From NCBI RefSeq assembly GCF_032362555.1, contig NC_083529.1:1302001-1366000 (forward strand): a stretch of 64,000 nt of DNA, given 5' to 3'. Position 1 is the stretch's first letter. Each line of letters opens with the position of its first letter. The translations under genes and the position numbers were made by a program. The notes below the pieces were generated by a model. It did not search any database. It was not told the DNA's origin and worked only from the letters and a program-made list of their open reading frames with translations. This document shows, piece after piece, positions 1 through 64,000 of the stretch. Source of the stretch: Amyelois transitella (Eukaryota; Arthropoda; Insecta; Lepidoptera; Pyralidae).

Positions 1-132
1 AATAATCCCAAGTTTATAAGCCTATATGTGTAGTTGTCGTAAAAGGCGACTAAATCGCCTTTTATGACATCCATGGGAACGAGATGGAGTGATCATATTC
101 TTTTTTTATTGGTGCCGGGAACCACACGGCAC
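1..132 (-). mobile_element. RS repeat, cut by window edge
   Basis: The 5' part of an RS copy, ending in the reversed head (GTGCCGGGAACCACACGGC). Confidence 0.85.
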
Positions 133-169
133 AACCTCTAAAAAATATAGTATAAAAGATTGATGTAAC

Positions 170-212
170 AAAAGAAGTATGCAGGAACGCAAGTGGAAAG
201 ATGTAGTCTATG
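170..212 (+). mobile_element. LINE 3'-end fragment
   Basis: About 43 bp matching the last codons of the RTE LINE ORF (GAAGTATGCAG...GGCAAGTGGAAAG-type sequence), eroded. Confidence 0.6.
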
Positions 213-225
213 ACTATATATAGAA

Positions 226-439
226 CTAGCGGCCCGCCCCGGCTTCGCACGGGTGGACATATTTTTGTGTTTTATATTTTGAAATAAATTTATTTCAAAA
301 CAAATTTATGCCTATGTCACTTTTGAAGGTCTATTCTATATCTGAGCCAAATTTTATCAAAATCGGACCAGTAGTTTTTGAGTTTATTCCACACAAACAT
401 ACAAAAATACAAATCTTTCCTCTTTATTATTAGTGTGGA
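226..439 (-). mobile_element. Small non-autonomous Helitron
   Basis: Reversed: begins TCCACACTAATAATAAAGAGG at 439 and ends CGCTAG before T at 226. Termini fit the TC...CTAG rule, with a GC-rich hairpin near the 3' end. Confidence 0.75.
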
Positions 440-828
440 TATATATAGAATGCTGTTTTAAAGTGTGGAACTGACTCAAGATATAGAATTAGTTTTTATT
501 AAGTATAACAACACAACGGTAATACTTGGTATCTTTAAGCCTTAAGAATCTGCTTTGGGTCGCCGAAAATTAATGACTAGACCTCCCCTTAAGTGTACGC
601 TAAATTAATTATGCAAAACCATTTACTTAAAAGCAAATATTTAGCTATTAACTGTGGGTTGAGATGAGTGCTTCTTGGCCTTAATGGATCCTTCCAATGG
701 ACTTTTAAAATAATTTTTAACATGAAAAATGTCGTACATTTTCAAAAGTAGTTTTATTTTGCCTTCGAAAGTATTCGAAAAAAATTAAAATAATACTTAT
801 TCAAAATTATGTTGTTCTATGTTATTGC
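440..828. other. No feature seen
   Basis: AT-rich, no open frame or repeat recognised. Confidence 0.5.
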
Positions 829-1055
829 TGCGTGGTTCCAGGCACCAATCAAGAAAAGAATAGGACCACTCCATGGATGTCCTAAAAGGCGCCTAAGGGA
901 TAGACTTTTAAACTTTGATGGGCTAGCAACCTGTCACTATATGAATCTCAAATCTATCTTAAAGCCGAAGAGCTGAACGTGGCCTATCAGTCTTTTCAAG
1001 ACTGTTGGCTTTGTCTAGCCCGCAAGGAATATAGCCGTGATTATAAGTAGTAAGT
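829..1055 (+). mobile_element. RS repeat
   Basis: Head to tail, slightly shortened in the middle; ends GTGATTATAAGTAG. Confidence 0.85.
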
Positions 1056-1197
1056 AAGTAAGTGAGAAGTACTCGCCTTCATCCATACGTATTAACTTAT
1101 TCTGATAATTTCATTCCATTCCTTTCTTGGAATAATCCTAGACCACATAAAGAACCTAACATGTTTATTGTCCCTTTATCCTTTGTGCAGACTCAGA

Positions 1198-1405
1198 AGA
1201 TACATTCATATAATCACGTCTATATTCCCTGCGGGGTAGACATAGGCAATAGTCTTGAAAATACTGGTATAAGCCACGTTCAGCTATTTGGCTTATTGAC
1301 AGAGTTCTTAAGCGAATTCCTTAGTCGCCTTTTACGACATTCATTGGTAAGAGATGTACTGGTCCTATTCTATTTTTCTATTAGTGCCGGGAACTACATG
1401 GCACT
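1198..1405 (-). mobile_element. RS repeat, internally deleted
   Basis: Tail at the left (ATATAATCACGTCTATATTC) and head at 1386-1405; part of the middle is missing. Confidence 0.8.
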
Positions 1406-1781
1406 AAAGGGTAAATACAAGTTCAAAGATGTCTGTAAACGTACTCTCAAGTTAAAGGTGTAATATTACAAGTAATGTTTCCTACAGATTCGAATACCTT
1501 CTTATCGTAGTCTGAGACTGCTGCTAAACACACAAAAAGCTATGAGGGTCCCCCCCCAAAAATGTCACCTCTTATTTCGTAAAAGGCCTCGAGCATAACG
1601 TCTCTACACAACATAAACTTGAGTGTGTTTGTCCATCCATCTCGCCAAAACAGGTCGTGACTCAGAATCACTTATTGTTACGGCAAAACCCGCTTTTATG
1701 AGTGGAAATTTTCAAATTTTCATGTGCTTTTGTGATAGGTGAAATTTATGAGGGCTCAGGTGAAACAGATAATATGAGTTT

Positions 1782-2038
1782 GTTACATACATATGGTCAC
1801 GTCTATATCCCTTGCGGGGTAGACAGAGCCAACAGTCATGAAAAGACTGAATGACCACGTTAATCTATTTGGCTTAATGATAGAATTGAGATTCAAATAG
1901 TGACAGGTTGCTAACCCATCGCCCAAAAAAGAATCCCAAGTTTGTAAGCCTATCCCTTAGTCGCTTTTTACGACATCCATGGGAAAAAGATGGAGTGGTC
2001 CTATTCTTTTTTGTATTGGTGCTGGAAACCACACGGCA
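1782..2038 (-). mobile_element. RS repeat, full length
   Basis: Complete copy with probable target duplication TTGTTACATAC on both sides. A second eroded RS-like piece follows to about 2130. Confidence 0.9.
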
Positions 2039-2265
2039 TTGTTACATACATACATTAATGTATTTATGAGGCAGCATAGCCGATAGTCTCCAAAAGGCTG
2101 AAAGGTACAATTCAGCTGGATATTAGTGATGTTGTTTAAGTTTTGCTGTTTTTCGTAAAAAAAATACAACCTTTTGCGTCTCGGAGGTCAGATGGGAAAC
2201 TGCTTCGACTCCGGAATGACTTACACCGGGTAAATGACCTTTAGCTGGGTAGTTCCCTATCCTTA

Positions 2266-2605
2266 TCTATACATATAAACAGTAAAAATATTTTGTCTGT
2301 ACATTTGGTGCTTTTGACTGAAATGGATAGAGGGACACTTAGGATGAATTATAATAGTAAGCAAATTTTATTTTTGAATGTTTTTTGTCTGTCTGGCTTT
2401 CTGTATGTATGATCACGCTTATCACGGAAAGTACTGAACTGATTTACTTAAAACTTTGTTTGAACTCAGAAAAACAATTAATTTTTAACCGTTTGTTTCA
2501 TCGAAATCGGTTCACTAAAAAAAAGTTCTCGTCATTTAAATGAACTCAAGGCATGAGTTTGCCTGCAAATAAGTTTACACGGACGAAGTTGCGGGCAACA
2601 GCTAG
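2266..2605 (+). mobile_element. Small non-autonomous Helitron
   Basis: TCTATACATATAAACAG to GCGGGCAACAGCTAG|T; ends 85 bp before transporter exon 1. Confidence 0.8.
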
Positions 2606-2690
2606 TAAATATATATATATAAATATTCCCTCACCATAATAACAATCGCAATACTCGTACAATAAACTACAACGATTTCTTAAATTCCAG

Positions 2691-5600
2691 GTGTTGGCCG
2701 CCTTAGCAGTGTCCCTGGCTCCATTTTCAGCTGGTCTTGGCAAAGGGTACAGCTCCCCTGCCATCGCCTCCTTGCAAGGACCTGGAGGCAACGCTACCAG
2801 GAGGGATTTCCAGCTGACCGACCAGCAGGCTTCGTGGCTCGCTTCACTCTCATTCCTAGGTACATAACAATTTCTTATTCATTGGTACCTTATGCGCGGA
2901 TGAAGATTTCATTAAGCTGATATTTTAAATGTGAAGTATGGTATTTTGTACTTTAGAATAGAATAGCCGTGTGGTTCCCGGCACCAATACGAAAAAGAAT
3001 TGGACCACTCCATCTCTTTCCCATGGATGTCGTAAAAGGTGACTGAGGGATAGGCTTACAAACTTGGGATTCATTTTTGGGCGATGGGCTAGCAACCTGT
3101 CACTATTTGAATCACAATTCTATCATTAAGCCAAATAGCTGAACGTGGCCATTCAGTCTTTTCAAGACTGTTGGCTCTGTCTACCCCGCTAGGGATATAG
3201 ACGTGACCATATGTACCTATGTATGTATGTAGAATAGAATATGCACTATCTTTCCCAATGTCATACAAGGCGACTAAAGGATAGGCTTATAAACTTGGGA
3301 TTCCTTTTGTAAGCGATGGGTTAGTAACCTGTCACTATTTGAATCTCAATTCTATCATTAAGATAAATAGCTGAACGTGGGCATTCAGTCTTTTCATGAT
3401 TGTAGGCTCTGTCTACCCCGCAAGGGATATAGACGTCACCATATGTATGTATGTAACAAACTCAAATTATATGTTTCACCTGAACCCTCATCTCTCATCT
3501 CAATTCCATCATAAAGCCGTAAGCAGAACGTGGCCTTTAAGTCTTTTCAAGACCTTTGGCTCTGTCTAAGCCGCAAGTGATATAGACAAATTATTGTATG
3601 CAAACCGACAGGAAAAACGCTATGATTGCGTTAATTCCAAATTGCACACAGTAAATTAGCATGCAATGTGAATGTATAAATGTATTTTAAAATGTGCTTT
3701 GTCAGCGTTCGTAAATTTATATGACCCCTTGTTAGGTCTTTCGCTATTGCACAATTTTTTGTTTAGTCCTACAATCCCTTTTTATTATAAACATACATAC
3801 ATATGATCACGTCTATATCCCTAGCGGGGTAGACAGAGCCATCAGTCTTGAAAAGACTGATAGGCCACGCTCAGCCGTTTGGCTCTGTGATAGAATTGAG
3901 ATTCAAATAGTGACAGGTTGCTAGCCCACCGCCTAAAAGAGGAATCCCAAGTTTATAAGCCTATCCCTTAGTCGCCTTTTACGACATCCGTGGGAAAGAG
4001 ATGGAGTGGTCCTATTCTTTTTGAAATGGTGCCGGGAACCACACGGCACTTTTATTATAAAGGTTACTATTTTCGTGGTTAAAATGCAAGTTCCCGTAAA
4101 TAATTGATTTTTTAAATAAATAATTAGGACGGATTTCTAAAACACACAATTTAGCTCTCCGGCTGTTCGAGATTCGAAACTATTGGCTCTGCCTACTCTG
4201 TAAGGGATAAAGACGTAAATTGTGATGATTTCTAGTATAGTGTATATAATGTTTGTGTACCATATACTTTGGTAGACAAACATTTGTATATATAAAATTG
4301 AAACATCTGTACAAATAAACTGAATACTTAAGTGAAGTATTTCCAAAATTTGTCAAGAGATCCAAAGCGTTGGTGGTGTAATGGTGAGCATAGTTGCCTT
4401 CCAAGCAGTTGATCCGGGTTCGATTCCCGGCCAACGCACGTTTTTAATTAAATGTATTAATTAATTAGCATAACAATTTCACTAATTTCTGAGACTTGAT
4501 GACAAATACAATGGGACGGAATATTTTGAACAAATATCGTAAGCGTTGGTGGTGTAATGGTGAGCATAGTTGCCTTCCAAGCAGTTGATCCGGGTTCGAT
4601 TCCCGGCCAACGCACATTTTTCGTAAAGATCAAAAGTAATGAGCTGCGAGCAATTTTAATAAAATTACTAATTAATTAGTTTATTGATTTAGCTTATTTG
4701 CGGGACAGTAGAATTCAGATAGTAAGTCTGGTAACGACACGGTTGAATCTGTCTGACCTCTTTGACCCTGCTATCAGATTGGATGTAAAACAACAGTTTG
4801 TTTATTTTTAAGGACGATATTAACCATAAATGACTATAAAGCCGTGTGATTCCAAGCGCTTTAGAATAGAACCACACCATTGTCTTCCCATGTATGTCGT
4901 AAAAGGGGACTTAAGGATAGGCTAATAAATTTCCCGTGCAGATTGTAAAGGAAAGGGTGATTTACATGGGATTCCTCATTTAGGCGATGGGCTAGCAACC
5001 TGTCACTATCTGAATCTCAATTGTGAATTGTTGAATTGTGAAACGTGGCCTATCAGTCTTCGCCAGTCTGTAGGCTCTGTCTTCCCCGTAAGGGACAAAG
5101 ACGTGATTGTATGTATGTATCTTTTTAATTGTCAATTTCAGGAGCCCTCTTCGGCGGCATGGCCGGCGGTGCCGCAATGAGACACGGCCGCCGCCGCGTG
5201 CTGTCGCTGGCTGCCGCGCCCTGCAGCCTGTCCTGGCTGCTGACTGTCCTCGCCACCTCAGTCAGGATGATGTGCATCACCGCCTTCCTTGGGGGGTTCT
5301 GCTGCTCCATATTGACCATGCTGTCTCAGGTAAGAATAGAATAGAATAGAAAATTGGATACAACATACATACATACATAAAATCATGCTGCTTTCCCGGA
5401 GGGGTACGCAGAGACTACCTCTTTCCACTTGCCACGATCTCTGCATATTTCCTTCGCTTCATCCACATTCATAACTCTCTTCATGCAAGCTCGGTGGTTT
5501 CGGGTACTTTTGACCTGAACCTTTACCAGGACGTCCTTAATTTGATCAAAATACGTTCCTCTAGGCCTTCCCACTCCGACCTTTCCCTCCACACTCTCCA

Positions 5601-8600
5601 TGTATATCTGCTTAGTCAACCTGTTTTCATTCATCCTCTCCACATGACCAAGATTGGATACAAGGTACCTATCACTTATTGACGTCACATAACTTAAATC
5701 TAATTATAACTACTACCGCTTCCAAAGTGCACGGGTAGAAGAAGCGGCGGAACAAACTACACTACAGCGTTTTCATCGGACGTCAGTTTACAAATATAGA
5801 TCTATTAAATCTAAATCGTGGACGAATGCACATTGCACATTGTCTACATTAAAAAACATGAATGAATGTAGAACTAAGATGCTGTAGTTTCTGTTCATAC
5901 CTGATCTCAGTTGACACGGAAGTGACTTGATTATATTACCAGATATGTATTGATTCAGATCGTGCTAAGGAATGACGGTGTCTTTGGTACAACGCTGTAA
6001 ATACTGTCTACCACTTGGAGGAAAGTGCCGTGTGGTTCCCGGCACCAATACAAAAAAAGAATAGGATCACTCCATCTCTTTCCCATGGATATCGTAAAAG
6101 GCGACTAAGGGATAGGCTTACAAACTTGGGATTCTTTTTTAGGCGATGGGCTAGCAACCTGTCACTATTTGAATCTCAATTCTATCATTAAGGCAAATAG
6201 CTGAACGTGGCCATTCAGTCTTTTCAAGTCAATTGGCTCTGTCTACCCCGCAAGGGATATAGACGTGACCATATGTATGTATGTATGCACTTGGAGGAAG
6301 AGACTTGATTATCAAGGGTGATTTGGATAATTTAGATTAGTCTCTGCCTAACCCTCTAGGAATGAGAACCAACCAGCTTGCATAGAAAGCGTAATGAATG
6401 TCAAATGGTAAGATATACTTGTCTATACGCATAAATGACAGTGCCGTGTGGTTCCCGGCACCAAGAGAAAAAAGAATAGGACCAGTGTCTACCCTGCAAG
6501 GGTTATTGACGTGATTATATATATGTATGTATGTACCGCCTTCCTTGGAGGGTTCTGCCGCTCCATATTGACTATGTTATCTCAGGTAATAAGGTTCTGT
6601 CTACCCCGGAAACGTGATTAACATCACCAGGTAAAAATAGCGAAAGAGATTGGAAAAGTTTACCAAAAGTACAACTTGTAAATGTTGAATCATCTTTTTA
6701 AAGGAATGAGGATGGAATCAATTGACATTCATTCCATTCCTAAAACATTCAGCTATAGGTGACTTGAGTCTTCTAACTGTTGGCTCTGTCTTACCCGTAA
6801 AAGATATAACATATGTAAACATACTTAATCTGTACCAATATGATGAAGCTGAAGAGTTTGTTTGAATGCGCTAATCTCAGGAACTACTGGTTCGAATTGA
6901 AAAATTATTTTTGCGTCGAATAGACCATTTATCGAGGAAGGCTTTAGGCTTTATAACATCACGTTGCAACTAAAAGAAGCATGAAATAATGGAGAATGTG
7001 AAAAAAAACGAGGAAAATTATTCATCCTTGAGGTCTTCAATGATGCTGAAAATATCTATTCCACGCCGACGAAGTCGCGGGCACAGCTACTTATAAGGTA
7101 TAAAACTTTGTACCAAACTAAGGATTAAGTTGAAAACAGTCATCGTAACTATAACAAAATTTGAAAATTACATTAGGTGTATGAAGAAAATCATGAAATT
7201 ATTTCAATTTGTAAATGAAAACCTTAATCAAACTTAGAACTTTATAACGGTTACCCGTGTCACGCCCGCATATATACGAGTACCTTAGCTGTTGTATTGT
7301 GACAGTCAGTTCTACTGAAATATGGGACAATAGAATAAAAGGCTTTTAATAATATTTACTTTTTAAATTGTCCTATTCCTTTTTTTAGTGTCGGGAACCA
7401 CACGATGTCGTGTGGTTCCCGGCACTAAAAATAAGAATAGGACCAAACCATCTCATCGTAAAAGGCGACTAAGGGATAGGCTTACAAACTTGGGATTCTT
7501 CTTTTAGGCGACAGGCTAGCAACCTATCACTATTTAAATCTCAATTCTATCATTAATCCAAACAGCTGAACGTGGCCTATCAGTCTTTGTAAGACTGTTG
7601 GCTCTGTCTACCCCACAAGGGATATAGACGTGACCATATGTATGTATGTAGGTATGTACAAAGTATCAAACTAAGGATTAAGTTGAAAACAGTCATCGTT
7701 ACTATAACAAAATTTGAAAATCACATTAGGTGTATGAAATTATTTCAATTTGTAAATGAAAACCTTAATCAGACTTAGAACTTTATAACGGTTACCCGTG
7801 TCACGCCCGCATATATACGAGTACCTTAGCTTTTGTATTGTGACAGTCAGTTCTACTGAAATATGGGACAATAGAATAAAAGGCTTTTAATAATATTTAC
7901 TTTTTAAATTGTAAATGAGCCGTGTGGTTCCCGGCACTAAAAAAAATGAATAGGACCAAACCATCTCATCGTTAAAGGCGACTAAGGGATAGGCTTACAA
8001 ACTTGGGATTCTTCTTTTAGACGATGGGCTAGCAACCTGTCACTATGTGAATCTCATTTCTATCATTAATCCAAACAGCTGAACGTGGCCTTTCAGTCTT
8101 TCTAATCAGTCTTTTTAAGACTTTTGGCTCTGTCTTCCCCGCTAGACGTGATTATATGTATATGGATGGATTTCCCATGGATGTCGTAAATGCATCCAAA
8201 TCCATCCATAAATATATGCGAATATAAAAGCTTATCCAAACTTTTACCCCTGAAATAATCATGCTTACCCAAGTAATCAAGAGGGGAACACCCTACGCGT
8301 ATAATTGATAAAGTCCAAACTTCGCCCAAGTTTCAGCATTCCGCCATATTACAGGAGCAACTTTCTTCGATCCCGAGAAATCTTGTTAACGATGGAAATT
8401 ATTATTTATTATAACATTCTGAAAATAAAATTAGTTCCTTCTTGTTCGGAATTATTTATTGCATAATTAATAAAAGGCTTAAGACAGTGTTATTAAGGTA
8501 TATTTTGAAGTGAAATAATAATTAATAATGTCAATAATAATTTATTTATTGACCAACCAGAAATGCATACATACCATCACGTCTATATCCCTTGCGGGGT

Positions 8601-10900
8601 AGACAGAGCCAACAGTCATGAAAAGACTGAAAGGTCACGTTCAGCTGTTTGGCTTTTTGATAGAATTGAGATTCAAATAGTGACAGGTTACTAGCCCATC
8701 GCCCAAAAGAAGAATCCCAAGTTTATAAACCAAACCCTTAGTCGCCTGTTACGACATCCGTGGGGAAAAGATGGAGTGGTCCTATTATTTTTTCTATTGG
8801 TGCCGGGGACCACACGACATTAAAAAAAGACGTGTGTAAGAATGTTTAAATTTCAATTCAAATCAACTCCAGTACCTATCTGAAACATTATTAATTTAAC
8901 AATTAATGTATTCTTCATTGGAGATGAATTGAACTTCAGAGGGTACGATTTGTCAGCAATTAATCCAAATTACTTAGTTTAACGACGGGTTAAGCTACGG
9001 AGGATTAGGTACTTTGAAGGTCAACCGTTTTGAGATCAAATCTATAGAAGTTTAATTTCTCTGTTTTTTTTTCTTTCACTGTTCAATGACGTTTATATTC
9101 ATTAATTCACAATGACATTTAATTGATTATTACATAGGTACATACATATGATTATTAAAAATACAACTATTATTAATTAATTAATTAAAAAAAATACTAT
9201 TCTATTCTAATTCACATCTATTCAAAATTACAAACTAAAATATTATTAATAAAATATTTATTATTAAATATTATTCCATTATTATTTGGTCTAATCTGGT
9301 TTGGTAGAGCATACTGCTAGCTGTTTCTCTTTCAAATTAAAAAAACTAAAAGTCAAAAATGTATTCATTATCATGGGACACTTCATATCACTTAATAATT
9401 GTCATATCATTTGGTTCCACAACATTGGTTAACGTCAAATAAATTACTTAAAACTAAAAAAGAAGAAGCGGTAACAAACTGCTCTGCAGCATTTTTATTC
9501 AACAACGTCAACTTCACAACTATCCAAACTTAGCTTCTTTGCTAGAGTGAATACATTGTTCAGATTCATTGACTTAAATTAATTTTTAAAAATTAAAAAA
9601 AAATTGTTTCAAATCAAACTACCTACATTCTTAATGAGGTTCCTGTGCCAAGCCAGATGTTTTTATCATTCAAGTAATCATCAGTCCTATAATAAGCCTT
9701 CCTTTCTGTGTAGATTGTTAAAGTTAATCAAGAGAAAGGGTGATGAATATTTCGGGCAATGGGCCAGGATCCTGTCAATTTTAGTTCCATCATTAAGCCG
9801 TATTTTTGCTTAAAATATTTTTTTATAATTTGCAGGTCTACATAAGTGAAATATCCGTGCCAGACATTCGTGGTTGCCTCAGCGCCGTGCTCAAAATCGT
9901 CGGCCATCTTGGAGTGCTATTCAGCTTCACCATCGGCGCTTACCTCGACTGGCAGCAATTGGCCTTGTGTATATCCGCTGCTCCTCTACTTCTCTTCTGT
10001 ACAGTTCTTTACATACCAGAAACACCAAGCTACCTCGTTTTAATCGGTAAAGACGAAGAAGCCTACAAAAGTCTCCTCTGGCTTCGCGGACCTAACTCCG
10101 ATGTGGCTCAAGAACTAGCTACTATAAGGAATAATGTTTTGGCCAGCAAAAATTTCAGTCAGCGTCAAAGCCAAATGTCTGGCAGTCAATTTATAAATTC
10201 TCTAGATGTCAGAACTATGAATCGTTTGCTAGGACCTATTCTGGTAACTTGTGGACTCATGATGTTTCAAAGATTTTCAGGGGCTCACGCGTTTTCATTT
10301 TATGCCGTACCGATATTTAGAAAAACGTTTGGTGGTATGAATCCGCACGGTGCAGCTATAGCTGTTTCCTTCGTGCAATTATTGGCGTCATGTCTGTCGG
10401 GCTTACTGATAGATACTGTTGGAAGATTACCATTGCTGATCGTCAGTTCTGTGTTAATGTCGATGGCCCTGGCTGGATTTGGGAGCTACGCGTATTACGA
10501 GGAAGTTCATCGGAATCAAAGGATCCAAAACGTTATGTTCCACCAAACATTGGGTCAAAATGATTGGATTCCATTGTTGTGTGTTTTAGTTTTCACTATA
10601 GCGTTTTCACTCGGGATGAGTCCTATATCATGGCTTTTGATTGGGGAGTTGTTTCCTTTGGAATACAGGGCTTTCGGCAGTGCAATGGCAACTGCTTTCA
10701 GCTATCTTTGCGCGTTTGTTGGTGTCAAGACGTTTGTTGATTTTCAACAAGCCTTGGGCCTTCATGGGGCATTTTGGTTGTACGCCTCTATAAGTGTCGG
10801 GGGATTATGTTTTGTGGTTTGCTGTGTACCAGAAACAAAAGGAAAAGATTTGGATGAAATGGATCCAAATTACGTACAGAATTTATCACCGAAGAGGTAA
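2691..10900 (+). CDS. Sugar transporter (facilitated trehalose transporter Tret1-like), 5' end missing
   Basis: Three exons, 2691-2859, 5142-5329 and 9836-10900, join in frame (phases 1 and 0) with AG/GT borders and give about 473 residues. This is a 12-helix major facilitator protein of the insect Tret1/glucose transporter type, expected in the plasma membrane. Exon 1 begins inside helix 1 (VLAALAVSLAPFSAGLG) and carries a likely loop glycosylation site (NATR) and TDQQASWLASL before helix 2. Exon 2 has the GRRR loop motif. Exon 3 has YISEISVPDIRG, the PETPSYL loop motif, a second GR loop (DTVGRLPLL) and the C-terminal PETKGKDLDEM signature. The first coding exon with the ATG was not found and is probably off the left edge. 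A poly(A) signal follows at 10977. Introns hold many repeats and two tRNA genes. Family is certain; the substrate is inferred. Confidence 0.88.
2966..3231 (+). mobile_element. RS repeat, full length
   Basis: Complete 266-bp copy flanked by TAGAATAGAATA on both sides, a 12-bp target duplication; a good reference copy. Confidence 0.95.
3246..3455 (+). mobile_element. RS repeat, head missing
   Basis: Starts inside the element (CTTTCCCAATGTC) and has the full middle and TATG tail. Confidence 0.85.
3495..3588 (+). mobile_element. RS repeat, 3' part
   Basis: The last 95 bp only, tail eroded. Confidence 0.75.
3791..4048 (-). mobile_element. RS repeat, full length
   Basis: Complete copy with TTTTATTATAAA on both sides. 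Confidence 0.93.
4367..4438 (+). tRNA. tRNA-Gly (anticodon TCC), copy 1
   Basis: 72 nt. The acceptor arms GCGTTGG and CCAACGC pair. The anticodon stem GTTGC/GCAGT holds loop CTTCCAA with anticodon TCC. The T arm is CCGGG-TTCGATT-CCCGG, and the discriminator is A. A run of five T just downstream is the pol III terminator. It lies in the transporter's intron between 2859 and 5142, on the same strand. Confidence 0.93.
4439..4445 (+). terminator. Pol III terminator of tRNA-Gly copy 1
   Basis: CG followed by five T directly after the tRNA discriminator base. The second copy has its own T run at 4616-4621. Confidence 0.6.
4543..4614 (+). tRNA. tRNA-Gly (anticodon TCC), copy 2
   Basis: Identical 72-nt sequence to the copy at 4367, 104 bp further on, again followed by TTTTT. 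The spacer is unrelated to the flank of copy 1, so only the tRNA itself is kept identical. Confidence 0.93.
4841..5121 (+). mobile_element. RS repeat, older variant, just before transporter exon 2
   Basis: The head reads AGCGCTTTAGAATAG instead of CACCAATA-type sequence, and a short unrelated stretch interrupts it at about 4935-4965. The TATG tail ends about 20 bp before the exon at 5142. Confidence 0.8.
5332..5860 (+). repeat. rC repeat interrupted by a LINE fragment
   Basis: An interspersed repeat reading AATAGAATAG..., GACGTCACATAACTTAAATC, ...AGAAGCGGCGGAACAAAC and GACGTCAGTTTAC. The LINE copy at 5366-5652 is inside it. Class unknown. It starts 3 bp after the exon 2 donor. Confidence 0.75.
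5366..5652 (-). mobile_element. 5'-truncated RTE LINE copy
   Basis: About 285 bp of the LINE's 3' end in reverse orientation, inserted into an rC repeat. ATTGGATACAA is duplicated on both sides. The reading frame of the 3' end is still open on the minus strand. Confidence 0.85.
6027..6287 (+). mobile_element. RS repeat, full length
   Basis: Complete copy flanked by CACTTGGAGGAA on both sides. Confidence 0.95.
6442..6534 (+). mobile_element. RS repeat with large internal deletion
   Basis: The head (to GAATAGGACCA) is joined directly to the tail (GTGTCTACCCTGC...TATG). About 170 bp are missing, and the exon 2 fragment follows at once. Confidence 0.85.
6535..6585 (+). pseudogene. Duplicated fragment of transporter exon 2
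   Basis: A 51-bp copy of the last 17 codons of transporter exon 2 (original 5279-5329) lies inside the next intron and still ends in CAG|GTAAT. Five bases differ; four of these changes are silent and one changes Cys to Arg. It directly follows the TATG tail of a deleted RS repeat. It lacks the start of the exon, so it cannot replace exon 2 as it stands. Confidence 0.8.
6829..7090 (+). mobile_element. Small non-autonomous Helitron (AAGCTGAAGAG type)
   Basis: TC start, GAAGCTGAAGAGTTTGTTTG, and end CGAAGTCGCGGGCACAGCTA(C). Confidence 0.8.
7111..7404 (+). repeat. Tandem segmental duplication, left unit
   Basis: The 265 bp from TACCAAACTAAGGATTAAG to TTTTTAAATTGT recur at 7664-7915 with few changes; each unit is followed by an RS copy of the same variant, so the unit is about 550 bp. 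Confidence 0.9.
7405..7652 (+). mobile_element. RS repeat inside tandem duplication, copy 1
   Basis: Full copy of a variant head (CACTAAAAATAAG). A reversed 35-bp head lies directly before it at 7371-7404, making a palindrome. Confidence 0.9.
7664..7915 (+). repeat. Tandem segmental duplication, right unit
   Basis: Direct copy of 7111-7375 with a 12-bp deletion (GAAAATCATGAA-type) and scattered substitutions. Confidence 0.9.
7917..8160 (+). mobile_element. RS repeat inside tandem duplication, copy 2
   Basis: Same variant as the copy at 7405, with a doubled CAGTCTTT segment near 8095-8118. Confidence 0.9.
8566..8818 (-). mobile_element. RS repeat, full length
   Basis: Complete reversed copy; head slightly changed (GGGGACCACACGAC). 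Confidence 0.9.
8820..9357. other. No gene; AT-rich intron sequence
   Basis: Low-complexity AT-rich DNA within the last transporter intron. Confidence 0.5.
9358..9530 (+). repeat. rC-related repeat
   Basis: AACATTGGTTAACGTCAAAT and GAAGCGGTAACAAACTG; a diverged relative of rC, closest to 52390. Confidence 0.65.
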
Positions 10901-10976
10901 ATGGACGTTTATATTAAATTCTCAAAACGTTATAATTTCGGTCTACCAATTTTTTAATTTTAAATTTCAATCAACC

Positions 10977-10982
10977 AATAAA
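10977..10982 (+). promoter_or_regulatory. Poly(A) signal of the sugar transporter
   Basis: AATAAA 77 bases after the stop codon, followed by further overlapping AATAAA copies. Confidence 0.6.
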
Positions 10983-13900
10983 TAAATAAAAAGTTAATTC
11001 AGAAATAAAACAGAAAATTGAAATATTTCTTAAAAGAAAGTACAACTATTTATTTGATTTAAATATCATTACAAACTAATATAAAAAACTAAATCAAATG
11101 TAAATCTAAATTTCCTATTTTGGTTTGGACTACCTGTTACTTTCTCTGAATGTCATTTTATCAATGCCACCAACACATCATTTTCGAGACTTATAACTAT
11201 TATCTCTGTCTTCCCGTAGACGTACCTACGTACCAAACTGTGAAATTGTTTTGATAAATAGTCTTGACCGAAATTATAATGTTCTGAGGTTTGGGAGAGT
11301 AGTGATAATTGAAAAATGAAAAAGTGTTTGATAGAACTATTGTTGGATGCCCTTTAGAAGTCGGAAATTTTCCAATGTGCGTAGGGGAATATTGTCGAGT
11401 CCACTGCAAGATATTGGCTGTGCTTATTAAATTTTTTAAATAAAATAAAAAAACTTACGATATTGTGTGTTCATAATTATTTTACCAGAGGATGAACTCT
11501 AACATAAGTCAATATTGAATCACTTTACTCATGTCATTTATTTTTTAATCATTTTTGTATGGATAAAAATATGTACTTGTAATTAAATCATTATATTTTT
11601 TAGAGTAATTTCACAAGAATCGGAATTCAACCAAATTGTAACAATTTGATATCGTTTATTCTAATATTGTGTGTTATATTTTATTTTAGTTTCATAGTAT
11701 AGGTCAATCATTCTCGAAGTTTATATAATTATACGTTATACATAATATTTTACCGTCACATTCAACGATTCCTCCTTGAAGGTAAAATAACTCTGAATAC
11801 CTAAACGTTTTAAGTATTTTCGTGGTCGTAAAATTAAGAGTAAAATGTAAAATAATGTACTCTCATATCTATTACCATATCTTCAAACTTTACCATTTTA
11901 TTAATCTTGGGATAACATTTTACAAAATATTTAAAAAGCTAATTTTGGGTTTAATAGAAAAGCAATAACTTGCTAATATGGAGTATTTTTTTTAATACTG
12001 CATTTGACCTTTGGAATTTATTATAGGTTGCATGAGATTATTTGGCCTGTATGCGTAATACATCCCGGATTAGTTTTCTAGAGATTTAGATAAAAAAATT
12101 GTAGAAATTAATTCTAAATCGAATATCATTCCAAGAATACTCGTAAAAATTTACTGTAACCTCTGGTATTACCACAAAACAATGTATTGTTATTCTGTGA
12201 ATAATTATTTTATTCCGTGAGTGGAATTTAGTTATTCAAAATTTTCAAAAAGTTGAATTTTAGATTTAACTTTAAATTTGTAATTAAGTGTAAAATTATT
12301 TTGTTTTTCTGTATTTTTATCTGTATCAAATGTAAATTATAACTTAGTTTTGTGGTAAAACCATTTATTTTAAGAATGCAGCGGTCCATCGTTAACCTTT
12401 ACTCCTTAGACTTCCTATTGTTAGATATTGTTATTACCTGTATAGACAATGTCCTAAAGACAAAATGATTAGATTTTTTAATGTAACTTTATCCAAATCC
12501 CTAAAATTATTGTGATTACGAAATAAATATCGTCAAAAAATTGGAACGTTTTGTTCCTTTATAAGACATTTTGAAATTTTCCAATTGGTAATTCTGCGCC
12601 TTCACAAATATTTCCTTCCCATTATAGCAGTAACATACTTTATCGAGCTTTCATACATATTATGACAATAAAATAAGACAATAAATTATACATAACTATA
12701 ATTATATTTAGATTAGGCAAACATTTCAACTATTAATAAGAATTTTTTCCTGTAAGAAGTATGGATTGTGTGTTATTATTATTATAAATAAAACATGCTC
12801 GCAAAATTTAATCGAAAATACCTAAACAAAAATGTCATGTTTATTTATGTCACTCTACCTCTTAATATTTTCCATTAATTATAATAACTTTACAAAGAAA
12901 TGTCGTTGTATGAAAAGTATGAACTTTTTGTTTAAAATCGCTTATACATAGGTAAAAAAAAATTATATATAAAATAGTTTGTTCGTGTTAGATGCCTTTA
13001 TTAGCTTGTATATATCTACCAATCTAGAAATTATATAAAATACAATTTATAAATTAATTAAAATATGTAATTTAAAATTTCATAGTTGAATCATTTCTTT
13101 TAATTAATAATTTTATAACACCAATTGAACGAACATTCCTAGAGTTGACATGATGACAATATTTTTTGTTGAAATTAACAATAACTTAATAATTATAAAT
13201 TAGAAGGCCTAAACCCCTGCGTCTAAAATAAATATTTTTTTTTGGATAATTTTGTTGCTTAGACAAAAAGAAATATTAGAATTCTAAAATTGTTAGAACA
13301 TTATATAAAAATCAGTGGAGTAATTTTTTAAATAAATTAATAGACAAATAATAGGTTGTGAATTTATACATTTTCTAGATTTTTATAATGATAATGAGTG
13401 TGTAAAAAGTAAAAAAAAAAATATATAGTGGCTTTGTCAGTAAGTTCCATCTGCTTGCTTGCATAATTAATAAAATAATAAATATAAAATTATCTAAGCG
13501 CACACAATTCGTATTATAAATTTAACACCAAATGGAAATGTGTATGGTGCATTTATTGGGAAGATTGATTAAAATATTGTGTCATTGTGAAATATAAATT
13601 GTAACGCCTTTTTTTAAATATGAATTCCATGAATATAATGGACTTAAATATTATAATTTACTTTATATCTTGTTAAATTTCGAAAGGTATCTGCTTTGTA
13701 GCATAAAAAATAATTAATTTTTATTTTATATATAAAAAAATATTTACCATTTATTTCAGTAATATTCAACGATAATGTGCAGAATATTCCTTTTTCTAAG
13801 AAAAATCTACACAAACATAGTAGGTACTTGCGGATATGAATTTCATTCATGTAAGTACCTACTTTGTTTTAAATTAACATTTATATTATTCAAATCTTAG

Positions 13901-16290
13901 TAATGATAATATTTAATAAGAGCATTAGATATCGAATAAAACGAACTGGATTTATTTATATCAGATAACTTAAGTATGATAGTAAAATCCTTTAATGTTT
14001 TACCAGCTAGCATCGAAGCAAATTACTCGAAAATTTAATTTGATGTGTGACGAAATTTTAGAACTTATGGCTTAGCCTTCTAGCTTATGTAATGTGGTAG
14101 CAAAGTGTGCCTGTCCTAGGTCTTATTGAGTACCTATAGAATAGAAAATGCTGATGTTTATATAATTATTAATTAGATATTATATTAGAACATCGATGTA
14201 GATACAAGTAATAAAAAACTTTGTGTTATGTGTTTATATTATTCAATTTTATTACTGTTTTTCTTATTGAATGTTATTTAAAAAAAATCGCCCTCTTAAG
14301 GAACAAAAAAAAAACGCTAATTATTACATGTTAATTATTACATAAAACGGAAAGCTTTATGGCCATTTCCTTTACGATAACTTTAAATTTTAATGGAATC
14401 ATCTTACTTTACAATAGAAGTACAATATGCAAATCATTAAAAAGGCTAGTTTATAACTTGGACCTTTGAATCTTAATTTCATCATTTAAAAAATGTGGTA
14501 TTTATGCTTCGTGCCTGTTTGTTCTGTATGTCCCATTAAGGAAAGAGACATGATATGTTTATTCTGTTGCACGATAAATAAAATTTTATTTTTTGCTTTA
14601 ATATTTTTATCTAGTTTTTTTTTACATTTTCTTGGGAGGGCTCCATAGTCTATTATTATATATCTATAGTTTTTAAGATAGAAGGCTTTAATTAGTTTAG
14701 TGGTCCTTGAAAAGACTTTATAGTGTACAAAATTATGACAAATGAAATATTTAAATGTATAATACTTTGGTTCACTTTGATTTGCGTTAAATTATATGAA
14801 ATGTACATCATCTATTTTATGTGACTTTATTATTTTTTTTATATTCAAAAAATTAGATACTCAAATATTATATAGTAACGAATATGACAATAATGTTTTC
14901 TAAATAATAACATGATGTTAAAACGATTTAATAAAAAAATATCTAATAATAATGAGAAAGTATTATTGAAACATTTATCAAAATTTCGAAGTATTTTTAG
15001 GTATTTCCAAATAATTTTCATTCTTAAACTGCGTTTATTTCAAAGTAATTTGATGCAATCACAAAATATTATGTTTTCACCTGTCACTTTTATACCTATG
15101 TAGAAATTGAATTTATGATTAAAACTAACATTAAATCTATTAATATTTTTCCTCTAGTTGGTTTAAGTAAATTGCTGAAAATGCCTAAATAAATACTAGA
15201 ATGATTTGTCATAACTTGATGTTTTATTGACCCTCAGAAATAAAAACTAACGGAATTCGTAGTAATTTTTTTTTTCCAAAAAAATATTCTGCGCATGTCC
15301 ATAGAGTAGGTTTTGTAACTTTCGTGCTAGGCACTAAACAGAGAAAATTTTTGGCATTAAAGATATTTCTTTTTATAACATTAATTTAATAAATTGATAT
15401 AAGTAATACTTATTTTAAATTTAAATGTGTTGTTCTGTGTTTGCTATTCCGTCTTTCACGTCAAAGCCACTGAATCGGTTTCCAAGAAATTTAATTAAAT
15501 GTTGATGAAATACCTAATATTAAAATTAGGAAAAAATCTGCTTAAATTTTTTTATTTGTTCTAAACCTCGTATTATCTCGGTAATTCTTAACCAACTTTT
15601 GATTATCTCAATTATTTTTTAGTACAATCTAACGGCGTTCAATTAAACTAAGTATTAATGTGTATGCTCGGCACTACGCTCCATGGATCACGTATTATTT
15701 TTAGTGCTCACACCGAGCGATAGAAGGCGCTAGTGTAAACTATTTGCAAATCATTATTTTTTTACTCTCAACGTGACGCTAAATGTTATTATTATTATAT
15801 GAACAATAGTATTAGTTTAATAAGTTCCCCATGGCATTATTATTATTTGTACTAACGAATATTTTCATCGAATATTGATAAATACAGGCAGTGATCTAAT
15901 GTTCCTCGATACCGTTATCATAGCAATGTTCAAGGTAACAATTATTTAAACTTGTCTGTCTGTGTTGCCTTCCTCTGGTCACAACGACACAGATTGAGGA
16001 CAATAATATTTTTATTTTAAAATATATAAAAGTCTCCAACTCCAACGTTGTATAAACGTAACTATAACGTTTTTTTTTTTTAATATTTTCGTTTGCAACG
16101 ATTATAGTAAAAAAAAATATATGGAAAGTACCAAGGAATATAATTATGTACTTTGTTTTAGGTATTACGAGTACATACAAAATCCAAGACCCGCTCTAGA
16201 GATTTTAAATATTAGACGGGACATATTACACAGCCTCAATGATAAATGAATACGATATGATATGGAAAACACTATTTTTTTGTCATTTAT
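10983..16290. other. Repeat-poor AT-rich intergenic stretch
   Basis: 5.3 kb with no RS, Helitron or tRNA-SINE copy except one eroded RS-like trace near 14459-14560. No convincing exon was seen on either strand; open frames are short and AT-driven. It lies downstream of the transporter and may include alternative 3' UTR. Confidence 0.5.
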
Positions 16291-16541
16291 TCATATGATC
16301 ACGTCTATGCCCCTTGCGGGATAGTCAGAGCCAATAGTCTTGAAAGACTGATAGGCCACGTTCAGGTAGGAAGCTTAATAATAGAATTGAGATTCAAATA
16401 GTGACAGGTTGCTAGCCCATCGCCTAAAAAAGAATCCCATGTTTGTAAGCCTATCCCTTAGTCGCCTTTTACAACATCCATGGGAATGAGATGGAATGGT
16501 CCTATTCTTTTTTGTATTGGTGCCGGTAACCACACGGTACT
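16291..16541 (-). mobile_element. RS repeat, full length
   Basis: Complete reversed copy at the right border of the repeat-poor stretch. Confidence 0.9.
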
Positions 16542-16544
16542 TTC

Positions 16545-17225
16545 CCCTTATAATTGCAAATAAACCCACCCTCTCTCAGTGTGTGTGTGCAGGACGATAA
16601 GAACCAGTTGGACAAATGATCCTGTCCGGATCTTCACTCCCGTGGGAATTAGAGTAAATGTACCTACCTAACTAAAAAGTGAAAAATACATATGTTTTCG
16701 ACCGAGAAGAAGAGATAGTTCTTTGCATTTATAATATAGTATGGATGGTTGGATTGAATGAAATATTCAATACATACTAAAGTCCAGTAAGTACCTAATA
16801 AGTAAAATATAAAAATCTGCATCTCCTATTAAAAATATATAATTATTATATAATATTATATGTATACTTAGGTAACCTATATTACTCCTATTTCTTTGCT
16901 TAAACTATAACATGCAGCGAAAAACTAAACTTTAAAGTCGTTAAATATTAAAAGGTATGGGATAAAAGAAATAATATTTTCTTATTAAATTAAATTAATT
17001 TATTTTCATGATTAAAAATAAAATAAATCGTCAATTATAATTACAGTTAATTTCAATCAGCTTTAACTATTTTACTAATTTCAACATACATACATACATA
17101 CATAAATAGGTACACGCCTCATCTACTAATTTCAAGTTATTGTTTATTTCGAAATCTGTAAGAAGTGTTATTAAATAAACTTTAAAAATAAAACTGCGGG
17201 CTTTTTACCACAAAAATATCATACA
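16545..17225. other. No gene seen
   Basis: AT-rich with a short CATA microsatellite at 17086-17104. Confidence 0.5.
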
Positions 17226-17430
17226 CTAGAGGCCGCCCGCGACTTCGTCCGCATGGAAACCCTATCAATCCCGCGGGAACTCTGGGATAAAAAGTAGCCT
17301 ATGTGTTATTCTGGGTCTTCAGCTACCTACATACCAAATTTCATGGTAATCGGTTCAGATGTTTTTGCGTGAAAGAGTAACAAACATCCATACATCCATA
17401 CAAACTTTCGCCTTTATAATAGTAGTAGGA
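17226..17430 (-). mobile_element. Small non-autonomous Helitron
   Basis: Reversed: TCCTACTACTATTATAAAGG at 17430 to CTAG at 17226; contains the CCCGCGACTTCGTCCGC hairpin. Confidence 0.8.
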
Positions 17431-17600
17431 CTATTACAACCCCAATTTGCCATAGACTCACACCCTCAACCCCGCCAGGCTGCCCCGCCCCTTTTCTTAT
17501 CAGCACTTCGCACGCTTTACCATTACCCCCCACTCCACCCCCCACTCCCCTCCCCTAACAATCAGTGGGGCTTAGAGACACGTGCCTATTTGAAATTAAT
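17431..17600. other. C-rich tract
   Basis: Strong C bias on the + strand (CCACTCCACCCCCCACTCCC) after a Helitron. No reading frame of interest. Confidence 0.6.
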
Positions 17601-17861
17601 TTTATTGGGAAATCGTGTGGTAGCATAATAAAAATGTTTTTTTATTTTAAATTTTTTATTTGATAACGTGTCAATTTAGCATTTAAAAGATTTGAAGATT
17701 GGTACAGTTAGTTGAATATAACAATAAATCATACGTAATGATATATTAATTTAATAATTATATATATTTTCTCCACAAGATAATACAATTCATGTCGCGT
17801 TTAGAATCGTACGAAAGTTCATAAATAATGTCCTAGAAAGTTTATAATTTTTTTTTTTTGG

Positions 17862-17950
17862 TTGGGCGATGGTCTATCAACCTGTCACTGTCAATATCTA
17901 AATCTCATCACTTTAGCCATTATAGCTAAATATGGCCTTTGTATCTTAAT
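17862..17950 (+). mobile_element. RS repeat, eroded middle part
   Basis: GGGCGATGGTCTATCAACCTG and following bases match the RS middle with many changes. Confidence 0.55.
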
Positions 17951-18523
17951 CTATTGGCTGACTTTTGAACAAAATCTTAAACATGAACCCTTTACAAAAT
18001 ATACAAAGGCTGGCAATATGTCTAATAAGTTCACAATATCTTTAGCAGATTTCCGTCGCTTTATTATTTTTTATCAGATTTTTACCGCTTCGGGGATAAA
18101 AAAGTGAAGCCCGCAATTATGAGATTAACAAGGTTCTTTGGCTTAACTTTTTGATCAGCGTTGCAAAGATTAATGAAAAAAAAACGGGTACACTTTTAAT
18201 TCATCAGTAAAGTGTAATTTAATATTTCTTTTGCTCTTTGTTTCTTCATAACGTATTTCAGTATTAAGTAACTGTTTAATACAAATAAATATACATACCT
18301 ACAAATGTGCTACTTCAATAAGCACTGTAAAAAAAAAAATTTTTGAATTTTTGTCGCTGATTTAAAACAACCTTGTTTCTCAAAAATATGGAAGATTTAG
18401 ACCAATATTAGGCATTAGCCATTCACGCTCTGTAAATAATATTTGGAAGAGTCTCTTCCATATATTAATAAATTTTGTTGTTGTTTTTTTATCAAAAATA
18501 CTTAAAAACACCAAAAATATAGA

Positions 18524-18529
18524 TTTATT
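18524..18529 (-). promoter_or_regulatory. Poly(A) signal of JHEH gene 1
   Basis: AATAAA on the minus strand about 100 bases after the stop codon. Confidence 0.5.
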
Positions 18530-18629
18530 TATTTAAAAAAAACTTAACTATAAAAAACATAGAAAGTTAAAGAATCTTATCAACAACAAAAAATAAAATA
18601 TTAGATTAAAAACCCAATATAAACGTTAT

Positions 18630-21600
18630 TTAAAGCTCATCCTTACTTTTTTGTAACTTTTTAAACGCCGCAATAGCGTTCAGAACATCTTCAGAAAATA
18701 CTTTAGGCAGTTCCCAAGCTAGAAAATGGCCGCCCTCGTTCAAAACTGAAACGTTCACCAAATTGTCGTATTTCATTCTCAAAACCACAGGCGGGTGGTA
18801 GTAAATCTCGTATTTGGCTTGTGCCACCCATGTTGGGACGTATGATTTCAAACTGAAACAAGAAATAATAAATAAAGTGGAGAACGCGCGTAAAAAGAAT
18901 CGAATCGTGTCAATATGTGCTCTTAGAATTTCAGATAATCATCTCATAATGCATAAACCGCTTCAGGAACTTATTTACATGTCAAATTGCAACTTTCTTC
19001 CACCCATCGGTTAGATTTGTGTTTTACGAGCCAATGCGTAAAATATGAAAATCACTCTCTTGAGAAAATCATTTTTTTTGTGGACTTTTTTTGTCTTTAA
19101 AGAAGTTCTTAAGACATTTCATAGGCTTTCTGATGGGCTAACAGTTAGTTTCCCTTTAGTCGCTATTGATATCCACACAACGAACTCTATGAATTCTAGT
19201 CTATCGGAAAATAATAAAATAATAATCCCTTTCGGCCGAAAAACTTACAGATGAAATCCCAATTTCGTATGCGCTTTGCTTGCAGACTCGGCGTAAATTC
19301 TTATTGATGTAGTTATCGAATTGCCAGTCCAATAGATCATCAGATTGTCAAGAATCTGGTCTTTGCTGAACCTCCAGGATCTCATGCCACCGTCTTCAAG
19401 CTTCACATTGTGTAAATTTGTAGCAGCTACCGATTTTTCTAAGATATAAGCAAGGAGTCCCACAGGGGAGTCTGTTAGGCAGACACCTGAAAATGAGATT
19501 ACATACATACATACAAACATACATATCCCTAGTCACGTCAATATCCCTGGCGAAGTAAACAGAGACAACGGTCTTGAAAAGACTGATAGGCCGCATTCAG
19601 CTGTTTGGCTTAATGATAGAATTGAGATTCAAATAGTGACAGGTTACAAGCCCATCGTCCAAAAAAAATATCCCAAGTTTATAAGCCCTTAGCCGCCTTT
19701 TACGACGTCCAAAGGGAACAGATGGAGTGTCCTATTCTTTTTTGTATTGGTGCCGGGAACCACACGGCACCATGAGATTGAATGAGTTTATTGGTTTCAT
19801 CTATACGTAGGGTTCTAAATCTCTAGACACAGCGGTCTGGGCTGTGTGTTAATACCTACATCAGTCAGTGTTCACCAGGGCTTGAAAACGTTATTAAATC
19901 TATACTAATATTATAAAGCTGAAGAGTTTGTTTGAATGCGCTAATCTCAGGAACTACTGAATTTAAAAGTTCGAATTGAAAAAATCTTTGTGTTGAATAG
20001 ATCATTTATCGGCTTTAGGCTATATAACATCACGCTGCAACTATAAGGAGCGAAGAAATAATGGAAAATGTGAAAAATAAGGGGAAAATTATTCATCCTT
20101 GAGGGCTTCAATGATGCCCAAAATAACTATTCCACGCGGACAAAGTCGCGAGCACAGCTTGTTAAAAATAACATTTTAATATAGTTTTGAATAGTTCGGT
20201 TCGCAAAATTTCGTTCACTTTTAAATATTTTTAGATATGACGTTGACTTTTTACAAGAACTAAGCATACTTAAAAATATATCTATGTATAACTCGATTGT
20301 AGCTGAAGACCTATGCAGATTGCTTCTAATTAAGTTCAATTTATCTTCTTCCTCCTGGCTTTAATCCCGGATGCATCCTCTCCTTGACCATGGATCCTGG
20401 ATTGGGTGAGTCAGGATTTTACATTTTATGTATGTATGTCATATTTCGGGATGAAGCCTTCAACATTGGGTCACATCGAAAAGAATACATCAATTCACAA
20501 CGATGATTATATTAAAACTGTAAAGCTTTCTATATGGTCTCGTGTACCTTATCAAACTTACCAATAGTATCAGGTTTAGTGCTCTGCAGATGGTAATACC
20601 CAAGTTCTACAAGCACCAGTTTGTTATACTCCAATCTTTCAACTAAACTGGCCTCCATGAACAGAGTGGGATAGAAAGAGATGAAGTATTGCAACACCAT
20701 AGCCTTTAGCGATGGCACGAATCCAAAGTTGATATGGGAGCCTAAGATCTCCTGGAAAGTATTTAATGAACATACATACACATAGTCACGTTTATATCTC
20801 TTGCCGGGCAGACAGAGCCAACAGTCTTGGAAGTCTGATAGGCCACGTTCAGCTGTAAGGATTCATGATGGAATTAAGATTCAATTAGGGACAGGTTGAA
20901 AGCTCGCCGAACACAAAACCCATGTGCCTATATCGTAGTCGTTTTTTACGACATCCATACGAACAATACGTTAATGAAATCTTTGCTTGAACGAAAAGTA
21001 CTAGGACTGAAAGATTTACAGGAAAAATACAATTTGTAAGTTGATAAATTAAGGTAAACCTAAAGATTTCTTTTTTAAATTTAAAAGTACCTTTTTTTCG
21101 TTATAAAATCATGATATATGGATAGTGTAGTACACTGTACAGGTTTCCGTATACGAGTATGTTCCTTTGCTTTTTCGTTCGACTTTTTTTTAAATAGTTT
21201 TTTCTAAGATAGTAGTGTTGGAGGGTTAGTGCTCTGTTAGATAAAGCTACACTACTCCCATGACACAAGAAAGACAACTGGAACGTTGGGAGCCGTGGGT
21301 ATTGACAGGATTGTGGTCCAAAAAGTCTTCACATGTAAATTTAGACTGGAAACTTACCTTTGGAAACATTACAGTCATGATGTTAGAAATTTGGCTTCCC
21401 CAGTCGCCGCCTTGTATGTAAAACTTCTGGTGACCCAGCCTGTGCATCAAGTTCCTCATGATTACTGCCATTTGAGCTGGACCAAGCCCAGGACGAGACG
21501 CCGGCTGAAAATTTTATTTAATAACGAAAATTACCAGCAACTTAAAAGCCAGAAATTGAAACAAATAAAAGGTCCTCGCAAAATATAGAATACTTAGATC

Positions 21601-24600
21601 ATTAAAATCCATACGTGCATAAAAAAGAATAGGACCGTCACTCTATCTCGTTCCCATGGATGTCGTAAAAAGCGACTAAGGGATGGGCTAGCAACCTAGT
21701 CAAAAATTCAGTTTTTAAGTCAAAGGTAAATTACACAGATTAAATAGATTAGAAGGTTGAAGAGATCATTGCTGGACGTCGCAAAAGATGATATGCGAGC
21801 CAATGGACTGAAATCCAAGGACGCCGAAAACCTGGTCAAGTGGAGAGAGAAGAGTCGGAAGGCGGACCCCGGGTCCCGAAACACTTCTGTGGAGGGTGCA
21901 ATCGGGAACACAGAGAGAGAGAGAATAAATTACAGTCTCATTTTAGCTGTCTAAAATAATGCCATCAAATAATCCTGTAAACAACCCAAGTTTCGCAGCT
22001 CAGTGTTTCTACCGTAAAAAGTTGTGAGATCCATGTAATACCAAGTCCGTTAATCTATTTAGTCTCTACCTAAAGGACCTTCTGTATTAATTTATTACAT
22101 AAGTTATTATCATGCCAATATTAAAAATATATAATGCCTGATTGATAAATAACTGAAAATTCAGGCGTCTTGCTTTTTCCACGACGAAATTGGGTGTCGA
22201 AAATGGACTGATTTGCTTCGAGAAATGGATGGTGCTCGACTTAAATTACTTACATCAGAAAACCCATATCCAGGTAGACTTGGCACAATGACTTCTATCG
22301 CGTAGTCTCTTTCCTTAGTAACTGCTGTTAGAAGTGGAATAGCTTCGTAGAATTCTCTTACTGAACCTGGCCAGCCGTGAAGGAGAAGAAGAGGAATTAC
22401 TTCTTTATTTTTGACCTGTAGATAAAAAAAAATCTAGATGAAACAAAGTTATTATTTTAATAAATGTTTAGTGGACAAATTACACAGAACGAAGCCTCAA
22501 AGTAAGTTCGTAACTTGTGTTACGAGATACTAACTCAACGATACTATATTTCATAAAAAATACGTAGATAAAAATGCGTTGTCAGCAAATGTACGTAACG
22601 GGCATTGCGAGGTACTTCTGTCTACTGTTTTAATTAAATTACACGATAACAATAATCGTGAGGATATTGTTCGTGAAGTGTTAGACAGTGGAAGTACATC
22701 CAGTCTTATGACTGAAAAACTGTGTCAACAGTTAAGCTTACAGATTAGTCAGGTAACTAGCTCAATCCTAGGCATAAAAATATTTTTTTATAAAAATCCA
22801 AGACCCAGACCAATTTGTAAAAGTTCGTTTCTCATCATGACCTGACCGGGATTTGAACCCGGGAGAACAGACAAGCGCATTCCCGCTACGCCACAGGCAG
22901 TCATCAATGATTTTTATCGCCTTTGTCCAAAATTATGACAAACTGTGCCATATGGTTTTCAGCACTTTAGAATAGGACCACTTCATAATTTTCCCATAGG
23001 TGTCGTAAAAGGCGACTAAGGCTTAGGCTAATAAACTTTGGATTCCTCTTGTAGGCCATGGGCTAGCAACCCGTCATTATTTGAATCTCAATTCCGCCAT
23101 ACAGCTGTACTTGGCCTTCCAGTCTTTTCGAGGCTGTTGGCTCAGTCCACCCCGCAAGGGATATAGACGTGATTATGTGTATGTATACCAATCTCACCTG
23201 AGGTTTAACCCTGATGAAATGAACATCCAAACCTTGAATATTAGTCTTGAACTGCGGGTATTGATTCAAAAACCTTTCTCTCTCCCTGAACGGGTACTTT
23301 ACAGCCCAATAAGTGGTCCATTCGTCTATCATTTTAGTGTTAAACCCGTATTCGAAGCCGACTCCTTCAAGAGGCAGTCGAAAAGGGACGTGATTCTTCA
23401 GTCTTGATTTGAGATCTTTGATCATCTGAAATGCAAACGAAATTAAAAACATCATTTGTGCCTTGTGGTTCTCGATACTTTATAATGGACCCGTGGATGT
23501 TGTAAATGGTGTTAAAGAAAATAGGTACTATTCATCTAGTGCAGCTTTTACTTTGATCCATTAGAGGTCAGGTTACCCTGCAAAGGTTGCGGAGGTCAGA
23601 CGGGAGTCGCTTCGTGTGAAAACCTAACTTACCCTATCCAGGATCATTTCCAATGGCGCACCCCGGGTTCCACTTCAGGGGAAAGATTCCGATGTTAGTG
23701 TATAGAATACTTCATCACATTAATTCGTATGTCTATTTTTTGTATATGGAATAGAATACAATAGATTTATTTTCAATATTGGATTCCAGGTATTACTTAA
23801 TGACGTGACATCACTTAAATCTTATTATATCTATTACCGCTTCCAAAGCGCATGTATAGATGAAGCGGCGTGACAAACTACACTGCAGCATTTTAACCGG
23901 ACGTCAATGTAGATCTCATGAAGATGAAAGAAAGTCTGACAGATAATAAATAAGCCTTTTTCAGGAAAGCATGTGAGTTCCTGTTCAGGAGTAAACACTC
24001 ATACACTACACATATCTTCAAAACTCTAATTTGGTTCAATATCTATACATATAATCATGTCTATATCCCTTCCGGGGTAGACAGAGCCAACAATCTTGAA
24101 AAGACTGATAGGCCACGTTCAGCTGTTTGGCTTAATGATAGAATTGAGATTCAAATAGTGACAGGTTGCCAGCCCATCGCCTAAAAGAAGAATCCCAAGT
24201 AAATAAGCCTATCCTTTAGTTTAAGTTCAATATATTCCAAATTAAGTTACTAACTGCCGTGCGGTTGCCGGCACCAATAGAAAAAAGAATAGGACCACTC
24301 CATCTCGTTCCCATGGATGTCGTAAAAGACGGTTAAGGGATAAGCTTACAAACTTGGCATTCTTCAATTAGGCGACGGGCTAGCAACCTGTCACTATTTT
24401 AATCTCAATTCTATCACTAAGCCCAATAGCTCAATGTAGCCTATCAGTTTTTTCATGACTGTTGGATCTGTCTACATACATTCATATAATCACGTCTATA
24501 CCACGCAAGGGATATAGACGTGATATATAATAAATAAATAAATATATACGGGACAAATTACATTAATTGGGTTAGCCTCGAAGTAAGTTTGAGACTTGTG

Positions 24601-26748
24601 TTACGAGATACTAACTCAACGATACTGTGTTTTATAATAAATACTTACAAATACAGATAAACATCCAAGACCCAGGCCAATCATAAAAAGTTATTTTCTC
24701 ATCATGCCCTGGCCGGGATTCGAACCCGGGACCTCCGATGTCACAGACAAGCATACAACCGCTGCGCCACATAGGCTGTCATATATCATGTATGTATGTT
24801 AAGTTACCTAAAAATACTTACACCATCACTAAATGTGATATTAAAAGGCCTGACACTCGTATCCTGCTTCCCCTTCAAAGACTCATCACCCCACCATTCT
24901 TCGTAATTCAGGTTGGGTATCGGTGGGGGTGGTTGGAGGAACAGCCAGTAACCCAAGCCGAGGATCACCACAGCTGGTATCAAGAGCAGCCATAACAAGG
25001 CGCGAATCAGACGAGACTATAAATTAAAACATGTATATTTAAAAAAAAATAAGTTCCTTTTTCGAAAAAGGTATCGTATTTTTTTTTTTTTTGAGAAAAG
25101 AAACATTAATACAGTCTCAACTGGGTGATTTTTTTAAAATATGTTTTATATAAATTGATAATTTTACATACATACATATAGTCACGCGTATATCCCTTGC
25201 GGTAGACAGAGCCAACAGTCTTTTAAAGACTGAAAGGCCACAGTCAGCCGTGTGGCAAAATTTTATTTTTTTTAGAAGCTTCAGAACAAACAGCATTGCA
25301 ACATTTTCATCGAACGTCGATTCACAAATATGCGCCTCTTTAATCTAAATCGTTAACGAATGCACATTTTGTACATTAAATCAACATGTATTACCAGGTA
25401 ATCCTAAAACTGTTATGTTGTATTTAATCTATACTCTATACTAATATTATAAAGCTGAAGTGTTTGTTTGTTTGAACGCGCTAATCTCAGGGACCACTGG
25501 TTCGAATTGAAAAATTATATTTGTGTTGAGTAGACCATTTATCGAGGAAGGCTTTAGGCTATATAACATCACGCTGCAACTATAAGGAGCAAAGAAATAA
25601 TGGAAAATGTGAAAAAAAAAACGGGGTAAATCATTCATACTTGAGGGCTTCAATGATGCCCATAATAACTATTCCACGCGGCCGAAGTCACGAGCACAGC
25701 TAGTTTTTGCATAATTTTAAGGTCGCTACCGCCATGACACCAATAGCTAATACTATTAAATAATTGTGCGCTAATAACGTGATCATTTTCCCGTTTGATA
25801 ATTTATAGTATACCTTCACCTTCTTTACCTGACTTAACCGCTATTACATACCTACATACAGTCACGTCTCTATTCCTAGCGGGGTTGACAGAACAAACAG
25901 TCTTGAAATGTCTAAAAGGCCACGTTTAGCTATAGGGCTTTATGGATGGAATTGAGATTGAAATAATGAGAGGTTGCTAACCCATCGCCTAAAAGAAAAA
26001 TCCCAAGTTTTTTAGCCTATCCCTTAGTCGCCTTTTACTACATCCATGGGAAAGAGATGGAGTGGTCCTATTCTCTTTTCTATTGGTGCCGGGAACCACA
26101 CGGAATCCGCTATTATTTCTTGATACTTATCGCTGATCGAACGAACTGGCAAAATATGGTCGAACCGAATAAATATAACCCTCCTTTTTTCTTCGCCGTA
26201 GTCGGGTAAAAAGCAATGTAAAGGTAAACCCAGGTTCAAATCTAGAGGCTTTAGATACTAATGACTCTTTTCTGAAGTGTGTACTGAAATTAATTTGTAA
26301 CTTAAACCAGCAGTTCCTGAGATTAGCGCGTTCAAACAAACAAACAAACAAACTCAGCTTTATAATATTAGTGTAAATAAAAAATTTTTTTTGCGCAATA
26401 TGGGTACAATCAGGTCTTTTTCAGATATTGCAAAATATTTATAAGTTAATAGCTGTGCCCGCGACTTCATCCGCGTGGAATAGTTATGTTGGGCATCATT
26501 AAAGCCCTCAAGGATGAATAATTTTCCCCGTTTTTTTTCACATTTACCATTATTATTTCTTCGCTCCTAGAAGTTGCAGCGTGATGTTATAATTATAGCC
26601 TAAAGCCTTCTTCGATAAATGGTCTATTCAACACAAAAATAATTTTTCAATTCGAACCAAAAGTTTCTGAGATTAGAGCGTCACAAACAAAGTCTTCAGC
26701 TTTATAATATTAGTACAGATTAAATTGATAAACACGCACCTTGGCCAT
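18630..26748 (-). CDS. JHEH: Juvenile hormone epoxide hydrolase, gene 1
   Basis: Hydrates the epoxide of juvenile hormone to the diol; a microsomal alpha/beta-hydrolase-fold enzyme. Coding exons on the minus strand, in order: 26748-26740 (ATGGCCAAG, inferred), 25016-24822, 23425-23198, 22415-22254, 21504-21358, 20751-20562, 19486-19249, 18852-18630. All have AG/GT borders and matching phases, giving about 463 residues. The N-terminal anchor LLWLLLIPAVVILGLG is followed by the QPPPPIP linker and EEWWG. HGWPGS (oxyanion) is at residue 157; the inferred triad is Asp232 in QGGDWG, Glu405 in AKYE and His432 in GGHF. The two lid tyrosines are present (GYYHLQ, RIYAES). The protein ends in KDEL. Sense RS tails sit just upstream of the exons at 19486 and 20751. 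The mini first exon is the least certain part. Confidence 0.9.
19501..19769 (-). mobile_element. RS repeat, full length, upstream of JHEH gene 1 exon
   Basis: Complete copy in the sense of gene 1, with ATGAGATT on both sides. Its tail starts 14 bp before the exon ending at 19486. Confidence 0.92.
19899..20161 (+). mobile_element. Small non-autonomous Helitron (AAGCTGAAGAG type)
   Basis: TCTATACTAATATTATAAAGC to CGCGAGCACAGCTTG; in an intron of JHEH gene 1. Confidence 0.8.
20769..20962 (-). mobile_element. RS repeat, older copy, upstream of JHEH gene 1 exon
   Basis: Diverged, head lost; in the sense of gene 1. The tail lies about 17 bp before the exon starting at 20751. Confidence 0.8.
21619..21700 (+). 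mobile_element. RS repeat, 5' fragment
   Basis: GAATAGGACC to GGGCTAGCAACCT with the middle partly deleted. Confidence 0.7.
21735..21890 (+). mobile_element. Fragment of another LINE reverse-transcriptase C-terminus
   Basis: An open frame gives KRSLLDVAKDDMRANGL followed by DAENLVKWREKSRKADP. This matches the conserved tail of RTE/CR1-like reverse transcriptases (LDVVKDDM...W...S..ADP pattern). It lies in an intron of JHEH gene 1. Family recognised from memory. Confidence 0.6.
21963..22165 (+). repeat. rF repeat (MITE-like)
   Basis: CCGTAAAAAGTTGTGAGATCC to a short hairpin end GCCTGATT...ATTCAGGC. An inverted relative lies at 53050-53370. Confidence 0.6.
22464..22905 (-). mobile_element. 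tRNA-derived SINE, split by a retropepsin fragment
   Basis: The tRNA-like head with B box (reversed GGGATTTGAACCCGG-type) is at about 22840-22905 and the tail (AACTTGTGTTACGAGATAC) at 22464-22560; 22565-22788 is foreign. Confidence 0.75.
22565..22788 (+). mobile_element. Retropepsin fragment of a BEL/Pao-like retrotransposon
   Basis: The open frame from about 22579 to 22788 reads VREVLDSGSTSSLMTEKLC, the aspartic-protease region (DSGS in place of DTG) of BEL/Pao-type elements. It sits exactly between the two halves of a tRNA-derived SINE on the other strand. About 70 residues only; no reverse transcriptase or LTR seen nearby. Confidence 0.6.
22946..23187 (+). mobile_element. RS repeat, older variant
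   Basis: Near complete; the head carries the CTTTAGAATAGG variant also seen at 4841 and 40410. Confidence 0.85.
23570..23700 (+). repeat. rE repeat
   Basis: CTGCAAAGGTTGCGGAGGTC and GGATCATTTCCAATGGCGCACC. Short eroded relatives occur near 2170-2260, 20340-20430, 28900-29000, 29080, 30265-30360, 37370-37430, 38240-38300, 44225-44320, 48285-48370 and 58462-58540. Confidence 0.6.
23748..23920 (+). repeat. rC repeat
   Basis: ATTACTTAATGACGTGACATC to CAGCATTTTAACCGGACGTC; in an intron of JHEH gene 1. Confidence 0.75.
24045..24220 (-). mobile_element. RS repeat, 3' two thirds
   Basis: Reversed copy lacking the head. Confidence 0.85.
24257..24474 (+). mobile_element. RS repeat
   Basis: Head GCCGTGCGGTTGCCGGC to GTTGGATCTGTCTAC. 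It is followed at 24475-24530 by two RS tails in opposite orientation. Confidence 0.85.
24541..24776 (-). mobile_element. tRNA-derived SINE
   Basis: Reversed copy: box B as GGGATTCGAACCCGGG, box A near CGCTGCGCCACA, body AACATCCAAGACCCAGGCC, tail side ACTCAACGATACTG. Confidence 0.85.
25166..25256 (-). mobile_element. RS repeat, 3' part
   Basis: Tail plus about 75 bp, ending at CAGCCGTGTGGC. It lies 150 bp upstream of the gene 1 anchor exon, in sense. Confidence 0.8.
25257..25382 (+). repeat. rC repeat, 3' part
   Basis: GCAACATTTTCATCGAACGTC and following. Confidence 0.65.
25435..25703 (+). mobile_element. Small non-autonomous Helitron (AAGCTGAAGAG type)
   Basis: TCTATACTAATATTATAAAGC to ACGAGCACAGCTAG|T, complete. 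Confidence 0.85.
25843..26104 (-). mobile_element. RS repeat, full length
   Basis: Complete reversed copy flanked by CCGCTATTA on both sides. Confidence 0.92.
26283..26375 (-). mobile_element. Helitron 5' fragment
   Basis: Reversed first 90 bp of the AAGCTGAAGAG-type Helitron; the right end is lost. Confidence 0.65.
26448..26719 (-). mobile_element. Small non-autonomous Helitron (AAGCTGAAGAG type)
   Basis: Reversed complete copy ending 21 bp from the candidate first exon of JHEH gene 1. Confidence 0.82.
26740..26748 (-). CDS. JHEH: Candidate first coding exon (Met-Ala-Lys) of JHEH gene 1
   Basis: On the minus strand ATGGCCAAG is followed at once by GTGCGTG, a usable donor. The next exon begins after TTTATAG at 25016 and has no ATG in frame before the membrane anchor (TCT CGT CTG ATT...). 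Both are phase 0, so they join as Met-Ala-Lys-Ser-Arg-Leu-Ile-Arg before the anchor. Not proven without transcripts. Confidence 0.5.
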
Positions 26749-26996
26749 TATACAGTAAATCCTACAATATTTTCTTCAATAATAATGCAATCTTTCACTT
26801 CAAACTATAAAATTCTTAATTCATCTTTTTATTTATCTTTTTTTACACATGTTGCTCGTGGACACTTGCACATTGAAAGTGAATTTCGCGACGACTGAGT
26901 TTATCAGCAAAGATAATAACTGAGATTAAAACTCTGATACATTGAAAACCATTTATGAATTTGTAACATTAATTAATTGCATAATGTTTATATTTG

Positions 26997-27213
26997 CCGT
27001 GTGGTTCCCGGCACGGGCAAAGGGCGACTAAGGGATAGGCTTATAAACTTGGGATTCTTCTTTTAGGCGATGGGCTAGCAACCCGTCACTATTTGAATCT
27101 CAATTCTATCATTAAGCCAAACAGCTGAACGTGGCCTATCAGTCTTTTGAAGACTGTTGGCTCTGTCTACCCCGTAAGGGATAAAGACGTGATCATATAT
27201 TATGTATGTATGT
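26997..27213 (+). mobile_element. RS repeat with small internal deletion
   Basis: The head joins directly to AAAGGGCGACTAAGG; the rest is complete. Confidence 0.88.
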
Positions 27214-27312
27214 ATTTATATTTTAATAAGTTACAATTACGACTACAAAAAAAGCTTAACTCTGATTAATTATATTGAAAAAGGACCTTTTATCTCATTA
27301 TTATTACTTAAT

Positions 27313-27522
27313 GCCGTGTTGTTTCCGGCTTCTCTTTCAGATGGATGTCGTCAAAGTCGACTAAGGGATAGACTTTTAGACTTGGGATTTAGTTGTTACA
27401 GGCGGTGGGCTAGCAACTTGTCACTATTTGAATCTCAATTCTATCATAAAGCCTAACAGCTGAACGTGGCCTGACAGACTTTCAAGACAGCTTGCTTTGT
27501 CTACCCCGCGTGGGATATAGAC
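27313..27522 (+). mobile_element. RS repeat, older copy
   Basis: Head GCCGTGTTGTTTCCGGC, body diverged, no tail. Confidence 0.8.
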
Positions 27523-27654
27523 AAAGCCAGCTGTCTTGATCCAGATGATATGGATGGATTGTACTTAAAGAATATTGTACTTATTTTCATAGTCATAATA
27601 AAATAAAATAATGTTAGAATTATTGAAAATGGAATTTGTATTATACATATATAT

Positions 27655-27721
27655 AAAACATTTTGCTTGTAACACCAATATAATATTGTACTTCATATTG
27701 GTGTTACAAGCAAAATGTTTT
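27655..27721. other. Perfect 27-bp hairpin
   Basis: Arms 27655-27681 and 27695-27721 are perfectly complementary, with a 13-nt loop. The core of the arm is TTTTGCTTGTAACACCAATA. No gene around it. Confidence 0.9.
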
Positions 27722-27869
27722 AAAAACGATTCTATTTTTCACTTTTAAAATAAATCAGGAAATGACGTGTGTAAAAAAGAATATGACGGTCGACAGTCTG
27801 AAATAGTTTTTGACATTTTGCATTCAATAACTATTAGGCTCCGTCTACCGTATGTTAAAAACTTGTTAC

Positions 27870-28070
27870 TTGATAGCGAAGAAAATAACGCGCTCAGCCA
27901 ATAGCTGCGACGAATCTAAATCGCGATTACAAAGATTTCTCAGATTGGAGCACAAATACAACATCCGACTCAACATCGTCGGAGCCGCGGTTCCCCAGGC
28001 ATCATACCTAGTCTGACGGAAGATCTTCCCTTTCTCATTCATTCGGACAGGACTCCGAGCTAAGGACCGT
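27870..28070 (-). repeat. rD repeat
   Basis: Reversed copy of the element at 62832 (GGAAGATCTTCC palindrome, ACAACATCCGACTCAACATC). Confidence 0.7.
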
Positions 28071-28625
28071 GATGCCAGTAGGATTATGATAATGTGTCTG
28101 AAATTATAATAAATACAGATACAGGCAAAACCACTTACCGGATTCGTTCATTAGAAAATACAAAGTGTTACAATGATTGCATTCGCTAAGTTAGAATTTT
28201 CCCTTCGGCCTATTTTAAAAACCAAATTTTGTCTGTTTGTTTGTTTTTTATCTCTTTATTGCCCTATTCATTTATTAAAAAAGAACAGTCGTAAGATTTA
28301 GAAGAATAATGTACAATGGCTGACTTATCCCAATTTGATAAGGTAGAATTTTCGGAAGTACCATAATGGCGGAAGTCCCAGGCATCCGCCAGTTAGTTTA
28401 CAAAATAGGGAAAGTGTAGGAGTTACTACATTACATGTTCCTTATAATCCAGTTTCGTACGATTGCATTAAGTGAAAAAAAATGGAGGTCCTAAGATCTT
28501 AAGGTACCTACCTATTATAAGCTAAGGGTAATTTTTTATCATTAGATAATTGTTTTCTTTCTTTGTCGAATGAAAACAGATTTATGAGATAAAAATGCAA
28601 TGGTGTAAAGCTGTTTCGCTTTTTA
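28070..28625. other. No gene seen between divergent JHEH genes 1 and 2
   Basis: Unique-looking sequence. With 28860-30480 it forms the head-to-head spacer that should contain both promoters. Confidence 0.4.
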
Positions 28626-28858
28626 TTATAACATGAAACGGGAAGTGGGAAGACCTAGTCGAACGTATCTTGATCAAATTAAGGACGTCCTGGTAAAGGG
28701 TCAGGTCAAAAGTACCCGAAACCGTTGAGCTTGCATGAAGAGAGTTATGAATGTGGATGAAGCGAAGGTAGTTATGCAGAGATCGTGGCAAGTGGAAAGA
28801 GGTAGTCTCTGCCTACCCCTCCGGGAAAGAGGCGTGATTTTATGTATGTATGTATGTA
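28626..28858 (+). mobile_element. 5'-truncated RTE LINE copy
   Basis: About 230 bp of the LINE 3' end ending in GCGTGATTTTATGTATG with a TATG tail. It lies between JHEH genes 1 and 2. Confidence 0.85.
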
Positions 28859-29907
28859 TGAAACGGGACAGCGATAGTTTTTCGCGAGTTAAAAACGTCG
28901 ACGCGCGTTTCATGCCAGCTCCACAGTAAGTCCCGATGACGTCATCACCACTCTGGAGATGAGTCCGAGGTCCATCGACGACCACGGTTTTTACCCGAAG
29001 CGACTCTTGTCTGACCTTTTTTTGTGCCTACAGAGACGAAATAAATACTTTTTTACTTTTACTTTACTTTTACCTCCGCAACCTTTGCAGGGAAACCTAA
29101 TCTATATTTAATTATGAATAAATATTCAGTTGTCTGAACAATTACCTATCATTCCCACATCTAGCTTAAGATAATTCATTAGCACTCTTAGATATTTTTT
29201 TATCGATTACAGTTTGATAATTCGTCTTTTATCGATAAAAAATTTCAACGTCCGGTTAATGAATGAAGACTTTGGACTTTGATAATTGAAATGTTTAGTT
29301 CTAATGTAAGTAATACCGCTTATTCCCTGCAAAAGTTACTTGGGAACTTAAAGATAAATTACTAATTTATATGAAAGTTTTTAGTATTATAAAATACATA
29401 CGTATGAGAAGAGAAAAGTAAGAATTTCAAAAATTTGTTATATTTTGACAGGTGTTCTGAAATTAAGTTTGTCTTACTTAAAAATGAGTTAACTTAGCCA
29501 ATCATTAGCCAATTTATCGATTCAATATTCCTTACATCCTTCGATCAATTAAAAAAAACATTTCGGCCTCGATAAATCGATGCAATCGAGTGGAAAAACG
29601 ATTATGTATCACTTTAAACTAGACTGTTTGTATACGAACCATTTTGTAGTTTTAGTATCTTAAAAAATTAATAAATAAGGTATTTTATTCATTAGAAAGT
29701 TGAAACTAATTTTATCTCTAGTTTAAAGGTAAGAATTAACATAGTTTAAAGTAATTTCTGTTTTATAACTATGAAATTAAGTTTTTTTTAAATTATTTTT
29801 TTTAAATATTACACAAACTATGAAATTAAGTTTTTTTTAAAATAAATAATAATTATTTTTAATACATTTCTAGTGTTTTACTAGTAATTTTGAAGTTTTA
29901 CAAGAAA

Positions 29908-29985
29908 CATACATACATAAATCGCGCGTCTTTCCTGGAAGGGTAGGCAGAGACCACATCTTTCCACTGGTCATGAAGAGAAACA
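29908..29985 (-). mobile_element. LINE 3'-end fragment
   Basis: CATACATACATA tail, then the reversed 3' end of the RTE LINE (CGTCTTTCCTGGAAGGGTAG), about 75 bp. Confidence 0.65.
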
Positions 29986-30007
29986 TGCAAAGTTGAATTC
30001 AGTTATA

Positions 30008-30059
30008 TTTTAAAGACTAATGTATGAGCGTACTGACGTTCATACATTATTCTTTAAAA
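30008..30059. other. 20-bp hairpin with one mismatch
   Basis: Arms 30008-30027 and 30040-30059 with a 12-nt loop; the arm includes CTAATGTATGA. Confidence 0.85.
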
Positions 30060-30484
30060 AATAACTAAGCACTGGCTCGTTCTAACTTAAAAAAGGCGGG
30101 CCAGTTTTTAAGTGCACATTTTCGGAACCTAACGCATCAACAAATTTTCAGAGTTACGCACCTTAGTTTAATTGCTAACCGTACCTCTTACGGCGTGAAA
30201 AAACATCGTGCAGAATTCTACACATTAATTTAAGCAATCATCTTTTTGTAACCATGCAAGTTTTCGGAGATCAGGTGGGAATTTCTATTAAAAACCTGAC
30301 GTATCCAAGGTCATGGTTACAGGTGTACCTCTGGCTTCTCTTTAGGAGGTGAGGACGTGACCAGGACGCCAGAAATCTGATGGTACAGTCAGCAAAATCC
30401 GTTAAAAATAAGCAAATTATTATTTTGACATTATTGCTCATCATTTTTCATATCCCAAGATATTATAAATGCTAAAGTAGTTTG

Positions 30485-30661
30485 CATACATACATACATA
30501 TAATCATGTCTATATCCCTTGCGGGGTAGACAGAGCCCACAGTCTTAAAAAGACTAATAGGCCACGTTCGGAGTAATTCCCAACAGCAGTGGCATTTCAG
30601 TCTTTTCAAGACTCATGTTGGCTCTGTCCACCACGCAAAGGATATAGACGTGATTATATGT
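30485..30661. mobile_element. Two RS 3' ends in inverted orientation before gene 2
   Basis: A reversed tail (30485-30573) and a forward tail (30589-30661) face each other. The forward one ends about 25 bp before the first coding exon of gene 2. Confidence 0.8.
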
Positions 30662-30686
30662 CATGGAATTTGTATATCCGTTCCAG

Positions 30687-33600
30687 ATGTTACCTATACT
30701 ATATTTAGCTTTACTAAGTATAGTCCATGGGTTTGAAGACTTCAGGTCTAGGCTAAACTTGACTGGACTTGACCAGGATGCGTGGTGGGGAGCCACGGAG
30801 ACAGGTCAAGCAGACACGAGAATAAAAAGAGTCAAAGTCGAGTTTCGTGATGAAGTAAGTTCATACACATTAATTAATATTTAATATTAATATTTTACCA
30901 CCCCATCTCTTTCCCATGGATGTCGTAAAAGGCGACTAAGGGATAGGTTTATAAACTTAGGATTCTTCTTTTAGGCGATGGGCTAGCAACCTGTCACTAT
31001 TTGAATCTCAGTTCTATCATTAAGCCAAATAGCTGAACGTGGCCATTCAGTCTTTTCAAGACTGTTGGCTCTGTCTACCACGCAAGGGATATAGACGTGA
31101 CCATATGTATGTATGTATGTAATATTTAATGAAAACACGTAAGTGACTATTAACCTTTTGTTGAGAGAAACGCAGACATGCGCGCGCCTAGTAAAAGTAA
31201 TACAATGAAAAGTTATACAATAACATACATACATACATACATATGGTCACGTCTATATCCCTTGCGGGGTAGACAGAGCCAACAGTCCCGAAAAGACTGA
31301 ATGGCCACGTTCAGCTATTTGGCTTAGTGATAGAATTGTGATTCAAATAGTGACAGGTTGCTAGCCCATCGCCTAAAAAAGAATCCCAAGTTTGTAAGCC
31401 TATCCCATAGTCGCCTTTGACGACATCCATTGGAAAGAGATGGAGTGGTCCTATTCTTTTTTGTATTGGTGCCGGGAACCACACGGCACGGTTAATACAA
31501 TAAACTAGTGCGTATATATTTATTTTTTATGTTATTTTTTGATTTTTCAGATGATTGAAGACCTAAAATACAGATTGCATCACCGTCGGCCTATAATCCC
31601 TACGCTTCAAGGCGCCTGGTTTGAATACGGGATGAATTCTGGAATAGTTGAAGATTGGCTTCAATATTGGGAGAAGGAGTATCCCTTTAAACAAAGACAG
31701 GATAAAATGAATCAATTCCCACATTACGTTACTAATGTACAGGGTCTGGATATACATTTTGTTAGAGTTCGACCTCAGAAAGTAAGTACACGTTACATAT
31801 AATCACGTCTATATCCCTTGCGGGGTAGACAGAGCCAACAGTCTTAAAAAGAATGATAGGCCACTTTCAGCTGTTAGGCTTGATGATAGAATTGATATTC
31901 AAATAGTGATAGGTTGCTAGCCCGTCGCCTAAAAGAAGAATACAATTTATAAGACTATCCCTTAGTCGCCTTTTACGACATACATAGGGAAGAGAATAGG
32001 AGCACTCATTCTTTTGATAATAATCTATCAATATAGACTTGACTATATGTATGTAGGTATGTAGATGTAAAAGTAGACAAAAAGAACATATGTAGATTGT
32101 ATGTTTATTTATTAATAAGTTTATAATTATATATATTTAGTGGATAGGTATATATCTATTATCTGTATTTCTTATATATATTATATTGTTGCTAATAAAT
32201 AACACAGTGACTTGCCGCATTTTACTGAATTATACATATATTTCCTTTATTGTTTGCCGGTTGACTGGAAGAGATCCCTTCATGGGATAAGTCCGCCATT
32301 GCAAGTGATTTGTTTCTTTTATAACTATGTACTTACTATTATCTTGTTACTGTGTAAATTTCTTTGCAATAAAGATATTACAAACAAACAAACAAAGAAC
32401 AATTTTTTGTAGGTTCCAAAAGGTGTAGAAGTGGTGCCCCTGATAATAATGGATGGGTGGCCGAGCTCCTTTGTCGGCTTCTACGAGGTCATACCTCGTC
32501 TTACGGCCTTGAGTAAGCATAGAGACTTTGCTGTTGAAGTTATCTACCCGTCCATACCAGGATTTACACTTTCTGAGGTAAGATTTCCAACATTCTATCT
32601 TTTGCCGAAGTTACGAACTATAACTGATTTTAAACATACATATATACATGTGGTCACGTCTATATCCCTAGCGGGGTAGACAGAGCCAACAGTCTTGAAA
32701 AGACTGAATGGCCACGTTCAGCGATTTATCTTAATGATAGAATTGAGACTCAAATAGTGACAGGTTGCTAACCAATCGCCTAAAAAAGAAATCCCAAATT
32801 TGTTAGCCCATTCCTTAGTCGCCTTTTACGACACCCATGGGAAAGAGATGGAGTGGTCGTATTCTTTTTTGTACCTATTGGTGCCGGGAACCACACGGCA
32901 CGGCATTAAAAACAACCCTGTATACATGAAATCCGAGCTTTATCAAATCCTACTCGTATAACAAGAAGCCGCCGTGTGGTTCCCGGCACCATTACAAAAG
33001 AATAGGACCACTCCATCTCTTTCCCACGGATGTCGTAAGAGCCGACTAAGGGATAGACTTGGGATTCCTCTTTAATGTAAATCCCTGCCAATCTAAGGTC
33101 TGCCGCGCCGATGGATGCATGGCTAGGGGCGAGCCTAGTCTCGAGCGTGCCACTTCCGCCATGGGGTTGGGCGACCCCCAGGTAATGGCTAGCCTTACCC
33201 TGGCATGCGGGGCTCTGCTGGGGCGGACAAAATTTTTCCCTAGCGTCTCGTGGGAATCGCATTATGAACCTTAAAAAGCATAGAAATGGCGGCGATGGTG
33301 TCCGCACCCCATCACGTCTCGTTCCCGGCGGGAGCGGTATGCGGTCTGCTGAAAGCCGCTTTGCGACGATGAATGTAAGAGGAGGAATGAAGGATAAGAT
33401 TGAGGAAGTATGCCAGATGATGGATGAAAGACGTTTGGATGTGTTGTGCGTGAATGAAACGAAGCGGAAAGGATGCGACGCGACGCAGCACGGCCCTTAC
33501 ACGGCGTATTGGTCTGGAATTTCCAGTACCAGCCGAGGCTGTCAAGGGGTCGGTCTAATTCTTTCTGCACGAATGGCTGAGTGCGTGAATGAGTATGAGT

Positions 33601-36600
33601 GTGTCAGCCCTCGTCTTCTATGGATTAGGCTGAAAGTTGGAATCACTCGGATCTTCGTTCTAGGTGTTTATGCACCTTGGGATGTGGGTTCGAGGGGTAC
33701 AACATCAGCAAAAAGCGAAAACGAGGAGTTCTGGAATAGTGTAAGAGAAGTATTGAAAGTTACCAAGCCAAATGAGAAGATTATTATGTTAGGTGATTTT
33801 AATGGATGGGTGGGTGTAAAGCGTGATGGATATGAAAAGGTGCTTGGTGCGTTTGGTGACGAAAAGGTGAATGATAATGGAAGAAGTGTATTAGAAATTT
33901 GTCTAGAGTGGGATCTTTTTGTGTCGAACTCAATGTTTCAACATAAAGAGATCCACACCTACACAAGAGTGGAAGGTATTTTAAAAAGTATGATAGACTT
34001 TGTGATTGTAGATGAAAGATTGAAGAACAAAGTGCTGGATACCCGTGCATATCGCGGTGCTGGCATTGACTCGGACCATTTACTGGTGATATCCCGGATA
34101 AGGGGTATCCTCAATCGCTGGCGGCACAGGGTAAGGGAGCAAACCAGCGCTTTGGAAAGAGTAAAAGTGGAAAATTTGCAAGATATGGATGTAGGTAAGA
34201 AGTATATTAATAGACTGAAGGATGAATTTGAAGATTTAGATGAAATGAGCGATATTGAAGATGGATGGAAGGAATTTAAAGAAAGAATTGTGAAAGTAGC
34301 TGTTGAAGTGTGTGGTGTAAGTAGAAGAAGGAAAGGAAAAAATCACAAAAATGCGTGGATGAGTAAAGATGTGCAAGAACTTGTGCGATTAAAGAAGAAA
34401 GCATGGCTGGATTTGTTAGCAGCAAAAGCTAACTTAAGAATGCAAGAGGTTATAGATGAAGATGTGAATGAAGCACGTAAGGAATATAAGAAAATGAAAG
34501 ATTTGGTTAAGAAAGCTGTGATTAGAAAGAAAGAAGAGTATAAAGAGGATTTTGATAAAAGGCTATCAGAAGACTTTCAGTCAAATCTGAAAGTATTCTG
34601 GAAATCCGTAAGGTCAGCCCGAGGAAATACTATAACCAGAGAGCTGACTAGGATCAGATGCCAGGATGGTAGCGTTGTGAAAGGAGAAGAATGTGTACTA
34701 AAGATATGGAAGGACTATTTTGAAAGTTTATTTGAAAAAAAGGAAGGAAATAAGAAAGATTTCTGCTATAGCGAAGAAAAAGAGAATGAGATGGAAGGCG
34801 AAATTGAAATGTTCGAAATTGTGGAAGCACTTAAGAGTATGAAAGCGGGAAAGGCTGCTGGGTGTGATAGAGTGTCGGTCGAGATGCTTAAAGCAGGAAA
34901 AGGCGTAGTAGCTAGTCAGTTGTACTGCCTTTTCAATTTGTGTTGGAGAAGCGGCCGAGTACCAAAAGATTGGTGTAAGGCTGTTATCGTGCCACTTTAC
35001 AAAGGAAAAGGGTCACAGCTGGACTGCAAAAATTATCGTGGTATAAGCCTGCTTAGCGTCGTCGGCAAATTGTATGCTAAGGTATTGATTAATAGAGTCA
35101 GGAATGAAACTGATGACAAAATATGGGATGCTCAAGCGGGATTTCGAAAGGGAATGGGATGTACTGATCAGGTCTTTTCCTTGCGGTGCATAGCCGAAAA
35201 GTTTTTGGCCAAGAGTCAAAAAGTCTATTGCACATTCGTAGATCTGGAAAAGGCCTATGACAGAGTTGAGAGGAATGAATTGTGGTCAGCACTTTCTATG
35301 CATGGGGTGAGCAGTCTCTTAATACGAGCACTGAAATCCTTATATGAGGATTCGAGTGCTTGTGTCAGGATAAACGGAGCGCACACTGAGTGGTTTAAGA
35401 TTGAGAAAGGCGTTAGGCAAGGATGTGTTGCGTCACCGTGGCTGTTCAACCTATTTATGGATAGCTGTTTGACAGATTTGAAAGAGTCTAAAAGTGGATT
35501 AAGGATGAATGAGTTACTCGTCAAATGTCTGCTCTATGCCGACGATCAGGTTATACTGGCGTCATCAGCGGAGGAGTTACAGGAGATGGTAAACTGTATG
35601 CATGAAGCTTTAAAAGAGAAAGGAATGAAAGTGAACGTAAGTAAAACTAAAACACTGGTTTTTGAAATGGAGAAAGAAGTGACAGCATGTAATGTTTTGA
35701 TTGGAGGAGAAAAAGTGGAGCAAGTGAAAGAGTTTGTATATCTAGGATCAAAGTTTACATCAGATGGCAAGTATGATAGTGATATTGAAAGGAGAGTGAA
35801 CGCGGGGAACATGGTGAATGGAGCTTTGCATGCCTTTATGAGCAGTCAGAAACTATCCAAAAAGGCTCGACTGGCTGTGCACAGGGGCGTGTTGGTCCCG
35901 ACATTGATGTATGGGAGTGAAAGTTGGGTATGGCAAAAGAAGCATGAAAGCAGAATAAATGCAGTGGAAATGAGAGCGTTAAGGAGTATGATGGGTGTGA
36001 AATTGAGTGACAGGATAAGGAACAGCGTGATAAGGGAATGTTGTGGTTGTGATGTGAAAGAAGATGTAGTTACAGGAATAGAAAAGGGTATGTTGGGATG
36101 GTTCGGTCATGTGGAGAGGATGAATGAAAGCAGGTTGACTAAGCAGATATACAAGGAGAGTGTGGAGGGAAAGGTCGGAGTGGGAAGACCTAGACGAACG
36201 TATCTTGATCAAATTAAGGACGTCCTGGTAAAGGGTCAGGTCAAAAGTACCCGAAACCGCCGAGCTTGTATGAAGAGAGTTATGAATGTGGACGAAGCGA
36301 AAGAAGTATGCAGAGATCGTGGCAAGTGGAAAGAGGTAGTCTCTGCCTACCCCTCCGGGAAAGAGGCGTGATTTTATGTATGTATGTATGTATGTATAAC
36401 AAGAAGAAACGCCAGTAATAAAATTTAAGTCACGACACGAGTCTTTGTTTATTTACTATATGTTTATTTTTTGTTACGTGCGCAGATTGACCTGCACTAG
36501 CACCTAGGTCATAACTGAAAATCAGCGTATTGCTCTACAGCAACAAATTTGTTGAGTTGTGACCTTTTTGTATTGCTGCAACTCACACCCTATTAATTTG

Positions 36601-39600
36601 TATTTTCATATGAAATTGTAAATCGTGTGTAGCAAATCAAATAAATGAATTATCTATCTATTTATCTATCTAATAAATCGGAATTTGTTCCAGGCGTCTG
36701 TAAAACCCGGTTTGGGCCCAGCAGAAGTGGGTATCCTCTACAGAAAACTAATGCACAGATTGGGCCATAAGAAATATTACATCGCCAGTAACGACATGGG
36801 CATGTTTATTGCCAATTTTATTGTTACTGCTTTTCCTGAGGTGAGGTTTGATCGATGTTATTCACACGGATCAGTTTGGTGGAATGTGTAAAAGGGTTAT
36901 TGAAAAGGAGAGTATATGTTGGGTTGTGCCGTGTTGTTCCCGGCACCAATAAAAAAAAGAATAGGACCACTCCATCTCTTTGCCATGGATGTCGTCAAAG
37001 GCGACTAAGGGATTTTTTAGGCGATGGGCTAGCAACCTGTCACTATTTCAATCTCAATTCTATCATTAAGCCAAATAGCTGAACGTGGCCATTTAGTATT
37101 TTCAAGACTGTTGGCTCTGTCTACCCCGCAAGGGATATAAACGTGAACATATTTATGTATGTATGTATGTTGGGAACTTGGGAACATGTTGTACAGAACA
37201 TTGCATGCCTTTATCAGACAGAAACTGTCCAAAAAGGCTCATCTAGAGGTGCATAGAAGCAGGTTCGTCCCAAAACTAATGTGTGGAAGTAAATGTTGAA
37301 TGTGGAATTTTCTTTTTCTTGTAGTGCAATAAAGAGTTTATCTATCTATCAAGGATTCTGGAATGAGTGAGTCAAGTTTTTACACGAACCGACTCCCGTC
37401 TGACCTCTGCAACCTTTGCTTGTGGACCTAACCCATATTATATATATATATACGGAACAAATTACACAAATTGAGTTAGCCTCGAAGTAATTTCGAGACT
37501 TGTGTTACGAGATAGTAACTCAACGATACTATATTTTTATAATAAATACTTATATAGATACTTGTATAGGCGTGATTTTATGTGTATGTGTATATAGATA
37601 TACATCCAAAACCCAGGCCAATCAGAAAAAGTTCTTTTCTCATCATGCCCTGGCCGGGATTCGAACCCGGAACCTCCGGTGTCACAGACAAGCGTACTAC
37701 CGCTGCGCCACAGAGGCCGTTATTGGATCTATCATGGTAACACATAGCCACTAACCTAAATGTGCAGGTTTCCTCACGATGTTATCCCTCACCGTTAGTA
37801 TCAGAGCATCAGTTAATATCAAAACAGTACATAATTACGAAAATAGTCATTGATACGTGGAAGAGCTGAGATTTGAACCTGTCCCTTTTATGCGCATTTT
37901 TACTGGGCTCCTAATCGATTCGAATGCCGACGCTCTTTATGTCATTGAAGTGAAAGAAAGAGAACGCATGTTTCGTGACAAGAAGAAGAATGTAGACTCT
38001 GATCAACTGAACTAACATTTCAGGATGTCCTCGGCTATTTCACTCAACTGCTCATTCTTCAAAATTCACTATTATCATCTGTAACTGACTCTGCTTACAC
38101 CGACTCTGTCTACACCGCCAACTACACTGGGAGGAGAACTCGGGACGATGACAACCGCCAGTCTCCGTATCTCTTCCATCAGGCTTCCAGCCCTGATACC
38201 CTCGGTAAGAGAACTAATTTAACTTCTTCATTTAACGGGTAAGATTCCCCTGCAAAGGTTGCAGGGTTTCAGACGGGAATCGGTTCATGTAAAAACTTGA
38301 CTCTTGTCTTGTCTTGGAAGAAGAGCTGTAGAGGACAGATGAAAGTCTTGGAAGAAGAAGAACTTTTGCAGGGGAACATAACCCATATTGGACCATATAG
38401 GTTTATAAACTTTTGATTCTTCTTTTAGGCGATGGGCTAGCAACCTGTCATTATTTGAATCTCAATTCTATCTTAAAGATAAATAGCTGAACGTGTCTTA
38501 TCTGTCTTTTTACGACTACTGGTTCTGTCTACCTCGCAAGGGATAATGACGTGCTTATATGTATGTATGTATTGGATCATGGTAAAAGCTGCGCATGATA
38601 AATTTTTCTATTTCCTTAATCGATTCTTCCGCTATGTCGCGCGTCATGGTATTTGCCGAGCATAAGAGACCCAAAAATTTTCACCTATATTTTTATGGTT
38701 TTCAGGAATTGGCTTAAATGACTCACCATCAGGCCTCCTTGGCTATATTCTGGAGAAATTTCACTTTGCGAGGGTCCTGGACAGGAAGGAGAACGCCGGT
38801 GTCAAGATCCAAGACCATATCCCGAGGGATGTCTTACTGGATAACATTATGCTGTATTGGATGACTGGGAGTATAACTACCAGTATGAGGTTCTACGCGG
38901 AAACGTTTAATGATAGAGTAATAGCTATGAATGTTGATGAGTGAGTATTTCTTCTTTTAAACAAGTTCACATACATACATACATACATATGATCACGTCT
39001 ATATCCCTAGCGGGGTAGACAGAGCCACCAGTCTTGAAAAGACTGATAGGCCACGCTCAGCTGTTTGGCTTAGTGATAGAATTGAGATTCAAATAGTGAC
39101 AGGTTGCTAGCCCATCGCCTAAAAGAGGATTCCCAAGTTTATAAGCCTATCCCTTAGTCGCCTTTTACGACATCCGTGGGAAAGAGATGGAGTGGTCCTA
39201 TTCTTTTTTGTAATGGTGCCGGGAACCACACGGCACAAGTTCACAAATATAAATATTTTAAATTTACCTTTTGAGTCTCGCATCACCTGATTCACAAATT
39301 TAATTTTGTTTCTAACAGTTACAAGACTCCTTTGTTTTTACCTGTTTAAAATTCAGGATCGTGTCAAATTAGCTCTTACCAGCGAGTTCTCCAGAATTTA
39401 ACGCCACCTATAGAAAAATACAAGATTTTTCACAAATCACACGAAAACTATAGTTTTTACAGGGATGGAATATCCTATGTCCTTCTCCAGACTCCTATTT
39501 ATACATACATATCATCACGTCTATATCCCTTACGGGGTAGACAGAGCCAACAGTCTTGAAAAGACTGAAAGGCCACGTTCAGCTATTTGGCTTAATGATA

Positions 39601-40250
39601 GAATTGAGATTCAAATAGTGACAGGTTGCTAGCCTGTCGCCTAAAAAAGAATCCCGAGTTTGTAAGCCTATCCCTTAGTCGCCTTTTACGACATCCATGG
39701 GAAAGAGATGGAGTGGTCCTATCCTTTTTTGTATTGGTGCCGGGAACCACACGGCACTCCTATTTATAAAGAAACGAATATAGATTTTTCACAATTTTTA
39801 TGTAACATTATTCTGGATTATTATATTTTCATTGATTTCAACTATACTAGGGTCAGGTCAAAAGTACCTGAAACCGCCGAGCTTGCATGAAGAGAGTTAT
39901 GAATGTGGATGAAGCGAAGGAAGTATGCAGAGATCGTGGCAAGTGGAAAGAGGTAGTCTCTGCCTACCCCTCCGGGAAAGAGGCGTGATTTTATGTATGT
40001 ATGTTTAACTATACGTTTCCTTCACAGAACTCCTTCACCAGTACTAACATGGATAACGGAACCCAGATACGAGATATCTCCGCACCCTCACTGGGTCAAG
40101 AAGACCAAATTCCCGAATCTCGTCAGCCACAAAATCCTGAACTTTGGCGGACATTTCCTGTATTACGAATTCCCTGATGTCTACGCGAACGAAGTGATAT
40201 CCGCTGTAGCTGCTTTCAGGAAGATTCACATCAGCAAAAATGGATTGTAA
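30687..40250 (+). CDS. Divergent JHEH-like gene 2 with altered active-site motifs
   Basis: Seven exons, 30687-30854, 31551-31781, 32413-32577, 36694-36840, 38024-38204, 38706-38940 and 40028-40250, join in frame with AG/GT borders to about 449 residues. There is no stop or frameshift. An ATG at 30663 in the same frame would add eight residues. The exon layout equals JHEH genes 1 and 3. Likely triad residues remain: Asp222, Glu391 (RYE), His418 (GGHF), and the two lid Tyr (SPYLFHQ, RFYAET). But HGWP is DGWP (residue 147) and GGDWG is SNDMG. Exon 5 is poorly conserved. The start MLPILYLALLSIVHG resembles a cleavable signal peptide; the usual proline-rich linker is absent. NLT and NYT sites fit a lumenal or secreted protein. 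A possible 5' UTR donor (AAAG|GTAAGAA) lies near 29728. The third intron carries a full-length LINE. Family certain; function unknown. Confidence 0.85.
30900..31121 (+). mobile_element. RS repeat, head missing
   Basis: CATCTCTTTCCCATGG to the TATG tail; in intron 1 of gene 2. Confidence 0.9.
31225..31489 (-). mobile_element. RS repeat, full length
   Basis: Complete reversed copy with ATACAATAA on both sides; in intron 1 of gene 2. Confidence 0.93.
31794..32015 (-). mobile_element. RS repeat
   Basis: Nearly complete reversed copy directly after gene 2 exon 2; the donor of that exon lies 13 bp away. Confidence 0.85.
32205..32400 (+). repeat. 3' end of a poly(A)-type LINE-like repeat
   Basis: CTGGAAGAGATCCCTTCATGG, GGATAAGTCCGCC and TGCAATAAAG followed by a (CAAA)n tail; ends just before gene 2 exon 3. 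Related tails with TGCAATAAAG at 37316-37352 and 49370-49450. Confidence 0.6.
32634..32903 (-). mobile_element. RS repeat, full length
   Basis: Complete reversed copy, 65 bp before the full-length LINE, in intron 3 of gene 2. Confidence 0.92.
32956..32968. repeat. Left target-site duplication of the LINE
   Basis: GTATAACAAGAAG, identical to 36394-36406 on the other side of the LINE. Confidence 0.95.
32969..36393 (+). mobile_element. Full-length RTE-group LINE
   Basis: A 3425-bp non-LTR retrotransposon in intron 3 of JHEH-like gene 2, same strand. It is flanked by a perfect 13-bp target duplication, GTATAACAAGAAG, at 32956-32968 and 36394-36406. It begins CCGCCGTGTGGTTCCCGGC, has a 5' leader of about 295 bp, one ORF (33264-36371), almost no 3' UTR, and ends in a (TATG)n tail. 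The single ORF with endonuclease plus reverse transcriptase and the short-repeat tail is typical of the RTE group. The clean duplication and intact ORF point to recent insertion. Confidence 0.95.
33264..36371 (+). CDS. RTE LINE polyprotein: apurinic-type endonuclease and reverse transcriptase
   Basis: 1035 residues, uninterrupted. Endonuclease about residues 30-280: catalytic Glu65 in CVNETKRKG, YAPW, LGDFNGWVG (Asp178, Asn180) and SDH at 270-272. A charged linker follows at about 290-520. The reverse transcriptase has NYRGISLLSVVGKLYAKVL, AGFRKGMGC, FVDLEKAYDRV, GVRQGCVASPWLFNLF and YADD at 758-761. A C-terminal region with GWFGHVERM follows. All core residues are present, so it may be active. 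The product copies LINE RNA into DNA at a nicked target. The stop codon lies only about 20 bp before the element's end. Confidence 0.95.
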   Translation: MNLKKHRNGGDGVRTPSRLVPGGSGMRSAESRFATMNVRGGMKDKIEEVCQMMDERRLDVLCVNETKRKGCDATQHGPYTAYWSGISSTSRGCQGVGLILSARMAECVNEYECVSPRLLWIRLKVGITRIFVLGVYAPWDVGSRGTTSAKSENEEFWNSVREVLKVTKPNEKIIMLGDFNGWVGVKRDGYEKVLGAFGDEKVNDNGRSVLEICLEWDLFVSNSMFQHKEIHTYTRVEGILKSMIDFVIVDERLKNKVLDTRAYRGAGIDSDHLLVISRIRGILNRWRHRVREQTSALERVKVENLQDMDVGKKYINRLKDEFEDLDEMSDIEDGWKEFKERIVKVAVEVCGVSRRRKGKNHKNAWMSKDVQELVRLKKKAWLDLLAAKANLRMQEVIDEDVNEARKEYKKMKDLVKKAVIRKKEEYKEDFDKRLSEDFQSNLKVFWKSVRSARGNTITRELTRIRCQDGSVVKGEECVLKIWKDYFESLFEKKEGNKKDFCYSEEKENEMEGEIEMFEIVEALKSMKAGKAAGCDRVSVEMLKAGKGVVASQLYCLFNLCWRSGRVPKDWCKAVIVPLYKGKGSQLDCKNYRGISLLSVVGKLYAKVLINRVRNETDDKIWDAQAGFRKGMGCTDQVFSLRCIAEKFLAKSQKVYCTFVDLEKAYDRVERNELWSALSMHGVSSLLIRALKSLYEDSSACVRINGAHTEWFKIEKGVRQGCVASPWLFNLFMDSCLTDLKESKSGLRMNELLVKCLLYADDQVILASSAEELQEMVNCMHEALKEKGMKVNVSKTKTLVFEMEKEVTACNVLIGGEKVEQVKEFVYLGSKFTSDGKYDSDIERRVNAGNMVNGALHAFMSSQKLSKKARLAVHRGVLVPTLMYGSESWVWQKKHESRINAVEMRALRSMMGVKLSDRIRNSVIRECCGCDVKEDVVTGIEKGMLGWFGHVERMNESRLTKQIYKESVEGKVGVGRPRRTYLDQIKDVLVKGQVKSTRNRRACMKRVMNVDEAKEVCRDRGKWKEVVSAYPSGKEA
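36394..36406. repeat. Right target-site duplication of the LINE
   Basis: GTATAACAAGAAG, identical to 32956-32968; directly follows the TATG tail. Confidence 0.95.
36926..37170 (+). mobile_element. RS repeat, full length
   Basis: Near-complete copy with TATGTTGGG on both sides; short deletion after GGGATTTTT. Confidence 0.9.
37452..37722 (-). mobile_element. tRNA-derived SINE
   Basis: Full reversed copy with the same boxes. A short AT-rich insertion at about 37555-37605 contains a LINE-like GCGTGATTTTATGTGTATG tail. Confidence 0.85.
38397..38570 (+). mobile_element. RS repeat, 3' two thirds
   Basis: From GGTTTATAAACTTTTGATTC to the TATG tail. Confidence 0.85.
38969..39235 (-). mobile_element. 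RS repeat, full length
   Basis: Complete reversed copy flanked by ACAAGTTCACA. Confidence 0.95.
39500..39757 (-). mobile_element. RS repeat, full length
   Basis: Complete reversed copy flanked by ACTCCTATTTATA. Confidence 0.95.
39847..40011 (+). mobile_element. 5'-truncated RTE LINE copy before gene 2 last exon
   Basis: About 165 bp of LINE 3' end in sense; its TATG tail ends about 17 bp before the acceptor of gene 2 exon 7. Confidence 0.85.
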
Positions 40251-40281
40251 TTTCTATAACATACTTAATAATTTTCGCTTA

Positions 40282-40287
40282 AATAAA
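40282..40287 (+). promoter_or_regulatory. Poly(A) signal of JHEH-like gene 2
   Basis: AATAAA 32 bases after the stop codon. Confidence 0.55.
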
Positions 40288-40409
40288 AGAGTCATGAATG
40301 ACTCAAAATTGTAACATGACAAGTAAATAAATTCACAAAACTACCAAGAGTTAGTTTTTTTATTATTATTTTATAACTACTTAAATTGGGATTCTTGTAG
40401 GCCGTATTG

Positions 40410-40671
40410 CCGTGTGGTTTCCGACACTTTAGAATAGAACCACTCGATAAATTTTCCATGGATGTCATAAAAGGCGACTAAGGGATAGGCTTATAAACTT
40501 GGGATTCCTCTTGTAGGCGATGGGCTAGTAACCTGTCACTAGTTGATTCTCAATTCTATCGTTAAGCCAAATAGCTGAACGTGGCCATTCAGCCTTTTCA
40601 AGACTGTTGGCTCTGTCTACCTCGCAAGGGATATAGACGTGACCATATGTATGTATGTATGTGTATGTATG
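40410..40671 (+). mobile_element. RS repeat, full length, CTTTAGAATAG head variant
   Basis: Complete copy downstream of gene 2; long TATG tail. Confidence 0.9.
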
Positions 40672-40774
40672 TAGACTCCATAGGGGTTTATGACTTATGT
40701 AAGGGAATGGTTTAATATGTCCCTTTTAAGATAACTCTAAGTAAAGTGCTTGCGTTTAGGGTATAATAGGCTTA

Positions 40775-40806
40775 ATAATGCCCATTTTCACCAAAATGGG
40801 CATTAT
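40775..40806. other. Perfect 14-bp hairpin
   Basis: ATAATGCCCATTTT, loop CACC, then the exact complement; downstream of gene 2. Confidence 0.9.
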
Positions 40807-41165
40807 GAAGCCAAAATATTATAAATTCAAAAACGTTACAAGACACGATAACAATAAATATATTGCTATGCAAAGTAATTGACAATTCAGTTATTACTAT
40901 ACTGTAGAAGTGCGAGGGTCAGAGTTTATCTTTAATAAGGTAATAATATATTGATATTTATTTTAATACTTTTTATCACAAAGTGCCTAACATTATTTTG
41001 TACACGTACCTATGTCTGACAAAATGTATTATAAAGATAAGGAATACATGAATTAACAACGTCTTTACATATATTTTTATTTTGCTGTTTCGAGTTCAGT
41101 TGCAATGTTTTGGAGATCCATTACATACATACATATTTATCAATAGGCACAAATTTGTAATTTAA

Positions 41166-41282
41166 TACCAATAAGTAATGAGTGTGGAGGAAGCGGGAGA
41201 GGTCTGTAAGGATCGTAGCAAATGGAAATCCATAGTCTCTGCCTACCCCAATGGGAAACAGGCGTGATGGTATGTATGTATG
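41166..41282 (+). mobile_element. Diverged LINE 3'-end copy
   Basis: About 115 bp resembling the RTE LINE C-terminal codons and TATG tail, but clearly more diverged than other copies (GCGGGAGAGGTCTGTAAGG); possibly a related older family. Confidence 0.7.
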
Positions 41283-41362
41283 TACGATGCAAATAAAGAC
41301 ATTCATTCATGTCATTCGTTCATTCAATGGTAGAGACGACTAATGCATTAACTTTCCATGAT

Positions 41363-41475
41363 ATTCAAATCTATTCTATTTTTAAGCCATACGCTAAACG
41401 TGGCCTTTTAGTCCTTCGAAAATGTACCTAAGCCCTGTCTACCCTGTAAGGGCTATAGACGTGATTATGACTTGA
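41363..41475 (+). mobile_element. RS repeat, eroded 3' part
   Basis: About 110 bp with many changes, ending CTATAGACGTGATTATG. Confidence 0.65.
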
Positions 41476-41960
41476 GTATGTATATCGTCCCCTTACTGCA
41501 AAAACCAACTAAGTGCATGAAATTAAGTTTCGAGAAATTGACGTTTAAAGGTTTGCACTATCAAATCACTGTTAAGATTGTAACCTATCAAGAATCTGTT
41601 CATGTATTTTTAATACTTATTTATTAAGCTTTTAAGGTAATTAGTACAATAAAAGCAAATCCTCGAAATACTAGAATAAATTAAGGAATTAGGGCGAGAG
41701 GTGGTGCAAATAAATGGTTTTTACTGTAAAGATTTTTTAACTTTACTACTTAAGTGCCCTAAATATTACTTAATATTGGGTTAGTTGCTTTTAATTTAAT
41801 ATTAAAATATCCCATAACTCACTACAATGTTACAAATATGTTGGTAAAACGAGTTTAAAACACAATTTTGTCGGCCTTAATACTTTATTATGTATAAAAA
41901 CTATACCAAATAGTACAATCATCATCATCAATGTTGTTAAAATAAAAAAACAATTCTTTA

Positions 41961-43415
41961 TTAATTTAACATAACCAAAATCAAATAAAAAACGTCATAC
42001 AAAAAGTCTGCAGTTTTAGTGGCTGATTCGTTTATTTCTGAAGATCCTCTACTGTTATCATCTGAAATATAAAATGTGCATAAGTAGTTGTTCTCTGCTA
42101 ACTTGCAAATACATACATGCATACATACATAACATCACGCTTCCTTCCCGGAGGGGTAAGCAGAGACTATCCCTTTCCACTTGCCACGATCTCTGCACAC
42201 TTCCTTCGCTTCATCCACATTCATAACTCTCTTCATGCAAGCTCAGCGGTTTCGGGTACTCTTGACCTGAACCTTTACCAGGACGTCCTTAATTTGATCA
42301 AGATACGTTCGTCTAGGTCTTCCCACTCCGACCTTTCCCTCCACACTCTCCTTGTATATCTGCTTAGTCAACCTGCTTTCATTCATCCTCTCCATATGAC
42401 CAAACCATCTTAACATACCCTTTTCTATTCCTGTAACTACATCTCACATCTTCACATCACAACATTCATTTATCACGCTGTTCTTTATCCGGTGACTCAA
42501 TTTCACACCGATCATACATCTTAACGCTCTCATTTCCACTGCATTTATTCTGCTTTCGTGCTTCTTTTGCCATACCCAACTTTCACTCCCATACATTAAT
42601 GTCGGGACCAACACGCCCCTATGCACAGCCAGTCGATTTCTTCTTCTTAGCCTTCTTCTATCAGCATTCTGATGTAGGCCTCCTTCATCTCCTTCCATTC
42701 TTCGAACCCTTCAAACTCAAAATGGACATTCATTTAAATATCTTTAATTAGCAAATAAATAGCATGGTGACATATATGAAATGGTAGCTAGACATGTAAT
42801 TTTTTGCCATAAGCACTTATACGAGCACTTACGGTCAAATCCGATGGGTTAGATTCTTCCGCATTTACACTGACTGGTTAGGTATTATTATAATCACCTA
42901 AAAATAAACGATCATCATCACATGCACATTCTTATGTTAGTAGATATAAAAACTGTTGTAAAATATTGTTAACTAGCTGTGCAAATGTGTGCACCGTAAT
43001 AGGATTAGTTCCTGAGATTATCGCGTTCAAACAAACAAACAAAGAAAAAATCTCTTCAGCTTTATAATATTAGTATGATTAAACAAACAAAATAAGCCTT
43101 CCCGCCACCCCAGGTCGTACGTAAGTAGGTATTTATCTTAGTAGATGAAAAATTATTTATCGTCAGAAATCATCGGTAAAGTACCTACCTACATGCGTAG
43201 GTATTATAAAATTGTGCTATAGTTAGGTGTAATACAATCAAAATATAGATCATAATAATACATTCCGTTTCAATTTTCAACTAAGTAGGTAACAAAATCA
43301 TTCTTACAAAAATCTAACTAAAATTAATTACGTAATGATTTTACTTACCCGCTTTTTTCGTATTATTACTTTCACCACATACAAGGTTTAACATTTTTCT
43401 AGATCTGGAACTCAT
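41961..43415 (-). CDS. Candidate small two-exon gene (hypothetical)
   Basis: On the minus strand ATG at 43415 opens MSSRSRKMLNLVCGESNNTK with a strong donor (GCGG|GTAAGTAA) at 43349. A good acceptor (TATTTCAG) precedes 42061. Joining in phase gives about 55 residues, ending at TAA 41963-41961 with AATAAA overlapping. It is rich in Ser, Asn and Lys with no recognised domain; the second exon ends hydrophobic (FLYDVFYLILVML). The intron contains a LINE fragment. It may be the first exon of a longer gene, or chance. Confidence 0.3.
42108..42635 (-). mobile_element. 5'-truncated RTE LINE copy
   Basis: About 530 bp of the LINE 3' end reversed, with a CATACATACATA tail at the left. It covers the C-terminal third of the reverse transcriptase and is followed at 42640-42720 by a piece of another LINE C-terminus. 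Confidence 0.85.
42973..43078 (-). mobile_element. Helitron with large internal deletion
   Basis: Both ends of the AAGCTGAAGAG type are present (CTAG at 42973, start at 43078) but only about 105 bp remain. Confidence 0.75.
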
Positions 43416-44385
43416 TACTATAAAATTATACACACAAAACAACAAATTTAACGATTCAACGCAGACGCACAGTAAGAGTGGCGGTTGAAACGCGACTTAC
43501 ACGGTTTTTGCTGATGGGCTGAATGAAATCAAAGTTTAAAGCTTACAAGTAAAGCCAACAAAACTACTTTATTATATTTTTCTTGTAGATAATATTTATT
43601 TACGAGGGAAATATGAATCAGTAAAAAGGACTAACAGATTATTAAATATTTCGTAAGTAGGTAACATAGAGAATTTTATCTAACAAGTAACTGCTAAAAG
43701 CTTGCTAGTATTGTTAAGTATATTTTTGCAGTACTTGAAAATTTTTTTTTGACAAAATTTAACATGCCAAAACCATTGAAAATACGATTACTGATATTTT
43801 CTGTAAATTTTATTTAAACATTTTATTTAACCACAACACATTACTGTTTTACTGTACAATATTTTCAAAATTACATTGTAAGATATCTTAGCGAAAAGCT
43901 AAATCAGGAATGAAGCGTCATATCAAAAAACGGGTTTTATCAGCGTATAGAGCTTGAAAAGGAGATTATGAAGGTACACTTAACTCAGTTTTGACAAAAA
44001 GTGACTTTAATTGGTTTTTGCAGTAAGGTGACGATATATATATGTATGAACACTGTAAAACAGTCCACATATTTCACGAACGCATTGTTTTTGCGCTATA
44101 AATTATGATAATCTTTATTGAATATTCAAACATAAGACCTTGAACTTAGAAATATGAATATCTTCTGAAATTTTCAGAAACTGATATGGTGACAGTTGAT
44201 GTATGCATACAGTTTCATTAGTGTAAGCGGGGTCACGGAGGTCAGACGGGAGTCGCTTCGCGTAATTTAATTACCCAACTTATACCTAAGGATCGCATTC
44301 AAAGGCGAACCATAGGCTTCAAAATGTACTCGTCTTTAACAAAAGGATCGCGGAAGAATTTAAGCCTAAACAAAATTTACTCGTC
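43080..44385. other. Upstream region of JHEH gene 3
   Basis: No coding exon on the + strand; the candidate minus-strand first exon at 43349-43415 lies here. An untranslated first exon of gene 3 may be present but was not identified. Confidence 0.4.
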
Positions 44386-44387
44386 CT

Positions 44388-44505
44388 TATCTGTTGTGGG
44401 GTATACAGAGCCAATAATATATAGATATATAGACAAGGATGCCATGTTCAGGTAGATTGGCCTAATGACGGAACTGAGACTTATATAGTGAAAGGTTGCT
44501 AGTTC
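44388..44505 (-). mobile_element. RS repeat, eroded
   Basis: Reversed 3' part, strongly diverged (GGGGTATACAGAGCCAATA). Confidence 0.6.
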
Positions 44506-44905
44506 AAAGTTCGCATTTATGATAGAATTGAGACTTAGATAGTACAGGGTGGAAATAAGAATCGGAAACTTTTCCCTTAATTGATTTTTACGAACACAAC
44601 AGAAAGATTGCTTTGTCATTTTTACACACTTTTGCTTGTGACGTCACATATATTTATTTATTAATTAAATTGGTAGTCCAACATACCTACTACGTTCAAT
44701 GACAGGGATATTACATATTGTTCTTATGAAAACACATATTACAGGCATACACAACGTTCCCCGTAGATTCAGTAATATACGTAGGTATCAAATATAAAAT
44801 TTGCAGTTATAATCCTAAAACATTTACAATAGATTCAACATATCCATAAAAAAATGTAAAAACAATGATAAGATTCATGAAAAAAAAACTAAGACAATGT
44901 GACTG

Positions 44906-45150
44906 ACCGTGTGGTTTCCGGCAAAATACCTAGGACCACCCATGGATGTCGTAAAAGGCGACTAATGGATAGGCTTACAAACTTGAGATGTTTTTTAGGC
45001 GATGGGCTAGCAACCTGTCACTATTTGTGTCTCAATTCCATCATCAAGCCAAATAGCTGAACGTGGCCATTCAGTCTTTTCAAGATTGTCGGCTCTGTCT
45101 ACCCCGCAAGGGATATAGTCGTGACAATATGTATGTATGTTATGTATGTT
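44906..45150 (+). mobile_element. RS repeat abutting the first coding exon of JHEH gene 3
   Basis: Near-complete copy; its (TATG)n tail runs to TTGCAG, directly before the ATG at 45155. Confidence 0.9.
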
Positions 45151-45154
45151 GCAG

Positions 45155-48100
45155 ATGGTGAAACTCTTCCTTCCTACCCTCGTCATCGTAATTGCTTTGA
45201 TATGCTACGTGTTCTTCAGGCCATCCCCCCCACTGCCTGATTTGGACTACCATAGATGGTGGGGGTCCAAAGAGACCAGGTCTCGATTGGACACCAATGT
45301 CATACCTTTTGAAGTTAATTTTAGTGAGGAGGTAATTATAGAAATCAGAATTGGATTACTATTTAAATCTTAATTCTATCATTAAGGCCAAGCGGCTGAG
45401 CGTGGCCTATCAGTCTTTTAAAGACTGCTCTGTCTAGCCCGTAAGGTATGAGGACGTGATCATATGTATGTATGTATGTAGAATTGGATTAGGTATATTT
45501 TTCATAACATTCGACGGCCTGTTTCAGTAAGTAGGTTCTGTAAAAACAGGTCGGGTTCGAATCCCAGCCAGGGCATGATGAGAAACGAACTTTTTCTAAT
45601 CGGCCTGAGTCTTGAATGTTTTATCCATTTGAGTAGATATATATTATAAAATAAAGAACATCTCTCCGGGAAAAAGGCGTGATTTTATGTATGTTTTTAT
45701 GTAAAAGAACTTCGAGACTAGCGTTGAAAATTCCGAAAGAAACAAATTGTTTTTTTTTTGCGAAAGAAACGTTTTTTCGTTTTTTAAACGTTTTATTGGT
45801 TTGTAACATTAAAATATATCAGAATAAAAACTTGAGGAAAAACAGTTTTATTGAGATTTTCGTCGTTTGTTTCGAAAAATAAAAAAAAAACGATTGGAAA
45901 AACACGTTTAATTACCAATTTTTAAAACAATGATGCATATTGTAAGGAAATCAATACTTTTCCTATCGTATTTTTCCGTTTCTTTCATATTTTTCCGGTT
46001 TATTAATAAAAAACATGAAATAATTCATTCTTATTTTTCTTGAAACTTTCGTAAAAAACTTGTATAGGTACCTAAATACGAGGGAATTTGAAAAAAACAG
46101 GAAAATTTTCCGCTTTTTTCAACCTATGTAATTTGTAGTACCTATTTAATAATTTCTTTGGATTGAATGTCTGAAACAAAAGGAAAAAAAATATCGGGAA
46201 CAGGGTCATCCAGCGAGTGCAGGTGAACTATTTTGCCTTCCTAGAAATATACATAGAGTAGAAGAAGAAGAAGTAGCAGACATGGAGATGATCAGCTTTA
46301 AGGAGAATGAGGGCACAGAGGATACCATTACAAGACTCCGAACTCCTTAGACCCGATACCTGTGTCCCAATGGAAACTCAATAGTGTAGCTTTCTATCAT
46401 ATGAATGAGCGAATGCGTGAACAAGTGAATGAGTGAATGAGTGAACGAGAGAATGAGTGAACGAGTGAATGAGTGAACGAGTGAATGGATGAACGAGTAT
46501 ACATATCTGACGGCCTCTGTGGCGCAGCGGTAGTACGCTTGTCTGTGACACCGGCGGTCCTGGGTTTGAATCCCGGCCAGGACATGATGAGAAAAAATCT
46601 TTTTCTGATTGGCCTGGGTCTTGGATGTTTATCTATATAAGTATTTATTATAAAATATAGTATCGTTAAGTGAGTATCTCGTAACACAAGTCTCGAACTT
46701 ACTTCGAGGCTAACTCAATCTGTGTACGAGTAATTTGTCCCGTATATATTTATTTATTTATATTTCCTTGTTTCTTTTAGTCTTGAACACTTAAAATCTC
46801 CTCATTTCTATTTCAGATGATACAAGATCTGAAATGGCGGCTCAAGAACCACCAGCCTTTCACGCCTCCCTTAGAAGGAGTAGCCTTCGAGTATGGCTTT
46901 AACAGTGACACCCTCACTGATTGGCTGAATTACTGGGCTGATAAGTACCCGTTTGGAGAGAGGCAAAAATTCTTCAATAAATACCCTCATTTCAAGACTA
47001 ATATCCAGGGATTGGATATACATTTTATCAGGGTTAAACCGAAGGTAAGAATTGAATTAAACCTAAGGTTTTAACCACATTAAGTATCGTTGTATGGACA
47101 CCGCCTTCCTATCTTCTGGATCCGATCTGGATATATGAACCGTAATCTTTTCTGCCCCTTGTGGGGTAGACAAAGCCAACAGTCTTAAAAAGACTGATAG
47201 GCCACGTTCAGCTGTTTGGCTTAATGATAGAATTGAGGTTCATATAATGACAGGTTCCTAGCTCATCGCCTAAAAGAGGATTCCCAATTTAATAAGCTTA
47301 TCCCTTAGTCTTCTTGTACGACATCTGTAGGAACGACATGGAGTGGTCTCTTTTTTATTAGTGACCAAAATTTTATATAATAACAGAAGACAAGGAGAAC
47401 CTCCAATTTAATCCACTTTTATCCTATACTTTCAGGTGAAGCCTGGAGTCCAAATAGTGCCGATGTTGCTTTGCCACGGCTGGCCAGGGTCCGTTAGAGA
47501 GTTTTACGAAGCGATCCCACATCTAACTGCCACCAGTGAAGACAGAGACTTCGCCTTGGAACTTATCATACCAAGTCTACCTGGTTTTGGGTTTTCTGAT
47601 GTAAGAAAAGTTGTTACCATAGAGTCTTTGACTTAATTTTAAATAATAATGTCAATTGTTGTAAGGTATACGTATGTTTGCCATAAATTTTATAAAAGTT
47701 GACATAAAAAGGCCATATTCACATAGCGAAAGAAATTTGAGATTTGAGATGAAAACACAAATTATTTAACCGAAACTACTCTGTTTGATGCTTGATAAGA
47801 GATGCTGAATTATATTTTCAAGCATCAAACAGCTGAACGTGGCCTTTCAGTTTTCCAAAGACTGTTGGCTCTTTCTACCCCGCAAGGGATATAGACGTGT
47901 CTATATGTATGCATGTATTACAGGCAGCCGTTCGCCCTGGACTCAGCTCAGTAGATGTGTCGGTAATCTTCAGGAACCTGATGAAACGGCTGGGTTATGA
48001 CAAGTTCTACTTCCAAGGAGGAGATTGGGGAGCATTTGTTGGGTCTGCCATGGCTACAATATTTCCTGAGGTAAACAATAACATACATGCCATCACGCCT

Positions 48101-50484
48101 GTCTCCCAACGGGGTACGCAGAGACTATGGATTTCCACTTGCTACGATCCTTACAGACCTCACCCGCTTCCTCAACACTCATTACTCTTTTCATGCATAA
48201 TCGTCGATTACGGGTACCTACTCCTAACATTTCCCTTTTTCAAGACAACTATAACTGCAAAGTTACTATAAGGAGGATCTTTTCCATTTGAAATTTGGAT
48301 CCTAAATAGGGTGAGTCAGGTTTTTACACGAAGCCACTCCCATCTGACCTCCGAAACCTTTGCAAGAGAACCTAACTAGTTATGCATCCAGTTGCCTGAA
48401 ATGTGCAGCAGGTTTCCTCTCACGATGTTTTCCTCACCGTTAGAGCAATGGTTGGTATTCAAACTAATGTAAATAACTTTAAAAATAGCCATTAGTACAT
48501 GGCAGAGGTGGGATTCGAACCTGTGTCTTTCTACGCATTTTAACCAGGCTCCTTACCAATTCGACCACTGACGCACTTTGAGTGACTCTGAAAAAACGAA
48601 TATAATATTTCATTTCAGGAGGTTCTTGGTTACCATACAAACATGGTGTTCTCAACGTCTCCACTCATATCCTTTCTAACAGCCATCGGCTCGATTTACC
48701 CGCCATTAGTTGTAGAAGAAAAATACGCAGACAGACTGTACCCGTTCTTCTCGAAATTTCTACCGAATGTTCTGCAAGAGACCGGGTATTTGCATCTTCA
48801 AGCCACTAAGCCTGATACTGTTGGTAAGTACAAGGTTTTTCACCTCCAAACTCTTTATTTCGTCATCATCCTCTTGACGTTTTATAGTTTTCTCTGAGTA
48901 GAAACCTAGAGGCACCTATTAAACCATCCCCTTAAAAGAGACTGCGTGGTCTTTATAAAAAAATTACAGATACTTTGAGATTTCTTTTTTTTTTCGATTG
49001 ATGCCGTGCGCTTCCCGGCAACAATAGAAAAAAGAATAGGACCACTCCCTCTCTTTCCCATGGATGTCGTTAAAGGCGACTAAGAAATATGCTTATAAAC
49101 TTGACATTGCTCTTAAAGGCGATGGGCTATCATCGGGCGTCATAGGGCCAGGCAGTTGAGCCTGGCCTTTCAGTCTTTTCAAGACAGTTGGCTCTGTCTA
49201 CCCCGCGAAGGATATAGACGTGACTATATGTATGTATAATTTAACCAACTTGATTCATCTGCTATTCTATATCTAATTGATTTTTTTTATCATATTAGCC
49301 GATATAAACCTGCCCCGCCATTCCGTATTATTTTAAAACCGCGATGCCCAACAGGGTTCATATTGTACCTATTTATAAGCTGTAACTGTAATTCAATTGA
49401 TGTATCTACCTACTTTATGACATGCAATAAAGATTTTTAATTCAATTGATAAAAGGTTCATTTTTAATTTTGCTGTAGGTACACACGTATTTGTCTTGTT
49501 TCACTAATTATATGATCATTTTTCAGGAGTGAGTCTCACTGATTCACCAGCAGGTTTACTAGCGTACATCCTAGAGAAATTCTCCACCTACACCCGTTTA
49601 GACCACCGGTCTTTGCCTGATGGCGGCTTAGAGAAGTTCTTTACCAAGGATCAGCTAATCGACAACCTCATGTTATACTGGACCACTAATTCTATAACCA
49701 CTTCTATGAGACTTTATGCTGAGTCGTTTAACAAGAGGATTGTTGATATGAAATTGGATGAGTAAGTAGATGTAGCCTCTGTGGCGCAGCGGTAGTAAGC
49801 TTGTCTATGACACGGGAGGTAGCGGGTTCGAATACCGGCCTGATAAATAACGAACTTTCTCTGATTGTCCTGGGTCTTGGATGTTTATCTTTGTATAGAA
49901 GTATTTATTATCTATACTAATATTATAAAGCTGAAGAGTTTGTTTGAACGCGCTAATCTCAGGAACGAATTGAAAAATTATTTTTGTGTTGAATAGACCA
50001 TTTATTGAGGAAGCCTTTAGGCTATATAACATCAAGCTGCAACTATTAGGAGCAAGGAAATAATGGACAATGTGAAAATAATCTAAATACAGCTAGTAAA
50101 ATATAATATCGTTGAGTTAGTATCTCGTAACACAAGTATCGGACTTACTTCGAGGCTAACTCGCTATAAAAAACTGTCCCGTATATATATTTATTTATAT
50201 TTATGATTCAAATGTTAACCTTTAAAATTCTGTGGTACGATTAATTCAGACACGACATTTTCTTCAACAGAATCCCATCACAGGTCCCAGCATGGGCGCT
50301 CCAAGCCCGTCATGAGATGTCATTCCTCCCACCCTGGATGATCAAGTTCAAGTTTCCGAATCTTCTGAACGCGACCATTTTGGATTATGGCGGCCATTTT
50401 CTGGCTTTAGAACAACCTGAGGTATTCGCTAAAGACGTTTTGGAAGCTGTGAAAGCTTTTAGAGAATACAGGAAAAAGGTTTAA
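45155..50484 (+). CDS. JHEH: Juvenile hormone epoxide hydrolase, gene 3
   Basis: Seven exons, 45155-45331, 46817-47044, 47436-47600, 47924-48070, 48619-48823, 49527-49761 and 50271-50484, join in frame to about 456 residues. The anchor LFLPTLVIVIALICYVFF is followed by RPSPPLPDLD and RWWG. HGWPGS is at residue 149. The inferred triad is Asp224 (QGGDWG), Glu401 (ARHE) and His428 (YGGHF); the lid Tyr are in TGYLHLQ and RLYAES. A full catalytic set, so likely active against juvenile hormone epoxide at the endoplasmic reticulum. The first exon begins with the ATG directly after TTGCAG, and the tail of a sense RS repeat runs up to that acceptor. Whether this ATG is the start, or a short exon precedes it as proposed for gene 1, is open. 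A second RS tail abuts the exon at 47924. Confidence 0.93.
45350..45480 (+). mobile_element. RS repeat, 3' half
   Basis: Begins ATTACTATTTAAATCTTAAT and ends in the TATG tail; 18 bp after the exon 1 donor of gene 3. Confidence 0.8.
45535..45655 (+). mobile_element. tRNA-derived SINE, 5' part altered
   Basis: Box B GGTTCGAATCCCAGCC and body kept; the box A part is not recognisable. Confidence 0.7.
45660..45695 (+). mobile_element. Very short LINE 3' tail
   Basis: Only the last 35 bp of the LINE (CTCTCCGGGAAAAAGGCGTG and TATG tail). Confidence 0.55.
46400..46500. repeat. Minisatellite, 8-bp units
   Basis: About twelve variants of GTGAATGA / GTGAACGA in a row; in intron 1 of gene 3. Confidence 0.85.
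46511..46745 (+). mobile_element. tRNA-derived SINE
   Basis: Starts GGCCTCTGTGGCGCAGCGG (box A) and CGGTCCTGGGTTTGAATCCC (box B), ending in a TATATTTATTTA repeat tail. It lies before gene 3 exon 2. Confidence 0.85.
47150..47370 (-). mobile_element. RS repeat, diverged
   Basis: Reversed copy without a clear tail; in intron 2 of gene 3. Confidence 0.8.
47815..47918 (+). mobile_element. RS repeat, 3' part, abutting gene 3 exon 4
   Basis: CAAACAGCTGAACGTGG to TATGCATGTATTACAG; the tail merges with the acceptor of the exon at 47924. Confidence 0.85.
48075..48215 (-). mobile_element. Diverged LINE 3'-end copy
   Basis: Reversed LINE 3' end with substitutions, in intron 4 of JHEH gene 3. It resembles the diverged copy at 41166. 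Confidence 0.65.
49002..49238 (+). mobile_element. RS repeat
   Basis: Head GCCGTGCGCTTCCCGGC to TATG tail, with a deletion in the middle; in intron 5 of gene 3. Confidence 0.85.
49770..50185 (+). mobile_element. tRNA-derived SINE split by a Helitron
   Basis: Head 49770-49910, tail 50097-50185; a small Helitron lies between. It begins 9 bp after the exon 6 donor of gene 3. Confidence 0.85.
49911..50096 (+). mobile_element. Small Helitron inserted in a tRNA-derived SINE
   Basis: TCTATACTAATATTATAAAGC to CAGCTAG|T; lies exactly between the halves of the SINE. Confidence 0.85.
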
Positions 50485-50530
50485 ATGTAATTTTGATTAA
50501 ATTATGTGCGTAATGTGATATTTTTGGACG

Positions 50531-50536
50531 ATTAAA
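50531..50536 (+). promoter_or_regulatory. Poly(A) signal of JHEH gene 3
   Basis: ATTAAA variant 47 bases after the stop codon. Confidence 0.4.
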
Positions 50537-50588
50537 GTTTTTGCGTTTAAGAGTTTGAGTTTTCTTTTAAGAAAGTACCTGTTGTACT

Positions 50589-50818
50589 TGACTGCCTATG
50601 TGGCGCAGCGGTAAATAGGTTTGTCTGTGACACCGGAGGTCCCGGGTTCGAATCCTGGTCAGGGCATGATGAGGAAAGAACTTTCTCTGTTTGGCCTGGG
50701 TCTTGGATGTTTATCTATATAAGTATTTATTATAAAATATAGTATCGTTGGGTAAGTAACTAGTAACACAAGTTTCAAACTTACTTCGAGGCTAACTCAA
50801 TCTGTGTAATTTCTCCCA
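50589..50818 (+). mobile_element. tRNA-derived SINE
   Basis: GACTGCCTATGTGGCGCAGC with boxes A and B, body GGCCTGGGTCTTGGATG; directly downstream of JHEH gene 3. Confidence 0.85.
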
Positions 50819-50854
50819 TGTATTAAAAAAATGTCTGTAAGAAAATATGTACAC

Positions 50855-51015
50855 ATACATACCTACATAAAATCACGCCTCTTTCCCGGAGGGGTAGGCA
50901 GAGACTACCTCTTTCCAGTTACCACGATCTCTGCATACTTCCTTCGCTTCATCCACATTCATAACTCTCTTCATGCAAACTCGGCGGTTTCAGGTACTTT
51001 TGACCTGACCCTTAC
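50855..51015 (-). mobile_element. 5'-truncated RTE LINE copy
   Basis: About 160 bp of reversed LINE 3' end with a CATACATACC tail, between JHEH genes 3 and 4. Confidence 0.8.
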
Positions 51016-51100
51016 GAAATATGTAAACCTGGAAAGAAACTTGACCCTGTCTGATTTGTATTATTAGACTCACTTCTTTTAGACTAAGAGCTAAGCACTA

Positions 51101-51202
51101 TATTTGAATCGCAATTTCATCATTAAGCAATGCAACTGAAGGTGGCATTTCAGTCTTTGGACTGTTGTCTCTGTCTACCCCGTACGGGATAAAGCCGTGA
51201 TA
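51101..51202 (+). mobile_element. RS repeat, 3' part, eroded
   Basis: About 100 bp; AATCGCAATTTCATCATTAAG to GCCGTGATA. Confidence 0.65.
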
Positions 51203-51392
51203 TACTCCTAAACCCATAGAAGGGCAACAATTGCTGCCTTCCAGAATTCAGTCTTTTCCTTAAAGTCTAGAAAGATAAGGAGATGATTCCATAATTGAAA
51301 ATATCAAATAGCGTAGTAGCGTACCTAGTTATGAGCATTTTAAAGCGAGCGAAGCCGTTAACAGTACCCAATAAATTTGAAGAACATGTTCT

Positions 51393-51590
51393 TGCCACTT
51401 TAGAATACGATCACACTATATCTAGATGCGTAAAAGGCGACTAAGGAAGAGGCTAAAAACCTTGCGATTCTTCTTATAAGGGATAGGCTATCAACCTGTC
51501 ACATTTAGCCATACAGCTAAACGTGGCCTTTAATTGTTCTGGCATCGTCTACCCCGCTAGGGATATAAACGTGTCTATATGTTTGTATAT
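51393..51590 (+). mobile_element. RS repeat, older variant
   Basis: CTTTAGAATACG head variant, diverged body, ends ACGTGTCTATATG. Confidence 0.7.
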
Positions 51591-51756
51591 ATCCTAAAGT
51601 AGGTTTACAAATAATTTCGGTCATCGTGAGACGAGGTATCTTCAGCCTTGTACGATAACGAACAAAACGGCACAAAAATACAGTCATTCAATCAGTATTG
51701 AGGGAACAGTGCTAGTGACCACAAGTGTTGATAACTACTGGTAAGTACATATATAT

Positions 51757-51962
51757 ATACATAAAATCACGCCCCTTTCCCGGAGGGGTAGGCAGAGACC
51801 ACCTCTTTCCACTTGCCACGATCTCTGCATACTTCCTTCACTTCATCCACATTCATAACTATCTTCATGCAAGCTCGGCGGTTTCGGGTACTTTTTACCT
51901 GACCCTTTACCAGGACGTCCTTAATTTGATCAAGATACGTTCGTCTAGGTCTTTCCACTCAT
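51757..51962 (-). mobile_element. 5'-truncated RTE LINE copy
   Basis: About 205 bp of reversed LINE 3' end; its frame is still open on the minus strand. Confidence 0.8.
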
Positions 51963-51965
51963 AAT

Positions 51966-52168
51966 ATATACATACATACATAAATTCACGTCTATATCCC
52001 TTGCGGGGTAGACAGTGCCAACAGTCTTGGAGAGACTGATTGGTCACGTTCAGCTGTTCGGCTTAATGATGGAATTGAGATTCAAATAGTGACAGATTGT
52101 TAGCCTATCGCCTAAAATAAGAATCCTAAGTTTATAAGCCTATTCCTAGTCGCATTTTACGACTGGTA
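51966..52168 (-). mobile_element. RS repeat, head missing
   Basis: Reversed copy directly after the LINE fragment at 51757. Confidence 0.85.
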
Positions 52169-52254
52169 TAAACCTATGTAGAAATAGGTAGTTGTAGGAA
52201 ATTTTGGGATACAAAAGTTAGAGTCGGTAAAGCACCATAAAGATTGAGTCAGAT

Positions 52255-52385
52255 CATATGTCCGCGGAGATTGCATGAAGAGTGTTATGAAAGTGGATGA
52301 AGCGAAAGAAGTATGCAGGGATCATGTATTGGTACTGGAAAGATGTAATCTCTGCCTATCTCTTCGGTAAAGAGGAGGCACGGAA
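52255..52385 (+). mobile_element. Eroded LINE 3'-end copy
   Basis: About 130 bp matching the LINE C-terminal codons with several changes. Confidence 0.6.
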
Positions 52386-52389
52386 CCCT

Positions 52390-52573
52390 TAAAAATTCAA
52401 AATTTTTATTCATTATTATAGGTTACTTCATATCGCTTAATAATTGTCAAAACGTATGTTTAAACAACATTGGTTGACGTCAAATAAATAACTTAAAACT
52501 TTACGTTTACTGCCGCTTCCAAGGCGTCAGTGCAGAAGAACCGGTAACAAACTGCACTGCAGCATTTTGTTCA
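52390..52573 (+). repeat. rC-related repeat
   Basis: TTGGTTGACGTCAAATAAAT to CTGCACTGCAGCATTTTG. Confidence 0.65.
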
Positions 52574-52769
52574 ACAACGTTAACTAAGGGATAGGCTTAT
52601 AAACTTGGGATTCTTCTTTTAGGCGATGGGCTAGCAACCCGTCACTATTTGAATCTCAATTCTATCATTAAGCCAAACAGCTGAACGTGACCTTTCAGTA
52701 TTTTCAAGACAGTTGGCTCTTTACCCCGCAAGGGATGTAGACGTGATGATATGTATGTAGGCATCTGGG
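52574..52769 (+). mobile_element. RS repeat, head missing
   Basis: From CTAAGGGATAGGC to the tail; directly follows an rC-related repeat. Confidence 0.85.
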
Positions 52770-53050
52770 GAGGGAATTTTTAAATCCCAGCCCTTCGCAT
52801 GTTGAAAGATTTGGCGAATCGAGAGTGCGAGAGCTGGGGATATCGACCATGTATGGGTGGACGGCCCAAGACTTATCAGTCGTATCATGAATTACACAAT
52901 CTGTGTAATACACAGACATCGGTATAATCTGGGGGTACGGCAGTGGCCCCGACAAGTCGAGCAAAAAGGCGACACGGCCGTACCATCCTTTTTTCGAAAC
53001 AATTCAGGCTATTTTCGACTCCGCTATAATTTCGTTGTGGATAAAAAAAG
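52770..53050. other. Unclassified moderately GC-rich segment
   Basis: GTACGGCAGTGGCCCCG and CGGCCGTACC form an imperfect inverted pair around 52940-52985; may be another repeat. Confidence 0.35.
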
Positions 53051-53370
53051 AAGCCTGAATTTTCAGTGACTAATCAGGCGTTATATAACATTTATAGCTT
53101 GTTTTGGAGACGAGAGTTTCAATCGCGTGAAGCGTGATAGACTAAAGAATCTAATATAATTGTCATATCCAAGTCTATTGTCTAAGTCGGCCTATTTGTT
53201 GAAAACGTAAAATACTTTTAATATTGGCATGAAAATAACTTGTGTAATAACTTTAGACAGAAGGTCCTTTAAATAGAGACTAAATAGATTTTGGTATTAA
53301 ATGGATCTCACAACTTTTTACGGTAGAAAGACTGAGCTGCGAGACTTGGCTTTTTTACAGGATGTTTTTG
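53050..53370 (-). repeat. rF repeat (MITE-like)
   Basis: Reversed and longer relative of 21963; GGATCTCACAACTTTTTACGG near 53310 matches. Confidence 0.6.
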
Positions 53371-53714
53371 ATGGTTATTATTATTCAGATTTCTGTTCAT
53401 GCACAAACTTGTTCAAATTTTGTTTGTATACTAACCTTTAACACAATTATCTTATCAATTTACGACCTAATAACCAACTAACAAGACTTAAAATCGCAAG
53501 TCACTTGTCCATAGATTAATCAAAATATTATTATCAAATTGTATTTAACCTTATCATGATGAATTAAGGTTCGAAATGTTTTTTTGCGGATATGATAACA
53601 GTACAGTGACTTGCATTCAATAGACATAGCGACAAGACAAGACTTGGTTGTTGTAACTACTTAAATAAATAAAAAATAGCAACAGATGAATTAAGTAATT
53701 GAAATATTTTTTAA

Positions 53715-53869
53715 TTAGCTGTTGCCCGCGACTTATCGCGCGAATCTTAATCATACAGTCGGATACAGACAGACAGACAAATAATGTAACAAAAAAATTC
53801 TCTATCCGTTTCAGTCAAAATATTAAATGTACAGACAAAATATTTTTAACGTTTTATTATATGTATAGA
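53715..53869 (-). mobile_element. Small Helitron, same type as 2266
   Basis: Reversed TCTATACATATAATAAAACG to CGCGGGCAACAGCTAA, with an internal deletion. Confidence 0.75.
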
Positions 53870-53882
53870 TAATCTCGTAATG

Positions 53883-54145
53883 TCGTGTGGTTTCCGGATA
53901 AAAAAGAATAGGACCACTCCTTTTCTTTTGCAATAGAAGTCGTAAAGGGCGACTAAGGATATGCTAATAAAGTTGGGATTCTTCTTTTAGGAGATAGGCT
54001 AGCAACCTGCCACTATTTGAATATTTTTAGTTTTATTAACCTATATTGCCAAACAGCTGAATCTGGCATATTAGTGTTTTCAAGACTGTTGGCTCTATCT
54101 ACCCCGCAAGGGATAACGACGTGATTAAATGTATGAATGTAGAAT
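53883..54145 (+). mobile_element. RS repeat before JHEH gene 4
   Basis: Near-complete older copy (head TCGTGTGGTTTCCGG). Its tail ends about 17-20 bp before the acceptor of the first coding exon of gene 4. Confidence 0.85.
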
Positions 54146-54163
54146 ATTTTTTCATTTTTAGAA

Positions 54164-57100
54164 ATGGGTCGAGTACTTACAATTTTGGCGGTGGTAGCCA
54201 TCGGTTTAGGGTTATGGGTTGCGTTCCCGTGTTGCGACTCTCCGAAGGCCCCCAAGATGGATCTGGAGGAATGGTGGGGACCAAACGAACTGAAGGGAAA
54301 GACTGACACCAGTGTGCGACCGTTCCAGATCAAATTCGATGAAGCAGTAAGTATTTTTTTTTGTTTTCATAAAAAATATTATTGGTCTTCTATTTATCCT
54401 TCTGGGGTTAGTCCCGGTTACATCATTACCTCTAGAATAGAATAGATTTATTTTCAAAATTGTATACAAGGTATCACTCATTGACGTCACATCACTTAAA
54501 TCTAATTATAACTACGAGCGCTTCCAAAGCGCATGTGTAGAAGAAGCGGCGGAACAAACTACACTGCAGCTCTCTGGATTCATCTGATGCCCATTATCCC
54601 GGATTTATTAGGTCAAGTGTTTCAACGAAGCAACACCTATATAACCTCGGCTACGTTTGCAGAGGAATCTTACCTAGATATATTAGATCATAGTAAAAGC
54701 CGCCACTCCATCTCTTTCCCATGGAAGTCGTAAAATGCGACTAAGGCTTACAAACTTGAGATTCTTCTTTTAGGCGATGGGCTAGCAACGTGTCACTATT
54801 TGAATCTCAATTCTGTCATCAAGCCAAAAAGCTGAATGTGGCCTATCAGTCTTTCCAAGACTGTAACAACAATGTATCAGTTATAATTAAAGATCGGAAT
54901 AGGTAGATTGAATTGGGGTCAATGAACTGAAACGTATATATATTAATATGGACATGCCTCCGTACGGGATTGCGGGATTTGTAAATTATTAAGATTTTTT
55001 CCGGAATTTTTACAAGTGGGATGAAGAATATATTAGTGGTAGCTGTTTTCCCCCGACTTCGTTCACGTAAATTGTAGTCCTATGTTACCCGCGGACAATA
55101 TAGTTTACTGTAAGTGTAAGTACTGAAATGGAATCCCGGAAAAGAGGCTTATCCATGTTATGCTTTCTATGGTAATTCATGATACATAAAATCAATCTAC
55201 CTATTCCGATCTCTGGTTATAATACTAAAACTTATATGTATATATAAATCTTTTTCAGCTAGTACAAGACCTGAAATCACGTCTAAAGAGTCATCGTCCC
55301 TTCACTCCGCCTTTGGAAGGAATCGGGTTCGAATACGGTTTCAACTCCAAAACCCTGGAGACGTGGGTCAAATACTGGGCTGAGAAGTATCCTTTCGGTG
55401 AACGAGAGAAGTTCTTGAACCAGTTCCCTCAGTTCAAGACCAATATCCAGGGCCTGGATATCCATTTCATCAGGGTTAAACCTCAGGTAAAATCATCACC
55501 ATCTTAGCCATAATTCGTCCATTAAATATTTATTTAATAACATTTCGCTTGTAGTTCCTCCCACATGTAAATAACTCTTTATCCTTATACAATTCCATTA
55601 AGATCGGTTAACCTTATTATATAAAATTCTCGTGTCACAATGTTCGTTCCCGTTCTCCTCCGAAACGGCTTGACCGATTCTCATGAAATTTTGTGAGCAT
55701 ATTGAGGTCTGAGAATCGGCCAACATCTATTTTTCATACAGATAAGGGTTGTCCGCCCTTAACATTTGAGCGATGGGCTAGCACTATTCGTAGCGTCACT
55801 ATTTGATCTCAATTCTATCATACAGCCAAACAGCTGAACGTGGCCTGTCAGTCTCTTCAGGACTGTTGGCCCTGTCTACCCCACAAGGGATATAGATGTG
55901 ACCATATGTATGTATGTATGTTAATCCTCCAGGTGCCACAAGGTGTGGAAGTGGTCCCAATTCTCCTCATGCACGGCTGGCCAGGTTCCGTCAGGGAGTT
56001 CTTCGAAGCCATACCCCTTCTTACGAAGCAGAGGGAAGGATACGACTTCGCCTTCGAAGTTATTGTCCCCGCATTACCTGGTTATGGATTCTCTGATGTA
56101 AGTATTCACTGTCATATTTTTTCTTAATTATTTAACTTATGAATGAAAGCAGGTTGGCTGAGCAGATATACAAGGAGAGTGTGGAGGGAAAGGTCGGAGT
56201 GGGAAGACATAGATGAACGTATCTTGATCAAATTAAGGACGTCCTGGTAAAGGGTCAGGTCAAGAGTACCCGAAACCGCCGAGCTTGCATGAAGAGAGTT
56301 ATGAATGTGGATGAAGCGAAGGAAGTATGCAGAGGTCGTGGCAAGTGGAAAGAGGTAGTCTCTGCCTTTCCCTCCAGGAAAGAGGCGTGATTTTGTGTAT
56401 GTATGTATTTAACTTCTTGACATTACATCCGGTGACATTTACATACAGTATAAGTACGTATTATTAAATTGGATTCATTTCCAAAATTGGATACAAGTTA
56501 TCACTTATTGACGTCACATCATTTAAATCTAATTATAACTACTACCGTTTCCAAAACGCATGTGTAGAAGAAGCGGCGGAACAAACTACATTGTAGCATT
56601 TTCGTCGGACGTCAATTTACAAATAATAGATCTCTTAAATGTAAATCGTGGACGAATAGAAAAAAAAAATATACTAAAATGCTTCTTGAAACAGGTATCA
56701 TTACAAAAGTCTTCTCAAGAACCTATAGTAATCAGTATGACTCTGCATGAAATGATATATTATTATTATGACGTTTCGGAGTATTTTTTGTTGTTGTTTA
56801 CCTTGTTTAGTTTGCGTACCTAATTGTTCTACATACATATAGTCACATCTATATCCCTTGCGGGGTAGACAGAGCCAACAGTCTTAAAAAGACTGATAGG
56901 CCACGTTCAGCTGTTTGGCTTAATGATTGAATTGACATTAAAATAGCGACAGGTTGTTAGCCCATCGCCTAAAAGAAGAATACCAATTTTTTATAAGCCT
57001 CCCTTAGTCGCCTTTTAAGACATTAATGGGAACGAGACGGAGTGGTCCTATTCTTTTTTTTTATTGGTGCCCAGAACCACACAACACAACTATTCTATAA

Positions 57101-60100
57101 CAAATATGATTATATCCCAACAAAATACTTATTATAAATTCCAATTAAATAAATTTGTTTGTTTTTTGTCGTACAGGTAGCAATTACAGATATAAATCTT
57201 TTTATATTATATTATTAATAAAGTTATTATTATATCATATACAAATATTATTATCATATCATATATATATATATATATATATTATCATATACATATATAC
57301 ACACAGTCGCTATGTTGAGTTAAGTTTTAGGGAACAGTATTTCTATTGAAGGGGACGTCGAATCACCCTCTTCCTGAACGGGAATTCGGCAAGAAACCGA
57401 CTCGGAAGTCGAAAAAATAAAACATACTTATTTTTATACTTTAGAACATGAATTGATTAACGTATTTTAACTTAGAAACACGTAAATGCTCTAAAAACAT
57501 AATTCCCTCCAGGGTGCAGTCCGCCCAGGTCTCGCTGCTCCTCAGACAGCCGTCATCTTCCGCAACCTGATGCACAGGCTGGGCTTCAAGAAGTTCTACA
57601 TCCAGGGTGGAGACTGGGGCGCGCTGGTAGCCTCTTGTCTGGCTACACTGTTCCCTCATGAAGTACTGGGTCATCATAGTAACTCGCTTCTTCTTCAGGT
57701 GTGTTATTTTAGGACAGTTTTGGCGGGAAAATACATACACTTACATATGGTCACGTCTATATCCCTTGCGGGGTACACAGAGCCAACAGTCTTGAAAAGA
57801 TTAGAGCTACGTTCAGCTGTATTTAGTATAGTAGTAGTTATTTACTAAGGGATAGGCTTATGAACTTGAGATTCCTATTGTAGGCGATAGGCTAGCGACC
57901 TGTCACTATTTGAATCTCAATTCCATCATAAAGTCACACAGCTGAATGTGGCCTTTCAGTCTTTTCGAGACTATTGGCTCTGTCTACCTCGCAAGGGATA
58001 TAGACTTGACTATATATAAGTATGTAGCCTTGAACTTAGATAGATAAATATACTCATTATTGCACCATAAGAAAAAGAAAAACGCAAAAAACGTGGCCAT
58101 TCAGTCTTTTCAACACTGTTGGATCTGTCTACCCCGCAAGGGATATAGACGTGACCATATGTATGTATGTATATAAATAAAAATCATTTCAGTCTAGCAG
58201 CACTACTTGGAGACTCATCCTTGGTTCCTTCATGCCGTCATTGGTGGTTGAACCCAGTTTAGCCGATCGCATGTACCCATTGTCCAAAATATTCTCCTTC
58301 ATGCTTGAAGAGTCTGGATATCTCCACCTGCAAGCCACGAAGCCTGATACAGTGGGTAAGTGATTCCTTTTACGATGGAAAAAGATACCCATTACTATAG
58401 AATCTCATGTTTACTTCTTCAATTTGTTAAAGACTTTATGCTTGTCTATTTCTTCATCCTTTAGTCCAGGTTGCATTTTCACCACTCTGGAGAGGAGCCC
58501 GGGGTATGCCTTTGACCATGGATCCTGGAAAAGAAAGGCTTTTCCGATATGAATTACTTCCGCCAAGAAGTTATATTAAACGTTTGTGCCGTGTGGTTCC
58601 CAGCACTAATATAAAAAAGAATAGGACCACTCGTCTTTCCCGCGGATGTCGTAAAAAGTGACTAGAGGATAGACAGTATTTTCAAGACTGTTGGCTCTGT
58701 CTACCCGCAATGTATAGATGTGATTATGCGTATGATGTCCCAACAACCTTGTACAATTTTAGTCCTGATTTTTATCAGATCAACATTACTGTTTTACCTT
58801 CTTTAATCATGTTTTCTCTCTCTTCCAGGAACCGCATTGAACGACTCTCCAGCCGGTCTTCTAGCCTATATCCTGGAGAAATTCTCAACATGGACCCGCC
58901 CTGAACATAAGACTAAAGTGGACGGAGGCTTGGAATTCCGCTTCACCAAAGATCAGCTGATTGATAACCTCATGATGTACTGGACCCCCAAAGCAATCAC
59001 AACTTCTGTAAGGTTCTACGCCGAGAATATGAATAAGAAAAACTTGGCATTCTCTCTGGATAAGTAAGTATGGGTATATCTATTTTTGCACATCATACCG
59101 TATTACTGGAAGCTTTCTTAAGTGTTAGCTTTGAAACAATGTTTAGAAAAGTGGTTGTGTTATGTGCCGTGTGGTTCCCGGCACCAATAAAAAAAAGAAT
59201 AGGACCACTCCATCTCGTTCCCATGGATGTCGTTAAAGGCGACAAAGAGATAGGCTTATAAACTTGGGATTCTTCTTTTAGGCGATGGGCTAGTAACCCG
59301 TCACTATTTGAATCTCAATTCTATCATTAAGCCAAACAGCTGAACGTGGCCTATCAGTCTTTTCAAGACTGTTGGCTCTGTCTACCCCGTAAGGAATAGA
59401 GACGTGATCATATGTTTGTATGTAGTTAAGTGACTCAACCAATGGACTGAACTCTTAAATTTATCCGGCTAAGCAATAATCTTCCTAGCGTTAGTCCTGG
59501 TTGGGTAGTAACTTCTCTGGAGAGGAGCCCGGGGTGCGCCTATAACGATGATCATAGGCTGGGAAGCTGAGGCTTCTACATCCGTGTAGCGGGAGCGATG
59601 ATTCAGCTCGACCGCCACCAAAGGGAAGATCTTCCGCCAGGCTAGGTGTTATGCCTGGGAAACCGCGCGACAGACGATGTTGTGTCGGAGGTTGTATATA
59701 TAGCTCCAATCCGTGAAATCTTTGCTTGCGCGATTTAGGTTTTTCGCTGTTTATGACTGATAGCGTCGCGTGAATCTATTTTTTTATTTTTGTGACTTGT
59801 GGCGTACAGATTTCGCCACATCCGGATAAATAAGTACCACAAACAAAACAGCGCTTGATAAAACGGAGTATTAGACACGTAAACGTTAGTATCCACAATA
59901 ATTAATTCTTCACGAAAGATACGTTACAAGCAAAGAAATTCGACGGTAAAAATTAATGCCAACACCATCTATGCCTCTAAGAACCGTCCGGTTATCTTCG
60001 GAGAATCATGGGACAGGTGCGCTGCGCACGCGCTTGCTTTCATTCAGCGTCGCGTCGGCGTAGCGCTAAAGTGGATCTTACAGGTGTAAGCTGCGCAGGC

Positions 60101-60442
60101 GCTTCCAAGACGACGATGTTTGAAAGACGCTAACTGTGTAAAGGCCTTAAGGATGTAATGAATACCAAAAAGAACTAATTACGTTCTGATTTTTATTTTT
60201 ATTTTTTAATTTGCAGCGTCAAGACACCAGTTCCCACATGGGGAATTCAAGCCAAGAATGAGTTGGCGTACCAACCCCCAAGCTTCCTTAAAACGAAGTA
60301 TACCAACCTCATTAATGTGACCGTTTTGGACGACGGCGGTCATTTCTTCGCCTTTGAACTCCCCAAAGTGTTCGCCGAAGACGTGTTCAGAGCTGTAAAA
60401 GCATTTAGGGCGTGGCACGCGATTAAGAGAACTGAACTGTGA
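54164..60442 (+). CDS. JHEH: Juvenile hormone epoxide hydrolase, gene 4
   Basis: Seven exons, 54164-54346, 55259-55486, 55933-56097, 57513-57698, 58193-58355, 58829-59063 and 60217-60442, join in frame to about 461 residues. The start MGRVLTILAVVAIGLGLW is a membrane anchor, then EEWWG. HGWPGS is at residue 151. The inferred triad is Asp226 (QGGDWG), Glu402 (AKNE) and His429 (GGHF); the lid Tyr are in SGYLHLQ and RFYAEN. The acceptor at 54160-54161 lies three bases before the ATG, so an untranslated exon probably precedes it. The intron after the Asp exon is shifted: exon 57513-57698 runs 13 codons past the border used in genes 1-3. Sense RS tails lie just before the exons at 54162, 55933 and 58193. 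The last intron holds a CpG-rich segment. The poly(A) signal is unclear (AATACA at 60479). Confidence 0.94.
54432..54580 (+). repeat. rC repeat
   Basis: AGAATAGAATAGATTTATTT to CAAACTACACTGCAGC; in intron 1 of gene 4. Confidence 0.75.
54700..54864 (+). mobile_element. RS repeat, middle part
   Basis: GCCGCCACTCCATCTC to CTTTCCAAGACTG; in intron 1 of gene 4. Confidence 0.8.
54888..55215. mobile_element. hAT-like MITE in JHEH gene 4
   Basis: A 328-bp element with a perfect 21-bp inverted core at its ends (54891-54911 and 55192-55212, AGATCGGAATAGGTAGATTGA). GTTATAAT is duplicated on both sides (54880-54887, 55216-55223). An 8-bp duplication fits the hAT superfamily. It ends 43 bp before gene 4 exon 2. 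Confidence 0.75.
55620..55742 (+). mobile_element. Helitron-like fragment
   Basis: AAAATTCTCGTGTCACAATG and GGCTTGACCGATTCTCATG are typical of another lepidopteran Helitron type; the 3' end is missing. Confidence 0.55.
55768..55921 (+). mobile_element. RS repeat, 3' half, before gene 4 exon 3
   Basis: GAGCGATGGGCTAGC to the TATG tail; the tail ends about 12 bp before the exon at 55933. Confidence 0.85.
56137..56408 (+). mobile_element. 5'-truncated RTE LINE copy
   Basis: About 270 bp of LINE 3' end in sense with a TATG tail, in intron 3 of JHEH gene 4. It is very close to the full-length element. Confidence 0.85.
56464..56660 (+). repeat. rC repeat
   Basis: TATTGACGTCACATCATTTA to TTCGTCGGACGTCAATTTAC; in intron 3 of gene 4. 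Confidence 0.75.
56828..57090 (-). mobile_element. RS repeat, full length
   Basis: Complete reversed copy in intron 3 of gene 4; head changed to GCCCAGAACCACACAAC. Confidence 0.9.
57195..57305. repeat. AT-rich microsatellite
   Basis: TATATATATATATATATATA core within ATTATCATAT repeats; in intron 3 of gene 4. Confidence 0.8.
57730..57832 (-). mobile_element. RS repeat, 3' part
   Basis: Reversed tail and about 80 bp, joined to the forward copy that follows. Confidence 0.8.
57843..58027 (+). mobile_element. RS repeat, head missing
   Basis: CTAAGGGATAGGCTTATG to an ACTATATATAAG tail. Confidence 0.85.
58090..58172 (+). mobile_element. RS repeat, 3' end, before gene 4 exon 5
   Basis: AACGTGGCCATTCAG to the TATG tail, ending about 20 bp before the exon at 58193. 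Confidence 0.85.
58587..58735 (+). mobile_element. RS repeat with internal deletion
   Basis: The head to GAGGATAGAC is joined to AGTATTTTCAAGACTG and the tail. Confidence 0.85.
59164..59425 (+). mobile_element. RS repeat, full length
   Basis: Complete copy in the last intron of gene 4. Confidence 0.93.
59540..59815 (+). repeat. rD repeat
   Basis: GTAGCGGGAGCGATGATTCA, CCACCAAAGGGAAGATCTTC, TGTCGGAGGTTGTATATATA; in the last intron of gene 4. Confidence 0.75.
59990..60135. other. CpG-rich segment in the last intron of JHEH gene 4
   Basis: CAGGTGCGCTGCGCACGCGC and GCGTCGCGTCGGCGTAGCGC stand out from the AT-rich surroundings; no open frame. Confidence 0.6.
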
Positions 60443-60534
60443 TATACATATTATGGTTTGTTTTGTTAAGTTTTTGTTAATACATTTTGTTATTTTTATA
60501 TTCACGAGTTTTATTTTTTTAAAGTTTATGTTAA

Positions 60535-61142
60535 TCTATATTAATATTATAAAGCTGGAGAGTTTTATTGTTTGTGTGTTTGATCGCGCTAATCTCAATA
60601 ACTACTGGTTTAATAAAAAAAATCTTTTTGCTTTGAATAGACCATTTATCGAAAAAGGCTTTAGACTATAATATAAAAATGAATCGCTAAATGTGTTGGT
60701 AAGCGCATAACTCAAGAACGCCTGGACCAAGTCGGCCAAGATCTTTTTAATATTCGTCAAAGCTCAAGGATGGTTATGGCGAAAAAATACCAAATAATTG
60801 CCTGAAAAACCTTAAAACCAGTCCTTTTCTTTATCCCATACAAACGTTTTCTAACTAATACGTACAGTCAATTTGAGCTTTATTGTTAATATATAAAGTT
60901 CACTCTAAGCAATGTGGGTGTGTTTCTAACATCAAAGCAGTGTGCGTTGGAGCACAGAAAGAATTTTTGCCCCGATAGTAAAATAGATAGGAACAAAAAA
61001 CTGTCATATTACATATCTTTTTGACAAAACGAAGTCTGTCGGGTCCGCTAGTAAATATATAAATATAAATTATTCATCCTTGAGGGCTTCAATGATGCCC
61101 TAAATAACTATTCCACGCGGACGAAGTCGCGGTCACAGCAAG
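60535..61142 (+). mobile_element. Helitron split by a second Helitron
   Basis: Outer element: start 60535 (TCTATATTAATATTATAAAGC), resumes about 61052 and ends CGCGGTCACAGCA near 61142. Inner element 60668-61051 has other internal sequence and ends CGGGTCCGCTAG|T. Confidence 0.78.
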
Positions 61143-61319
61143 GTATATCTAACAAACACATAAATTTATCACGTCTGTATCCCTGAGATAGACAGTAAAC
61201 TAAACCTTAAAAGTTTAATAACTTTCTTGCGTTTCGGTACATGGGCATACATATTTAAACCCTCCAAACCCCCTAAATAACTGGAGTGCAAGAAAATCTT
61301 CAATGGACGATCTCTTCAA

Positions 61320-61540
61320 TATAAATCATCTTTATTCCTTACGAAGCAGACAGGGCCAAGAGTCTCATGATATACGGACCTCATTGAATGATTGGATCTC
61401 AAATCCAAATAGTGACAGGTTGCTAGCCCATCGCCTAAAGGAAGAAGCCCAAAATATAGGCCTTTCCCTTGATAGGCTTTTACAATCTGCATGGGAAGGA
61501 AGCAGCTGGCACACAATATTCTTTCTTTCTACCAGACCAG
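61320..61540 (-). mobile_element. RS repeat, strongly diverged
   Basis: Reversed copy recognised by GACAGGTTGCTAGCCCATCG. The open frame over it is chance. A separate head remnant lies at 61662-61700 (+). Confidence 0.7.
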
Positions 61541-61756
61541 CGTCTGTTTATCTGTGGAAAAAAACGAACTGGAACTATTTTGGTCACCACGACGAAAACT
61601 CTGTTATTGATGTCGGCATCAAGACAAGATTATTCTGTGAGTTTAATGTACTAGTCCAGGAGCCGTGTGATTTTCGGCATTTTAGAATATAATCACTCCA
61701 TATTTTTAATTTTGACCCTATACGCAATAAGGAACAAAAATGTGATATGTGTATAA

Positions 61757-61912
61757 TCCTACTAATATTATAAATGTGAAAGTTTGTGAGAATGTCAGTA
61801 TGGATGTGTGTTACTCTTTCACGCAAAAACTACTGAACCGATTACGATGAAATTTGGTATGTAGATAGCTGAAGACCCAGAATAACACATAGGGTACTTT
61901 TAATCCCGGAGT
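61757..61912 (+). mobile_element. Helitron 5' part
   Basis: TCCTACTAATATTATAAATG then ACGCAAAAACTACTGAACCG; same type as the copy at 17226 in the other direction; 3' end lost. Confidence 0.7.
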
Positions 61913-61975
61913 GTGTATATGTACGATATAAAATGTTATGCAGATTAAGTACGAAAAGCCCTGAGTTTTCCGACT

Positions 61976-62162
61976 ATTATTTAAGAGATCTATATTTGTA
62001 AATTGACGTCCGATGAAAATGCTGCAGTGTAGTTTGTTCCGCCGCTTCTTCTACACATGCTCTTTGGAAGCGGTAGTAGTTATAATTAGATTTAAGTGAT
62101 GTGACGTCAATAAGTGATACCTTGTATCCAATTTTGAAAATAAATCTATTCTATTCTATTGA
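61976..62162 (-). repeat. rC repeat
   Basis: Reversed full copy; the best-preserved of the family, with GACGTCCGATGAAAATGCTG and a TTCTATTCTATT end. Confidence 0.8.
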
Positions 62163-62479
62163 GTTATATGTAACTATATTTTTATATCCAAGAAAACATA
62201 CTATCATTTGTGCTTCCACACGGCAGCAGTTATGACTGATCATTACAATAGAAAACATGTAAACTGAATCTTGTGTCATAACTGTAACGGGCATAATCTG
62301 AGCATAACGTCTGTACCATATAGTCCAGAGTTTGTAAAATGTATTTAAAGCTTGGAGTTTTTTTTAATATTACTTTTTGCGAGAACCAACAAGATATTTA
62401 TTATTTTTTAATGATAATAGTTGAAAAACCTGTGTAGGTGAAGCCATATTGGATCATTGCAAATGCTTAAAAGTTAATG

Positions 62480-62545
62480 AGTCTATTCCCTTACTCGCCT
62501 TGTACGACATCCATAGGAAACAGATGTATTGGTCACACTTATATA
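62480..62545 (-). mobile_element. RS repeat, 5' fragment
   Basis: TTACTCGCCTTGTACGACATC to CAGATGTATTGGTC, reversed head-side piece. Confidence 0.6.
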
Positions 62546-62582
62546 TGCAAACTAATTATAGGTACACCCAAGAAAAAAAATA

Positions 62583-62832
62583 CCGTGTGGTCCCCGGCAT
62601 AAATAAAAAAAAAGAACAGGACCACTCCATCTCGTTCCCATGGATATCGTCAAAGGCGACTAAGGGATAGGTAATAAACTGGGGATTCTTTTGGCGATGA
62701 CCTAGCAACTTGTCACTATTTGAATCTCAATTCTATCATTAAGCCAAACAGCTGAATGTGGCCTATCAGTTTTTTCAAGACTGTTGTATCTGTCTACACC
62801 ACAAGTGATATAGACGTGATTATATGTTTGTA
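62583..62832 (+). mobile_element. RS repeat, full length
   Basis: Head ACCGTGTGGTCCCCGGC to GTGATTATATG; its tail abuts an rD repeat. Confidence 0.9.
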
Positions 62833-63090
62833 GCGGGAGCGATGATTCGGCTCGACCGCCACCAAAGGGAAGATCTTCCGCCAGGCTAGGTGTTATGCCT
62901 GGGGAACCGCGGCTCCAACGATGTTGTGTCGGAGGTTGTATATATAGCTCCAATCCATGAAATCTCTGAAATCGCGATTTGGGTTCTTCGCTGCTATTGG
63001 TTGAGCGCGTCAATTTCTTCGAGATGATTGACAGTTGTTGTGAGATTGGATGTTGTGACGAGTGGCGTAGAGATGGCGCCACATGTTAAA
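62832..63090 (+). repeat. rD repeat
   Basis: Same family as 59540 and nearly colinear; ends AGATGGCGCCACATG. Class unknown. Confidence 0.75.
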
Positions 63091-64000
63091 CCAAATTAAA
63101 TGGTGAAAACGTTGGTGTAAAAACTGTTGCACCTAAGCAGAAAACATCTTGACATCCAGTATTCCTGAACCTGAGCTATCTGAGTATGTAAGAAAAAAAT
63201 CTATCTAGCTGAGTAGGTGAGAAAATAAAAACAATTCTACCACAAAAACAAAATAAGAATCATTTGTCTTACGACTCTTGGACTAAGATAACTGCATACA
63301 CGCACGATAACACAACTTACGGTCAACACGCAGTTTACCGGCGAGTGGGCCAGTGTTGGAACGTGTTTCTGTCTGAGGTAAGATTTACCGGTTTTTACCG
63401 GTTTTTCTTTTTTTTTTTGACTGCCAAACATATTTTCATAATAAATTTAGATGCCGTATCTTCGATCAATAAATGTTCTTAGGTCTTTATAGTGACTCTA
63501 TACTAACATTCGAATTGCGAGCGTTTTGTTTTCAAGGTGAAACAGGTGATATCATTTTGTTGATTATTTTGTAGAGACAAATGAATATTGACACGAAGAA
63601 TTTTGAGACTATTTCTTAAATTTTTCTTACATGACAAGTTGATAATATAGACGGATCAATATCCATTTTGGAAAATTATCACTTAATCTATCTAAACGAA
63701 AACAAGGCGACGCATTTTAGATGTTTGTCGCAGGTTTATAATCTCTATATATTAAGTTCTTTGTAATTTATTTATCAAAATATTACAAAATATTCACAAC
63801 AGCTTCGTCAACATCAAGGTAATACAAAATAGAAACAAACAAATACATTTAATCAAAAATACCACCCCGGACTGCACCCGGCTCAAAAGTACCCATTAAA
63901 CTTGCCGCATTCCCTCTTTGGATAGATATGGAGATATATTATTAAGTTCTTGTCTGACATAATAAAAAAAATCCTAGTCTAGACTGGATTTCCCATATTA
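63090..64000. other. Right end, no confirmed gene
   Basis: 63260-63378 is less AT-rich and ends CTGTCTGAG|GTAAGA, a good donor, so it might be a 5' exon of a gene to the right. Frames on both strands are open here and no family is recognised. Confidence 0.3.

What the first reader, a model, noticed from the sequence alone, without database searches (positions are those of the whole stretch)
30687..40250. A JHEH paralog with rebuilt oxyanion and nucleophile motifs and a secretory-type start
Seen: gene 2 is fully open across seven exons with conserved splice sites, so it is not a simple pseudogene. HGWP has become DGWP and GGDWG has become SNDMG, while the presumed Asp222, Glu391, His418 and both lid Tyr remain. 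The membrane anchor and proline-rich linker are replaced by a signal-peptide-like start, NxT sites appear, and exon 5 (lid) is strongly diverged. Known: HGxP forms the oxyanion hole of microsomal epoxide hydrolases. Inference: altered or lost hydrolysis, perhaps a secreted or lumenal hormone/lipid-binding protein, or an enzyme for another epoxide.
Basis: partly seen in the sequence, partly recalled or inferred. Interest (0 to 1): 0.8.

Follow-up and report, generated by a model that had tools for sequence, protein, structure and literature searches.

The report
Moth hormone-enzyme paralog with altered active site
One of four neighbouring moth-type genes for juvenile-hormone-degrading enzymes is still an intact gene that shows selection, but it has changed residues around its catalytic centre that its relatives keep and has swapped its membrane anchor for what looks like a secretion signal, so it probably no longer breaks down the hormone in the usual way.

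Summary
Gene 2 (30687-40250, + strand) is a seven-exon, 449-residue open gene of the microsomal/juvenile-hormone epoxide hydrolase family, one of four found in the window. HGWPG is DGWPS and QGGDWG is ASNDMG; Asp222, Glu391, His418, Tyr286 and Tyr361 remain. Of 39 columns invariant in 18 other family members (archaea to insects), gene 2 changes 9, six of them in the oxyanion loop and nucleophile elbow; genes 1, 3, 4 and Bombyx change 1, 0, 0 and 0. Gene 2 groups with gene 3 on a branch about six times longer. dN/dS = 1 on that branch is rejected, but synonymous sites are saturated and exon 5 alone does not reject it. The N-terminus is shorter and less hydrophobic, like a signal peptide. Best reading: a new variant of a known kind, a secreted or lumenal JHEH-fold protein with impaired or redirected catalysis. 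JHEH-like proteins are already reported from Bombyx silk-gland lumen. Orthologs, transcripts and activity could not be tested.

The parts
30687..30854 (+). gene 2 exon 1: hydrophobic start MLPILYLALLSIVHG, N24 sequon, WWG motif
   Evidence: spliced model; hydropathy; acceptor-like TTCCAG directly before ATG
30687..30731 (+). signal-peptide-like residues 1-15, possible cleavage after VHG (rule recalled, not predicted by a tool)
   Evidence: KD19 1.43; genes 1, 3, 4: 2.55, 2.52, 2.38
31551..31781 (+). gene 2 exon 2 (EHN domain)
   Evidence: Pfam EHN 2e-24 over residues 46-156
32413..32577 (+). gene 2 exon 3, oxyanion loop
32452..32466 (+). DGWPS (residues 147-151) in place of HGWPG
   Evidence: HGWPG in 18 of 18 relatives
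36694..36840 (+). gene 2 exon 4, nucleophile elbow
36784..36801 (+). ASNDMG (residues 219-224) in place of QGGDWG; Asp222 kept
38024..38204 (+). gene 2 exon 5 (lid), diverged, 24 bases shorter than in gene 3; Tyr286 and sequon N270
38706..38940 (+). gene 2 exon 6, Tyr361
40028..40250 (+). gene 2 exon 7, Glu391 and His418, P382L and A421Y, stop
18630..25016 (-). paralog gene 1, seven modelled exons, canonical HGWP/GGDWG; no in-frame ATG in the first modelled exon
45155..50484 (+). paralog gene 3, seven exons, canonical; nearest relative of gene 2 in the tree
54164..60442 (+). paralog gene 4, seven exons, canonical; intron 4 displaced
33186..36371 (+). LINE open frame (1061 codons, reverse transcriptase) inside gene 2 intron 3, same strand

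Best explanation
Gene 2 is a tandem duplicate of a canonical juvenile-hormone epoxide hydrolase (closest to gene 3) kept by selection as a protein. Its product is most likely sent into the secretory pathway by a cleavable signal peptide instead of being anchored to the ER membrane by a hydrophobic helix. It keeps the alpha/beta-hydrolase core, the attacking Asp222, the Glu391/His418 pair and both epoxide-holding tyrosines, but it has changed the oxyanion loop, the residues flanking the nucleophile and the lid. Most likely effect: it still binds, and may still attack, an epoxide or other hydrophobic ligand, while turnover of juvenile hormone is slow or absent, so it acts more as a lumenal or extracellular ligand-binding or slow-turnover protein than as a clearance enzyme. 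Shown: gene model, motif changes, branch length, rejection of dN/dS = 1 for the branch as a whole. Inferred: secretion, loss of juvenile-hormone turnover, binding role.
For: Open seven-exon model with frame-preserving length changes in four exons relative to gene 3 (-9, +3, -24, +9 bases). Of 39 family-invariant columns 9 are changed, 6 of the 11 in the oxyanion loop and elbow against 3 of 28 elsewhere (Fisher p 0.008, segments chosen after seeing the data). dN/dS = 1 on the gene 2 branch rejected, 2 delta lnL 16.0, estimate 0.07; the same with wider limits and under the two other topologies (16.7, 16.9). Neutral decay of gene 3 to the observed 46.6% identity left 6 or more stops in 200 of 200 simulations (mean 16). 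GC3 0.469, like gene 1 (0.471), against window GC 0.366. Short, weakly hydrophobic N-terminus. Precedent: JHEH and JHEH-like proteins in Bombyx silk-gland lumen, with signal peptides predicted for six of the juvenile-hormone-metabolising enzymes found there (PMC4840313, passages).
Against: The five catalytic side chains are kept; at the 114 of 178 retention rate of JHEH-invariant columns this would happen by chance about 11% of the time, so it neither proves nor refutes activity. Synonymous sites are saturated, so dN/dS values are rough, and the gene 2 ratio is not significantly different from that of the other branches (2 delta lnL 1.4). In exon 5 alone dN/dS = 1 is not rejected (2.7; 1.8 with wider limits). 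No expression, ortholog, signal-peptide prediction or structure model. A LINE frame of 3.2 kb sits in intron 3 and a SINE-like fragment ends 26 bases before the start exon. The signal-peptide-like start lacks a basic residue.
Confidence: 0.45

Rival explanations
1. A working epoxide hydrolase with a new substrate: the changed loop, elbow and lid re-shape the pocket for another epoxide (plant, lipid or cuticular), perhaps in an extracellular fluid.
For: Triad and both lid tyrosines kept; SNDMG keeps small residues at nucleophile -2 and +2, G148-W149-P150 intact; exon 5, the lid, is the exon least like Bombyx JHEH; selection on the branch.
Against: The His of HGWP and the QGG before the nucleophile are invariant in 18 of 18 relatives from archaea to insects, so relatives that presumably differ in substrate all keep them.
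Confidence: 0.33
2. A gene in early decay or a relaxed copy: function lost recently, open frame not yet broken.
For: Long branch, 1.1 against 0.19 changes per site; loss of invariant residues; LINE and SINE-like insertions in introns; exon 5 compatible with dN/dS = 1.
Against: Neutral decay long enough to give the observed divergence left stops in 200 of 200 simulations; dN/dS = 1 for the whole branch rejected; frame kept through length changes in four exons. A very recent loss cannot be excluded.
Confidence: 0.12
3. Still membrane-bound: the true start lies in an upstream exon that completes a longer anchor, so only the active site is altered. (This concerns location only and can hold together with other readings of the active site.)
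For: Gene 1's first modelled exon has no in-frame ATG, so its start is upstream or lost; gene 2's ATG sits directly after an acceptor-like AG.
Against: Genes 3 and 4 begin at, or 2 bases after, such an AG with ordinary anchors; the polar stretch GFEDFRSRLNLTG stands where the paralogs have the end of the anchor and the proline linker, whatever lies upstream.
Confidence: 0.15
4. Sequencing or assembly error, or chimera, creates the motif changes.
For: None found; no second individual or read data was available to check.
Against: At the nine changed family-invariant columns, 7 of 9 gene 2 codons differ by 2 or 3 nucleotides from every paralog codon, and 5 of 9 need at least 2 changes from any codon of the gene 3 residue; frame and splice sites intact over 9.5 kb; the nine changes lie in four exons (3, 4, 5, 7).
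Confidence: 0.02

Closest known systems
Bombyx mori juvenile hormone epoxide hydrolase (PDB 4QLA)
   Same: Same family by sequence (phmmer E 3.9e-119, query 25-444), same triad and lid tyrosines.
   Different: 41.8% identical only (genes 1, 3 and 4: 58.5%, 63.7% and 63.0%); DGWPS/ASNDMG instead of HGWPG/QGGDWG; exon 5 identical at 8 of 60.
Bombyx JHEH-like proteins lp1-lp5 and JHEH-like proteins of the silk-gland lumen
   Same: Lepidopteran JHEH duplicates; three JHEH and JHEH-like proteins found in a gland lumen by proteomics (PMC4840313, passages); five JHEH-like genes cited for Bombyx, orthologs of three expressed in Pararge aegeria (PMC3654919, passages).
Microsomal-type epoxide hydrolases of bacteria and fungi (PDB 5f4z, 4i19, 8xiz)
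   Same: N-terminal epoxide-hydrolase region, Asp nucleophile, GGHF His motif in the alignment.
   Different: 3 of 3 keep HGWPG and QGGD; their N-termini were not compared.
[quoted passage not shown]
   Same: Analogy only: hydrolase fold used to perceive a hormone with slow or no turnover (PMC3531792, search listing only; the rest recalled).
   Different: Different family, kingdom, location and partners; no evidence of signalling here.

Membership tests
Microsomal epoxide hydrolase / JHEH family (PF06441 plus alpha/beta-hydrolase) | EHN N-terminal domain | tested here: met
   Pfam EHN 2e-24, 86.3 bits, cut-off 22.8
Microsomal epoxide hydrolase / JHEH family (PF06441 plus alpha/beta-hydrolase) | Alpha/beta-hydrolase core profile (PF00561) | tested here: inconclusive
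   Genes 1, 3, 4 match at 3.6e-15, 1.1e-17 and 2.2e-16, gene 2 not at 0.001; yet it aligns over 25-444 with 4QLA at 3.9e-119
Microsomal epoxide hydrolase / JHEH family (PF06441 plus alpha/beta-hydrolase) | Catalytic triad Asp-Glu-His and two lid tyrosines | tested here: met
   D222, E391, H418, Y286, Y361
Microsomal epoxide hydrolase / JHEH family (PF06441 plus alpha/beta-hydrolase) | HGxP oxyanion motif | tested here: not met
   DGWP; HGWP in 18 of 18 relatives
Microsomal epoxide hydrolase / JHEH family (PF06441 plus alpha/beta-hydrolase) | Phylogenetic position inside the insect JHEH group | tested here: met
   Sister of gene 3, support 98/94, in a five-row insect group 100/100; holding it with gene 1 or gene 4 gives p-AU 0.05 and 0.09, not firmly rejected
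Functional juvenile hormone epoxide hydrolase (enzyme) | N-terminal membrane anchor | tested here: not met
   Hydropathy 1.43 against 2.38-2.55; an upstream exon is not excluded
Functional juvenile hormone epoxide hydrolase (enzyme) | Hydrolyses juvenile hormone to the diol | not testable with these tools
   Needs an assay
Pseudogene | Broken frame or neutral evolution | tested here: not met
   Open frame; dN/dS = 1 rejected on the branch as a whole, not in exon 5 alone

The most novel reading that the evidence does not exclude
Gene 2 is a secreted covalent trap for an epoxide hormone: Asp222 and the two tyrosines still open the epoxide to form the enzyme ester, but the rebuilt oxyanion loop and elbow leave that ester very slow to hydrolyse, so the protein sequesters juvenile hormone (or a related epoxide) one molecule at a time in an extracellular fluid such as haemolymph or a gland lumen. 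A hormone-degrading enzyme would have been turned into a hormone buffer.
Probability: 0.12. Interest if true: 0.8.

Novelty: new variant of a known kind. Interest (0 to 1): 0.5.

Why it matters
Juvenile hormone titre is set by synthesis, binding and breakdown. A duplicate of a breakdown enzyme that leaves the membrane and alters its catalytic surroundings would be a new route to a hormone-binding or hormone-buffering protein, parallel to plant receptors that arose from hydrolases. It would also warn against counting every JHEH-like gene as a degrading enzyme in expression or pest-control studies. If it is instead an enzyme for another epoxide, it shows that the HGxP histidine is not indispensable in the microsomal class.

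Tried and rejected
The genome search on the window's own genome was asked 13 times with the same request and never reached, so further paralogs elsewhere in the genome and any whole-genome test are missing. Related loci: genome contigs gave 2 prokaryote relatives, viral contigs none; neither collection is meant to hold moth genomes, so this says nothing about orthologs. Papers: no paper holds both DGWP and epoxide hydrolase; in the listings seen (one search listed 40 of 278 papers, 20 of 28, the others in full) and the passages read, no JHEH paralog with a lost HGWP was described, which is not proof that none is in print. Three papers read by passages gave nothing on motif state (PMC9329738, PMC9226219, PMC9406231).

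Rejected ideas: excess of glycosylation sites (3 against 2, 2, 2); W to M as a catalytic loss (L or I in 3 of 18 relatives); cysteine gain for an oxidising space (gene 2 has none, paralogs 1, 2 and 3). One sequon that genes 1, 3, 4 and Bombyx share, nine residues before the catalytic His, is lost in gene 2 (N409S); it would fit lumenal exposure but is one change among 64 of 178, so weak. Free-ratio dN/dS per branch is unstable because of saturation. Keeping the five catalytic residues is not by itself significant.

Full report
The window comes from a moth-like genome (inferred from the JHEH genes and the repeats; the source is not named) and carries four genes of the microsomal epoxide hydrolase / juvenile hormone epoxide hydrolase (JHEH) family. 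Gene 1 lies on the minus strand (25016 to 18630), genes 2, 3 and 4 on the plus strand (30687-40250, 45155-50484, 54164-60442), each with seven modelled exons. A tblastn of the four proteins against the window gave 100 hits up to E 1, none outside these 28 exons, so no fifth copy or fragment was found. Pfam finds the EHN domain in 4 of 4 and the alpha/beta-hydrolase profile PF00561 in genes 1, 3 and 4 but not in gene 2 at E 0.001. Gene 2 nevertheless aligns over residues 25-444 with Bombyx JHEH (PDB 4QLA, E 3.9e-119).

Its six introns all have GT-AG ends, the phases equal those of gene 3, and the frame is open for 449 codons although exons 1, 2, 5 and 7 differ in length from gene 3 by -9, +3, -24 and +9 bases. 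The motif changes are DGWPS for HGWPG (32452-32466) and ASNDMG for QGGDWG (36784-36801). Asp222, Glu391, His418, Tyr286 and Tyr361 are in place.

To see how unusual this is, gene 2 was aligned with 18 relatives: genes 1, 3, 4, Bombyx 4QLA, PDB 5f4z, 4i19 and 8xiz, and 11 prokaryote loci, two of them archaeal. 8xiz is taken as fungal because the similarly named entry 6ix4 is given as Aspergillus usamii in PMC9313241 (passage). The nine plasmid loci were picked from 30 listed rows of 469 matching records. HGWPG and QGGD occur in 18 of 18. Of 39 columns invariant in all 18, gene 2 changes 9: H147D, G151S, E155G, Q219A, G220S, G221N, H243F, P382L, A421Y. By the same count gene 1 changes 1 of 40, and gene 3, gene 4 and Bombyx 0 of 39 each. 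Six of the 11 such columns in the oxyanion loop and elbow are changed, against 3 of 28 elsewhere (Fisher p 0.008; the segments were drawn after the changes were known). For 7 of the 9 changed columns the gene 2 codon is two or three nucleotides from every paralog codon, and 5 of 9 need at least two changes from any codon of the gene 3 residue, which speaks against single-base errors. Two points temper the picture. The W after the nucleophile is L or I in 3 of 18 relatives, and SNDMG keeps small residues at nucleophile -2 and +2, as the general elbow rule (recalled) asks, while Gly148, Trp149 and Pro150 stand. The site looks rebuilt, not wrecked. Of the 139 other columns that are invariant in the four insect enzymes gene 2 changes 55 (40%, against 23% of the family-invariant ones), so the divergence is general, with family-invariant columns still better kept overall.

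Evolution. In a maximum-likelihood protein tree gene 2 is sister to gene 3 (98/94) with a branch of 1.1 changes per site against 0.19 for gene 3; placing it with gene 1 or gene 4 instead is not firmly rejected (p-AU 0.05, 0.09), and the position of Bombyx JHEH is open. A codon model on 441 ungapped codons of the four paralogs gives dN/dS about 0.07 on the gene 2 branch and rejects 1 (2 delta lnL 16.0; profile values up to about 0.2 remain acceptable). The result holds with wider limits on branch lengths and under the two other topologies (16.7, 16.9). Gene 2's ratio does not differ significantly from that of the other branches (2 delta lnL 1.4). Synonymous sites are saturated, so only the rejection of 1, not the value, should be used. 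Without exon 5 the rejection stands (15.1), in exon 5 alone it fails (1.8). Neutral decay of gene 3 to the observed 46.6% identity left 6 or more stops in 200 of 200 runs. Third-position GC is 0.469, like gene 1 (0.471; genes 3 and 4: 0.505, 0.569), above the window's 0.366. A gene that died very recently cannot be excluded.

N-terminus. The best 19-residue hydropathy mean is 2.55, 2.52 and 2.38 in genes 1, 3 and 4 but 1.43 in gene 2; by eye gene 2 has about 12 hydrophobic residues, followed by a polar stretch without proline before the kept WWG motif. VHG before Phe fits the -3,-1 cleavage rule (recalled). This suggests a cleavable signal peptide, but no predictor was available and the start lacks a basic residue. 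Sequons are not in excess (3; genes 1, 3, 4 have 2 each). An upstream coding exon is possible, since gene 1's first modelled exon has no ATG.

Function. JHEHs are described with a triad, an oxyanion hole of HGxP and two tyrosines, an N-terminal YWG/WWG motif and a transmembrane start (PMC5429749, passages; also, in part, PMC5024112, passages, and PMC9313241, passages). Work on the alpha/beta-hydrolase fold assigns positions around the nucleophile and the oxyanion loop to coordination of the triad and to ligand contact (PMC7034887, passages). Changes concentrated there, with a remade lid, therefore predict altered ligand handling and probably poor turnover of juvenile hormone; this is inference. 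Since the nucleophile and tyrosines of the first half-reaction are kept, a slow-turnover or covalently trapping protein is possible, as is an enzyme for another epoxide. JHEH-like proteins outside the cell have a precedent: three JHEH and JHEH-like proteins were found in Bombyx silk-gland lumen, the authors noting that leakage was not excluded and that six of the juvenile-hormone-metabolising enzymes (JHE and JHEH types together) have predicted signal peptides (PMC4840313, passages). Five JHEH-like genes are cited for Bombyx and orthologs of three are expressed in Pararge aegeria (PMC3654919, passages). Whether any of these is gene 2's ortholog is unknown here.

Verdict. It is a new variant of a known kind: a duplicated JHEH with a changed active site and a secretory-type start. 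Interest 0.5, limited by the lack of orthologs, expression and activity data.

Noticed in passing
window 18630-60442: exon starts at 20751, 19486, 30687, 40028, 45155, 47924, 54164, 55933, 58193: At 9 of 28 JHEH exon starts the (TATG)n tail of a same-strand repeat (by eye 8 SINE-like, 1 LINE fragment) ends only 10-31 bases before the exon start; three of the nine are first coding exons, where the acceptor is assumed. Random placement of the 42 tails outside exons gave a mean of 0.58 and at most 5 in 20,000 draws. Antisense tails likewise sit within 70 bases of 5 of 24 donors (expected 0.77); sense tails at donors and antisense tails at acceptors: 0 within 100 bases. The 15 full-length 5' ends show no such excess. 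The null ignores target-site preference. A mammalian study of TE-poor zones in introns near exons appeared in a search listing only (PMC3088655).
   Followed up: partly
window 5111-5150: A further SINE-like tail ends 21 bases before an AG that opens a frame reading GALFGGMAGG, which by eye resembles a sugar-transporter exon: possibly the same tail-at-acceptor pattern in an unrelated gene.
   Followed up: no
window 57513-58355: Gene 4 lacks the family's intron 4 and instead has an intron (57699-58192) 13 codons further downstream, which holds three SINE-like fragments: intron loss plus gain, or displacement.
   Followed up: partly
window 24990-25030, minus strand: Gene 1's first modelled exon has no in-frame ATG; the frame opens right after TTTATAG, so the start codon lies in an unfound upstream exon or is lost.
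   Followed up: no
window 33186-36371: Open 1061-codon LINE frame (reverse transcriptase 3.9e-41, endonuclease 3.3e-06) inside gene 2 intron 3, sense strand; its 3' end resembles the SINE-like family's end.
   Followed up: partly
window 9797-10900: Sugar transporter (PF00083, 4.5e-47) frame of 367 codons.
   Followed up: no
window 38084-38131: Gene 2 exon 5 holds a short degenerate tandem repeat (TDSAYTDSVYTANYTG), a possible source of the remade lid.
   Followed up: no
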